NCBI RefSeq assembly: GCF_042453785.1
Contig: NC_091664.1
Span: 1,231,001 to 1,295,000, forward strand
Length of the DNA: 64,000 nucleotides
Direction of reading: 5' to 3'
Origin: Malus domestica
Lineage: Eukaryota > Streptophyta > Magnoliopsida > Rosales > Rosaceae
The stretch's first letter is position 1, and each line of letters opens with the position of its first letter. Below, in pieces: positions 1 to 64,000 of this stretch. The notes below the pieces were generated by a model. It ran no database searches and had not been told where the DNA came from. It was given only the letters and a program-made list of their open reading frames with translations. The translations under genes and the position numbers were made by a program.

Positions 1-371
1 CGGGCTAAACAACCTTCCTGCTTCCTCACATGTGAAGGATCGACATGATAGAATATTGGCAAGACCTGTTGCCCTAGCCTTTCTCTACATTCCATGATCT
101 TCACCAGCTCGTCAAGACACCATCTTGATTCCGCGTGACTCTTTGAGAAGACAATGACCGAGATTCTGGACCCTTCGATTGCCCGCAACAGTTCGGGTTT
201 TATTTCTCCCCCTCTTTTCAGATTGTCCTCGTCAATAAAGGCATCGAAGCCCCTGCCTTGTAATGCCGCGTGAAGGTGGCTCGTGAAGCCATTGCGTGTA
301 TCTTCACCTCTAAAACTCAAGAACACGTCGTAACTCCAGAGTTTTGAGGAGGAGGGTTCACGGGATGTCAT
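1..371 (-). CDS. TIR-domain disease-resistance protein, N-terminal exon (partial)
   Basis: The minus strand is open from an ATG at 371 to the window edge (about 123 residues, continuing beyond base 1). It reads as a plant TIR domain: the opening motif YDVFLSFRGEDTR lies at about residues 14-26, then a SHLHAAL helix, then WCLDEL at about 84-89, then an FYHVDPSHVRKQ block near the edge. The glutamate of WCLDEL (about residue 88) is at the position known to be catalytic in plant TIR NADases, so the enzyme site looks intact. In TIR-NBS-LRR (TNL) receptors this domain is normally exon 1 and signals cell death after pathogen recognition. The NBS and LRR exons would lie to the left and are not visible, so a TIR-only or TIR-NBS protein is also possible. 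The ATG is chosen because it directly precedes the short serine-rich leader usual in the family. Confidence 0.9.
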   Translation of the reverse strand, partial: MTSREPSSSKLWSYDVFLSFRGEDTRNGFTSHLHAALQGRGFDAFIDEDNLKRGGEIKPELLRAIEGSRISVIVFSKSHAESRWCLDELVKIMECRERLGQQVLPIFYHVDPSHVRKQEGCLA

Positions 372-439
372 GGTGTTGTATTACTGTTTACGGCACTAGA
401 GTGATTCCAATCAAGCGAAAAAAATGGCAGTGGTTTTTT

Positions 440-2155
440 TGTGTTGCAACAGAGTATATATAGAACTAAAGGGACACTTTTTGGTTCTTTCCAGGAAGCG
501 TTCCGCTCCCAATCTTTGGCTCTTTCCGGGAAGCATCCGCCCCAAGTTTTGAAGAAAACCAAGGACGTTTCCAGTGGAAAACCACGATGTTCGTGGCCAC
601 ACGATCTGATCACTGGACGGCTACGATTGAAGTGTCAGAAAAGATGGGAGAAAAGCAGCTTTAAGATGAAACCGCGTTCAACAAAGCAAAAGGACATGAA
701 CTGATGGGACTTGAGTCGATGATAGGAAGGGTAGCAAGTGCCTTTTAGTTAGTGCGCTTGCAGAACTAATTATTACTGAGATTCTACGAAGGGTAAGGGA
801 AAGAGGCACGGAGGAGCTTAAAGTTCTAAATTAGAGGGTCTAGTACATTATCTTCACGTACAAACTAAGACAACCAAGTTTGAATTTAGAGGTTTTTTCA
901 CATGGGATTTTATTCTCTTCTTTTTCTGAATTGGTTTTCATCTTCTACTTGTTTAGTGTTAGGGTTAATTAGATATAAAATCATTATACTAATCGATTTA
1001 GGTCTGTTGACTTCTAATTCAATTAAGCAATTTCTTTTTTATGGCCTATATTTAGGGATGTGCTTCTACAATTTGTTTCAGTACCATCTGATTCTATGCC
1101 CGTATGCAGGTTTTGGAAATTAAAATTTCAAAATCATGTAGTAAATGGTTGAATAATTCGCATCACCTAATTGCGATATAGAATGTATACTGAAATTGAA
1201 TTTATGGTCCAATTCACTATTAGGTTTTAATAGTTCACAGTCCTTTCAGTGTTATCCTTGTATTGGTAGTTTGGATTGTAGAAACTAGAGAAAAATCATT
1301 AGGTTTTAATAAAAGCAGGGTTAAAAAGGTGGGGGTGTCTAGATAGATGCGGTTCAATTGAGATTACAAAAGTGATATTTTATCGTATTTTTTATATTAT
1401 ATTTATATCACATTTCTAATAGAGATGTGATTCACAAGTATTGGTAAGTCATGTTTCTATTAGAAATGTGGTATGAAAAATGTGGTAAGTGTAGGTTACT
1501 CTTAAGATTAATGGAAGAATAATACTTTGCATCCCCATTAAGGGATGCACATATTCTTACATTTGCAAATAACGTATTTTGAGTATATAAACTTAATGAT
1601 CTAAATCATTCAATTTCTTAATCATCAATTGAAGATCACTCATACAAAAAATCATTTGAATCGAAAATCGTTTAATTATCCAAACATATCAACTAAATGA
1701 AGGGTTCATCATGAATATGTTACTTGGTATCTACACCGTTGATTTGTACTATCCATACATTTTAATGACTAAATGATCTCCGATTCAAATGATTTTCTGT
1801 AGCTGTGATCTTTAAATGAAGATTAAGAAATTAAACAATTTCGATTATAAAATTTATATGATAAATATAGATTATTTGCATAATAAAAAATGAGCTCATC
1901 CTTCAAAGTATGAATGCAAGTATTATACTTATTGAAATTGTCCATGAGTTTATTGTTGGCTATCCCTCTCACCCAAAAATGAGGGAGAGATACATTATGT
2001 TGCAAAAAGTTTGATAATGCCTTTATTATTGGGTTTAGATGAGATAACGGGGTGCAAAGAGTAAACCTAGCTCTAATTGGACTAATAAATGTTTAGATGT
2101 TCTGAAAATTTCATTGTACTTATCTAAAATGCTATCATTTCGTTACTTTTCTATA
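440..2155. repeat. Upstream-region tandem repeat, copy 1
   Basis: First of three copies of a unit of about 1.7 kb that begins next to the TIR gene. It has a promoter-proximal part (440-780, with a CGTGGCCACACGATCTGAT stretch) and a distal AT-rich part (780-2155). The proximal part recurs at 2157-2450 and 4500-4780. The distal part recurs at 4775-6095 with only scattered differences, and a portion recurs at 3510-3880. I see no coding potential in it; the short ORFs differ between copies. Confidence 0.8.
452..460 (-). promoter_or_regulatory. TATA box of the TIR gene
   Basis: On the minus strand the sequence reads TATATATA about 80 bases upstream of the TIR start codon, a suitable distance for a TATA box with a short 5' UTR. 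The same element and its surroundings recur at about 2150-2160 in a duplicated copy that no longer has a gene attached. Confidence 0.5.
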
Positions 2156-2563
2156 TATAGCACTAAAGGGACACTTGTTGGTTCTTTCCAGGAAGCGTTC
2201 CGCTCCCATTCAGGTTTTGAAGAAAACCAAGGACGTTTCCAGTGGAAAACCACAATGTTCGTGGCCACACGATCTGATCACTGGACGGCTACGATTGAAC
2301 TGTCGGAAAAGATGGGAGAAAAGCAGCTTTAAGATGAAACCGCGTTCAACAAAGTAAAAGGACACGAACTGATGGGACTTGAGTCAATGACAGGAAGGGT
2401 AGCATGTGCCTTTTACTTAGTGCGCTTGCAGAATTAATTATTGCTGAGATGGGTGAAAGAGTTGCAAAAAGTTTGGTAAACTTTTTTTTTTTATAAAAGT
2501 GCTTTTAACAAAAAATAAAAAATAAAAACAGTATTTTTGGTAAACTTTTATATAAATTATTGA

Positions 2564-3139
2564 CAGTGGCGGAGTCAGAATTTTGAATGAGGAGGGGCCT
2601 TTCATATATATATATATATATATATGTGTGTATATATATATATATGTGTATATATATATATATATGAGTGTGTAAAAAGTTGAATTCATAACATGTTGAC
2701 ATTTGCAATTTGTGTAATCCTCACAAAACTGAAAAAATTCTCTTAAATTTAATACTAAGAAGAAAAAAATGTAAAAACCCAGACAACCAAGTAAGAGGTA
2801 GATTGTGGAAGGCTTAAGAAAATACAAAGAAGTAGAAAAAGAAGGAAAAGGGGCAGAAGTTTGCAAATAAAGAAGGTGGGTTGCTTTAGAAAATTATAGG
2901 GTGTATATTACTGTTAGGTGAGAGAATCGAACTAGAAGTGGGGTTGCTTTTTCCATTTAAAACTGCACATCTCTTTTAAAAACTCCCCTGCCAAACTTGT
3001 CGTTTTATTAAACAGCTGAAAAGATTTAAAATCAAAACAGTTTAACGACGTCGTTTGATTCATCTTCTTTCATGAGGTTCACACCTCAGCTAAAGTCAGG
3101 ATGGGCCTGGGACCTCGTCCCTTGGTGGCTCCGCCCCTG
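2564..3139. mobile_element. hAT-like non-autonomous element with target-site duplication
   Basis: The ends are imperfect inverted repeats: CAGTGGCGGAGTC on the left, and the reverse complement of the right end reads CAGGGGCGGAGCC. Direct 8-base flanks attattga (2556-2563) and attgttga (3140-3147) match at 7 of 8 positions, the TSD length of hAT elements. No transposase is present. The interior has a long TA/TG microsatellite (about 2604-2665). Confidence 0.8.
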
Positions 3140-3879
3140 ATTGTTGAATATGTTAAATGATTAAAAAATATATGATATTTAGTGTGATATAATAATTTTC
3201 AAAGACAACAATGTATGGGCAAATATTGTAATTTTATAAAATATGTGGGGGTAGACTTGCCATTAGAAAAGTTCATTAAATGAGCACTGATTACTATAAA
3301 TTGAAATTAAAAAAAATACTTTTTTTAGAAGCATGGTAGACTATAATTCTACTTTTCTATGTTTTTCTGCTGTCATTGACAACAGTAACATTTTTTTTCC
3401 AAACACATTTAATACTCCAATTTTTTTAACAAGCTGTTTTTTTTAAAGCATCACAATCCTAAATCAGATCTAGCATTACCCAAAAATACTACTTTTATCA
3501 TTTTTTATAGGGTCCATTTTTATATTATATTTATATCACCTTTCAAATAAAGACGGATCCATATGTATTGATAAGTTATACATATATTAAAGAAGTGATA
3601 CAAATGTGATATGAAAAATGTGGTAAGTATAACGTTACTCTTGAGATTAATGAAAGGATAATACTTGTATCCCCTTGAAGGATGCACATATTCCTACATT
3701 TGTATATCTTGAGCATATAAACTCAACGATCGAAATTATTCAATCTCTTAATAATTATTTGAAGACCACTCATACAAAAAAAAAAACCAAAAATCATTTA
3801 ATTATCCAAACATATCAAATAAATAAACAATTGACTATGAATATATTACTTATTATAATTTGTACTATATATTTTAGGA

Positions 3880-4417
3880 TTAAATGTTAAAATGGTTCAT
3901 GTGTTTTAGTCATCGGGTCAATTTAGTCCATGTGTTTTCAATTTGGCCAATTTGGTCCTTGTGTTTATCTCTGTTAGTCAATTAAGGACATTTTCATCTA
4001 ATTTTTGTAAACAAATTTATAAATTATTGTAAACTTATTTATAAAATTATTTATTTGATTTAAAATATTTAAAAATGAAATAAATTAAAATTTAAAAAAC
4101 AAATATTCTCCTAATTCCCCGACCTCCTTCCTAACATTACTTCCTATCTTTTCTATGTCACAACCTTAATCGTATTTCAGATTGGAAGTTTTATCTCTTA
4201 AATGTGTTATTTCTCATTGATTTTCATTTTTTATAAAGAGAAAGGATAATTATATCTCATATATTTTTTCTTATGATTTTTTTTAAAAGAGATTGAATGA
4301 AATATTCTTAATTGGCTAACATAGACAAACACGATGACTAAATTAACCAAATAAAAAGCACGAGAACAAAATTGACCATATAACTATAACACAAGGACCT
4401 TTTGACATTTAAGCTAA
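3880..4417. mobile_element. Mutator-like non-autonomous element
   Basis: About 130 bases at each end are inverted copies of each other. The left end carries TTAAATGTTAAAATGG and the right end, reverse complemented, TTAAATGTCAAAAGG, followed by GGTCAATTT-type repeats. It sits inside the copy-2 repeat, splitting sequence that is continuous at about 1745. Short flanks attttagga and attttaatg may be a decayed 9-base TSD, as in Mutator elements. No ORF of note. Confidence 0.6.
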
Positions 4418-4499
4418 CATTTTAATGACTAAATAATCTTCTAATTATTAAATGAAGTGAGATACTTGAGTCAAGTCTCCTCTCAAAAGTAAAGCACAT

Positions 4500-6095
4500 A
4501 CAGTCAACAAAGATAAAAGTCATCCTGTAACCCTAGCAACACGGTATTAGAACGGTGGAAAAGCGGAAGCTGCTTTATGAAGAAAAAACAAGGTAGTTTC
4601 CAATGAAAAACCAAGAAGCCACTCGTGGCCACACGATCTGAATACTGGATGGCTAAGATTGAAGATTGGGCGAAAACTGCCTTTGGAGAAAAGAAGGCGT
4701 TCAACTGAAAAAGGACAAACAATACCCCAACTGACGGCACATGCTAGTAACATCATCGTTGATCAATGGGAAAACTGAGGTTCTACGAAGGGTAAGGGAA
4801 AGAGGCACGGAGGAGGAAAGAAACTAGCAGAAAATTAGAGAGAGTCTATTACATTATCTTCACGTACAAACTAAGACAACCAAGTTTGAATTCAGAGGTT
4901 TCACATGGGATTTTATTCTCTTCTTTTTCTGAATTGGTGTTTCATCTTCTACTTGTTTAGTATTAGGGTTAATTAGATATAAAATCATTATACTAATCGA
5001 TTTAGGTCCGTTGACTTCTAATTCAACTAAGCATTTTGTTTTTATGGCCTATATTCAGGGATGTGTTTCTACAATTTGTTTCAGTACCATCTATACCCGT
5101 ATGCAGGTTTTGGAAATTAAAATTTCAAAATCATGTAGTAAATGGTTGAATAATTCGCATCACCTAATTGCGATATAGAATGTATACTAAGATTGAATTT
5201 ATGGTCCAATTCACTATTAGGTTTTAATAATTCACTGTTCTTTCAGTGTTATACTTGTATTTGTAGTTTGGTTTGTAGAAACTGGAGAAAAATCATTACG
5301 TTTTAATAAAAGTGGGGTTAAAAAGGTGGGGGTGTCTGGATAGATGTAATTCAATTGAGATTACAAAAGTGATATTTTATCACATTTTTTATATCATATT
5401 TGTATCACATTTCTAATAGAGATGAGATTCACATGTATTGGTAAGTGTAGGTTACTCTTAAGATTAATGGAAGGATAATACTTTGCATCCCCATGAAGGG
5501 ATGTACATATTCTTACATTTGCAAATAACATATTTTGAGTATATAAACTTAATGATCTAAATCATTCAATTTCTTAATCGTCAATTGAAGATCACTCATA
5601 CAAAAAATCATTTGAATCGAAAATCGTTTAATTATCCAAACATATCAAATAAATGAAGGGTTCATCATGAATATGTTACTTGGTATCTACACCGTTGATT
5701 TGTACGTTCCATACATTTTAATGACTAAATGATCTCCGATTCAAATAATTTTTTGTAGCTGTAATCTTTAAATGAAGAGTAAGAAATTGAACGATTTCGA
5801 TTATAAAATATTTATGATAAATATATATTATTTGCATGATGAAGAATGAGCTCATCCTTCAAAGTATGAATGCAAGTATTATACTTAATGAAATTGTCCA
5901 TGAGTTTATTGTTGGCTATCCCTCTCACCCAAAAATGAGAGAGAGATACGTTATGTTGCAAAGTTTGATATCATTGGATGAGATAACGGGGTGCAAAGAG
6001 TAAACCTAGGTCTAATTGGACTAATAAATGTTTAGATGTTCTGAAAATTTCATTGTCCTTATCTAAAATGCTATCATTTCGTTACTTTTCTATTT
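4500..6095. repeat. Upstream-region tandem repeat, copy 3
   Basis: Third copy. The proximal part (4500-4780) is more diverged. The distal part (4775-6095) aligns nearly base for base with 780-2155, apart from small gaps (for example about 40 bases missing near 5435). It ends at the ATTTCGTTACTTTTCTAT stretch that also ends copy 1. Confidence 0.8.
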
Positions 6096-6125
6096 GTTTT
6101 TTGCTAGTCAGACATATTTTCACTA

Positions 6126-6274
6126 GAACGGAGCTTGGCTACTGAAAAATCAGTAGCAGCTCCTGCTGCTAGCGAATCACGGGTGAACACGTGTCCAATT
6201 AATTAATTTTTTAATCACAATTTAGACACGTGTCCACCCATAATTCGCTACCAGCTCAGCAGCCAAGCTTTCTC
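6126..6274. mobile_element. 149-bp fold-back MITE with perfect 10-bp TSD
   Basis: Perfect direct repeats attttcacta flank the element (6116-6125 and 6275-6284). Its two halves are inverted copies that share GCTTGGCT(A/G)CTG near the ends, so the element can fold into one long hairpin. Each arm carries an ACGTGTCC motif (an ABRE/G-box-like core). A 9-11 base TSD points to a Mutator-type MITE. Confidence 0.8.
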
Positions 6275-6284
6275 ATTTTCACTA

Positions 6285-7281
6285 TGCTAGCTACTTTGCC
6301 GGCCCTAGCTGCTGTCCAGTTAATATGCTTACCAGCTCTTACCTATAAAACTGAATCACGCTTAGAATTTGAACCTCCACATTGAGATTTGGAGACCTAA
6401 CTAAGAGAGCTTTCTTATCTCAAAAAATACAAAGAGTGATGGTCCACACACAAATGAAAATTAAAAAAAAACAAAAGCGATTTGAATTTGATTGCACTTT
6501 TCGTTCTCTCTTTCGTTCCTTCTTCCCATGAACTTCGCATCATCCTTTTACATTGCTCACTTCTCCGTATACTTTTCCTCCATCTCTAAATTAAAACCAA
6601 ATTAAATCTAAAAATCAAAAATAAAATGGTTATTGAATTGACCGATATTTTGATTTAATTACAACAACAAAAATCTGAACTGTGCTCTTAATTATCTGGT
6701 TCCACAAGAGAATACAAAATTTTGTATCTTCTTAATTATAGTAATTTATACTAATATTCCATTTGAAGACTTGTACCACCTGAGGCTGCACACTAATACC
6801 ATATGAAGGCAAGATTATTCAATGCTAATCCTTGAAAATGAAATTCAAGAAATTTAATCATTTGGCCTGTTGTCATTCCTTTTACAAAACCAGTTTTAGA
6901 GTTTATAAGTTAATAGAATTGATAGACTCATCATTTATCAACCGAATTTACCTTCAAATTTCAACAGACGATTCATAAATATCATTAGAAATAAATAAAG
7001 TTATTAGGTTTTTCCTTTTTCTGGCTGCGTACATAGTACGTATTTTGCAAGACCACCCTAACATACACACATTAGGTCACTCGTCGCAGGACGAACATGT
7101 AAATGAAGATAACATCAGAAGGAAAAGAGCCTTGTAAATACAAATGATTTATAATTAGGTTTACTATATTGTTATATATGTGACCACTGAACATAGAATA
7201 TAATAGTCTTCATTACAAAACTTGAGCTAACTCTAGCTATGCTAATTAAGTTAATAACAAGTAGTACTAGTCTCTCTATAC
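6285..7281. other. Intergenic, no gene seen
   Basis: AT-rich sequence with no ORF, splice pattern or repeat that I can assign. It may hold the 3' flank of the exon at 7282. Confidence 0.5.
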
Positions 7282-7411
7282 TTATGCAGCCGGAGCAAAA
7301 TCATAGTCGCCATCATCGTCATCACCATCGTCCCCATCCCCTTCCGAGCATGTTACCTGTGAAAGATCCTCGAATTTGGCAGTGACTCTACCATCTCCAT
7401 CTTCATGCTTC
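7282..7411 (-). pseudogene. Terminal exon with acidic C-terminus, gene unknown
   Basis: On the minus strand a good acceptor (GGTGCAG) is followed by 42 codons and a stop at 7282. The peptide starts KHEDGDGRVTAKFEDLSQ and ends in an Asp/Gly-rich tail closing with DYDFAPAA. This reads as the last exon of a protein with an acidic tail. I do not recognise the family and I could not find matching upstream exons between 7412 and 8640. It may be an orphan fragment or the end of a gene whose other exons I cannot recognise. Confidence 0.4.
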
Positions 7412-7537
7412 CTGCACCACGCAACAATGTTAATATTTGAAACGGGACACATTTTTGTTTATTTTTTTATCAAGAAAGTGAAAAAAGAAAGAGTTAGACT
7501 GAGTCCAAATGATGATAACTTAGATTGTGAAGGTAAG

Positions 7538-7540
<3 letters not shown>

Positions 7541-7578
<38 letters not shown>
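7541..7578. repeat. (AT)n microsatellite
   Basis: Uninterrupted AT dinucleotide repeat of about 19 units. Confidence 0.95.
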
Positions 7579-7581
<3 letters not shown>

Positions 7582-8640
7582 GGGACGAGAATAAGGTGCA
7601 TGTTAAACTCGTTTATGCACAAGGCATTCACGTGGGGAGTGTGACTGCTGCATGAAGGTTGTGCAAGAACCATTGTCCAAGACAGGTGGTGCTTTGCCAT
7701 CCAGCCACGAAGGGATCGCAAATGACAATTCAGCAAACCACGTTGGTGCAAATTGTGTTTGCTTCGTGACAACATGCAGAGTTCATTCATGTGTTAGGAT
7801 GGAGATAATTGGCAATGTGTTGGGTGGGTATGTATTGGAAACTCTGAAAGTGATAGATGCTTTATTCACAAGGCTAATCTTTGCTTTTCAATATTAGGGT
7901 AGAAACAATTAATAGCTAGATTTCAGTAACCTTCTCATTTAAACTTTTTGGTTTTATGTTTTTAGTTCGTTTGTCATCCTGTAATGTTATATGCATGATC
8001 TAAATTCTATATTTTCAAGATCATCTTTTAAATATTATATTATTCAGCTAAACAATAAGATTTCAACAACGCTAATCAATGATTAAATTATCACTCATTT
8101 AATTGATTTTTTGTAAAATTAATCTTAAAGGATGAAGAGTAGTACTATATCATCGTAACCATTTAATTTCGCCTGCCCCATTAAGATTAATTTTGTAAGA
8201 TGATTTTAGCTCAAGATCGTACATGTTAAATATTTGATAGTTTTATTCTTATTAGTTTCTTTAGGAGGGAATATTTTATTCTTCGGAGCACTCACATCAT
8301 GTCATCATCAGATCAGCATCATTTCATTTTTCATACACACTAGCTACTCGCCTACGTATGTATAATATAAGAAACATATAGACTTTTCTTCCTAAAAAAT
8401 AATTCCAAAGAGAAAAGAAGAGACTCATGTTTTGACTGCCCCAACCAGCGCCATAAATGCGCGTGGTCTTTGTCAATTTCTCAGCGTCTAAAGACTTAAT
8501 ATATAGTTAATACTTATGAGAAATTATTAGTACTTTTAGGTATATTTGAAAGTACTTTTAAAATATTTAAAATGATTTATAAATTGTTAAAGACATTTCT
8601 GATCATATTTGACAGTAAAATTAAAATTTAAAGGTTAAAT
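7579..8640. other. Intergenic, no gene seen
   Basis: 7585-7800 is less AT-rich and open for some 80 codons on both strands, but neither reading resembles a known protein and both begin or end in repeat sequence. The rest is AT-rich with nothing assignable. Confidence 0.4.
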
Positions 8641-8717
8641 TACACAAGACTACCTTAATTATTGGGCAAATCACAGTTTTATACCCCATCTTTAAAACAT
8701 TTCAACGTCATACTTTA

Positions 8718-9281
8718 TCATCGAATTTGTTTCAATGTCATACTTTCCGTCAGTTTGTCTGTCAATTCCTTTGTTAAATGCATCATCGCGATCTCATCCA
8801 CTTGATCTGCAGATGCTCCATATGCAAGCATTCGTAAGGCAGCCGTAATTTTTTGCTCAGGAAGAAGACCTAGAACATGAAAAGCATCATCTTTTTGCAC
8901 AAAGTATGGATCATGTTTGCAAATAGCACTCATGATTTTGTCGAACAAGCTTCGTTGCATTCTAAAATGACATTTAAAAACATGATCACGGAATACGCTA
9001 TTGGGAATAAAATAATATTTCCAAGAGATCTTTACCTCGTATTTCCCTTTTTCTCTCGAAGTTTGCAGCATGTCTGGGTTTGGCTTTTGACCCACAGCTT
9101 CCATGACACGGCGGGAATGCGAGGCCATCAGCCTTCTATGGTCATCATCTTCATCCTCCTCCATTGCAACAGCCTTATCTCCACCTCCACATTCCTCGAG
9201 ATTGACCAATTCTTCCTGTTGTGCCAACAATCTTTTCTGTTGCTCCTCAAACTGTTTATACACTCTCCTTGAATAAGACAT
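8718..9281 (-). pseudogene. Truncated PIF/Harbinger-type transposase (HARBI1/ALP1-like)
   Basis: A minus-strand ORF of 187 codons starts MSYSRRVYKQFEEQQ. It carries the region conserved upstream of the catalytic core in plant PIF/Harbinger transposases: FRMQRSLFDKIMSAI, then DPYFVQKDDA, then LPEQKITAALRMLAYGASA and DQVDE (about residues 105-165). The match ends abruptly after DQVDEI. The last 20 codons come from an unrelated repeat (8640-8770, with two near-identical CA(A/T)GTCATACTTT stretches). The DDE catalytic residues are therefore missing and the protein cannot be an active transposase. Full-length family members are roughly twice as long. The N-terminal acidic stretch (EEDEDDD) is unusually well preserved, but I infer a dead transposon fragment rather than a host gene. 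Confidence 0.75.
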
Positions 9282-9384
9282 TATAAGAACTCAAGATTTG
9301 AAACTGATGAAGAAGGATTGAGTTTGGTGTGAGGATGGATGTAGGGATGTAGGGTTTATATGGACAAAAAAAGAAAGGATGAGA

Positions 9385-9720
9385 TTCTGGACTATGTAAC
9401 GTGGCACTACGTGATTGGTTGAAAATCTTATCGAAATCTTGGCTAAATTATTGTAAACAGATAATGACATGTGGCGCGTCGGGATTGGTTGAAAATCTAA
9501 TTGGAAATTTATCCACAAAATAGTACGTTCGGATAATGACACGTAGCGTGACAAGATTGGTTGAAAATATTATTGAAATATTAACTAAATTATTGTAAAC
9601 AGATAGTGACACGTGGCGCGTAGGGATTGGTTGAAAATCTTAGCGAAAATCTATTCACAAAATAGTACGTTCGGATAATGACACGTGGTGTGACGAGATT
9701 GGTTAAAAATCTTATTTGAA
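9385..9720. repeat. Subterminal dimeric repeats next to the Harbinger fragment
   Basis: About 2.3 copies of a 141-142 base unit. Each unit is made of two related halves of about 70 bases, marked by GATTGGTTGAAAAT and (A/G)TGACACGTGGCG-type motifs. TAGTACGTTCGGATAATGAC occurs at 9521 and 9663, and GATAATGACATGTGGCGCG at 9460 recurs near 9602. They lie immediately upstream of the transposase start, where subterminal repeats of a transposon are expected. Confidence 0.75.
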
Positions 9721-9984
9721 ATTAAAACTATTTTTTTATTTATTATTTTATAAAAATTTAACAATATTTTAAATGGGTTGGGTGCCATCACATTTTGTAG
9801 GGATAGAGATCATTTGTGCCAGCGTATTTTTTAGGGATGAAGATGCATTTGGTCTATTACTGTTCATTGAAATCTATTATTGTTCATTGAATAGATTAAA
9901 TGGCCTGGGTGCCGGCACATTTTTTTAAGGGTGAACTTGCTCTTATTAGGCACAACCTAAACAACACTACAACGGGAAACACAA

Positions 9985-10616
9985 CGCAAACGAGCGTGAG
10001 CTGCTATACCGAATTCTTCGTTGACTATCGAGGACGGAGTTGTAAAGCTATGATTTCTAAGGGATTGGATCACTCAATATTTATTTTTCGCAGTTTATTT
10101 GAAATGGTAAACAATGTTAGGTGATGTTATTATGCTCAACTTCTAAGTAGTATTAAGAAAAGACAAATATACGTGTTGAGTGAAATAATAATACAATAAG
10201 ATCATAATCCGTATAAAATAATATTAACAAACAATATATACATCTTATATTTTGAGTGAAACAAACAATAAATACAAGTCTTATAATTTGAGCGAAACGG
10301 AGAATAATAATATGAATGTGATGTTACCATGACCCAAGTGGACCTAAAAGTACTCTATCATGTGGGTCCACTTAAGAGAATGACATATGTGTGCACCCTA
10401 TAACATTCTAAAATAATAACGTATTGTAATGTGTTTTAACTTCTCACAATTGTAATAAGTACATAGGACGTGTTTTGTGAGCTCACATGAACTGACTTGA
10501 TTTGGGCTTTTGAGAATTGGAGTGGGCTAAACAAAAGGCTGGGCTGGGAGAAGATTAAGCTTTGGGTCTTTTGTTGGTGACAGCTTGAGCTTTTGGGTCG
10601 AGCAGCCCCCTTGACT
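9985..10616. repeat. Intergenic direct repeat flanking EF-1-alpha, left copy
   Basis: Matches 15237-15826 plus 16948-17050 in the same orientation. Shared landmarks are ACGCAAACGAG, AAGGGATTGGATCACT, GGGTCCAC(T/C)TAAGAGAATGA and TTTTGGGTCGAGCAGCCC. The two copies lie on either side of the EF-1-alpha gene, about 5.25 kb apart. It holds no gene. Confidence 0.8.
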
Positions 10617-10640
10617 TGAGTTTGGTATTCATGACTTCGG

Positions 10641-10840
10641 GCTGGTTTGATATTACTATGCTTTGAAGAAAGAAAACTGATTCTACTATGTTGTGAGAAT
10701 AAGCTTATTTTTGCTGCTTTACGTTTTTAGCTTATTTTCACCTAAAACTGTGAAAATAAGCTGTTTTTAAGTGTACCAAATACCTTTTTGAGCTCAACTT
10801 TTTTTATACCCACTTTTTATAAAAGGTACCAAACCAGTAC
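10641..10840. mobile_element. Short hAT-type MITE
   Basis: About 200 bases with inverted ends GCTGGTTTGATATTAC and, from the right, GTACTGGTTTGGTACC. It is the same family as the ends of the 1.1 kb element at 15827-16939. Confidence 0.55.
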
Positions 10841-10856
10841 TGATGTTTAGAAAAAT

Positions 10857-11006
10857 GACTTTGAAGCTTACAATGGGGATGATGAGTTAGGCTATATTAA
10901 TTTCGATGAAGCTGCTTACGACGCATGGGACGAGTCTGATTGGGAAATGGTTGGTTCTTTCGTAAACGTCCGGTGGACTGGCTGGGATTCCTACTTCCCT
11001 ACTTAG
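10857..11006 (+). pseudogene. Orphan acidic C-terminal coding remnant
   Basis: Directly after the MITE an open frame of 49 codons runs to a TAG: DFEAYNGDDELGYINFDEAA, then an Asp/Trp-rich end closing WDSYFPT. Composition and codon use look like real coding sequence. There is no start codon: an in-frame stop lies a few bases upstream, at the MITE boundary. The likely reading is the last exon of a gene whose front was lost or separated by the insertion. I do not recognise the family. Confidence 0.35.
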
Positions 11007-11802
11007 TTACTCACTAGTGAGTACACTCTACTCAATCTCCCATGGGAGAATTTTGAATGCGGGTCTTATTTACCCATTTGGATGTGATAAGTTGTAAATT
11101 GCACGACTTTTATGCCCGAATGGATGATGTTTGGCTTCTCAAACAGGAGGAACGCCTCTTGAAATAAGGATGTGGCTCTATCCAGAACGCACCCATGTTC
11201 GAACATTGAAAAAAATTAGAAGTCAAGAGTAAAAACACGACCAAGTTTAGAGTTTAGGGTATCAACCTCCCTCAGTTGCTTTCTGAAAAAGTACTTTTTT
11301 TAAAAAGCTATATAAAATCCCAACTCAGATCGCTTTCTGAAAAGCACTTTGTAAAAAGCTCTACAAGAACAATACAAGGCCTCCACACCAAGCCACTTAA
11401 GGATGCTAAGCATGCATTATCTCAGTGAGTAAACAAACTAAAAGTGAATCAGCAAATCCAAATATACGAAAAGAAGATAATGAGATACTGGAACACCAAA
11501 ATATATAAGCTCAAAAATTATCCATTCAACAGACGCAACAAAACTTGATAAGTAAATAGTCTCAACTCAAAAACATCCTCCTTCAGAAGGCGGAATCGAC
11601 ACAACATAAACTTGATGGGTCACCACCGCCTGTCCAGAACCCAATTCTGGGCGCCGACACTCGAGAATGAAGACATCAGACCGGAATTAAAACAACTACA
11701 AACTAAACCGACTAAACCACTTAAAACCAAACAACTAAGATAAGAGTTTGTATCATAAAAGCATAAGTTTGCGTCAGTGAAAATTTGAGTACTGGCCATT
11801 GT
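11007..11802. other. 3' flank of EF-1-alpha
   Basis: Non-coding. Bases from about 11520 to 11802 probably include the EF-1-alpha 3' UTR (minus strand); no clear poly(A) signal could be fixed. 11230-11370 resembles remnants of AAAAGC-type MITEs. Confidence 0.4.
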
Positions 11803-13849
11803 TCACTTCTTCTTGGCAGCAGACTTGGTGACCTTGGCACCGCTGGGATCCTTCTTCTCAACGCTCTTGATAACACCAACAGCAACAGTCTGGCGCATGT
11901 CACGAACAGCAAAGCGACCCAATGGTGGGTACTCAGAGAAGGTCTCCACAACCATGGGCTTGGTGGGAAGCATCTTCACCATACCTGCATCTCCGTTCTT
12001 CAAGAACTTTGGCTCCTTCTCAATCTCCTTTCCAGACCTCCTGTCAATCTTGGTAAGGATCTCACCGAACTTCACAGCAATGTGTGAAGTGTGGCAATCC
12101 AGAACTGGGGCATATCCGTTACCGATCTGACCAGGGTGGTTCATGATGATAACCTGGGATGTGAAGTTGGCAGCCTCCTTGGCAGGGTCATCCTTGGAGT
12201 TGGATGCAACGAAACCACGCTTGAGATCCTTCACGGCTACATTCTTAACATTGAACCCGACATTGTCACCGGGGAGTGCCTCCTGAAGAGCCTCATGGTG
12301 CATCTCAACAGACTTAACTTCAGTGGTCAGACCAGTTGGCCCAAAAGTCACAACCATACCAGGCTTGACGATACCAGTCTCAACACGTCCCACTGGCACA
12401 GTTCCAATACCACCGATCTTGTACACATCCTGAAGTGGAAGACGGAGGGGCTTGTCTGAGGGCCTCTTGGGCTCGTTGATCAGGTCAAGAGCCTCAAGAA
12501 GGGTTGGTCCCTTGTACCAGTCAAGGTTGGTGGACCTCTCAATCATGTTGTCACCCTCAAACCCAGAGATGGGAACAAAGGCGATTTTGTCGGGGTTGTA
12601 CCCAACCTTCTTCAGGTAGGATGAAACTTCCTTCACGATTTCCTCGTACCTTGCCTTGGAGTACTTAGGAGTGGTGGCATCCATCTACAAGAAGCAATGC
12701 AAACACGGGAATAAGTACACAATCAAAGTCAGCAAACCAGTACAACAAAAGCAGTCTTACAAGTGAATAACAACCAGTCAGGAGGCGCAAACAAATAACA
12801 TAAAACAGTTATTTGGCATCATCTAGAGTATAAACACTACAAATTTATAGATCATTATATGTTCTTTTAAGTTAATGACAGAGATGAATTAAGTTAGGCA
12901 AGAAATGACACATGACTTGCCTACACCTGTACATTGTTACAATGAAAAAAACAAGCCCAGACTCAATTTAAAATGGAACCAATACGCAATAAAAAAAATC
13001 AACTAAGCAGAGACTAAAAACAGTAGCAATATTCAATAGAAATAATTGTAAGACACATCAATACAACGCACTGAAGGTTGAGATAAACCACTGATAAAGC
13101 ATGTAGGAGAGAGAGGGAATCGAACCCTCAATAGTTAACTAAGAACTACGCCACCAGGCAGTCCCTCCAATTCATAACTCCAAACATCTCCTCATAAAGT
13201 GGACACTACCCATAGTTTGGGGCATCATTGATGCCCACAAATGCCAATCAATAGAACCACAAGGGGTATTTGAACTATGGGAGGATCCCTTTATCAGACA
13301 GAACCAACTGCACACAGAAGTTAGAAATAACACACAATAACATAATCATAATATTCAAAGACCAGGAAATTAGAATGGAATTTATACCTTGTTACAGCAG
13401 CAAATCATCTGCTTCACACCGAGGGTGAAAGCAAGAAGAGCGTGCTCACGGGTCTGTCCGTCCTTGGAAATACCAGCTTCGAAACCACCAGTGGTGGAGT
13501 CAATGATGAGGACAGCACAGTCAGCCTGTGAAGTTCCAGTAATCATGTTCTTAATGAAATCACGATGCCCTGGAGCATCAATGACCGTGCAGTAGTACTT
13601 TGTGGTCTCAAACTTCCACAAGGCGATATCAATGGTGATACCACGCTCACGCTCAGCCTTAAGCTTGTCAAGCACCCAGGCATACTTGAACGACCTTTTG
13701 TTCATCTCAGCAGCTTCCTTCTCGAACCTCTCAATCACACGCTTGTCAATACCGCCAAGCTTGTAGATAAGATGACCAGTGGTGGTCGACTTGCCGGAGT
13801 CGACATGGCCAATGACCACGATGTTGATGTGAAACTTCTCTTTACCCAT
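11803..13849 (-). CDS. Elongation factor 1-alpha (eEF1A)
   Basis: GTP-dependent carrier of aminoacyl-tRNA to the ribosomal A site, in the cytosol. Two coding exons on the minus strand, 13849-13388 and 12684-11803, give 447 amino acids, the usual plant length. The G1 loop GHVDSGKST is at about residues 14-22, DAPGH at 91-95, and NKMD at 153-156. The 702-base intron (13387-12685, GT-AG) splits NKMD between K154 and M155. The C-terminus ends in the usual basic AAKKK. The reading frame is intact with no unusual residues in the GTP-binding motifs. A second intron lies in the 5' UTR (13870-14512), ending 20 bases before the ATG, as is typical of plant eEF1A genes. Plants carry several near-identical copies, so which paralogue this is cannot be told from the sequence. 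Confidence 0.97.
13090..13175 (-). repeat. tRNA-like (SINE-type) sequence in the eEF1A intron
   Basis: On the minus strand an A-box-like TGGCGTAGTTC (13153-13143) is followed 16 bases later by a B box GGTTCGATTCC (13126-13116). This is the internal Pol III promoter arrangement of tRNA-derived SINEs. It does not fold as a complete tRNA as far as I can see, so a SINE head or tRNA relic is the better call. Confidence 0.6.
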
Positions 13850-13869
13850 GCTAAGTAACTAGAATTTAC

Positions 13870-14512
13870 CTGCACCCAGAACATGCAACACGAATTAAAT
13901 CAACAGTTCGATATCAGTATATGAAAACAAGAATTAATCAAATTTATTCAAATAAAGTAAGTTTGTTCTTTAAAAAAACAAACATTAAATTTTAATTAGT
14001 AATAAATAATTCTCATAGTTTAATTAATAAAAAATTTAAACTAGAATAAATTCTCACAGTTTAATTAACAACAAATTAAACCATATGGTAAAGTAGTTTA
14101 TTCATATAACATCTATGATTTATTGTAAAGGTAAATCTTTAACATAAGCATCAACTAAATCAATAAAATAAAAAATCAATCGGATGTATATCAAATAAAA
14201 ACAGCCATCTGGGTTAAGAAAACATATTATCGCCTACTAATCCAGAAAAAAAATTTAAAAAAAAAAACCCAATAAACGCTTTAAATTTGGTTTTAAAATC
14301 TAATCAATCGATCTACAACATAATAAAGTAAAGAAACACCATCATCGAGTTCTTGAATTATAATCAAGTGCAAACGAAAGAAACAGGCATCGACAGAGCC
14401 ATAAACAAATCCAGATTAACGAGAACAACATGAAGAGGCAGCGATGAACAACGTTTGCAGTCCCAAATCTACAGAAAACGGAGAGCGAATAGACAATGAG
14501 GAGAGAAAATAC
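13870..14512 (-). other. 5' UTR (leader) intron of eEF1A
   Basis: On the minus strand the donor is CTGAGAG|GTATTTTC at 14512 and the acceptor is GGGTGCAG at 13870. Leader introns of plant eEF1A genes are known to raise expression. It is AT-rich and contains no ORF. Confidence 0.85.
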
Positions 14513-14605
14513 CTCTCAGATCTGGAAGCTCGAACTCTTTGTTCAAGCGAGAGCGGCAGAGGCAGTGAGAAATGAAAGCGTAGGGTTGTGAGGCGCAACG
14601 TGACT

Positions 14606-14687
14606 TATTTATAGGCTGAGGGGGGGTTTGGGAAAATATTTAGGGTTTGCGTTGGAGGCCGCTTTGTCGGTTTACTTGTTTGCCCCT
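14606..14687 (-). promoter_or_regulatory. eEF1A core promoter: TATA, telo box, tef box
   Basis: Reading the minus strand: TATAAATA at 14613-14606; a telo box (AAACCCTA) at about 14648-14641; and at 14687-14672 AGGGGCAAACAAGTAA, which fits the published tef-box consensus ARGGRYANNNNNGTAA exactly. A second CCCTA motif lies downstream of TATA near 14585. These are the known elements of plant eEF1A promoters, active in dividing cells. Confidence 0.85.
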
Positions 14688-14699
14688 GGGTGGTGTCCG

Positions 14700-15236
14700 A
14701 AATGACGAGTTTGACCTCCTGGTTTGCTCTTCAAGTAAGATGTCACGTAAATATACGGCTTTTCATTCTTTTATCGCACAATGTTTGGCCGGTTTTATTT
14801 ACCGTTATAAATTGTACTATTATAGTACAATGCCCATAAATTTCGGGAAATGAATCATTTCTGGATCCCTTCCATCAAGTCTACTAATTCTACTCATTCG
14901 AGTTATTAAACTTTAATCCAACGGTTAAAGTTATTATAAATTTTAAAGGACCCCTCATTTGTAGCATTTGGATCAAATTTTAATGGTCCGCATGAGTGGA
15001 CTTAGTGGTCATAAATCATTTTAAATATTTCTATTTAAAATTAAACACAAACAGTATTTGACAAAAACTGACCGCACGATGCACAACGAACGGACATGAT
15101 TCACGGATCTCCAAGATCCTTTCCAAAAGAATACTTATACAATTCAAATACTTGGAACAAAATTTTCTTTAGAATAAATTCATTTAGTTGAGAGTGTTGT
15201 TGGACAATTTGGGCAACAGAAAATACATTGGAATTG
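14700..15236. other. Intergenic between eEF1A promoter and repeat
   Basis: Non-coding. Nothing assignable beyond the distal promoter of eEF1A. Confidence 0.5.
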
Positions 15237-15826
15237 CAACGCAAACGAGTGCGAGCTGCTATATTGGATTCTTCATTGAGCATCGAGGGCTGAGTTGTAA
15301 AGTCATGATCTTCAAGGGATTGGATCACTTAAAACATTTATTTTATGCAGATTATTTGGAATCGTAAACAACTTGTTATGTCATGTTACCATGCTCAACT
15401 TCTAAGTAATATTAATAATTCTGACAATTCCTTTTTTTCTTTCTCAAAAGTAATATTATACAAAATAAATACGTAAAAGAGAAATATTACATTTGACCTC
15501 AAAAAAGAAAAAGAGAAATACTATACGATTATAATCCTTATAAATAATATAAAGAAATGATAAATATAAGTTTTATAATTTCAGTGAAATAAAGGGAAAA
15601 TATGTGTCTTATAATTTGAGTGAAATAAACAATAGTGATACCATGTGATGTTACTATAACACAGGTGGACCTAAAATTACTCTATCATGCGGGTCCACCT
15701 AAGAGAATGACATATGTGTGCTCTATAGCATTCTAAAAAAATAACACAATGTAATGAGTTTTAACTTCACAAGTGTACGTACCTAAGACATGTTTTGTGA
15801 GCTCACATGAATTGACTTGATTTCGG

Positions 15827-16939
15827 GTTAGTTTGGTATTATTGTGCTTTGAAAAAAAACTGTTTCTACTGTGTTTGTAAGAATAAGCAACAGTGAAATA
15901 AAGCAGTAAAGTGTTTGGTAATGATAATTGTAAAAGTGTTTTTTAATAAAAGAAAAAAAGCAGTGTTATAGTGTTTGGTAAATATTTATGTAAAACAGCT
16001 GTGATTGCGTAAAATGACCAAAAAAATAAAAAAACTTATGGCCTTTTCTTCCTTTCTTTTTGCCAAACAGTTCATGATTGTTTCCTTTTTCCTTTCTTCT
16101 TTGTTTCCCTTTCTTTCTAGCTTTTTCATTCTTCTTTCTTTATATTTCGTTATGCCAAAATGTTTATGGCTTTTCTTCCATTTTTCATCAATGATCCCTC
16201 TTGAAATTTCAAAATCCTCACCCACCTTCGCCCCTTTGCATTTCTCTTTCAATTATGGCGATTTGGAACCTTCGTCCTCACTCCTATTTCTATTTCCTGC
16301 ATTCTGATTTCCAGGGCATTACATGTTTTGGAAGGTGCGGTGGTGGATGAGTGGGTGGGATATGGGTTATCATCTAGCAGGGAGTGGGTTGGGATCATGG
16401 TTTGCAAGGTGGCGATGGGTGTATTTGGTGGGGATTGAGAGAGAGATAGGGTGGCGAATTTGGGGAGTAAGAAAAGATGGAGGGGATGGGTGGTGAATCT
16501 AGGTAGTACGGCGCTAGAGAGTGACTAGAGAAAGAGGGGGGGGTGGAGTCCAGAACTGGTATGAAGGAGAAAGATAGGGTAAGGTTGCCACTTTGAAAAA
16601 TTCATTTAATGGCACTATTCAACCATGTATTGTGATAAAAAACAGGGTTTTGCTACTTTGCCTTTTTAGTTTTTTTTTTCATCCAAAACTACGAAAAAAA
16701 CTGATTTTGAAAGTTTACCAAACACAAAAAAATTGGGTGTTTTTTTTCATACCTGCTTTTTTAAAGAGAGTTTTAACAAAACACTCATGGTACTGTTCAC
16801 TTTTAACGAAAAACCACATTTATACAGTTCCCTGATACTATTCACTATACCTTTAAAAATGAATTTTCATTAAAAGGAAAGTTTTTTTGGACTTTTCGTT
16901 AGTTTTCATTTTTTTAAAAGGTAAGCAGTACCAAACTGG
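15827..16939. mobile_element. 1.1-kb hAT-type non-autonomous element
   Basis: The ends are inverted: GTTAGTTTGGTATTATTG on the left, and the right end reads TACCAGTTTGGTACTGC in reverse. Flanks gatttcgg (15819-15826) and tacttcgg (16940-16947) match at 6 of 8 bases. The unoccupied site is visible in the left copy of the surrounding repeat near 10500. No transposase is encoded; the open frames at 16000-16300 are low-complexity Phe/Lys runs. A different MITE (16766-16910) is nested near its right end. Confidence 0.7.
16766..16910. mobile_element. MITE of the TTTAACGAAAAG family, copy 1
   Basis: Shares GGTACTGTTCAC, TTAACGAAAAACCACATTT and the inverted end TTTTCGTTAGTTTTC with 30599-30759 and 62699-62860. 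Confidence 0.6.
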
Positions 16940-17166
16940 TACTTCGGCCTTTGAGAATTGGATTGGGCTAAATAAAGGCTGGGCTGAGATAAAAATTGGG
17001 CTTTGGGGCTTTGTTGGCGGCAGATTGAGCTTTTGGGTCGAGCAGCCCACTTCGCTTTTCCTAGTTTTAAAAGAAAAAAAAGAGAGAAAATGGAGGAGAA
17101 AACTTGAGGAGCCAGCCAACTGCACAAGAGACTCCTGATTTCCACTGACCACCGAGACAATCATCA

Positions 17167-19736
17167 ATGGCGGGCGTATCGCTCAAGTGCGGCGATTGCG
17201 GGAGTCTGCTGAGGTCGGTGGAGGAAGCCCAAGAGCACGCCGAGCTCACCTCCCACTCCAACTTCTCTGAGTCAACCGAAGCTGTTCTCAACCTCGTCTG
17301 CTCCTCTTGCGGCAAACCATGCCGATCCAAAACCGTATATATACTTCCTAACTCTTTCTTTCTCAATCGAATTTTGAACTTTTTTTTCTTCCCTTGATTT
17401 CACATTTTTTCTGGATTTGCTTGTGAATTTTGGAAATTTTTATCGGATTTTATTCTCTATCTGAATTTCCTTTGTTTTTTCTTTCTAATTTCGCCTTGTT
17501 AGTGATTTGTTTATCTGGGTCAGTATAATTTTAGCTTAATTTTCACATGCATTAGTTGGATTTCAGTATCTTTATTGTTGGATTAAGATATTTAATGGAT
17601 TTATCATTGAATTTTGAAACTGTTTATTTTATTGCTGGTGGAATAAAATTCAGTTTCATTTGGATTCGAGAGTTTTTTTAAAGATCTTTTGGTTATTTGG
17701 GGTTAGAGAATGAGCAATGTAGTAGGATACGGAGTTCAATGAATGATTATGGCATAGGTTTATGTTCGGATGATTGAAGATTAGACTAATGTTTTCTTGG
17801 CAATAAAGCAAATTGTTTTGGTGCTTTGATTGTGCAGGAAAGTGATTTGCACACCAAAAGAACTGGGCACACCGAGTTTGTTGATAAGACTGCGGATGCA
17901 GCTAAACCGATAAGTTTGGAGGTTCCAAAGGTGAGTCCTTCAGGGTCCGATGAGGCTGTTGGTGCAAGTAGCCATGCGGCAGAAGGTACTTCTTCCAGTT
18001 CAGTGTGAAGTCAAAGGATGGAATTTGTAGTTTTGTATTTTGAAAGGCATTTAATTTTTAGGAATAGGTTGTTATTTGTACAGTTTTGGGTAGATGCTAC
18101 ATTACTGTATGAGTTTGTTGAACTTGTGTAACGATAACTAGAGGTTTGTTGTTTGGATGCTGTGGGACTGTTAATTTCCTTGTGCCTTTTTGTGCATGGC
18201 TTCTTGCTGTTGGCAAACCGGTTATGTTTGAATGGCTTTGGTTCCTTTTGGATTGATTTTGTACCTTCAGTAGTAGATGGAGTTTTCTTACAATAGCATG
18301 CCTTTCACATTGGTTTTATATTTTCTTAAGATAGACTGTGTATCTAAGTTATAGTCAAATTAAGAGTCTAAATATACGACAACATGTAGTTCTAATTGTT
18401 GTTTTGTTGTTGGTCTTTCTTCCTATAGAAAATATTAGTGGTCTTTCTTCAAAATTATTCATCAGGAAGACTGTCAGCAGCCAGGGCTTAAAACTAATGG
18501 TTGTAGATCAACATGGAAAATGAATTTAGTTTGTCTACTCAATTCCTGAATCAGGCTTTATAACCTGTCTATATATGAATGGAAACATACTGCGATTGTT
18601 ATTTTTTTTTCTTGATGGTTAGTTATTTTTGCTAGTCTGGTTTATTAATTCGATTAATACCTGATTTATTCAATATTTTTCATCTAGAAATGGTCGTTCC
18701 AGAGGTTGACAAAAAGCTGCTTGAGGAACTTGAAGGAATGGGCTTTTCAACAGCGCGGGCAACCCGTGCACTTCACTATTCTGGTGAGCGGATGAAAAAA
18801 ATTAAAATCTCTTTGAAACTGAAATTGAAGCTTCTGTCTCTGGGCTTGCTATTAGTGGCTTTATTTTTCTTTTCCCACTCTTTTGTTCCTCTGACAAGAT
18901 GACAGGTTCTTATAATAATTTGGAGGCTTGTCATATCTATTATTTGGAATATTGCCACTTATAGGGGTTAAGTGTTAAAAAATTTGATGTTAACTTCTTT
19001 TGTTGCTAGATCTGAGGAGATGTCTTCATGAGTAGTAAAGTTTATTTTTTTTTAATTCAAATATTAGAGTTTGATAGTGTCACAAGTTAGCTGGAGACTC
19101 CTTTTGATGTTCCTCTGATGTTTAGGATCCAGCTTCATTTGTTTATAATTTCTGGGCTGTTCTCTCTCCAGCTGCCATTACACAACTGACGGTGGATTAT
19201 ATGAAATAAAACATATTCTATTTACATAGAGTAAATGGAATGAAGACGCCTATATGAACCCATAAACATAGGCTGCAAAGAGGAAAGCACCAGAATTATA
19301 ATTTATGAAAGTTGCTCCTGTGCATCGTTTTAGTTTTCTTCTCTTATTCTTTTCTTTCTCTTTCTTGATTTTAAATGATTGGGTGGAAAACCCTATTGTG
19401 AATGTTTAGTTGATTGGATTTGGATCCCTTAGTTTATGCAATTCTTTGCATTCTGCTGTCTCTGGTTAGTTTGGTTACTTTGGTAAAACTGCCTAGCAAT
19501 AGTTGTTTGATCGTCTATAGGGTTGTGGGCTTGTGAATTTTCCTTTGGAAACAGTTACACATGATATAAGTTTGTGATCTTACAATTTCAATTCTCTCAA
19601 CCTATAATTTTGGGGTTTTTTAGGTAACGCGAGCTTGGAGGCTGCTGTCAATTGGGTAGTTGAACATGAGACTGATCCGAACATAGATGAAATGCCTTTG
19701 GTATGATCATTTATTTTGCTTGATAAGATATGAACT

Positions 19737-19793
<57 letters not shown>

Positions 19794-22700
19794 TCTCTCT
19801 CTCTCTCTCACCCTCTCTCTCTCCATACAAAAGATTGGATAGAGTAGTTAGGTACTTGATGACATTAGTCATGTTTGACATTATATCATAGTGGTAGCAT
19901 TTATACATATAAACTTCTATAAATATATTTTTTGGAAGCTCACAAATTTCGGGTTGAAATTTTCTCATACATTATTTTGCTTCAAGCAAAGTCCAGGAAT
20001 TGTTTCTTTGGTTTGTTGTTGTGGTGCTCTTTGAACAACGTTAGAAGGCTATGAATATGAACTTCTTGAGTCTTTGAGGAGTCCTGTAATAAATGGTGTT
20101 GTAAATTCTATTACTAATGCAAATTTTAATTTAATTCTAAAACAAATATATTTTTTTTGAATTTTGAACGTCTCTCCTGCATCAGGAGGTGAAAGAAAGG
20201 TTATGAGGAGAGATTGGCAGTAGGGATAATTTATGTTCATTAAGACTTATGATTGTTTGGGCTCAGGTACCAATCAACAGCAAAGTTGAGGCTCCAAAAC
20301 CTTCTCTCACGCCAGAACAATTGAAAGCCAAGCAACAAGAGCTTAGGTAGTGTTTCTTTATGCATGCATTGTTAGTGTCACTGATGGCTTCATTTTGATT
20401 AGATAAAAAAAGGAATAGATTAGATTAGATCATCTTGATACCAAAGTTTTTGCTCATTCTAGTTTGCTGTTTGTCAGAATATTTATCTCATTCTTTTTTT
20501 TGGATGCTGTAGTTCCAGTTTTGCATGTTGAAGCTGATAATTCTAGGATGTGCAAGGTTTTGTTTAGATTGAAGTTCCCATTTACTGCTTTCATCTTATA
20601 ACTGAGAGCTAACTAATCGCTTGAAAATTCAGTCCCCCTAGTTGGAAATTGTACTCTGCTATTTGAACCCTTTACATTAACAACTGGTTGTTCACCATTC
20701 CATTGATTTGGGGGTAATGCTCGTGCTAGGGATTTTGATCTCAAATTTCCTTGTACTTGAACTTATCTTGTTGGTATATTTCCAAAATCTGTAATGCTAT
20801 GTTTGCAACATTTGAAATATAAATCCTATAGTTTTGCTTAATTTTTTTTTTCTTTGACAATGCTGTTTTGGGAAAATACTCATGTTTGAAAATTGCTTTA
20901 GACTTGCTCAGTGCTTCTCACTACTTAACTTTTGTCTTATAATTCTTTCCAACCAACCTCAAGGGAGAAAGCTCGCAAGAAGAAAGAAGAAGAAGAGAAG
21001 AGAATGGAAAGAGAGAAAGAAAAGGTACTTTTAATGTCTGCCCTCTTGTCCATAATTGCATTGCAGGAGTAACCTTTTCCATCTGTATGTATGTGTGTGT
21101 GTCACCATTAAGTATTGTTCCTTTTTTACCACAAAAGACAAATTTGTTGGACATGCTTTTCCTTCTTCACCATTAAGTATTGTTTCTTCATGTTCCCCTA
21201 TGAAGAATTTTAATTTTAATTTTGACAATTTATAATATTAATATTCCCCCTTATTTTGTTAATATGATGTCAATAAAAGAATTGGCTTTTTCGATGAGGT
21301 CCTTTTTTTGCTTGTGCAATTCAAGGAGAACATATGTTTAAATTTTAGTTTTCTAGATATTTATGCTCATTGCTTAAGTATTTCTGGTGGATTCATTTAC
21401 TTTAAAAATTTATGAGGAACCTTCAGAAGCTAGGACTATGTGTACAATATATAATACAGCCTCTCAATTTTCAATTCTACTAGTGTTTTGATCCAATGTA
21501 AATGATAGATTCCTTTTTCTCTGTATGTGGTTCTTCAGGAGAGGATTCGAGTGGGCAAGGAACTCCTAGAAGCGAAGAGAACAGAAGAAGACAATGAAAG
21601 AAAAAGGTTTATCTTCATTTACTGAATCTTTTGTGTTACATCTTGTGCTTGTTTTCCAATCTACCATTTAATGACATCAAATGCTCCCTTTCATTACCTG
21701 AATTCGTCTTCCATTGGCATGGAAATGTTTCTTTGTGATAGGATTATTGCTTTGCGAAAAGCAGAGAAAGACGAAGAGAAAAGAGCTAGGGAAAAGATTC
21801 GTCAAAAGTTGGAGGAAGATAAGGTAAAGATATGTTTAACCACTGTTTAATATTGTACAAAAGTTTTCAGTACTAGGTTTTTGGGTGAGTATTGTATTGT
21901 CCGACGTGTCCTTGTGCAGTGTTGTTTTTAACAGGCTTTAAGTGCAATTTGGTAAATTTGCATTCTTTAATCATGTGTCTAAAATATTCCTCTAGGAGAC
22001 CCGTGAGCCATACCAGAAGTATGTCTTTTGTTTTGTTTTCCCAAGTCAAGTCTGAATTATATTTGCAGAAGAAACCTTAAATTAAGCTAAACAGACGAAG
22101 AAATAATAGGTAGAGAAAAGCATTGTTTGAACACTTAATCCAAGGAACAGACTGAGATTCCGAGAATAGTAGGAGTTAGTCTGAAGGCATATATAAGTAG
22201 ATCCGTACCAGGCATGTTTGACATTGAAATCCTAACCTATCTTGTAGGGCTTACGGAGTCTGGCTTACAGTGGAGACTCTGAATATCTTCATTCAGATTT
22301 TAGAAACTTTTGCAAGACTTTTCGTCTTTGGTCTCATTTTATTGGTTTATTTGTCTCTTGCAGAGGCACAAAGACCTCTTCTGATAAAAAGGAGAGAGAA
22401 CTAGTGAAAGGATTGTATTTAATGGTGCACATGCGATTGAATTAGACATTTTTAGTTAGCATACAAGTTACCCTACTTTTGTGCACTGGAAAGTATGTGA
22501 AAGTGGGGCCGATTGCATATAAGTCGAGTTATAACGTGCACCCAACGAATTCCCATAGTTGTTCATATAAACAGCTAATCTGAATATTGTGTTTCCTTTC
22601 ATATTTTGAACTTAATATATAGCAGGAGGGTTAACTAACATGCATCATGAATGCGTTCGGATTCGTATAAAGAAGATACCCACCTCTAGCCCACCCCTCC

Positions 22701-24872
22701 TTTTAAAGTTTATTGAAAACACTCACAAACTATGATGGGTTTACAATTAAGCCTTGTGATCATGGCTTTACAACAAAGCCTTGCTATATCTCATGTGACA
22801 AGTAATGAAAGAATCAAGTTAGGAATTGCTTCCCCTTGTCAATCTATCTTGGTTTTTCTTTTCTTTTTTTTATAAAATAAGAAATCAGTTTTCGTCTTTC
22901 TTCATCACTCTTCACAGGCAGAGAGGAGGAGGAAACTTGGGTTGCCAGTAGAGGATCCTTCAACTGCAAAACCTGCTGCACCTGTTGTGGAAGAGAAAAA
23001 GGCATGAGCTTGTTTGTATATACTATTTGCCTAGTGAATGCCATTCAGAAATTGTTTGAAATCTGTAGTAATGTGATTTCTGCTGTATTTTTGTATCTAA
23101 CGTGCAGAGCTCATTGCCTATAAGGCCTGCCACAAAAACAGAGCAAATGAGAGAATGTTTGCGATCTCTCAAGCAGAATCACAAGGTAAAAACAGTTGCC
23201 TGTAAGGTCAAATAATTCATTAGGAAAGAAACAATATTATAATTTCTTCATATTGAGCAACTTTCTAGAGAACCACATACAGTTCTGGAACAAGACAAGG
23301 TTTGATAGAGGACCAACTTGGATAGGACTATTCACTATATTGAAGGCATTTTGAAGGAAGAAAAGGATGAAAACTTCCATATTTTGTTCAAGTTGAAGGT
23401 TATTCATGAAGAAACGATATCTCTAATAATCCCCACAAAAATGGTAGGATTAAAAGGGACAACTTTTCTTAATAAGTGACCTTCAACTTGGACAAAAATA
23501 GGGAAATTGTCATCTATTTCTCCCTTCAAAATGCCTCCAATATAGTGAATAGTCCTATCCAAGCTAATCCTCTCTAACAAACAAGGCCCAAAAGTTAAGT
23601 GTCAATTGCTCATTTAGGACTCGTTTGGTGTCTAGGATTGAATTGGAATGGATAACTTCAAAATATATTGAAGGTAGAGGAGAATGATTTTTTATTTTTA
23701 TGGATTAGACATGAAAAAAAACATCTCCGTTCTAATCTGACCATTTTGGGGAGGATTGGAATGGATAAGTTTTCTTTTTAAGTAATCCATCTCCTACCTC
23801 CAATTGGTCACAATTTTTTTAATATCCTCCATCAACATACCTAAATAGTGGCTTATTCTTTCATTTCCAATCCTCCATATACGAAATGAGGCCTTGGGGT
23901 ATTTTTTAATGTCACTCACACATTGACCCTTGAGTTTAACCGAAGTTGCTTTTTGAAATGATAAAAAAGAAGCAAACAAAAATGCAGAATAATATTGCTT
24001 GAAAAGAACTGCTCTCATTATTTATCTTTTCAAAGTTATGTTGTATGGATTGTGGACAATGGCCTTACCTATTTCTGCTTTCTGTGTGTAGGAGGACGAT
24101 GCAAAAGTGAAGAGAGCATTCCAGACTCTTTTAACTTTTGTAGGGAATGTTGCCAAAAATCCTAATGAGGAGAAATTTAGAAAGATTCGACTCACTAACC
24201 CATCTTTCCAGGTAGAACAACTTATCTTGCACAGAAACAGCTCGCTTTTGAGTCCAATCTTTCCTTATAGATTTTTGTTCTCTTTCACCTTCCCTGTTAA
24301 AGTTTGCGTATACCGTGGTCACCACACTATTAACTATTAACTTATATTTAGACCTGTCAATGGATCAGGTTTTGATCCGGATCTAATCGATTGGAATCCG
24401 ATGGAATTCATAGGATATGGATTGACATTCTCAATATGATACTCTGATTATGATCCGAATCCGGTATCCAGTTAGCTTAACAAATCAGATGTGGAGTTGA
24501 GTTGATCTGATGCGATAATAATATGAACTAAATTCAATAATCTGATTATGATCTGAATCCGGTATCCCGTTAGGCTGATCCGATCAAAATCAGATCCGTT
24601 TACTGGTCTAGTTTACTCTTTCAATGTCCATATTTCTTGTTTTGGTCAATAACTCATGTCTTCTTTTGTTGTCAATTCACTCATTGCCTACACAGGAAAG
24701 GGTTGGCTCGCTAAAAGGCGGCGTCGAGTTTCTTGAGTTGTGCGAGTTTGAGAGGATGGAAGGGGGCGAGTTCTTGTTTCTTCCCAGGGACAAGGTTGAC
24801 ATGGCAGTGCTGAACTCAGCTGGGTCTGAGCTCGACTCTGCAATCAAGAATCCATTTTTCGGTGTTCTTTAA
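17167..24872 (+). CDS. C2H2 zinc-finger / UBA / PUB domain protein
   Basis: Twelve exons: 17167-17334, 17838-17985, 18688-18783, 19624-19700, 20267-20346, 20964-21024, 21539-21606, 21742-21823, 22918-23001, 23108-23185, 24092-24211, 24696-24872; 412 amino acids, all phases consistent. Two zinc fingers with identical C-x2-C-x12-H-x5-H spacing lie at about residues 8-31 and 45-67. A UBA domain with the MGF loop lies at about 110-153, a charged Glu/Lys/Arg coiled coil at about 180-285, and a PUB (PUG) domain over the last 110 residues. UBA domains bind ubiquitin and PUB domains bind the tail of CDC48/p97, so I infer an adaptor in ubiquitin/CDC48 protein quality control. The architecture agrees with the Arabidopsis UBA/TS-N protein At1g04850 as I remember it. 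Exon 2 must run to 17985, because stopping at the earlier donor (17930) would break the UBA frame. The intron after exon 9 has a GC donor. Confidence 0.93.
19744..19823. repeat. (CT)n microsatellite in intron 4
   Basis: About 40 CT units with two short interruptions, 44 bases after the exon 4 donor. Confidence 0.95.
23296..23588. mobile_element. Fold-back MITE in intron 10 of the UBA/PUB gene
   Basis: Two arms of about 120 bases are inverted copies. CTTGGATAGGACTATTCAC occurs on the plus strand at about 23318 and on the minus strand at about 23562. The ends read approximately CAAGGTTTGATAGAGGA. No ORF. Confidence 0.7.
23616..23894. mobile_element. Second MITE in intron 10
   Basis: Imperfect inverted ends AGGACTCGTTTGGTGT and, from the right, AGGCCTCATTTCGTAT, each followed by AGGATTG(A)AATTGG-type sequence. 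It lies just downstream of the previous MITE. Confidence 0.55.
24349..24610. mobile_element. hAT-like MITE in intron 11
   Basis: The ends TAGACCTGTCAATGGATC and, from the right, TAGACCAGTAAACGGATC are inverted repeats. The interior repeats an AATCTGATTATGATC(T/C)GAATCCGGTATCC segment. No convincing TSD. Confidence 0.6.
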
Positions 24873-26609
24873 GTTAAAAAGATTGATGTTTGGATTTGTT
24901 TATTACAGTACCAATTTGTCCATGATTAAAATATGGTTTACTGCTAAAAATTTGCTTATCATAATAAACCTAAGACGGTTACCAACTAACTTTTGGTCCA
25001 GCGTATATTTCTCTTCTTGAAATTGGAAGGTGTCCCAAACTCGAATTCCAAGCTTCCATTGATTAAAGTTTACCTCACCGGTTTTTATTATTATTTTATT
25101 TTGGATTAAATGAAAACTATTCAATCTGTAGGAGTGATTTTAAATCAGTTCTAGTTGGTTAAAACCTTTATATATAACTATCAAATGTTTTGAAAATTAG
25201 ACATCTGGAGTCCGGGTTATAGTATTAAGTGATAAAGTGAATAAATTTTGAAGTGTGTTTTTGTCCCATGTGTATGGAGCCTTGAATATCTAAATTTGCC
25301 TTTTTTCGATAAACTATCGTTTTACCACTAGAACTATTGTCACAGTTGAAATTAATCCCATGAACTATTTTTAAGTAAGTTAACGGTCATAGTTTATAAA
25401 ATATGATTTAAATAGAGATAGAAGTTGAAACACTCAGTAAATTAAATGGTTGTAGGCTTGAGAAACAAAACTCTACGTGTATGTTGTTGTACATGTTTTT
25501 TTACATAATTGACAGGGAATTAATTTTCACATTGTTCTAGTTAGATCGAGATTATGTCTTCTTTTTAAGTTTACTAAAGCTTAAGAGATAGACTAGTATC
25601 ATAAACTTGCAGTATACTCGGATTAGTAGGATACACCCACCTTTGATAAGTGCATAAAAATCTACAATTGCTGCTCATATTAAAAAAAAAACAGAAGTTA
25701 TTATCTCCTAAATTAACCTAGTCACAACTCATCTTCACACATTTGAGTAGTTAAACTTATACCTAATGACAATCTGAATTTTTTTTTAACTATTAATCTA
25801 GCCAACATTCACCTCTCACAGACCCTGCGTAAAGCGGGAATCTTGTGCACTGGGTACGACGACCATTAATATTCCTATGACAAATGAGAGGAGGGTATGA
25901 TCTCTCTTTAAAAATGGTATTTTTTTCCCATTAAAACGGCTACAAAATTATATAAGTCAACAAAAGAAATTAAAATGGTATCGATACATTATTATTCAAA
26001 ATTTAGAAACAACAATTACCTACTAAAATTAATATTTTCTCTTGGATTCTCATTCAGAATCGATTAAACAAAAGACAACGATTAACCCAATCCTTTTCTA
26101 TTTCTAATGTTTGCCCTAATGTGTAATTTACATCCAAAACATACTTCTCACGTTTTTGTCCATTGTCAATATGCCAATAAACCAACTATGAAATGCTTTG
26201 AGCAAATTTAGAATTTCCAACCCTCAACTATGATAATAAATATATTAATTGGGCGATATTGTGGAGGGTTGTTCAAAGATAAGGGTTAGGGTTAGGATTA
26301 AGGTTAGGGTTAGGGGTTAGGTTTTAAAATTCTTATCTATACCACGCATGTCTCTCATTTTTCTCTATATGTTGATTCTGCAATCTTTCCTGTTCCTTTC
26401 CTTTTCTTCATGTTTTTCTTTTTTCGTTTGTTACTGTATGGCAAGTTAATTTTGGTAATCCTTCTGTTTGTTGTATGTATGGCAAGTTAATTTTAGTAAT
26501 CTTTGTATATGTTGACCAGTACGATTTACTTGATGACGATATATATGATGTACAAAATGTAAAAAAAGCATAGAACATTTACATTTATTCTTGTCTCCAA
26601 ACCTATAAA
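24873..26609. other. Intergenic, few assignable features
   Basis: 3' flank of the UBA/PUB gene. 25830-25862 carries GCGGGAATCTTGTGCACTGG, also found at 29020-29045. 26435-26600 is a diverged copy of 32775-32935 (ATGGCAAGTT, then TACGAT(T/G)TACTTGATG). No gene seen. Confidence 0.5.
26281..26331. repeat. Telomere-like TTAGGG repeat
   Basis: Short irregular array of GGTTAG/GGGTTA units. The unit is mostly six bases (TTAGGG), not the seven-base TTTAGGG of plant telomeres. Confidence 0.7.
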
Positions 26610-29345
26610 CACTACAAGAAAAATGGGCTAAGAACACAATTGATATGTGCCCTTTGCATTTTCATTGAACACAAATATATATTGGTGCTCTTAGATGTCA
26701 ATGAACACAAAACTATCACAAATGTGCTTTCTGAACAAAAAGGCACATTAGTTAGTGTCTAAACAAAAATGTATTTGTGCCTATTAAAATTTGAACACAA
26801 AAGTTTGTGTCACTATTTATGGATATCCGTAATACTAAATTTTTTTTATTAATTTACAAAAACACTAAAAACATTTTTGTGCCCTCTAATTTAATATATT
26901 TAAATCATTTGATTTTATAAGCACAATGTTCGTGTCTTCCTTCACCAGTCTAGACACCAATCATACTTTAGTTTTAGTTTTTATTGATCAAGGTGCCCCA
27001 CACACACACGTTTCATCACCATCACCTGGCAGATCCACTACTTGGATCAAGTGGATGTTTTCTAAATTTATTTTCCTATTCGATACTTTATGATGTCAAA
27101 TTACAGGGCTTTACCAATTGGATCAGTTCTTGAAAAAATTACGGAGTCGAAATTTATTCAAATAAAAGTCAACAAACCAATAAAAATTTGTTTGTTAGTT
27201 TTTTTTGTCTTTACATTTAGCACACACAAAAAGTTAGATTATAAAATTGTGGTAAATAATGGTATGGAGCTGTTTAATGCTGTGCAATGTTCTAGTCTCA
27301 AAATAGGCTAACAATAACGGAGTTATGACTGAAGAACTACATTGGTTTGCGACACCAAATTTCAGAGACTACATTAATGGATTTTCAATTTCAGGGACCA
27401 TCTTGATTGGGTGGGTCAATTTTAGGGATTATTTGTGATAAAAACCCTTTTAATAATTATAAAATCCTTTGTATGACACCGATGTTAGACATTGTGTCCA
27501 GTAAATATTAATAAATAATAAATCACTCTATAGCAAAATAATATGTTGGCACAATTATGGATTTGTGCTTGTATTCTAGTATAATATGTTTTCACTCCTT
27601 TACTATTTGTAAAGGACACAATTATATATTTTTTTATTACTTTCTCATGAAACCAGCCCCACCCACACCCATAATTTTTTTTAAAACCGCCTATTTTTTA
27701 CCAGCCAGTCCAGCCTCTCTCCCTTCTCATTTGTTTGAAATTATCTTCTTTATGTAGAATTGGAGTGTGTGCCACTGAGGCCCACACCTCTGTTCCCTTC
27801 CTCTGTTCCCTCTTCTATCGGTCTCATTATGCTCTCAGTCGAACTCCCTCACTTCTCTCTCATTTTTTCCCCTCATCCTTATCTCCCTCTAGTCTCTTTT
27901 CCCCGAGCCACACAACTATTAACCACCACCTTCTCCGACGACTTTAAACACCAAACCACCACCATCTCGTCTCCAAACACAAGACTAGTGCCCAAACCCT
28001 TGACTCGAACCTCAAATTGGAGAACCACACGTCTCGAACCCGAGAGAATTCCGGCGAGTTCATCGCCTTCCCGACCGAGGTAAGGTCTGTAACTACCTTT
28101 GGTTAATTCCTTCAATGTTCTAAGTCGATTTCTGGCTTTGCATGAGAAAATTTCCACCACATTTGCGAGATTGAACGAAGAACTAACGATCTCCACTATT
28201 TTGGTGAGTTGCAGCTTTTTCGAGCTTTTCCCGCCCAAATCTCGTTGAAGACGATGATATTGATACCATAAACGAACTCTTCACAGTCCTAGGGACCAGA
28301 TTCGAGCTTTGTTGGTTGAATCTGTCATGGATTCGTAGAGACCCAAACTGGCCGTGACTTTCAAGCCATTTTCCAGCCACCTCCAGCCATCCTTTGGCCT
28401 CGATTTAGGTAAAATCGAACTCCTCTTAGTCCCAGCTTCATTTTGATATATTGTGTGTTACGAATGGTTGATATTTGACGTTGATCTGCTTCTGTTTCAA
28501 ATCCGACTAATAGGTATTGATTCATAACCTTTGAATTTGGGTTTCATTTCGTAACCTTGGCAGAAAAAGGTCCAGATTCCATATAGACCGTTTGATTAAT
28601 TTATTTGTGAAATAGCAAAGATGGGTTCTATTCTTATGTATTAAGATTATCTTGTTTTACATTACTATAATCATTGAATTATTGAGTTTACTAATGTTGT
28701 TGTGTACGAGGATAGGGAAAAACTATTTGAAGGAATACTTAAACAAAAATGGAAGATCTTCTCCTGATGATCATCTTCATTAATTCGTTTATGGAGCAGC
28801 AGAGATTCGATGAGGTGCAAGGCTTGCTGGGGAAGATGCATCTGTCCAAAAATGTCTGCTTTCAAGTTCTTTTTGCATAGAGATGAAATATGTAACATTA
28901 CAATATATGTTTGTGAGATTGAGAATGAATTGTAGGCCTTCTACATTTTATGAAAATTAAGAAAAAAAAACCTCAATTTCAGTTTCAATTTTTCAAATTA
29001 TGATTTTTTTTAATATTAGCGGGAGCCTTGTGCACTGGGTACGACCTTTATTTAATTCATGCAGGCACAATTACATTTTAAGTGCCAACATGGCTGGGAA
29101 AGGTAGTCTGACAACTTTGTCAGAATGTAGGCACAAAACACCCTTTATTTGTGCTGACATCATGAGCACAGAACTCAGTATTGTGCTCTTTGAGTAATGG
29201 TGACGCCCATAGAGGGCACGGACAATATAATAGTAGCTGCACTGTTGCCATTGGTCTATGGGCACATATGTTGGTGCCCTTTGGCCTCAAATGGCACAAA
29301 TAATTTATTGTGTGCCCTTTGAAGTATAAGCTTGGGAAACAAGGC
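26610..29345. mobile_element. CACTA-type (En/Spm) non-autonomous element, right end unclear
   Basis: The left end reads CACTACAAGAAAAATGGGCT at 26610, the classic CACTA terminus. Subterminal motifs (GTGCCCTTTG, TGAACACAAA, GGCACA) recur near the left end and, in inverted or direct form, at about 29130-29330 (GGTGCCCTTTGG, GTGTGCCCTTTGAAG). A matching right terminus was not found, so the right limit is approximate and the end may be lost. There is no transposase. The interior (about 27730-28900) is GC-richer, with CT-rich leader-like sequence and splice-like motifs, and could be captured host gene sequence, but I cannot name a source. Confidence 0.55.
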
Positions 29346-30160
29346 TCTACGTACATGGTGACATACATTTATTTATTTTACGCTAGTATTGTTAGAAATA
29401 AAACTCAAAACTTTAGGTGCACCGAAGTGTTAAAACTACATTTCTTGAAACCAAGCATTTAAAGTTTGTGTTTTTAAATTAAAAAATTTAGCAATCATCC
29501 TTTATCATTTTCTGTGGATTTTCAAGTGGTGTTGGCTTTTGCTACATGTCAACAAATTTAGGAAATTTATCTCATAGCCGCTACTCATCTCCACATGCTT
29601 ATAATTTATTCCCTTGGTTCCAGAAAAATGTCATTAGTTTTCTAGAAATTTTAATTAAAAAGTAGATGCAAATTATTCAACAATATTTAAAGCGTGAATA
29701 AACAACCCTTGTATAAACCACAATGTATATTGTCCATATTTTGAGTTGTCGAAGTAAATTCACTAATATTAATCATCGGTAACAAAAAACAATTAATTTG
29801 CAACATGAGAAAGTTTAAACTTTTATGTATTTATAACAATGATATATTACATCAAGTAGAGATGGAAGAATAAATTTGTTTCAACTTGTCATCCCCGAAA
29901 TTCGAATCTAAGACCTCTCACTTACAAATGAAAATAAATATCATTCGACCGTATAACTAGATGTCATTTTATTCCAAAATTACAAAGGGGCAGCTGCCAT
30001 GGCAGAATCGCCTAACCCGCATCGCCATAACCGTAGGTGATGTCCTTCATCTCGTCTTTATTGTTGACCGAAACTGAAATCGGAGTCCTCACCATCCCTA
30101 CTACGTACCGTCTTCAAAGTCGCTACCCATATCAGTAGAACATCTTTGGCACCAGGTGTG
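29346..30160. other. Intergenic, nothing assignable
   Basis: AT-rich, no ORF or repeat recognised. 29990-30130 has higher GC but no convincing reading. Confidence 0.4.
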
Positions 30161-30373
30161 TTAATTAGCAGCTAGGAGCCATGGATTTTGATAGCTATTA
30201 GGAGAAGAAGGACCAGCAACCTGCAGGTTGGGATTATACAAAAATGGCGGAGTTTGGCTATGGGTGAAGCCCGACGCAGGGTCTGGGCTCGATTTGCTGG
30301 CAGATGCAGAGGGTAGTTGGGTGAGGTTTGTTCGAGGAGGATAAGGGTTTTGTGCTGTCATTTGAGTAGCCAT
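30161..30373 (-). CDS. Small Pro/Ser-rich ORF, doubtful
   Basis: Seventy codons on the minus strand starting MATQMTAQNPYPPRTNL, rich in Pro, Ser and Asn, ending NPWLLAAN. The composition is that of a disordered N-terminal region and not random for this AT-rich area. No domain is visible and no upstream promoter is evident. It may be the last exon of, or debris from, the split gene suggested by exon-like pieces at 30861-30946 and 31836-31956 on the same strand, or the start of a truncated gene. I do not recognise it. Confidence 0.3.
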   Translation of the reverse strand: MATQMTAQNPYPPRTNLTQLPSASASKSSPDPASGFTHSQTPPFLYNPNLQVAGPSSPNSYQNPWLLAAN

Positions 30374-30598
30374 GACTTCGCACAGGAAACACTGGCAGTA
30401 GCTAAACTGGAGGGGTTCGGCCTTGGACTACAGTGTTACACAGGAAACACTGGCAGTAGCTACATGGCGTGGCCTTGCCCTCAAGTTGGAGTCCAGCCAT
30501 TCTCCTCTACATTTTAGTAAATTAAAAAATATATCAATACAAAGTTGCAGAAAATTCAAACTAATTTACGAATAAAAAAAAAAACCCCTAAATTAATT

Positions 30599-30759
30599 CA
30601 AGGGAGATTTAACGAAAAGTTCACGGTACTGTTCACTTTAACGAAAAACCACATTTTTACACTAAAAAGTCAAACCTGCTACTATTCACTTTACCTTTTA
30701 TTTTGTCCTCATCATTAAAACTCAAAATTTTCAAACCCTTTTCATTAGTTCTCCTTTAA
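30599..30759. mobile_element. MITE of the TTTAACGAAAAG family, copy 2
   Basis: GGTACTGTTCAC, TTAACGAAAAACCACATTT and ACACTAAAAAGTCAAA are shared with 62699-62860. The ends GGAGATTTAACGAAAAG and, in reverse, GGAGAACTAATGAAAAG are inverted repeats. Confidence 0.7.
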
Positions 30760-30860
30760 TTCAATGTATATAAACAACCCCTAAATTAAAAAATCCAACC
30801 ACTTTTCCAGTCTACGAAATTATCAAAATCAAATCAAAACCATAAGAAACAGAACCAAAC

Positions 30861-31956
30861 CTTGAACATTTCTTGAAAAGCATGCTACGTCCATGAGCAT
30901 TGCGTAGATTTCCTCCTCTCTGAGATTGCTTGCAATCTCCTTGATCCTTGAGTGAAAATGATTCGTTAATTAAGCAACATAATTAGATAAATAAATTAAA
31001 AAAACACAATCACCGCACCTAACTTGTGAATTTAGTGAAAACATTCATAATATAAAAAACGCTCTTCAGTTTTTATTTCTAAAAAGAATACTTTTATTAA
31101 ATAAGGGAAAAATTACTAAAAATCAAAAGAAAACTACCCCATGTCAAGAGAGTTACTAACCATTTTTATTTTAATTTTTTAAAAATCGTAGACTGTAAAT
31201 TAAAAGTTTGTATTCAAATAAAACTAAAATATCCAAAAAATAAGATTAAACTAAAAATGTGCTAATTGGCAAGAGGCTAAAATTATATATGACCAGATCA
31301 AATCTAACTAGGTTTGGCCATGAACAAAACCTAGCTAGCTTATTATACAGAAGAAGAAAAAACATCAATTATCAGATCCAGTGACCACACAGTTTAGAAA
31401 AAAACACAAATGACATTAATCAAGACCTAAAAGGCTAAAAGCACTGGATGAAGAAAGGAAAATACTTCTGGTGAAATCCCTATCCAATCCTTGAAAACTT
31501 GCGCGCCGTACAAGTTATATATCTTTTAAAAAAATAAATTTTAATGAAAAGATGCAAATGAACTTTCCTAAAAATATTTGAAGATTTAAAGTTGGCGAAT
31601 ACAGAATTCATCAAACCTTCGTAGTAAATCTTTGTTTTCTCAAATAAATTTGTAGAATTTTGTGGAGTTTATAGTCAATAAAAACCATTAGATATAGCAG
31701 GATGATCAATCAACTTAGATTAATTTATAGACTCAAACCTGCCAGATCCAAACAAAATGTCAAACTAGAGAGACATGAAATTCCCAATTAAGATGTCAAA
31801 CCGAAAAGGGTATATATTGAGGGTTAAAAATATACCTAAATTCTGGTAAATCATGGATGCGATTACTGGTTGAGAATCGTAATCAAGATCACCAGCATCC
31901 TCATCATCTTCGTCATCTAGGGTTTTTGGAGCTACCCCACACATCCTAATTACCAT
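30861..31956 (-). pseudogene. Possible two-exon gene fragment, unknown family
   Basis: Two exon-like segments lie on the minus strand. The first (31956-31836) starts MVIRMCGVAPKTLDDEDDED, continues DLDYDSQPVIASMIYQNL, and ends at a GT donor. The second (30946-30861) follows a CTCAAG acceptor, reads IKEIASNLREEEIYAMLMDV, and ends at a GT donor. An upstream flank near 32040 has a TATA-like CTATAAATTG on the minus strand. The acidic stretch and helical second segment look protein-like, but the rest of the gene is not evident and the family is unknown. A diverged copy of the first segment is at 35991-36085. Confidence 0.35.
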
Positions 31957-33130
31957 CCTATGTTAGAAGATAAAATCCCCAACCAGAACCCAAAACACAA
32001 TGTAAGAGTTTTTCAATGTGTACAAATGACTAATTACTGGATCAATTTATAGGGAGGATAGAGGGTTCTAGAATAAAAAAAATGGGTACTGTTTGGCAAG
32101 TCTGCAGGAGATATTCCCACCCGGTATTCACCAACCTTATCCCTTTTTCTTTTTTACAGGCTCACCAACCTTCTTTCTCCACGCAAAAAAAAAAATTAAT
32201 TAATGATATAATCGCAATTTAAATTTTCAATAAACTTACGAATTGGAACATGCCATAAAAAAAAATGCTGATAGAAAAAGAAAAAGAAAAAAGAAAAAAA
32301 ATCAAATAGTAACTCAAAAGAAACAAAAAAAAAAAAAAGAACATAACTGCCAAACAACTCAAGTTAAGAGCATTTTCACATACCACGTTCACGAGAATAT
32401 ATACATCATTTTATGAATGCGCAAAAGAATATTGGAAGGGTGTGACTACGTGCATGGTAATACGTATGTACTCAGTTAAATGTTTTTAGGTTTACTTACG
32501 CGCCGCACAAGTTATCTATTATTGCATAGAGTATATTACAATATGACAAATTTCCTAAAAAATTGAAGTTTGGAGATGTCATAATTAAAAGTGATTTTAA
32601 CCAAGGGGATTTAGTGGATATGGAGTTTTGAAATGTTATTTATTTATTAATATATATGGTAAAACATATGGGAGGAATATATATGTATATGGTAACAAAT
32701 TAAGTGTGTTCTAAAAACATATGCAAGTAAATTTGCATATGTTTCCATTTATTCTTGTTTTCATTTTTTGTTTTTTTGTTTATGGCAAGTTCGTTGTGTT
32801 AATATTTGCTATTTGGTGGACCGATACGATGTACTTGATGTCAATGACAATGTACAATGGAAATAGGGATGAATATGGAAAATAAACAAACATCAAAATT
32901 AATAGGACATTTCCATTTTTTCTTGTTTTTAAACTTGTAAAGTAATTTAAAGTAAAGATAGAAGTTGAAACTATATAATTGAGCATCAAGCGGATCATAT
33001 GTATGTCCTAATTTTGGCTAAATTCATGGATAGTCCACTCTTATACCATGTTACAATATACATCCATCTCCAAATTGATTGTCAATGGATACAGAGTCCC
33101 AATGTCATGTAAACTCTCATGCAAAGATGT
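31957..33130. other. Intergenic, no gene seen
   Basis: AT-rich with poly(A)-like tracts at 32190-32340. 32775-32935 is a diverged copy of 26435-26600. Confidence 0.5.
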
Positions 33131-34134
33131 TTAGGGGTGTAGTCAAATTAAGATTTGGAAGGATTTTAAATGATTTTAGAATCAGGATGTAGTCAATTAA
33201 AATTTTAAAATACTTTGAAATCATATTGTAGTCAAAGTATGATTTAATAGGATTTAAAGAATACATCCAAATCCAAGTGTAGTAATTAAGGGGGTGTAGT
33301 CAAACTCGGATTTGAGAGGATTTTAAAAGACTTTAAAATCGTAGTGTAGTCAATTAAAAGATTTTAAAGGATTTTATAATCCATTCAAATCTCGGCGTAG
33401 TCAATTAAATGATTTTAAAGGATTTTAGAATCCATTCAAATTTAGGTGTAGTTAATTAAAAGATTTTAAAGGATTTTAAAATCCATCCAAATCTATAAGT
33501 GTATTAAAAAAATTAAGATTTTGGAGGATTTCAATAATTTGTGGATTTTGTGGGATTTGAGAGCAAAAAGTATATATAACCAAGACTAAAAAGAAACCTC
33601 ACCCCTAAGGATTTCAAATCCTTCCACCACAATCCGCCACAATCCATATGAATTTTGTAGGAGTCTTTAATCCTCTTAAATCCTATCAAATCTATCACTT
33701 TTAAAATCCTTTAAAATCTTGTAGTCAAACTCAGATTTGAGAGGATTTTAAAAGACTTCAAAATCTTAGTGTAGTCAATTAAAAGATTTTAAAGAATTTT
33801 AGAATCCATTCAAATCTAGGCGTAGTCAATTAAAAGATTTTAAAGGATTTTAAAATCCATCCAAAAAGTGTATTAAAAAATTAAGATTTTGGAGGATTTC
33901 AATAAGTTGTGGATTTTGTGGGATTTGAGAGCAAAAAGTATATATAATCAAGACTAAAAAGAATCCAACCTCACCGCCTAGGATTTCAAATACTTTCACC
34001 ACAATCCACCACAATCCATTCAAATTCTTTAAAATCCATATGAATTTTGTAGGAGTCTTTAATCCTCTTAAATCCTATAAAATCTAAAATTCTTTCAAAT
34101 CCTTTCAAATCTTAGTTTGACTACACCGCCCTAA
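33131..34134. mobile_element. Nested TIR repeats rich in GATTTTAAAGGATTTTA
   Basis: The outer ends are inverted: TTAGGGGTGTAGTCAAA at 33131 and, from the right, TTAGGGCGGTGTAGTCAAA at 34134. A second left-type end (GGGGGTGTAGTCAAACT) lies inside at about 33291. The interior is a patchwork of 50-60 base units (GTAGTCAATTAAAAGATTTT), including a second copy of about 300 bases (33480-33700 and 33860-34080). This looks like two or more copies of one MITE family nested or unequally recombined. Confidence 0.65.
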
Positions 34135-35896
34135 GATTTTAAATGATTACATACAAATCTGTAGGCATTCAAAATGTTAAGATTTTGAAGGATTTCATTA
34201 AGTAAGAGATTTTGTAGGATTTGAAGTGAATTTTGTGCTTAACAAAGGCTAAAGAGAATCCTATCTTATTGAAATTCAATTTAACAAAACTGTTTGTATA
34301 TTTTCATCATATATTGGTATTACAAGAGAGGGCTCTTATAGAGAGACCGAGTCAGGTAAGAATCCATTGAACAATTACAAAACAGCTACAAGGAAGAGAC
34401 CAAAAGATAAAAAGGTTAGCCCTAGTTGCAAGTTACAAAAAATCTAGAGCTGAAATACTAGAAGACATAAACCCTATAATTAAGGGATAGTTGGTAACAA
34501 AAAATGACGGTTTAGTAGCAGCTGCAACTCTACCCGAGAATGAGGGCTAGAGTTGCAGTTGCAACTTGAACTTTGATGAGTTGTGATGTGCCTTGAGCAA
34601 CCTTCCAACATAGACCCAAGTAGACTCTAGCATGCTCATACCCGGTCAGTTTCAATATATCTCCACCCTAAGCTTTCTTTACAAGCTTCTCTCTCAAGTT
34701 GACTTCCCTTTCACCACCTTCAGTGGCATACCACTGATGGTAACGTCAAACTTCAGCTCCAACTTCAAGCCAATAAAAAGAAAAAGAAAAAAAAAAGAAA
34801 AAACAAGGTCTTTTTTCCTTAAAACCCTAATCCCTGCTTTTTTTTCTCAATTTCCCTCCTTTTTGTTTCTGCAGCTCTAGGGGTTTCTGACCTCGTTGTT
34901 GACTGCAATTCGGCTGTGGCCGATGGCGTTAAATCCCAATTCTTGTTTCTGAGTCACCGTTGATTGCAATTTGTTACGTAACTGGGATTTACATCCTCAC
35001 TTTTGTGGCAGGGAAGACCAGTGAGATCCGAATATTGATATCAAAGTACTCGTTCTCATCTGCAGTTTTCCTTTATGCAATATGAAGGCGTTGCTATAGT
35101 TTAATTAGTCTTGCTGCAAACAGGAAATTTTTTTAAGTTTGAGTCACCAAATGGATTTTGAATTGACGATATGTAGAAAAATTTATATTTCTCTGCAGTT
35201 CTGCAAATGGATTTTGAATTGACGATAGGTAGAAATATTTGAAGGTTTAGGGTCCATGACCTCAAGGAGGAACTCCCACATCACATTTGTACATGTAAGG
35301 AATGTAATAAAGGTAAAATCCGAGCATAGAAAAAGGAATAAATTGTACATAGCTGTAACATATTTCGGTACTATCTCTTAAGTCCTAACAACGTAGCATG
35401 TTTTCTAGATGACAACGAACTTGAGAACACACAGCGATACAATAGAGAAATGACTCTTACAAATGCAACATCTATTCTTTCCATAAACATATACCAAAAC
35501 AAGATCTACATTGGTCTTTGGCGGCGTGGAAGTCCTCTTCAGCTTCCTCTTTCTCACTCACAAGAACGCACACGCAGTCCTACTCAAAATTTCTAGGTTG
35601 TTTGATTAAGAACAAAGGGGCAATCCTGTGGTCCTATTTATGCAAGTGCACTAACTTCAACTGCCGTGCGATTTCATATAAATATTTTACTTGATGGTAC
35701 TTGTTCATTAAGTAAAATATTGATCTATTAACGACCTGGGATTGAGGACCACCAACAAAGTTCTTGCAGCCACTGGCATGCTGGCGAGAAACCAATGACC
35801 TGGTATTCAGAAGCAGAAACCAAGGCAATCAGTCTGCCATTCACCTAGTTCATGGTCAGGAGCGAAACATGTCAGTGATACTATCATTTCCATAAT

Positions 35897-35930
<34 letters not shown>

Positions 35931-37167
35931 ACTACAAATTGAAGAATGAGATTGTGAAATGCTTAAAGGGCCAGTTAAAGATAGATATACCTCTGGTAAA
36001 TCAAAGATTCGATAGAAAACCATCCTGTTCTTCAACAACATCGTCTGCACCTTTATAATTAGTTTTCTGAAGCTACCCTGCACATCTCTGAAGATGTAGT
36101 TTTTGTTTGTGTACTTATCACCTCAGTTTTGGGTCTATTTATAAGACTGAATTAATGTAGGGTTAGGTTTAGGTTTAGGTTTCTGATAACCTCATCTAGT
36201 CCAGGTCATCTTCACTAGTGCGGCATATGTGTTTCTCTAGTTTCCTTTGTGAGTTAAGGGTAGGTTCATGTAATTTTTATCTAGTCCAGGTCATCCCCCT
36301 CTATCAGCTGGACAAGTACTTGCTTGTGTGTATATTTCTTACCATTTTGGTTTATATTCTTTTCCATTTTTTCTTATAAATCTTTTGGCAAGTAATCTTA
36401 CTAGTTGATCTGACCAATTGGGGAAAAGTTCTTCTCTGTTTTGTTAACGTACATATTTTGTAGCAGATGGTGTTTTACCATAGTGACAGAAAACAATAAT
36501 GTCTTGTCTTATCTTATCTTCTGTCCCAAAAGATCTAAAATGGGCAGAGGATTGGTAGGATTTTGTTTTGTTATTGTACGATTTTTGTAAGTGTAATATG
36601 GAAAATTTTCTTCATGTGTTTTCGTATTACGATTTTACCAAAAGGGTAATGGATTTGACCTTCAGTTTCCTGGCAGACGATTAATCAAGAGCTGACAATA
36701 AGTGAGCAAAGAGATCGACAAAGTTTACTATTTGCTTGGGTCAGTATGATGCCGACTGCCACGATAAAATGTTAAGGATTAGTTAAGTGGAATTGGTTGT
36801 TGAATCTATGAAGATGGTTTCCTCACTGTACTCGAGTATAACCAAGTTAGTATATTTATAATGACTACAAAATAATTAAACATGGGTATTACATTAACGT
36901 TATTCATTTCCGACTGCCCAGTCTTTCGTCATCCTGCTTGTACTTGTCTTCCTTTTACTTACCAGTGCCTTTCTCTAGTTTTCTTTACTGTACTGCGGCG
37001 ACTTCCCTTCCATTTCGGGTTCATTAGTTTGTTTCCCCACCCATGCCTGTGCCCTACTTATGAGAAATTTTTTGGATGCTTTTATCTTTTTACATTTGGT
37101 TCTGTATATATTGATAAATTGACATATTAACTTAAAGCTGTATATCTTGGCATGTCATTGCTTGTAG
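34135..37167. other. Intergenic, mostly unassigned
   Basis: No intact gene. 35147-35169 and 35202-35225 are a short direct repeat (AATGGATTTTGAATTGACGAT). 35991-36085 is a diverged copy of the exon-like segment at 31836-31956 with a premature stop. 36152-36181 has a short GGTTTA repeat. 34500-35040 may be the leader of a lost gene (CT-rich), but no product is evident. Confidence 0.4.
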
Positions 37168-37506
37168 ATGGCAAATATCAATAAAAAAAGGGAGGACCTT
37201 ATCGTGGACTTGCTGCTGAATGTTATTGCGATCAGCACTCAGTGCAGGAATCTTGTTCGCTTAGAAGTTTCTTATGCTGATATGGATACAGCTACGGCAA
37301 TGGCGATTGTGAACATGCTGCCTAATATTTAGTTCTTAATCTTCAAGTCACCTATTGATCTGAAAGATCTTGTCTTGTTGATTGAGGGCTGCAAAATTCA
37401 CACTTCGAACAATTGTGATGTGGGTAATGATTTGAATAATAAGTACTGGTTTGATACTGAGACGAAGTTAACGCACAATTATGTATCTAGATCGAGTTTG
37501 CTGTGA
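37168..37506 (+). pseudogene. F-box/LRR (SKIP19/FBL23-like) gene fragment
   Basis: One frame runs from an ATG at 37168 (preceded by an acceptor-like CTTGTAG) to a TGA at 37506, with a single internal TAG at 37330-37332. Before the stop it reads NLVRLEVSYADMDTATAMAI and VNMLPNI; after it, SPIDLKDLVLLIEGCKI and a Asn/Asp-rich tail. Leucine-rich repeats with LLPN and a 'GCK' block resemble the C-terminal LRRs of plant F-box/LRR proteins related to SKIP19 and FBL23, which choose substrates for SCF ubiquitin ligases. The F-box is not visible, and the internal stop and short length make it a pseudogene piece. Confidence 0.5.
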
Positions 37507-38283
37507 AATTGTTACTAATTTGTCAGCTCCAGAAGAAGAATTCAGCCCTATGCATTGATCCAGTATCCAGAATTTGAATTCATGCATGTCCTTTCAACGT
37601 GTCCTAAACTGCTTATTGATTATTTCAATTGACTATATCATTGCACTACTAAAATTTGGCTCGACAGAGACTGATTTCTTTGGGGACGGGTCCTCGGAGG
37701 ATCATGTCCGATAAGTAGCTAACTACCGATGATTTTTACTTATTAAGTTATGCACAACTAATGTCCATGACTATTGCCAAACATTCTTAGAGTGACACCA
37801 TACATTATAAGTTGGTCCCCTTCTGTTCTGGAAAAGATTCTTTGAGTGTCACCATACATATCCATATATAAGTTGGCCCCCTTCTGTTCTGGAAAGTGCA
37901 ATGATATATGAACACACGGACCTCAAAAAGTTTGAAAAAATACTACAATCCGTACCTTGTAACCCACGATCAATATAATACTGTAATATTGCCCCACAAA
38001 TAACAATTTGTTGGAGTTTTTGGGATCGATAAACCCTACTGATTTTGTAACAGTATGGAAATTGGGACAATATATTTTCCTATTAATATGTAGACGGTAC
38101 AAAAATGCTTTTGGAAAATGAATAGAGGAAATGAAAATAAATAACCAAAATGAATAATATTGCCAATGGTTGTGCTATCTACACACATTTCTTTACCTTT
38201 CAAAAACTGTAAATTTCTGTCATTTTTCATAAGAGTATTTTCAATTGAGAGATAGAAATTTGAGATATAAAAACTCAATTTAC
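37507..38283. other. Intergenic up to the retrotransposon
   Basis: A CACTACTAAAATTTGGC sequence at 37644 resembles a CACTA left end, but no partner end was found. 37780-37900 contains a short direct repeat (GTTGG(T/C)CCCCTTCTGTTCTGG). Nothing else assignable. Confidence 0.4.
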
Positions 38284-38869
38284 ATATCTGTAGACATCGA
38301 AATTGCGGTGAAATAAATGTTCACCAACGCATTGAAATTTTGACGTGTCAGGGCATACATGGCATATGCCACGTGTCATACAAATTGTACACATGGTGTG
38401 TGACTCAACAAAATAAGAAGAAATACCCTTGGAGGATTACACAAGTTTTTCTTCTCATTTTGGGCAATGACAAGGCAAGCACATTTCAATCCATTGAAGA
38501 TCAAAACAAGGTTTTCTTCTCATTTTGGGCAATGACAAAGCATGCACATATCAAGTTTAAAATGATATTAAGTGGAAAATTAGGCCATAAAATTACCACT
38601 TCAAGTTTAAAATTGTATTAAGTGGGAAATTAGGCAATGGTGCTTGGAAAAGAAAAAAATATTTTGTGGTGGTGATTCATTCTCAAAGCCTATAAATAGG
38701 CTTCTACATCAAGGTATCAAAAAACCAATTCACAAATACATTTCTCTACTCCCAAAATGGAAGATAATACTCCCCACACATCCAAAATCCTTGAAGCTTT
38801 GAAACTCTAAAGCTTTCAAGCATCCAACCTCCCAAATTCAAGCAAATCCCGAAGGATCAAGAAAGCCTT

Positions 38870-39090
38870 CTTCGTTCTTCGTCAAATCCTCCTTCAAGAT
38901 CAAGCCCTAACAGCCCTTGAAGAAATTTCTCTTTCAAGATCAAGCCCCAACGGCCCTTGAAGAACTTCCACCAATTCAAGATCAAGCCTCGACGGCCCTT
39001 GAAAAAAAGTGTTCAACAAATCCACACAACTGTTCATCCTAAGATCAAGCCCCGACGGCCCTTTTGGATCAACAACATCACCAAATCCAC
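38870..39090. repeat. LTR-internal array of AAGATCAAGCC units (left LTR, first part)
   Basis: Units share AAGATCAAGCCCCGACGGCC and are followed either by CTTGAAGAA or by TTTGGATCAACAACATCA. Many units start TTCAAG and end CTTGAA, giving each a short inverted repeat. The array continues at 47164-48030 and is repeated at 53600-54905 and, more diffusely, at 52440-52930. Longer units of about 64 bases (ending AATCCACACAACTGTTCAT) are visible at 47164-47580 and 53740-54400. Confidence 0.9.
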
Positions 39091-39099
39091 ATAACTGTT

Positions 39100-39611
39100 T
39101 GTTGATGCACAAAATCAGCGAAGACTTTGGTACAACAGAAAGTGTCAGGTTTTGTGACCTTCGCTTGGTTGCTTCGGTCATTAGTGAGGATAAGTACGTA
39201 AATGAATAGAGACAGAGAAGCAAACACAGGATGTACGTGGTTCACCCAGATTGGCTACGTCCACGGAGTAGAGAAGTTCTTATTAGTAGTGAAGGGCTTA
39301 CACAAGTACAAAGGATCAAGCTCTCAATTTAGTGAGTTCTTGTGAATGATTTAACACAAATGGCATTAGCCAATATTGTGGGGGAATGACCCCTATTTAT
39401 AGAAAAACTTGTAGCTTTGTCACATTGACATATGTCATGTTATGATTGGTTCTTGATGTCGACACGTGCTGCGCTCTGATTGGCTTCTAATCTTGACACG
39501 TGTCGAGTAGTGATTGGCCTCCTGGTCGGAGGGGAACTCTTCTGGGTCCTTGACAGTATAGCGTTGGCCGGTGCTCGGTAGTTTCGGGATTGGTCAAGTA
39601 TGGTACAAACA
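39100..39611 (-). repeat. 3' LTR of the inner element
   Basis: 512 bases, plus-strand reading TGTTGATGCAC to GGTACAAACA. Minus-strand TATA box TATAAATA at 39401-39394. It differs from the other LTR at five positions, all transitions. Confidence 0.95.
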
Positions 39612-41852
39612 GTGCTCCCCTAAGTTCCCGAGTGAGGGAAACTCCTCGGTTGGGGACTTGCAAGATCCAATCCCTTGAGTAATCACGAAACTTCTAAGTA
39701 CCGAAGTGTGGTCTGATCTTCATCTGCCCTTCTCTGGAAGTACCTTTCCTCCATCCGGGAATGGTGTATTTAGCTGATGTTGACGCACAAGGTAATGTAT
39801 CAATTTCACTTGAAGCTTAGTTGTAGTTTCGGGCTTAGTCAAGTGTGATACAAACCCTATAGTAGGAGTCCCCCAAGTCGCCGAGCTAGGAGATCTGCCG
39901 AAAGAGGTGACAGACAAGGTAAGCAGTCAAACTTCCAAGTAAGCAACCCAGGATCAGAGGTTTGACTTCGGCTTCCGGTTGATTGTTCTCCTTCTCCTTG
40001 TCTCTCATTCAACTGCCAGGATAAGGAGAAGCAAATGGATAAGAGATGATATGAGATACTTTTGCTTTTGAAGAAGTAACTTTCCACAGGCTTATTCTTG
40101 AACTGTGCTGGAGGGTTTTCTGGTGCCCTTCAGAGTATAAGGCCGACTCAAAAATTTGAGGGTCAAAACAAGTCCATCAAATCTAGAGTACGTTCGATCT
40201 TGATGATATGGGATACTTTTGCTGTTGACGGAATAATGAATGTGGTATGGAAAGGTGTCGTGTTGTAGTGATCTGTTTCAGCTCACCGTTGAACCTTCTG
40301 CTTCAATCTTTTGCATGGCAGAAGTGGTGTGCAACCTTTGCATTTAAATGGTCCTTCAGAACATTCCTTCATAGTGACTCATCCACGCTTGGCAGCTTCA
40401 GTGTAAAGAGCCAATATCTGATCAACTGTCATGAGGTATTTGCCGGTGGAATTCGTGACCTTGACAGCAGTTGAGGATGAGTACTCGAGAGCAATGCTAA
40501 GTAAGCAACCAGGCAAAGGCTCCAGGCAGTCAGTTCCAAATTGGAGGTTTGATTTCAGGTTCCGACTGACTGCTCTCTTTCTCCTTGTCCTGCAGGTGTG
40601 GACAAGGACAAAGACAAAGATAGGGAGAAAGCATGATATGGGATACTCTTGCTTTCGACCCTGATGATATGAGATACTCTTGTTCTTGGTGTGGCTTATT
40701 TGCTGAGGTATTATCGGGGGGAAATAAAGCTGAGTATTTCGAGAGGTTATGTTGAGGGTGCCTTTTCGAATGCGAGAAAGGGTTGAGCATTTTTGCAGGT
40801 TTGCCTGTCCGTTGAGGAGGGAGGTCAATGTATATAGGGATTTCCCAATAACAAGTAGTAATGCTATTCCTTTACCCTTCTTGGTCACAGCAATGTAGTG
40901 GGAGTTGCCAGCTTCACGTGTTTTAATTTTGTCAGAGCACTTTGAAAAAGTGGTATGTGGTATCTGGAAAGCTGATATTACGTGTGAAGATTACAGACAA
41001 GCTTTATCTAAGGAAATCTGGCTCTCGAAGTTCTGAGAGTTGTGCCTCTTCGGTTTTCGAACAAGCAATCCCGTCGAGGATCTGACTCTCGAGATTTGGA
41101 AAGCGGTGCTACTCCGGTTTTTGAGAAAGTAATTATGTTGGGAGTCTTTTCTCGAATGTGAGTAAAGGTTGGACGTTCTTGCCAACCTGTCTTGCCGCAA
41201 AACACGGAGGTCGACACACATAGGGACTTTCCAGTTGTCAAGCAGTGGTGCTGTTCCTTTACCCTTATGGGTAATAGTAGGGTAGCTGGAACTTCGAAAT
41301 TCTCGTGCCTAAACTTTGTCAGAGATCTTTGACAAAGTTATATGTGGTACCCGAGGAGTTGATGGTGCATATGGAGAGCGGTGATTGAACAGTAAGATTC
41401 ACGTGCTTTTTACTTCACCAGAAATCTTCGACAGATTGCCCGTAATTTTCGCAAAGCTGATTGTGCATGTGACAGGTGCTGACGAGGCTGAAAAAGCAGG
41501 TGCTTCTTCGATTTCTGAGATCGACCCTCGTGGTCTCTGAGCAGCCCAGCTTTTGAGAAAGCAAACGCCTCTTCGATTTCTGAGATCGGCCCTCGTGGTC
41601 TCTGAGCAGCCCAGCTTTTGAGAAAGCAAACGCCTCTTCGATTTCTGAGATCGGCCCTCGTGGTCTCTGAGCAGCCCAGCTTTTGAGAAAGCAAACGCCT
41701 CTTTGATTTCTGAAGCTCCGTCGAGTGCAGATTTTTATAGAGGCTGGCATTAAGTTCCACAGCACACCTGAATCTCTACCAGTAGAAGCTCATTTCTTGC
41801 ACTTCTAAGATCTTGATTTGTCCGACCTCTTCCTTCTTCAACACATTTGAAA
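39612..41852. other. Inner element: region between 3' LTR and antisense ORF
   Basis: Non-coding in both directions. It repeats the phrase GATATG(A/G)GATACT(C/T)TTGCT at about 40050, 40207, 40637 and 40667, and GACTTTCCAGTT-type lines. On the minus strand it matches 50935-52250 of the outer element. It would be the 5' leader or promoter of the antisense ORF as well as the 3' UTR of the element. Confidence 0.6.
41506..41710. repeat. 65-bp tandem repeat, three copies plus a partial
   Basis: Units start CTTCGATTTCTGAGATCG at 41506, 41571, 41636 and (partial) 41701, nearly identical. They lie about 145 bases upstream of the antisense ORF start. A related, diverged reverse-orientation set occurs in the outer element at 51050-51145. 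Confidence 0.92.
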
Positions 41853-42527
41853 ATGTCTGGACCCTCCGACCGTCGTTTTGACCTGAACCTTGGAGAAGAG
41901 ACAGCCACGCCTTCTCCAGACAACATATGGCGCCCATCCTTCATATCCCCTACTGGTCCTCTTACCGTTGGGGATTCTGTGATGAAGAATGATATGACCG
42001 CTGCAGTGGTGGCCAGGAACCTTCTCACTCCCAAAGATAACAGACTACTTTCCAAACGGTCTGATGAGTTGGCTGTTAAGGACTCTCTGGCTCTTAGTGT
42101 TCAGTGTGCAGGTTCTGTGTCTAATATGGCCCAACGCCTATTTGCTAGAACCCGCCAAGTTGAATCATTGGCTGCTGAAGTGATGAGTCTCAAACAGGAG
42201 ATTAGAGGGCTCAAGCATGAGAATAAGCAGTTGCACCGGCTCGCCCATGACTATGCTACAAACATGAAGAGGAAGCTTGACCAGATGAAGGAATCTGATG
42301 GTAAGGTTTTACTTGATCATCAGCGGTTTGTGGGTTTGTTCCAAAGGCATTTATTGTCTTCGTCCTCTGGGGCTGTACCTGGTAATGAAGCTTCAAATGA
42401 TGAACCTCCAATGCCTCCTCCTTCTGGGGTTTTGTCAAGTACTGAGGCTCCGGATAACCACCCTCCGGTGCTTTCTCTTTCTCGGGCTCTACCGACTGCT
42501 GAGACTTCCCCTAAGCAACCTTTGTGA
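41853..42527 (+). CDS. Antisense coiled-coil ORF of the inner retrotransposon
   Basis: Intact 224-codon ORF on the strand opposite to gag, between the gag side and the 3' LTR. The ATG at 41853 has a good context (GAAAATGTC). The protein begins MSGPSDRRFDLNLGEETATP; DLNL resembles an EAR-type repression motif. A Leu/Lys/Glu-rich coiled coil lies at about residues 95-145 (EVMSLKQEIRGLKHENKQLH), followed by a Pro/Ser-rich tail. No enzymatic motif is visible. A TATA-like TTTTATAGAGG lies about 120 bases upstream. Some Tat-lineage plant retrotransposons are known to carry antisense ORFs between pol and the 3' LTR, so the position fits, but the function is unknown. It has no stop or frameshift although the nearby gag has a nonsense codon. 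Confidence 0.75.
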   Translation: MSGPSDRRFDLNLGEETATPSPDNIWRPSFISPTGPLTVGDSVMKNDMTAAVVARNLLTPKDNRLLSKRSDELAVKDSLALSVQCAGSVSNMAQRLFARTRQVESLAAEVMSLKQEIRGLKHENKQLHRLAHDYATNMKRKLDQMKESDGKVLLDHQRFVGLFQRHLLSSSSGAVPGNEASNDEPPMPPPSGVLSSTEAPDNHPPVLSLSRALPTAETSPKQPL

Positions 42528-42730
42528 AGGCTCCATTTTGTTTGTTTATTTTGACTCATGTATATGTACATATTTGTGGCTTATCGAAAATATTAATAAA
42601 TAAGCTTTGCTTCATTTCAATATATTGTGTTAAATACACCAAAGCCTTCTTCATAAAGTTCTTTGAATTTTTGCTTTTGTTGAAACCTGTATTGTTGAAG
42701 CTTTGTGAGTGAAGCATGTAGTTTGAGGTA

Positions 42731-42890
42731 GTGTTCCCTTAATTTCCCGAGTGAGGAAAACTTCTCGGTTGGAGACTTGAAAAATCCAAGTCACTGAGTG
42801 GTTGTGAGACTGCCGAGTATTAAGGTGCAGTAGCATATGGTGGGAGTCCCCCAAGTCTTCAGGCGAAGAGAGTTGCCGAATGAGGTGTCT
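42731..42890. repeat. Direct repeat flanking the antisense ORF
   Basis: GTGTTCCCTTAATTTCCCGA and the next 100 bases match 39612-39730. GGGAGTCCCCCAAGTC near 42840 matches 39866. The antisense ORF cassette therefore sits between two direct copies of sequence that otherwise lies beside the LTR. Confidence 0.7.
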
Positions 42891-43109
42891 CGCTTGTTAC
42901 TAATTTGTCAAAGTAACGAATCCTTGTTTCGATGTCACACATTCGCATATGCCTTATCTAAAAATATTTCCAACTTTTGTGTGTTTGATGCTGCATGCTA
43001 TTGACTAGACAAGATTAAGTGCAATTAGTAGCTTTTCTCTCTTTTTCATCTTTTCTTTGGTGGAATTGCTTTTCGTTTCCACTAATCAGCCTGAGTGGAT
43101 GCAAGATAA

Positions 43110-44110
43110 CACCATTCTCTATAGCTCAGATCGCAAAGTCGTCTTCATGAAAGTTGTTCCTTATCTTGTGAACTACAACATCTCCAAATTTGAGATCCAT
43201 CGGAGTAGTACAACTCCAGAAATTCAGGTATGATGAGTAACTGTTCATCAATTTTCTGTTAACCCGTCAGACTTGTTGTGAGCTTCTAAACTCCATTTTT
43301 TCTTGTTCATCTCAACATACTTTCTTCATCAAAGTTGTTCCTCACCTTGTCAGCTACAACATATCCAAATTTGAGATCCATCGGAGCAGTACAAATCCAG
43401 AAATTCAGGTATGATGAGTGACTGTTCATCATTTTTCTGTCAACCTGTCAGACTTGTTGTGAGCTTCGAAACTCCATTTTCTCTTACTCAGATCAACATA
43501 CTTTCTTCATCGAAGTTGTTCCTTAACTTGTGAACTACAACATATCCAAAATTGAGATCCCTCGGAGCTGTATAACTCAAGAAATGCAGGTATGATGAAT
43601 GACTGGTTATGATTTTTCTGTCAACCCGTCAGATTTGTTGTGAGCTTTGAAACTCTATTTTCTCTTGCTCAGATCAGCATGCTTTCTTCATTGAAGTTGT
43701 TCCTCAGCTTGTGAACTACAACATATCCAAATTTGAGATCCCTCGGAGCTGTATAACTCAAGAAATTCAGGTATGATGAATGACTGGTTATTATTTTTCT
43801 GTCAACCCGTCAGATTTGTTGTGAGCTTCGAAACTCCATTTTCTATTGTTCAGATCAGCATGCTTTCTTCATTGAAGTTGTTCCTCATCGTCTCTTTCAT
43901 AACATATCAAAAATTCAGAATGAACTAATGGTTAAATATTTCCAGATCTTCGAAACATCACAGCAGCTTCGAAATCTGCAAGAATCCGACTGTCATGTTT
44001 GGAGCTTCAACACTTTAATTTCCGTCGCTCAAACAGAAATGGTTCCTTCTTGAAAGTTGTTCATATGCTCAAAAACTATAGGGTGTCCAAAATTCAGCTC
44101 CATTGGAGAA
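43110..44110. repeat. 181-bp tandem repeat, five copies plus a degenerate sixth
   Basis: AAGTTGTTCC lies at 43151, 43332, 43513, 43694 and 43875, a spacing of exactly 181 bases; a diverged copy starts near 44053. Each unit carries CTACAACAT(A/C)TCCAAATTTGA, GGAG(C/T)(A/T)GTA and CAGGTATGATGA. No long ORF crosses the array. Confidence 0.95.
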
Positions 44111-44460
44111 GAGCAGAGGTTGCAGAAATTTGATAGATGAAAGGAGGCGGAAGAGGGAGAGAGAGAAAAAGTCTCTTGGGTTGGATTTCTATTTTGGGGC
44201 AGATTCCAAGTTTTGTAGCACCTTCATTATTGATGAATTGCTTGTACTTTTGTCCATTATGAAACTTGGGACTTTGGCTTGTTGTTGGATCTATTATAAT
44301 ATGTTTGGAAACATATACATAATTGCTTGTTTGGTTATGACAGGGATGTTGTGGGTGTAGAACAAAACAAATGTTTGTGTTGACCTGTGTTTTTGTACAA
44401 GTTCAAGGGCATCTTGGGTTTTGTGAACAAAATTTGTTTATTTGGAGTAAGGTTTTGTGT

Positions 44461-44785
44461 TGAAGCTTTGTAGGTGAAGCTTTGGTGTTGAAGCTTTCTA
44501 GGTGAAGCTTTGATGGTGAAGCTTTCTGGGTGAAGCTATGTAGGTAAAGCTTTCTAGGTGAAGCTTTTTTAGGTGAAGCTTTGTAGGTGAAGCTTTTTTA
44601 AGTGAAGCTTTTCGGGTGAAGTTTTTTGGGTGAAGCTTTGTGGGTGAAGCTTTTTAGGTGAAGCTTTGTGGGTGAAGCTTTGATGGTGAAGCTTTGTGGG
44701 TGAAGCTTTTTAGGTGAAGCTTTGTGGGTGAAGCTTTTTTAGGTGAAGCTGTTTGGGTGAAGCTTTTTGGAGGTGAAGTTTTTTT
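44461..44785. repeat. GTGAAGCTTT minisatellite
   Basis: Around 20 units of 15-17 bases, consensus GGTGAAGCTTTNTA or GGTGAAGCTTTGTG, followed by a run of about 22 T. Confidence 0.95.
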
Positions 44786-44974
44786 TTTTTTTTTTTTTTT
44801 GGCGCTTGACACGGTCTTCATTTGCTTGTTTTGTAGTGACTGTGGAAGACGGATTGCTTTCTGATTGAGAAGGGTTCCGGCATCGCTTTGCACCATCTTC
44901 ATGTGGGTAATATAGGAACTTCCTTATGTTTTGATCATGCATGTAGTGATAGAATTTGTTTCTTCTTATTGTAA

Positions 44975-45247
44975 ATGTCAGAGCCTGGAAGTTCTAGTGA
45001 TGAGGGCTCTTCTAGCTTTAGCTCTAAGTCTGAGTCTGCAATGTCGGAGTCTTCAGGGTCTTTGTTAGAGTCCTGTACTAGAGAAACATTGGATGATCTT
45101 CCCAACCGTCAAACTTTAGCTATTGCTAGTTCTTCCTCCATGGCGTTGGGTGAGGGGGTTTCTCCTGATATGTCTTTGCCTCGGCGGAGGCATGGTTATA
45201 AGCCTGCGCCATCACCTCAGAGTAAGTCTTCCAAGTATTGGCATTGA
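44975..45247 (+). CDS. Second antisense ORF start, overlapping the end of gag
   Basis: Ninety codons on the plus strand starting MSEPGSSSDEGSSSFSSKSE, Ser-rich, then PRRRHGYKPAPSPQ and a short unrelated end. It overlaps the 3' end of gag (45126-45247) tail to tail. The Ser-rich start followed by RRRHGYKP resembles the N-terminus of the 'putative gypsy type transposon' proteins that occur antisense in such elements; this attribution is from memory and uncertain. The frame breaks where gag breaks, so I infer a deletion junction that removed pol and the rest of this ORF. CAGAGTAAGT at the end could serve as a splice donor. Confidence 0.45.
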   Translation: MSEPGSSSDEGSSSFSSKSESAMSESSGSLLESCTRETLDDLPNRQTLAIASSSSMALGEGVSPDMSLPRRRHGYKPAPSPQSKSSKYWH

Positions 45248-46544
45248 TCATGTATTTAAAGAAACAATCACGTAGGCCTGCCGTGAAGGCTTTAAGGGCA
45301 GTCTTGTCGTCTGCCTCGGCACACCGGGAGTATTCATGGCTGAAGCGGCCAGCATACATACGTAATGACTCGTCTGGCCTCTGGCGGATAGTGTACAGGT
45401 CATCTGCAGAGTGCAAGCGATCGGTTTGGAAAATGTGTTGGGAAACAAATAGTTTCCTCAATTCCTCAAATGAGTCTACCGTCTCAGGTGTAAGACGACA
45501 ATACCAATTTAGAGCTCCGCCAGAGAGGGTGGAGGGGAAGAGAAGACATCGCTCTTCGTCGGTGTGCATCCGGTATGCCATGGTGGACTCAAAGAGGTTA
45601 AGGTGCTCAATCGGGTCCTCTTTTCCAGTATAAAGTTGCAAGCCAAGCTTCTGCTTTGTCTTTGCTTGAAGGGGGGTGTTGAGGATCCTCCTTGTAAGAG
45701 GGCCAGGCCTGGGTTGGTTCCAGTCAGGTATTTCAGCCTGACGTTCAGCCTTCAACTTGTTTACTTCCTCAAGAAGTTGTAGGACAAGGGGGTCCTGAGC
45801 GGAGTTATGTGCCACTGGAGCTTTCTTTCGTAAATCTCCATCTCCTCTTGGAATTAGGAAGGTTTGATCAAGGGCATGTGATTTTTCCCTGGACTCGCTG
45901 TACTGGCTTCCAGGGTATGTCTGTCAGAACACATCTGAGTCCCCTGTACCCTCATGTCTCTCTAGGACTTGTTGCACTTTCCCCAAGTTGGTGGCCGGCT
46001 CGGGCCGTGGCAGGGGACCGAGTCTCTCAGAAATCCTTGGGTCATTGATCTTTGAGCTTATATGGATGGAATTCTCTCGACGTTGCTTCAGGAAATCCCG
46101 ACAATCGCGAAAGACGACTTTCGATCCTTCTGCCCCTTCAGCAAAGAGGTGTCTCCCTCCGCTTCTCATGGTTCGGGTCGAAGCAACTGGGTTAAGAGAA
46201 GCCTCATGTTGATTATCAAATCGAGGGGTAATTTGTTCCCTATCAGGGATATCTATGTCGAATGCATGTGACCCTCCATGTTGGAGGGCACCCAGTTGAT
46301 GGTTGACTTCCACGGGGGCAACAAGCTCGCGTGTCTGAGCTTGCCTAGCTTCGTGGAGTGTCTCGAAGAGCTTCTCATATTGCTCCTGGAGGACCTCATT
46401 CCTCATTGCTATCTTGTTGTTCTGAGCTTCCAACTCATCGACTTTAGCTTGAAGAAGAACTCGTTTTCCTTCCTTCTTTCGTTGTTTCGCACTATGTGCA
46501 AGGGGGGTGTCATTCTGTGTGCTGTGGCTTCCTTCGTTTCCCAT
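45126..46544 (-). pseudogene. Inner element gag, one internal stop, truncated
   Basis: Structural capsid-type protein of an LTR retrotransposon. The frame runs from an ATG at 46544 (MGNEGSHSTQNDTPLAHSAK) through a coiled coil (about residues 22-75) to a TGA at 45926-45924. It then continues in the same frame to 45126 with a clear retrotransposon-gag domain: DPIEHLNLFESTMAYRMHTD, then GGALNWYCRL, then RKLFVSQHIF and DESLRMYAGRFSHEYSRCAE. The C-terminal part, with any zinc knuckle, and the whole of pol are absent. The sequence switches at about 45126-45250 to an ORF on the opposite strand (44975-45247). A single nonsense codon is the only other lesion, in keeping with a recent insertion. The frame preservation suggests the parental family still made functional Gag. 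Confidence 0.88.
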
Positions 46545-46630
46545 GCTGGAGAGGGATGCCTGATCAAAAGAAAGTGTACGAATGATAGAAACCAGCTTGA
46601 CACAGCTGAAGAGAGTAGGAATAAGTGTCG

Positions 46631-46651
46631 TTTCCCACAGACGGCGCCAAA
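46631..46651 (-). promoter_or_regulatory. Primer-binding site of the inner element
   Basis: Minus strand reads TTTGGCGCCGTCTGTGGG immediately after the 5' LTR, the conserved PBS form of many plant Ty3/gypsy Tat-lineage elements. Confidence 0.8.
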
Positions 46652-47163
46652 TGTTGATGCACAAAATCAGCGAAGACTTTGGTACAACAGAAAGTGTCAG
46701 GTTTTATGACCTTCGCTTGGTTGCTTCGGTCACTAGTGAGGATAAGTACGTAAATGAATAGAGACAGAGAAGCAAACACAGGATGTACGTGGTTCACCCA
46801 GATTGGCTACGTCCACGGAGTAGAGGAGTTCTTATTAGTAGTGAAGGGCTTACACAAGTACAAAGGATCAAGCTCTCAATTTAGTGAGTTCTTGTGAATG
46901 ATTTAACACAAATGGCATTAGCCAATATTGTGGGGGAATGACCCCTATTTATAGAAAAACTTGTAGCTTTGTCACATTGACATGTGTCATGTTATGATTG
47001 GTTCTTGATGTCGACACGTGCTGCGCTCTGATTGGCTTCTAATCTTGACACGTGTCGAGTAGTGATTGGCCTTCTGGTCGGAGGGGAACTCTTCTGGGTC
47101 CTTGACAGTATAGCGTTGGCCGGTGCTCGGTAGTTTCGGGATTGGTCAAGTATGGTACAAACA
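46652..47163 (-). repeat. 5' LTR of the inner element
   Basis: 512 bases, TATA box on the minus strand at 46953-46946. It drives transcription leftwards, towards gag. Confidence 0.95.
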
Positions 47164-48177
47164 CTGTTCATCCTAAGATCAAGCCCCAACGGCCCTTTGG
47201 ATCAACAACATCAACAAATCCACACAATTGTTCATCCTAAGATCAAGCCCCAATGGCCATTTGGATCAATAACATCAACAAATCCACATAACTGTTCATC
47301 CTAAGATCAAGCCCCAACGGCCCTTTGGATCAACAACATTAACAAATCCACACAATTGTTCATACTAAGATCAAGCCCCAACGGCCTTTTGGATCAATAA
47401 CATCAACAAATCCACACAACTGTTCATCCTAAGATCAAGCCCCGACAGCCCTTTTGGATCAACAGCATCAACAAATCCACATAACTGTTCATCCTAAGAT
47501 CAAGCCCCGACGACCCTTTGGATCAACAACATCAACAAATCCACACAACTGTTCATCCTAAGATCAAGCCCCAATAGCCCTTTTTGGATCAACAATCATC
47601 CACCAATTCAAGATCAAGCCCCGACGGCCCTTGGATCAACAATCCACCAATTCAAGATCAAGCCCCAAAGGCCCTTGAAGAACTTCCACAAATTCAAGAT
47701 CAAGCCTCGACGGCCCTTGAAGAAAGCACCATCGTTCATCATCCATTCATCCAAGATCAAGCCCCGACGGCTCTTGGATCAACAACATCAACAAATCCAC
47801 ACATCCAGCCGTTCTTCAAGATCAAGCCCAAAAGCCCTTGAAGATCCATTCATCACCGTTATTCAAGATCAAACCTTAACGGCCCTTGAAGAAACACTCA
47901 TCCTCAAGATCAAGCCCCAACGGCTCCTTGAAGATCCGCTCAAATCCACCTTCAAAGATCAAGCCCACGACCCTTTGAAGAAACTTCCAACAGTTCATCC
48001 AAGATCAAGCCTCGACGGCCCTTGGATCAACGAAACATCCACAAATCAACACCTTACGGAGATCGAATCAAAGGATCAAATTTGAGAGAGATTGTAACCC
48101 AAAATCATCAAACACCAAATATTATTTTGTGCACGTTGTTCTTGTCGTTTTCGTTTCAGGAATTTTCCGTGTTCACA

Positions 48178-48200
48178 AATTGGCACGCCCAGTGGGACAA
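48178..48200 (+). promoter_or_regulatory. Primer-binding-like site of the outer element
   Basis: TTGGCACGCCCAGTGGGAC follows the left LTR directly. The matching tRNA cannot be fixed from sequence alone. Confidence 0.6.
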
Positions 48201-48255
48201 TCTCTACCTCTCATCTCTTTCTCCGTTCAAGGAATCCAAATACACCTCAAAGTCA

Positions 48256-49931
48256 ATGGCATCAAGCAAGGGACAAGCCGTTTTCGCAACCACTGAGGGA
48301 AGGGTCCTAAGCACTTCTGCCATAAATGGACAATCCATTGGCGCCATAACCGCTCCTCAACATGTCACTTCAAAGTTTGTGTCGTTAAAGGAGCAAGGGG
48401 AGCATCAAAGGCGCGAGTCCGTCATCAACCTGACCTTGTTGGGGGCACCGAAGCATGATGCTGAGGCACACAAGATGACATCCCAAAGCAGCCAACGACG
48501 TTCTTCATCAGCATCCTGAATGTCTAAAGGAAAGTCACGTCTATTGGTCGCACAAGTCATGACCATCGGCGTTACCTCCATCGAAGAACAACTGGCTCAA
48601 ATGAATGAAGCAATCGCAAGGCTAACCCGAACTGTGGAAGAAAAAGACTTGCAAATCGCTGCACTCGTCAGTCGACTAGAGCCACAGGACGGCGAGAACC
48701 TAACCTAGAAGATGAGCCTACGGTGGAGAGAATCGATGTGAAGCCGGAGCCAGACCAAGAAGCGGCACTCATGAGATCTCTTTCTATCCAGCAGTTGCAA
48801 GAGATGATTGCCAGCACCGTCAAGGCACAGTACGAAGGGAGCTCAAATACCTCCGGGTTGTACTCAAAGCCTTATTCAAAGAAGATTGATGCCCTAAAGA
48901 TGCCGAGGGGATATCAACCACCAAAGTTCATGCAGTTTGATGGAAAAGGAAACCCAAAGCAGCACGTTGCACATTTCGTCGAAACTTGCAACAACGCGGG
49001 GACGGAGGGAGACTACCTCGCCAAGCAGTTTGTGCGCTCGCTGAAAGGAAACGCCTTTGAGTGGTACACGGACCTAGAGCCTGAGTCCATCAACAGCTGG
49101 GAGCAATTGGAGCGGGAATTCCTCAACCGCTTCTACAGCACCCGCCGCACTGTGAGCATGCTAGAGCTAACGAGCACAAAGCAGTGGAAGGACGAGCCAA
49201 TCATTGACTACATCAACAGATGGCGCACTCTAAGCCTCGACTGTAAAGACACGCTCTCGGAAACCTCTTCAATCGAGATGTGCATCCAAGGCATGCAATG
49301 GGGTTTGCAATACATCCTTCAAGGCATTAAACCACGGACCTTTGAGGAATTGGCCACCCGCGCCCATGACATGGAGTTGAGCATCGCCCATCATGGGAAG
49401 AAGGAACTGATCGCCGACTACAAGAACGACAAAATTCTTGAGACAAAGGTGAAGAAGGCTACGTGGAAATCCACCAAGGAAGCAATGACAGTCAACACAT
49501 CTCCCGTCAAAATCCCTACACGAGGCAAGGCGATTCAAGCTGAAGCTTTTCGTGATCAAGAAATGCGTAGATGCACTTTGAAGGAGCTTGAGGAGAAAAC
49601 TTATCCATTCCCCGACTTTGATGTGGTTGCCATGTTAGAAGACTTGCTAGAAAAGAATGTGATCGACTTGCCTGAGTGCAGACGGCCAGAAGAGATGAAT
49701 CGCACCGACAGTCCAAGGTACTGTAAATTCCACCGCTTTATCAGTCATCCGACAGAAAAGTGCTTCGTGCTGAAAGATCTCATCATGAAGCTGGCTCAGA
49801 AAGGAATCATCGAGCTAGATCTTGACGATGTGGTGAAGTCAAACTATACCACCATCACTTCTGGCTCTTCGGACTCAAAGTTTTTACCTCAACCTCCGGG
49901 GGCATCCTCCAAGACAAGCAAAGTTGAATGA
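48256..49931 (+). pseudogene. Outer element gag, one stop and one frameshift
   Basis: Capsid-type protein of the outer element. The frame starts at ATG 48256 (MASSKGQAVFATTEGRVLST), is broken by a TGA at 48517-48519, continues in frame with a coiled-coil segment (EEQLAQMNEAIARLTRTVEE), and shifts frame by one base near 48700. From 48723 it is open for about 400 codons to 49931. This part has a clear retrotransposon-gag domain (FDGKGNPKQHVAHFVETCNN, then NAFEWYTDL, REFLNRFYSTRRTVSMLEL, and DYINRWRTLSL) and, near the end, a Cys/His cluster YCKFHRFISHPTEKC that resembles a reduced zinc knuckle. It belongs to a different gag family from the inner element. The main capsid part is intact; only the N-terminal region is damaged. 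Confidence 0.9.
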
Positions 49932-50230
49932 TGGACTCAAGTCACTCCTAAGAAATTGCACAAAAAGCATACGTCTCCTTCACAAGTTCGCCAATCGGAA
50001 AGAGGGCAAATCAGCTATTGTCAAACTTCAAAGCAACGTGAACGTGTTGAAAATGATGAAATTGCGACACAAAGATCGTCCATCCCCATCACAATGCGCG
50101 ATTTCTTGCCCGAAGACTTCTTCAATCACTCGGTCAAGGCTCCTTGCTATGAAGATTGTGAGGAACGCTTCTCCAAAATTGCTTGACAAAATTCACAAAT
50201 TCTCCTCGCCCACACGAGTCTAAACTGCAT
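49932..50230. other. Outer element: post-gag region
   Basis: Sequence still resembles coding DNA in composition, and gag-pol linker-like words are visible (ITMRDFLPEDFF in one frame near 50090), but no protease or RT motif follows. It looks like the stump of a deleted pol region. Confidence 0.5.
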
Positions 50231-50800
50231 AGCACAAAGCTCCTGGTCTGCACGAGCATAAAAGGCAACACCAATGCTCCTTGTTCGCACGAGCCTAAAC
50301 TGCACGAACCAATGCTCCTTATTCGCACGAGCCTAAACTACATGAACCAATGCTCCTTGTTCGCACGAGCCTAAACTGCACGAACCAAATCTCCTTGTCC
50401 GCATGAGCCTAAACTGTAGGACACGAGGCTCCTCGCCTACACGAGCCTAAATTGCATGGCACAACACTCCTGGTCCGCATGAGCATAAAAGGCAACATCA
50501 ACGCTCCTGATCCGCATGAGCATAAAAGGCGATACCAACGCTCCTGGTCCACACGAGCCTAAAATGTGACAACCAAAGCTCTTGGTCCCCATAAGCATAA
50601 AAGGCAACACCAACGCTCCTGATCTGCATGAGCATAAAAGGCGATACCAACGCTCCTGGTTTGCACGAGCATAAAAGGCGACACCAAAGCTCATTGCCTG
50701 CATGAGCTGAAACTGCAAGCAGCACCAAAAACACTCATTGCTTGCACGAGTTGAAACTGCAAACGTCATCGAGATGCTCCTGGCCCGCAAGAGCATAAAC
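50231..50800. repeat. 37-38-bp tandem array in the outer element
   Basis: About 15 units of the form GCTCCTGGTCCGCACGAGC followed by (A/C)TAAAAGGCAACACCA or CTAAACTGCACGAACCA. GCTC and GAGC at the ends of the first part can pair, giving each unit a small hairpin. The array takes the place where pol would be expected. Confidence 0.92.
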
Positions 50801-53000
50801 CGCCAAAAGCAATCCATCACCCATTTGAACTACGTTATGACTTGATCCCTCATCAACAGAGGATACGTAGGCAACTTGAAGCGTCAAAACTTCAAGTACA
50901 GTCACACCGTCTAAAAAAAAATATAACACTTTGAAGAAAGAAGAGGTCGGACAAATCAAGATCATAGAAGTGCAAGAAAGGAGTTTCTACAAAGCGAAAA
51001 TTCAAGTGTGCTTTGAAACGAACTGCGTGCCTCTATAAAAATCAGCACTCGACGGGATTTCAGAGATCGAAGAGGCAAGCTCAGAATTCAAAGAGGCCAA
51101 TTCAAAAATCGAAGAGGCAAGCTCAGAAATCAGATAGGCATCTTGCTTTTCCAGACGTGTCAGCACCCGTCACACGTAAACTCAGTTTTGCGGAAATCAC
51201 AGGCAATTTGTCGAAACGCCGATCCTAGATATCGAAGAGGCGCTAGCCTTTTTTAGCCTCGTTAACACCTGTCACATGCACACTCAGCTTGGCGGAAATT
51301 ACGGACAATTTGTCGAAGATTTCTGATAAAGAAGAAAGCACGTGAAGCCATACTGATCAATCACGCATTGGTTGCCGACACAAGTGAAAGAATAGTACCT
51401 CTACAGGTATTAAAAGACTTCATATAACTATCCACCTTCACCCTCCATAGCAAGGCAGACATACAGAACCTTTCTTCATCTCTGAGAACCTTTCTTCATC
51501 TCCGAGAATGCCTTCCCAACGAAGCCTCTCGAGTCACTCAGTGTTTCTTATTCCTTGGGGTACATCTGCAAACAAATGACACCAAAGCAAAAGTATCTCA
51601 TATCACCAGGGTAGAAAGCAAGAATATCTCATATCATGCTTTCTCCCCGTCTTTTCCTTTGTCATTGTTCTTACCTGCAAAGACAAGGATAAATAAAACA
51701 ATATGTCTGAACCTCCACTCAAACTCGGGTAAGGAATCGACTACCTGGAACCTTTGCCTGATTGCTTACATGGTATTACTCTCGAGTACTCGTCTTCCAC
51801 TGCTGCTGTACTTCCAAAGAAGTTGCCAGATCTGCCTGGAGAACAGATAAGGCAAGTGAAAATGATACCTTGCAACATGTGGAGACAACGTGCAGAAGGA
51901 ACAAGCAGAGAAGAATGTGGTCTGCACAGTCAACTCAGCAGAAGGAGTCCGAGTTGAGGAACTCAAGAAGCTGCCACATCTGCCTGAAGAAACAAACAAA
52001 GAAAAATACAGCATGCACAGTCAACTCAGCAGAAAGAGTCTGAACTGAGGAACTTGAGAAGATGCCACATTCTGCCAGAAGAATAGATAAGGCAAGAGAA
52101 AATGATACATTGAAGCATGTGGAGACAAGCAGAACAAAGCACGTGCCGATTCATCCGCTACTTCTTCAAAATCAAAAGTATCTCATATCATCAGGGTTGC
52201 AATCATTCTGGACGGTGAATTCGTTTTGACCCTCAAATTCTTGGGTCGGCTTACTAGGCGTTGTGAGCTGCACGTGTCGATTCACCACCCTTGAATCAAA
52301 TCCTTAAAGATCAAGTCACCAACTGGAAGAAGAGCCCATCAATCTTGAAGATTATACCGTTGACTAAACTGCTCAGGTGTGAATTAGAAAGATTGAACAA
52401 AGCAACAAGTCGTCACCTTCACCTCGTGCCTGCTTGCCATGTGTTCGAGTCAACCTTCAAGAATCAAGCCTCAACGGCCCTTGAATAAGCTTCCAGCCAA
52501 ATTCAAGATCAAGCCTCGACGGCCCTTGAGGAAATCACAAGTCTGATTCAAGATCAAGTGTCTACCACCCTTGAATCAAAACCTAGTTCAAGAATAAGCT
52601 GTGGAAAATCAACAATTTGAGGAATCCAGAAAATCTTCCAATCCAGTTCAAGATTAAAGCTGTGGAAAGTCAACAAAGCGCAAAAAACAAATACGTGCCG
52701 ATTCATCCACTACCAAAGCCAAAGATCATCTACCACATGAAGCTCCTTGTGGTCCAATTTCAACCTTCAAGATCAAGCCTCGACGGCCCTTAAAGAAATT
52801 TCAAACAAAAGTTCAAGAACAAGCCTCAACGGCCCTTGAAGAAATCTCAAGCCCAATTCAAGATCAAGCCTCAACGGCTCTTGAAGAAATCTCCAGCCCA
52901 ATTCAAGATCAAGCCTCGATGGCCCTTGAATCGACATCTGCAGTAAGGGACTTCAAAACGCATCTCCTACACGTGACAAACACATGTATACGACGCACCT
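50801..53000. other. Outer element: 3' non-coding region
   Basis: No ORF of note on either strand. 50935-51060 (AAGAGGTCGGACAAATCAAG, then CCTCTATAAAAATC and GCACTCGACGG) is the reverse complement of 41715-41840 in the inner element, and other parts match 40100-41700. 52440-52930 repeats the AAGATCAAGCCTC unit found in the LTRs. Confidence 0.7.
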
Positions 53001-53015
53001 TGAAGTGGGGGCATT
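53001..53015 (+). promoter_or_regulatory. Polypurine tract of the outer element
   Basis: TGAAGTGGGGGCATT lies directly before the right LTR, where the plus-strand primer of an LTR element is expected. Confidence 0.7.
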
Positions 53016-55053
53016 TGTAGACATCGAAATTGCAGTGAAATAAATGTTCACCAACGCATTGAAATTTTGACGTGTCAGGGCATACATGGCATATGCCACA
53101 TGTCATACAAATTGTACACATGGTGTGTGACTCAACAAAATAAGAAGAAATACCCTTGGAGGATTACATAAGTTTTTCTTCTCATTTTGGGCAATGACAA
53201 GGCAAGCACATTTCAATCCATTGAAGATCAAAACAAGGTTTTCTTCTCATTTTGGGCAATGACAAAGCATGCACATATCAAGTTTAAAATGATATTAAGT
53301 GGAAAATTAGGCCATAAAATTACCACTTCAAGTTTAAAATTGTATTAAGCGGGAAATTAGGCAATGGTGCTTGGAAAAGAAAAAAATATTTTGTGGTGGT
53401 GATTCATTATCAAAGCCTATAAATAGGCTTCTACATCAAGGTATCAAAAAACCAATTCACAAATACATTTCTCTACTCCCAAAATGGAAGAGAATACTCC
53501 CCACACATCCAAAATCCTTGAAGCTTTGAAACTCTAAAGCTTTCAAGCATCCAACCTCCCAAATTCAAGCAAATCCCGAAGGATCAAGAAAGCCTTCTTC
53601 GTTCTTCGTCAAATCCTCCTTCAAGATCAAGCCCTAACAGCCCTTGAAGAAATTTCTCCTTCAAGATCAAGCCCCAACGGCCCTTGAAGAAATTCCACTA
53701 ATTCAAGATCAAGCCTCGACGGCCCTTGAAGAAAGTGTTCAACAAATCCACACAACTGTTCATCCTAAGATCAAGCCCCGACGGCCCTTTTGGATCAACA
53801 ACATCACCAAATCCACATAACTGTTCATCCTAAGATCAAGCCCTTGAAGAAATTTCTCCTTCAAGATCAAGCCCCAACAGCCCTTGAAGAACTTCCACTA
53901 ATTCAAGATCAAGCATCGACGGCCATTGAAGAAAATGTTCAACAAATCCACACAATTGTTCATCCTAAGATCAAGCCCCGACGACCCTTTTGGATCAACA
54001 ACATCACCAAATCCACATAACTATTCATCCTAAGATCAAGCCCCAACAGTCCTTTGGATCAACAACATCAACAAATCCACACAATTGTTCATCATAAGAT
54101 CAAGAACTGTTCATCCTAAGATCAAGCTCCAACGGCCCTTTGGATCAACAACATCAACAAATCCACACAATTGTTCATCCTAAGATCAAGCCCCAACGGC
54201 CCTTTGGATCAATAACATCAACAAATCTACACAACTGTTCATCCTAAGATCAAGCCCCGACGACCCTTTTGGATCAACAACATCACCAAATCCACATAAA
54301 TGTTCATCCTAAGATCAAGCCCCAACGGCCCTTTGGATCAACAACATCAACAAATCCACACAACTGTTCATCCTAAGATCAAGCCCCAACGACCCTTTTT
54401 GGATCAACAATCATCCACCAATTCAAGATCAAGCCCCAACGGCCCTTGAAGAAAGTGTTCTTCATTCTTCGTTCATCGTTCTTCCAAGATCAAGCCCCGA
54501 CGGCCCTTGGATCAACAATCCACCAATTCAAGATCAAGCCCCAGAGGCCCTTGAAGAACTTCCACCAATTCAAGATCAAGCCCCGACGGCCCTTGAAGAA
54601 AGCACCATCGTTCATCATCCGTTCATCCAAGATCAAGCCCCGACGGCCCTTGGATCAACAACATCAACAAATCTACACATCCAACCGTTCTTCAAGATCA
54701 AGCCCAAAAGCCCTTGAAGATCTGTTCATCACCGTTATTCAAGATCAAACCTTAACGGCCCTTAAAGAAACACTCATCCTCAAGATCAAGCCCCAACGGT
54801 TCCTTGAAGATCCGCTCAAATCCACCTTCAAAGATCAAGCCCACGGCCATTTGAAGAAACTTCCAACAGTTCATCCAAGATCAAGCCTCGACGGCCCTTG
54901 GATCAACGAAACATCCACAAATCAACACCTTACGGAGATCGAATCAGAGGATCAAATTTGAGAAAGATTGTAACCCAAAATCATCAAACACCAAATATTA
55001 TTTTGTGCACGTTGTTCTTGTCGCTTTCGTTTCAGGAATTTTCTGTGTTCACA
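53016..55053 (+). repeat. Right (3') LTR of the outer element
   Basis: 2038 bases, intact, with its TATA box at 53418-53425. It is about 220 bases longer than the left LTR because it has more internal units in the array at about 53600-54900. Confidence 0.92.
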
Positions 55054-55058
55054 ATATC

Positions 55059-56040
55059 ATCAGAAGATGTAAATATAAGTTCTACTCTAATAGGCAATAT
55101 GTAAATTTGAGATCTCATTTATTTTATCTCTTTGACTCGCATAACTCACCTTCTAAAGTTGTAAAAAAAAAATGTAAATACATATTTCTCTCTTCATCCT
55201 CTGTGAAGATATATAATTTACATTCTACCATTTGAAAGTTGTTTGACCAAGAAAAAATATAAAATGCCTGTTTTAAGACATTCTACATCTCCCATTAAAG
55301 ATATCTGTGATTATCTTTTATGCAACAACCCTCATGAGATTGGAATTCAAGACACAAACAACAAAGTATATAAGGGTTGGTCATCGGCTAAGATAAATGC
55401 AGTCAGTTGCATTGATAATCACACCAGTTATATAGAAGATTTGAACTGAATACCAACTTGTTTCACGCAAATACAAGGTTATACCAAGCTTGTATAACTA
55501 GTGTTTACAAGCTCCTCATAGGCCCGAAAAGAGAATAGGCACAACCACTCAATATTTTCATGGACATCTACAAGAGAAGGAGAACCTGTTTGATAAGGTA
55601 CACCGTTACGGTGGTGTTCTGTGTTACTAATAAAATGACATGTAAAGAAAAACTAGACATATAAAAAAAAATCCTAATACAAATATTGTATTATGACATA
55701 TAATCCTATCATTTTTAAGATATCCGTACAATACAAGTTCATCGCCTAAAAAATGTCTGAAAATCCTTCTAGCCACAATTAAGTAGACCTCAAAGCACCA
55801 AGAAATCACAGATTTACAAGATATAGTTGCCTTCTTCTACTTGGCATCCAAAACTGATCAAATTACACCTCACACACCTTATATGTTAGCTCATTTTGTT
55901 TTTTGAGATCACAAGCTTCACAAAAAAGAAGTGGACAAAAATGCCCCCCAAACAAAAAAGTTCAAAAACAATCCAAAATAATGCATCAAATAATGTAGGG
56001 GTATTTTCATCAATTCATTTTGTACAATTTTTTTTTAAAT
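55059..56040. other. Intergenic, no gene seen
   Basis: Unique AT-rich sequence. A 68-codon plus-strand frame at 55243-55449 resembles nothing known and lacks upstream signals. Confidence 0.4.
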
Positions 56041-57110
56041 TTATAATTAGTACCTCACAATAGGCTAGCAATAATGTGATTATGTTTATTAAATATTATT
56101 TTCTCTATTTTTAAACATGTTCAAAACATCTTAAGAGGCGCGTAGTGCCGGTTATAAAAAAGGTCTTTCGCATGCGCATAATAATGTGATTCAATTAGTT
56201 GTCAAATGATTGTTTTTTTTTATTTCAAACAAACGATATTATCTACATTAAGGGGGAAGGGGTGGGCTTAGCCTCGTAATGGGTTAATAATATTTTGATT
56301 CAATCAGTTGTTTATTAAATATTATTTTCTCTATTTTTACACAAGTTCAAAACATCTTAAAAGGCGCGTAGTGCCATTTATAAAAAAGGTATTTCACTCA
56401 CGCATAATAATGTGATTCAATTAGTTGTCAAATGATTTTTTTTTCTTTTCTAACAAACGATATTATCTACACTAAAGAGGAGGAGGTAGGCTTAACCTCA
56501 CAATGAGCTAGTAATAATATGATTCAAGCAGTTGTTTATTAAATATTATTTTCTCTATTTTTAAATACATTCAAAACATCTTAAGAGGCACGTAGTGCTG
56601 TTTATAAAAAAAGTCTTTCGCACACGCATAATAATATGATTCAATTAGTTGTCAAATGATTTTTTTTTTTTTTTAACAAACGATATTATCTACACTAGGA
56701 GGATGGGGTGGGCTTAGCCTCACATTGGATTAGCAATAATGTGATTCAATTAATTGTTTATTAAATATTATTTTCTTTTTTTTAAACATGTTCAGAACAT
56801 TTTAAGCGTACTGCCGATGATAAAAAAAAGTCTTTCACACGCGCACAATAATGTGATTCAATCAATTGTATTATTTTCTCTATTTTTAAACACTTAAGAG
56901 GCACGTAATGCCAATTATAAAAAAGGCATTTCGCACACACATAATAATGTGATTCAATTAGTTGTCAAATGATCATTTTTTGTTTTTGTTTGAATAAACG
57001 ATGTTTTCTACACTAAGGGTGAGGGGGTGGGCTTAATCTCACAATGTGTTAGTAATAATGTAATTCAATCAGTTGTTTATTAAATATTATTTTTTCTATT
57101 CTTAATGTAA
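56040..57110. repeat. About 224-bp tandem repeat array
   Basis: Four to five units. GTTCAAAACATCTTAAGAGG-type words recur at about 56117, 56343, 56567 and 56786, with a shortened unit near 56890. Each unit also has GGCGCGTAGTGCC (often decayed), CGCATAATAATGTGATTC, TTGTCAAATGAT and GGGGTGGGCTTAGCCTC. No coding potential. Confidence 0.9.
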
Positions 57111-57862
57111 ATTCGATAGAATGTAGATGAAAATTGAAATACCGATTTTAATATGTGAATTCAGCTGCTTTGATTGGTTTATGAGAGGTTTCTTCTAGCA
57201 TGTTTGAATATTATTCATTCACTTCAAATACTTGACTTTTTTTTGTCATAAAAATAAATTATTGAAGCAATTAACGCATATAAATACATTTAAAATGTGT
57301 AAGTCGAGCGTAGCACGTATTGGTTCAAAAATTAAGAAATATGTTGCACTCATCCTATACATGCGTTGTCACATGCTTCTATTATTTGATATAGGTTGCG
57401 ATTAAGGGTAATTCTCAACTCTGACACTCTTGTGTTAGATATGATATTAATGAAGTTGATTACAGCAATCTGTTTCACTCGTTTAAGTTCGAAATTTACT
57501 TTTTATAATTTAAATAAATGAATTCAATGAGCTAGAAACATAGCCTAATTCAATATGTGTTATAATACAACTGGTTAAATTTTTTATCTTAATTACATGA
57601 CTATTTGTATTCAGAATCTTGTTACCGGCAACTGAAAAATATCTCGGTGGCGTGTTTCGATTCGTCTGTCAAGAAGGTCGTATAACCCAACTCACCTCAA
57701 TCACTCACCCTCTGTTATCTGGCAGCCTTGTCTTCCTTCTTCGGAGAAGAGACTCGTGGCGACAAAACAAGCAGAAGAAAGAAGCACCGTCGTCAGCTCA
57801 CAGAACACACAAGAAAGAAACCCTAGATATTCAATCCAATCGATCCAATTCCCCCTAATTGC
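57111..57862. other. Promoter and 5' UTR of the TBC gene
   Basis: 57111-57600 is AT-rich intergenic DNA. From about 57620 the GC content rises, as in a transcribed leader, up to the ATG. An upstream frame at 57619-57858 ends just before the main start and could act as an upstream ORF, but nothing shows that it is translated. Confidence 0.45.
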
Positions 57863-58222
57863 ATGTTTCACTCACCTCAAATGGTGAAGAAGCGAGTCCC
57901 CGAATGGCTCAACAGCTCGCTCTGGTCCTCCTCCACGCCTTCTTCTTCCATCGACGACGATCGCGCCCAGCGCTACACCTCCAATCCCACCGCCGCCGGC
58001 CCCACCACCGAAATTTCAAGTTCTTCTGCCTCAGACTCTGAGCCGGCTTCCACGGTTCACCCGCCAATCCCTGTTGCTCCTCCCAAATCCACCAGGGAAG
58101 ACAAGCCTCCTCCCGAGCCCCAATTCACAGATTCATTTCCGGATCACGAAAACAAGAGCAATAACACCGCTCCGTCCCCCGAAGATATCTCCAGACAATC
58201 TCAGCTCTTGGCCGAGGTTAGC

Positions 58223-58253
<31 letters not shown>

Positions 58254-61200
58254 TCTCTCTGTGCATGTATAGCTGATAAATGATTGGGTTTTCTTAATTT
58301 TGTGTTTGCAGCTGTCGAGGAAGGTGATTGATTTGCGCGAATTGCAGAGAATTTCATCGCAGGGCATACCAGATGGTGCTGGGATACGGTCCACTGTCTG
58401 GAAGGTGATAATGATTTTTTTATTTATTTATTATTTTTTATTCCATTTAGTGTTAGGAGGTGTTTGTTTCTAGAGAAAATGCTGGCAATTTCTGGTGAAG
58501 ATTTAGCTTTATTGTGGATAGAATGATGCTTGAGGACTTGAGAGTTACCCGTCTAGCCGATAGAGCATGACATAGTGAAACAAGTGTGCAATTCTGATTT
58601 CCCATGATGCAGCCAAGGAACTGGATTAGTTTAATGGTTCATAATTGTTGCTTGCAGCTTTTACTTGGATATCTACCACCAGATCGGGGGCTTTGGTCGA
58701 CTGAGTTAGCTAAAAAGAGGTCACAGTACAAGCATTTTAAAGATGAGCTTTTGATGAATCCTGTAAGTCATGTTTATTGTTTTCTCTCTGCATTTTTATG
58801 TTCATGTTTGGGTTTTGAAGATCAAACTGAAAAACTAGATTAATGACATAGGGTTAAGAAGAATAGAGTTTGCTTTGATTTGGAGCATCAGCTGTTCAAA
58901 TCCATTGAGATGCTGACGAATATTTAAAAAAAAAATGATACTAATACTATTGAAGCATCAACTGGTAATGCTAATAGTGCAAAGAGTTGTTCCTGGACAA
59001 TTTTGTCTAGGAAAGCATATGTCATTAATTTATTTCTGAATTTGAGAGGAGGGTAACCCACAGGTTTTACTGCAAACATTCCAATTTGGCAATTCAGTTA
59101 TCATTATTTCTCCTTGTAGTGTTGTATATTACATATTTCTTGGTTCATAGCTTAGGCTTAGCCAGCTTTTTGGGATTTTAATGATTAGGTATGATAGAAC
59201 AAAAAATAAAAGGTCAAAGTATGCTATGTGATTCATACATTTTTCCTTTTTAAAATTCTGTGAAAATCTGGCTTTCTGAATGTTTCCTTTGGCTAGTCAG
59301 TCAGAAATCACGAGGAAGATGGATAATGGTGCTACTTGTGACAAGGATGAATTAAAATGTCAAAGCAAGGGGTTGCTATCAAGATCAGAAATACCTCATG
59401 GGGAGCATCCATTGAGTCTTGGGAAGTCCAGCGTCTGGAATCAGTTCTTTCAGGTAAGAAGCTAGTGAACTTACTTGCTCAATTGATTAATGAGCCAACT
59501 TTCTTCCATTCCATCATCTGCACAATGAAAAATAATTTTTTTATAAGGCAACTCTAAAATAGTTTCAGAAACCAACAAACGTGTTTTACAGACTTAGAAA
59601 GTCATGGTACAAACAAACCGATAGTATTTGGGGAGAACTGATGAAGAAACCCGGTGTTTTCAAGTAAATTGTGATGTGATTCAGTTAAAAGTGAAGAATG
59701 TAGCTTATTCCGACCATATTTATGATGTAGTTAATAATTCAACCTTCTGTGTAAATCTTGGTTCATTGTCATGTTTTACCGTTATAGAATGGTGGTAACA
59801 GTTTGTGGTGCATGACCTCCTTTTGAGATATGCAACTCCAATTTTGGATCATGTAGGACACAGAGATCATAGAACAAATCGACCGAGATGTAAAGCGTAC
59901 TCATCCAGACATGCATTTTTTCTCAGGGGACTCTCAAGATGCTAAATCTAATCAGGTTTGTGCTTGATGTACAGTTCAGACTACAGTACAGACGGTTATA
60001 AGATTCATCAAATGCAAGTTACAACCCATTTGGCTAACTTAGTTCTATATAACAATTTCAGGATGCTTTGAAGGACATCCTGGTTATATTTGCCAAGCTA
60101 AATCCGGGTATAAGATATGTTCAAGGGATGAACGAAATCTTGGCACCACTGTTCTATGTCTTAAAAAATGATCCCAATGAGGAAGATGCGGTAAGAGTGC
60201 CATATATTTTTTTCTATGTTAGTGTACTTTTGTATGTTAGAATTCAGCCCATAGCAGTTCTTATAAGTGTTCATATGAATGTGAGTTTAAAATTTAGGTA
60301 ATCACTGTTGAGAGCTGATGTTGAACTTCTGATTGTCCTTCATTTACTTTGAAGTGCATGTTCTTCTGTTCAATATCTCTAAATGGTTATACTTTTCCGG
60401 ACTTGTACGCTTAATTATGACAAAAGAGGTTTTAATCATAACATGCACAAAAAGGAGGGGCAATTTAGAGCAATTTGTCATGAAAACTATTCAGCATTGC
60501 CTATGATTTCTCATTAACAAAAGAAAATGATGAGCGACTGATAAGTGTGGCTATGAACAATAAATTGTGCTAATGCGTGGACAAGGGATGGATACAATGA
60601 TGTACATCAGTTTATTGTCATTATGCTTTCATGCAATAACACTTTTTCACTGTCATTCTATTTATCATTCTTGGTCACTTTTTCTCATTGTTTCCAAATG
60701 TCAAGTTTTGTAGGCCTTTGCTGAAGCAGACACCTTTTTTTGTTTTGTTGAATTATTGAGTGGCTTCCGCGACCATTTCTGTCAGCAACTCGATAATAGT
60801 GTTGTTGGAATTCGTTCCACGATAACAAGATTGTCACAGCTTTTAAAGGAACATGATGAAGAGCTATGGCGTCATCTCGAGATCACAACCAAAGTAAGAT
60901 ATTTTATGCATCTATATGTTATTTTCCAATCTGAGTTCTCTATCTTTAAATATATTTCTCTTTAAATAACAATGGGTGGCTAATGGTTGAGTGTGGCACA
61001 CATGGGGTACCTTCTAGTTTACTGATTTTTGTGCATCGAACCTGCAAACAGCTGGAACACATTTGAAAAATGTCTGCATGCTTTGATATTGGTTCACAAT
61101 CTGTACTTTCACTAAAAAATATTTGAGTTCTTCCTGTCTTTTGGACCACAATTTTTTACTATTAGCTGTATTCTTTTTTGGGAGCTCTCTGATGCCTCCA

Positions 61201-61970
61201 AATAAATGTTACCTTGAAATGATGTTACTAGATTCCTTTTAGTTCCTGGTTCAAGGTTATCCGGTGCCTGCCTTAGAGATGTGATCAGACTCAATGATTT
61301 TTCGTAGATGGCTGAGAGAATTATTATTTTTGTCTCCTGTTGACAGCCTTATTATTCATCACGTCAAGGTCTTCATGGTTACTCAAGAATGTCATATTTA
61401 GTTCACTAAAATACTTGCTTAGTACTGACTGGGTTTTAATTTAAAATGACAGGTCAATCCCCAATTTTATGCATTTAGATGGATCACCCTCCTTCTAACG
61501 CAGGAATTCAATTTCGCAGACAGCCTTCACATTTGGGATACACTTTTAAGTGACCCCGAAGGTCCTCAGGTAGTATTTTTATTACTTTCTCTTCCCTTTC
61601 TTCTTTTGTTTTCAGGGTGTTATTCACCACCCTTAGATAGTCAATAATATGCAAATCAGTTGAGCTAGCAAACTTGACTAGGGTTGAGGTCCCAAGATGC
61701 AAACTATAAGTGGTGCTCCACCCTTAGGAGTTTGCTTTCGGTTTTGTTTTTTTTTCCCTTTTGTTTGTTTGTATGCTAACAACGAAGCTAACTGACAAAT
61801 TGTAGGAAACCCTTCTTCGAGTATGCTGTGCAATGTTGATTCTCATTCGGAGGCGCTTACTAGCAGGTGATTTTACCTCAAATCTCAAACTACTGCAGAG
61901 CTATCCTCCGACCAACATTAGCCATCTGCTCTACGTTGCCAACAAGTTGCGGGTACAATCCTCAGGCTAA
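57863..61970 (+). CDS. Rab GTPase-activating protein, TBC1D13-like
   Basis: Nine exons: 57863-58216, 58312-58404, 58658-58762, 59301-59453, 59857-59955, 60062-60190, 60714-60893, 61453-61569, 61806-61970; 464 amino acids, every junction GT-AG and in phase 0. TBC proteins stimulate GTP hydrolysis by Rab GTPases in membrane traffic. Residues 1-118 are a Ser/Pro-rich low-complexity region. The TBC domain starts near residue 135 (GIPDGAGIRSTVWKLLLGYLP). The arginine finger is in IDRDVKR (R about 249) and the glutamine finger in RYVQGMNE (Q about 289), so both catalytic residues are present. An in-frame ATG at 57881 (MVKKRVPEWLNSSLW) has a better Kozak context and may be the true start. The exon 4 acceptor is taken at 59300, because the nearer TAG at 59295 would break the frame. 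Confidence 0.94.
58222..58261. repeat. (CT)n microsatellite in intron 1 of the TBC gene
   Basis: About 19 CT units just after the exon 1 donor, with two interruptions. Confidence 0.9.
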
Positions 61971-62698
61971 TTTATCTTTACACTTGCTCCTTTTTCTTGT
62001 TCTCTTCCATCATTTTGTGTTTCAAATGTCCATGTTTTGTAAATGACGGGATGTATATGCTCTTAGTATCAAATGGTTGCCTTCAATTAATTTGGTTGAA
62101 TAGTCTGGATAGACTTGTTTCGTTTTTTCCACCAATTCTAGAAGGGTAAAATTGTCTACCTGTGACACTAGTCATACGAGTCGATTTGGTGGATTGTCGA
62201 ATGGTTTGCGATTATTTTATCTGTTTGTTCTTGTATCAATATTTGGACAGAAAAAGCATGCTAGTAATGATCAAGGGGTAAAAACACATAGGCCATGCGC
62301 CCCATAGGTTAGAGGGGATCTTTTATGTATGAAGACTTTGACTGACCTATAATTTTGATTGCATTGAAACTCTGTCTAGTTCTTATTGCTCGAGACCCTT
62401 TCGAGAACGACTCAATCCCTCCTTGCGAACAATTGAAGCCTACTATGACACCCCGAGTAATATGACAGCAAGTGAATACAACACTTACGATGAGATAGCT
62501 CGACAAGCACTCGAGATGGGATCGAGCAGTTCTCGAGGGATGCTCGAGTTGTTCTCAATGGGGGCCTTGAGCATGGAAATGAGGCTAAAGGTCTGAATGT
62601 AATTAGAACTACAGGGTCAATTAAGTCATTTTAACACGTAAAGAGGGCAAAATTCTAAGCATATTGAAAAGAGGGGTAAAAGCCTTCTTGGGTTTGAA
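61971..62698. other. 3' flank of the TBC gene
   Basis: Likely 3' UTR at first, then intergenic. 62385-62580 has clustered CTCGAG-like words (GCTCGAGACC, CACTCGAGATGG, TTCTCGAGGG, GCTCGAGTTG). No gene. Confidence 0.4.
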
Positions 62699-62860
62699 AA
62701 ATTAAACTTTAACGAAAAGCTTCCGGTACTGTTTATTTTAACAAAAAAAATCACATTTTTACACTAAAAAGTCAAATCTGATATTATTTATTTTACTCTT
62801 TATTTTGTCTTTATCGTTAAAATTCAACGTTTTCAAGTTTTTTTTATTAGTTTTCCTTTC
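62699..62860. mobile_element. MITE of the TTTAACGAAAAG family, copy 3
   Basis: Shares TTTAACGAAAAG, GGTACTGTT, ACATTTTTACACTAAAAAG and the TTTTATTAGTTTTCCTTT end with the copy at 30599-30759. Confidence 0.7.
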
Positions 62861-64000
62861 GAAAAATGAGTTTTTTTCTTCTAAAATTTCCTCCCCCCCA
62901 AAAAACACACAAAAAAACCCACCAACCCAATTGACTCCAAACCAAATGAAAGTTCAGCCATCCAAGTCACTAAGAAATATTGAAAAACGACAGTAAGCAG
63001 CAACACGATCGGAAGCGCTCCTTGCCTCCCAACTGTTATCATCATCTACTTTACATGATTAACCCTAACACAGCGAACTTGTATACCAAAGTTGCAAATC
63101 ACAGTTTGACAAGTGCATAATAAAAAGCAAGTACGCACAAATATTTGACATGTAAAGGTGAATCGACTCTGTACATGGATATAGCCTAGTAAAGGTGAAT
63201 CGACCCTTCACGAGCGCCCATAAAACACCGAACCCATAAGGATGGCAGGGTGAGGCTCTCAGTAACAACTAAGGTTCTAGAGATGCCTCCACGTAGAGCC
63301 TTTGTTCCGTCCAAGCATTCGTTGATGCTCACGACTCCTCCCACCGTGGGAGCCATCTCCAGAATGAGCAAGGAGCATAACAAGTAATTTTATGGTAATC
63401 GTTTATTTTGTTAAGGCAAGACTCGAAAAATTGTCAGACTGTCACTATGGCCGTACAAGGCAGAATCATACAAAGGAAGTCGATTCAATATCATACAGTA
63501 GATCACAAGTATATATATGTTCAGATCACAGCATAACAAATTTGTAACTATCACCGTGTCTCGTGTGTCATACAGCCGTAGTATCAGTGCCAACTTGCCG
63601 TCTTCTTTGTCGAAATACTAAATCACAATGGTCGGAGACTCATAGAACATGAACCTGCCACCGATCACCAACATGGAACCGGTCTCAAATCAGACCGCCG
63701 AAAAACCATCAACTTATATAATCAACAGGAGCACGAAATATTCAAAAATATCCAAATGACGAGCAAAATGTGGAAATGTTTGTGCAAGAGGACAAGAAAG
63801 GCAATTTCTTTGAAGAAAATATTTAAACAGAATGAAATTATGGGGATGTAATGATCACCTGAAAGGCAGAGTATGATTAGAGAGACCCCATATACCTTGT
63901 CAATTAGGCAGAAAGGTATTCAACGATATGGTGGTGGCACAAGCATCCGCTAAAGGTCCTGCAACTACTTTCTCATCTTTCGGCTACAGATATTGTTGAA
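62861..64000. other. Unassigned, possible 3' part of a minus-strand gene
   Basis: 63190-63375 is open on the minus strand for 65 codons (LEMAPTVGGVVSINECLDGT, then ALRGGISRTLVVTESLTLP), with non-random composition, and could be an exon or an expressed leader or trailer. 63890-64000 is also GC-richer. I cannot connect these into a gene or name a family; a gene entering from the right is possible. Confidence 0.3.

What the first reader, a model, noticed from the sequence alone, without database searches (positions are those of the whole stretch)
38284..55058. Gag-only LTR retrotransposon nested in the LTR of another gag-only LTR retrotransposon
Both elements have perfect 5-bp target duplications (atatc and ctgtt), paired LTRs, PBS-like and PPT-like sites, and a recognisable gag, but I see no protease, RT, RNase H or integrase in either. 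The inner one lies in the outer one's left LTR in the opposite orientation. Two different pol-less families, both young, in one locus suggest that gag-only (TR-GAG-like) elements are actively spreading here with help from other elements.
Basis: partly seen in the sequence, partly recalled or inferred. Interest (0 to 1): 0.8.

Follow-up and report, generated by a model that had tools for sequence, protein, structure and literature searches.

The report
Pol-less retrotransposons that capture host genes
Two nested plant jumping elements have kept the gene for their coat protein but lost their copying enzymes, and relatives of the outer one carry different patchworks of what look like the plant's own gene messages in the place where those enzymes should be.

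Summary
The nest is real: an outer element (38289-55053, TSD atatc) is cut in its left LTR by an opposite-strand element (39100-47163, TSD ctgtt). Both have paired LTRs, Ty3/gypsy gag and no detectable pol. "Gag-only" is too simple.
(1) The inner element also has an antisense coiled-coil ORF, 77-89% identical to antisense ORFs of ten outer-family copies, although the gags share 23%. dN/dS is 0.17 for the antisense ORF, 0.12 for outer-family gag.
(2) In outer-family relatives the pol position is a slot: of 20 classified, 8 are empty and 12 hold largely unrelated inserts (4 only partly seen). Five of 8 fully read inserts (1.7-2.9 kb) contain host domains (malic enzyme, raffinose synthase, BRI1-like LRR plus GRAS, WDR5, CDK5RAP3). 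Sixty-two antisense insert frames gave one marginal match, so host matches are gag-sense. This suggests capture from mRNA by template switching.
(3) Inner-type gag, 98-99% identical, also occurs in 80 other frames, 67 of at least 1,000 aa: possible gag-pol helpers, unread.
Source genes and introns could not be checked; the genome service stopped giving data.

The parts
38284..38288 (.). outer element, left target duplication ATATC (right copy 55054-55058)
38289..39099 (+). outer element, left LTR, first part
39095..39099 (.). inner element, target duplication CTGTT (other copy 47164-47168)
39100..47163 (-). inner pol-less element, whole
39100..39611 (-). inner element, 3' LTR (512 bp)
39612..39626 (-). 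inner element, PPT-like tract next to the 3' LTR
   Evidence: sequence
40465..41841 (-). block shared with the outer family, around and upstream of the start of the antisense ORF
41817..42527 (+). inner element, antisense ORF (frame 236 aa, 224 aa from its MSGPS methionine), predicted long helix; 77-89% identical to antisense ORFs of ten outer-family copies
43142..43984 (-). inner element, 181-bp tandem repeat between gag and the antisense ORF
44421..44810 (-). inner element, 14-bp tandem repeat
45126..46703 (-). inner gag region: two adjoining frames with one stop between; capsid domain in 45126-45923
46632..46649 (-). inner element, PBS-like site (tRNA not tested)
   Evidence: sequence
46652..47163 (-). 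inner element, 5' LTR (512 bp)
47169..48177 (+). outer element, left LTR, second part
48181..48198 (+). outer element, PBS-like site (tRNA not tested)
   Evidence: sequence
48118..50183 (+). outer gag region by comparison with a 702-aa frame of relative L022; interrupted here, longest open part 48609-49931 with capsid domain
50195..50722 (+). 37/38-bp tandem array that precedes the slot in relatives
50723..50930 (+). collapsed slot: in relatives the A-rich tract, the insert (if any) and the antisense ORF lie here; missing in this copy
50931..51805 (+). block shared with the inner element (start of, and region upstream of, the antisense ORF)
53001..53015 (+). outer element, PPT-like tract
53016..55053 (+). 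outer element, right LTR

Best explanation
Both elements are non-autonomous Ty3/gypsy-type retrotransposons that encode a Gag of their own and a small antisense coiled-coil protein, and borrow protease, RT, RNase H and integrase from autonomous elements. For the inner one the likely lender is a family with almost the same gag in very long frames. In the outer family the place of pol is an exchangeable slot between A-rich tracts. During reverse transcription in the particle, RT leaves the element's RNA at an A-rich tract, copies one or more co-packaged host mRNAs, and returns, so the new DNA copy carries a sense, spliced, often chimeric host insert. Shown here: anatomy, no detectable pol in the window copies, constraint on gag and antisense ORF, slot position, little homology among inserts, host domains in gag-sense frames, and one 323-residue gap-free coding stretch. 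Inferred: that the long frames are gag-pol, the template-switching step, A-rich tracts as crossing points, and that inserts are spliced in general.
For: No pol domain in 159 frames. Of 20 relatives classified for the slot, 8 are empty and 12 filled. Pfam on 142 insert frames gives 51 families at E <= 0.001 (25 shown, many of them overlapping WD40 or LRR models), with Malic_M 2e-92, Raffinose_syn 1.5e-53, WDR5 1.2e-51, CDK5RAP3 4.4e-46, Island 9.9e-32, GRAS 5.5e-19. The 62 antisense frames of the same set give one match, at 8e-4, so the others lie in the 80 sense frames. The L027 malic-enzyme frame aligns without a gap over 323 residues to the C-terminal end of a solved malic enzyme. Mosaic: L025 shares 191 bp (94%) with L028 and, overlapping its end by 6 bp, 219 bp (98%) with L027. 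A-rich tracts lie on both sides of the insert in the three filled copies printed (L025, L027, L028) and at the empty slot in L022 and L024. Ratio of mean dN to mean dS: 0.12 for gag (9 copies, 36 pairs), 0.17 for the antisense ORF (11 copies, 55 pairs). Possible helper of the inner element: 80 of 144 scored hits match residues 1-258 of 265 at 98-99%, 67 of 80 in frames of 1,000 aa or more.
Against: No source gene was located, so loss of introns is inferred from continuous frames only (the search did not complete). Three of 8 fully read inserts (L021, L023, L029) gave no Pfam match in the single frames tested; ten frames of the four partly seen inserts gave only marginal, implausible matches (AgrB 0.0055, TMEM52 0.027); two frames guessed by eye gave no match among solved structures. 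Several inserts share patches: L025 with L028 and L027, L028 with L031 and L029, so they are not all independent captures. L030 showed neither antisense ORF nor the shared 3' block. RT in the long frames was not read. No helper was found for the outer family. Eight of 20 relatives, and the window copy, carry no insert. The 20 are mostly the best gag matches to the window copy, not a random sample. The dN/dS values are pairwise averages and could partly reflect constraint before pol was lost.
Confidence: 0.72

Rival explanations
1. The inserts were carried in as DNA: Helitrons or Pack-MULE-like elements, which are known to carry gene pieces, jumped into these elements.
For: DNA elements of the Pack type capture host fragments in plants (review PMC13317346, passages seen; Helitron capture recalled and named in PMC7264820); several inserts have no identified source.
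Against: In the 8 fully read inserts the position is the same, between gag with its array and the antisense ORF; host domains appear in gag-sense frames, with one marginal antisense exception; 323 residues of malic enzyme run without interruption. DNA capture would be expected to give both orientations and introns.
Confidence: 0.12
2. One reading: two unrelated TR-GAG-like families, each simply gag between LTRs, helped in trans.
For: Gags are only 23% identical over 146 aa; no pol detected in either element; LTR, PBS-like and PPT-like sequences differ.
Against: The inner element and ten outer-family copies carry the same antisense ORF, 77-89% identical in protein and under constraint; outer-family copies carry inserts in the slot.
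Confidence: 0.1
3. Ordinary decay: autonomous elements that lost pol one by one, with unrelated DNA filling the gap through later insertions or assembly errors.
For: The window's outer copy is degraded (gag interrupted; slot and antisense ORF deleted); several relatives have stops in gag; L030 departs from the layout.
Against: Gag and antisense ORF of pol-less copies show low dN/dS; antisense-ORF sequence was seen in 17 of 22 relatives, in 4 more it lies beyond the stretch held, and in one (L030) it was not found; many gag frames of about 700 aa are open.
Confidence: 0.06

Closest known systems
Retand/Tat-type Ty3/gypsy elements (Vicient 2025, PMC11963269: part 1 of 5 and found passages)
   Same: Ty3/gypsy gag, a long 3' region with tandem arrays, an ORF antisense to gag before the 3' LTR; recently active members lacking some coding domains are reported there.
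   Different: No pol here. The antisense protein does not match the Transposase_28 (TRP28) model. Host-gene inserts in a slot are not mentioned in what I saw of that paper.
TR-GAG elements of plants (recalled; papers using the name seen only as a search listing)
   Same: LTRs and gag without pol.
   Different: Antisense ORF under constraint, exchangeable insert in relatives, and length of about 8 kb or more.
[quoted passage not shown]
   Same: Host coding sequence between LTRs.
   Different: Here one family with a constrained gag has a fixed slot with different inserts in its filled copies; in the passages seen no such family is described.
Pack-type DNA elements (review PMC13317346, found passages) and Helitrons (recalled)
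   Same: A family of carriers, each with different, often chimeric host fragments.
   Different: LTR element; inserts in one orientation and apparently spliced, so RNA-based.
HODOR high-copy LTR element of apple and pear (PMC13334179, PMC6901071, passages; original paper not held)
   Same: Large high-copy LTR element of 17-chromosome pome-fruit genomes.
   Different: Its sequence could not be compared; identity with either family is open.

Membership tests
LTR retrotransposon | paired LTRs with TG..CA ends and 5-bp target duplication | tested here: met
   both elements
LTR retrotransposon | primer binding site matching a host tRNA | not tested
   PBS-like sites seen; no tRNA genes compared; none in the window
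Ty3/gypsy | Retrotrans_gag / Ty3 capsid-type gag | tested here: met
   4.4e-14 and 1.3e-15
Ty3/gypsy autonomous element | protease, RT, RNase H, integrase | tested here: not met
   89 and 70 frames of 40 aa or more, none
Retand/Tat lineage | RT placed in the lineage tree | not testable with these tools
   no RT found in the elements; the long frames could not be fetched
Retand/Tat lineage | antisense ORF near the 3' LTR | tested here: met
   inner 41817-42527; ten outer-family copies
Retand/Tat lineage | antisense ORF with Transposase_28 (PF04195, TRP28) domain, in 97% of the clusters of PMC11963269 | tested here: not met
   not among matches at E <= 1 of the inner antisense ORF
TR-GAG | gag the only gene between the LTRs (definition recalled) | tested here: not met
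   inner antisense ORF, and its homologues in the outer family
RNA-based gene capture | inserts in transcript orientation | tested here: met
RNA-based gene capture | introns removed relative to the source gene | tested here: inconclusive
   continuous 323-residue frame; source genes not reached

The most novel reading that the evidence does not exclude
A high-copy family of gag-making but pol-less LTR retrotransposons works as a standing mRNA-capture vehicle: a fixed slot between A-rich tracts replaces pol and is repeatedly refilled by reverse transcription of host mRNAs into chimeric inserts, while gag and an antisense accessory gene, a module shared with an element of otherwise unrelated gag, are kept by selection. 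It would be an RNA-based counterpart of Pack-MULEs, and formally like the transducing retroviruses of animals that traded viral genes for host genes (recalled).
Probability: 0.6. Interest if true: 0.85.

Novelty: new variant of a known kind. Interest (0 to 1): 0.72.

Why it matters
In the review passages seen (PMC13317346) abnormal template switching in plant LTR elements is illustrated by a few cases. A single family with a fixed slot, different chimeric host inserts in its filled copies, and constraint on gag and an antisense gene would make the process measurable: capture rate, junction sequences and mRNA choice could be read from many dated copies. It would also be a recurrent source of chimeric retrogenes in a pome-fruit-like genome. 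The inner family, with near-identical gag in short and very long frames, would make helper and parasite directly comparable.

Tried and rejected
Simple TR-GAG reading: rejected as incomplete once the antisense ORF and the inserts appeared. Search for pol in the window elements: nothing in frames of 40 aa or more. Helper for the outer family: none among 96 scored hits of 9,952 candidates; the scoring cap may hide one. By-eye guesses for L021 (PP2C-like) and L008 (longin-like) found no support in Pfam or solved structures and are not used; by-eye readings of L029 (AP2-like), L023 (PPR-like) and a second L028 stretch (CCCH-like) gave no Pfam match in the frames tested. One single-sequence structure prediction of the window's antisense ORF gave one helix of 110 residues (61-170), mean pLDDT 69, pTM 0.33, low-confidence ends; no fold search was run on it. 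L030 and L032 were left out of the slot count because their layout was unclear. The one antisense match (C19orf84, 8e-4) is treated as chance. Copies lacking my motif filters (L024, L028, L030, L032 for gag; L024, L030 and the copies seen only in L006-L020 for the antisense ORF) are not in the dN/dS sets.
Full report
Setting. The window is plant DNA; the assembly it belongs to has 651,096,769 bases in 19 contigs, most probably a Malus genome (size and contig lengths compared from memory; inference).

Observation. Self-comparison and boundary inspection confirm both elements. Outer: 38289-55053, + strand, TSD ATATC. Inner: 39100-47163, - strand, TSD CTGTT, lying in the outer left LTR. K2P between LTRs is 0.0099 (inner, 5 differences in 512), and for the outer 0.010 (first 600 bp), 0.022 (last 188 bp) and 0.033 (whole, including a tandem-repeat zone that aligns poorly). 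At 1.3e-8 substitutions per site per year (recalled rate for grasses, perhaps too fast for a tree) these are about 0.4 and 0.4-1.3 million years. The nesting order fits.

Coding content. One gag frame in each element matches Retrotrans_gag. Stop-to-stop frames of 40 aa or more on both strands were scanned with Pfam at E <= 0.01: 89 inner, 70 outer; besides gag three marginal matches (SIR3_C 0.0018, Ig_ENGASE1_C 0.001, SlyX 0.0091), no pol domain. The outer gag of this copy is interrupted relative to the 702-aa frame of relative L022; the inner gag is two adjoining frames with one stop between.

Genome copies. The outer gag found 96 scored places of 9,952 candidates, 88-100% identical, in open frames of 425 to 870 aa. 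The inner gag found 144 scored places of 9,717 candidates, in two groups by my count of the rows: 64 matching to residue 265 (window included), 63 of them in frames of 265-564 aa; and 80 matching only to residue 258, of which 67 lie in frames of 1,000 aa or more, many 2,055-2,089 aa. The second group has the size of a gag-pol polyprotein, but its pol was not read because the stretches could not be fetched, so 'helper' is an inference.

Antisense ORF. The inner element has an ORF antisense to gag (41817-42527). Other inner-family copies were not read, so whether they keep it is open. Its protein is 77-89% identical to antisense ORFs in ten outer-family loci, while the gags are 23% identical over 146 aa. 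At DNA level the shared module is about 80% identical over some 1.1 kb, with further blocks in the 3' region. The ratio of mean dN to mean dS is 0.17 for the antisense ORF (first 175 codons, 11 sequences, 55 pairs) and 0.12 for gag (360 codons, 9 sequences, 36 pairs), so both are or were under constraint. A single-sequence model of the window's antisense protein is one helix of 110 residues with low-confidence ends. Antisense ORFs between pol and the 3' LTR are known from Grande, RIRE2, Retand and PvRetro13 (PMC7264820, parts 1 and 2 of 3) and are general in Retand elements (PMC11963269, part 1 and passages). The Transposase_28 (TRP28) domain common there was not matched here.

Slot. Twelve outer-family relatives were fetched at 10 kb. 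Ten of them, after gag and a 38-bp array, hold a spacer (empty or filled) and antisense-ORF sequence, then the common 3' block; L030 and L032 have a more tangled layout, and L030 showed neither the antisense ORF nor the 3' block. The window's outer copy lacks slot and antisense ORF: compared with L024 about 1 kb is missing between its array and 50931. The ten spacers share the first ~250 bp, pieces near the 3' end in several pairs (up to about 400 bp), and in a few pairs internal patches (L025/L028 628 bp counted from the common start; L025/L027 219 bp); the rest is not alike at the level tested. Adding copies seen in part, 20 of 22 relatives can be classified: 8 empty (L006, L009, L010, L011, L014, L016, L022, L024) and 12 filled (L008, L013, L015, L020, L021, L023, L025-L029, L031). 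Among the empty ones L009, L010, L014 and L016 are 93-96% alike, L006 matches them at 92-93% over 341 bp and L011 at 75-79% over about 310 bp. Four filled ones (L008, L013, L015, L020) are seen only in their first 478-835 bp and are called filled because no antisense ORF and no match to other copies follows the common start; L020 is the weakest. The sample is 19 top gag hits plus three lower ones, not random. L023 also has about 1.9 kb of extra sequence inside its gag-end region, not analysed apart.

What the inserts are. Pfam over 142 frames of 75 aa or more from eight spacers gave 51 families at E <= 0.001, 25 of them shown and many of these overlapping WD40 or LRR models. Individually: L027 malic enzyme NAD-binding domain, 254 residues, 2e-92; L025 raffinose synthase 1.5e-53 and an alpha/beta hydrolase piece 1.3e-4 (below the curated cut-off); L031 CDK5RAP3 4.4e-46; L026 LRRs 4.4e-25, brassinosteroid-receptor island 9.9e-32 and GRAS 5.5e-19; L028 WD40 repeats of the WDR5 type (best model 1.2e-51) and an LRR N-terminal piece 0.0031 (below cut-off). 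L021, L023 and L029 gave none in the frames tested singly. So 5 of 8 fully read inserts have recognisable host domains; one (L026) firmly holds pieces of two genes, two more (L025, L028) do if the weak matches count. Control: the 62 antisense frames of the same set gave one match at 8e-4; by subtraction the other matches lie in the 80 gag-sense frames. The malic-enzyme frame aligns without a gap over residues 264-586, to the C-terminal end, of a solved malic enzyme; plant malic-enzyme genes have many introns (recalled), so this looks spliced. Mosaic structure: L025 shares 191 bp at 94% with L028 and, overlapping its end by six bases, 219 bp at 98% with L027. In the three filled copies printed (L025, L027, L028) A-rich tracts lie on both sides of the insert, and in empty L022 and L024 the A-rich tract lies where the insert would be.

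Mechanism. One location, one orientation, an apparently spliced stretch, mosaics and A-rich borders together fit template switching by RT inside the particle between element RNA and co-packaged host mRNAs, with A-rich tracts as likely crossing points. These last steps are inference. Abnormal template switching is described for plant LTR elements with a few examples (review PMC13317346, passages).

Novelty. Captured genes in LTR elements are known in rice, sorghum and maize (PMC3726574, passages). I did not see a description of a gag-conserving pol-less family with a recurrent host-gene slot, or of this family in apple, in the listings of eight searches of the held library (several listings were cut, for example 12 of 105) or in the passages read; subscription papers, including the apple genome paper that named HODOR, are not held. 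I rate it a new variant of a known kind.

Limits. Source genes, introns, pol in the long frames, tRNA match, the inner family's other copies and copy-wide counts remain open because the genome service gave no further data.

Noticed in passing
L032 (G000:C4:1141000-1150999), about 80 kb left of the window: Another compound locus: a 2.46-kb stretch 97.9% identical to the inner element lies beside outer-family stretches in both orientations.
   Followed up: partly
L030 (G000:C7:22674000-22683999): Two outer-family LTR-gag stretches about 6.5 kb apart, without the antisense ORF or 3' block; four places on this contig have identical gag scores, suggesting a local array.
   Followed up: partly
G000:C14:3340005-3340799: An inner-type gag matching to residue 265 yet in a 2,798-aa frame with one stop inside; possibly a link between the short and long groups.
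   Followed up: no
window 11789-13858: Among 13 frames scanned outside the elements, matches to elongation factor EF-Tu/eEF1A domains, probably from the - strand frames here (one search does not name the frame).
   Followed up: no
window 3-380, - strand: TIR-domain frame at the window edge (1.1e-43), likely part of an immune-receptor gene.
   Followed up: no
window 56083-56987: Repeat of about 224 bp just right of the outer element.
   Followed up: no
window 47165-48050 and 53616-54930: The outer LTR holds a long degenerate tandem array that also recurs at 52766-52936 near the 3' LTR.
   Followed up: no
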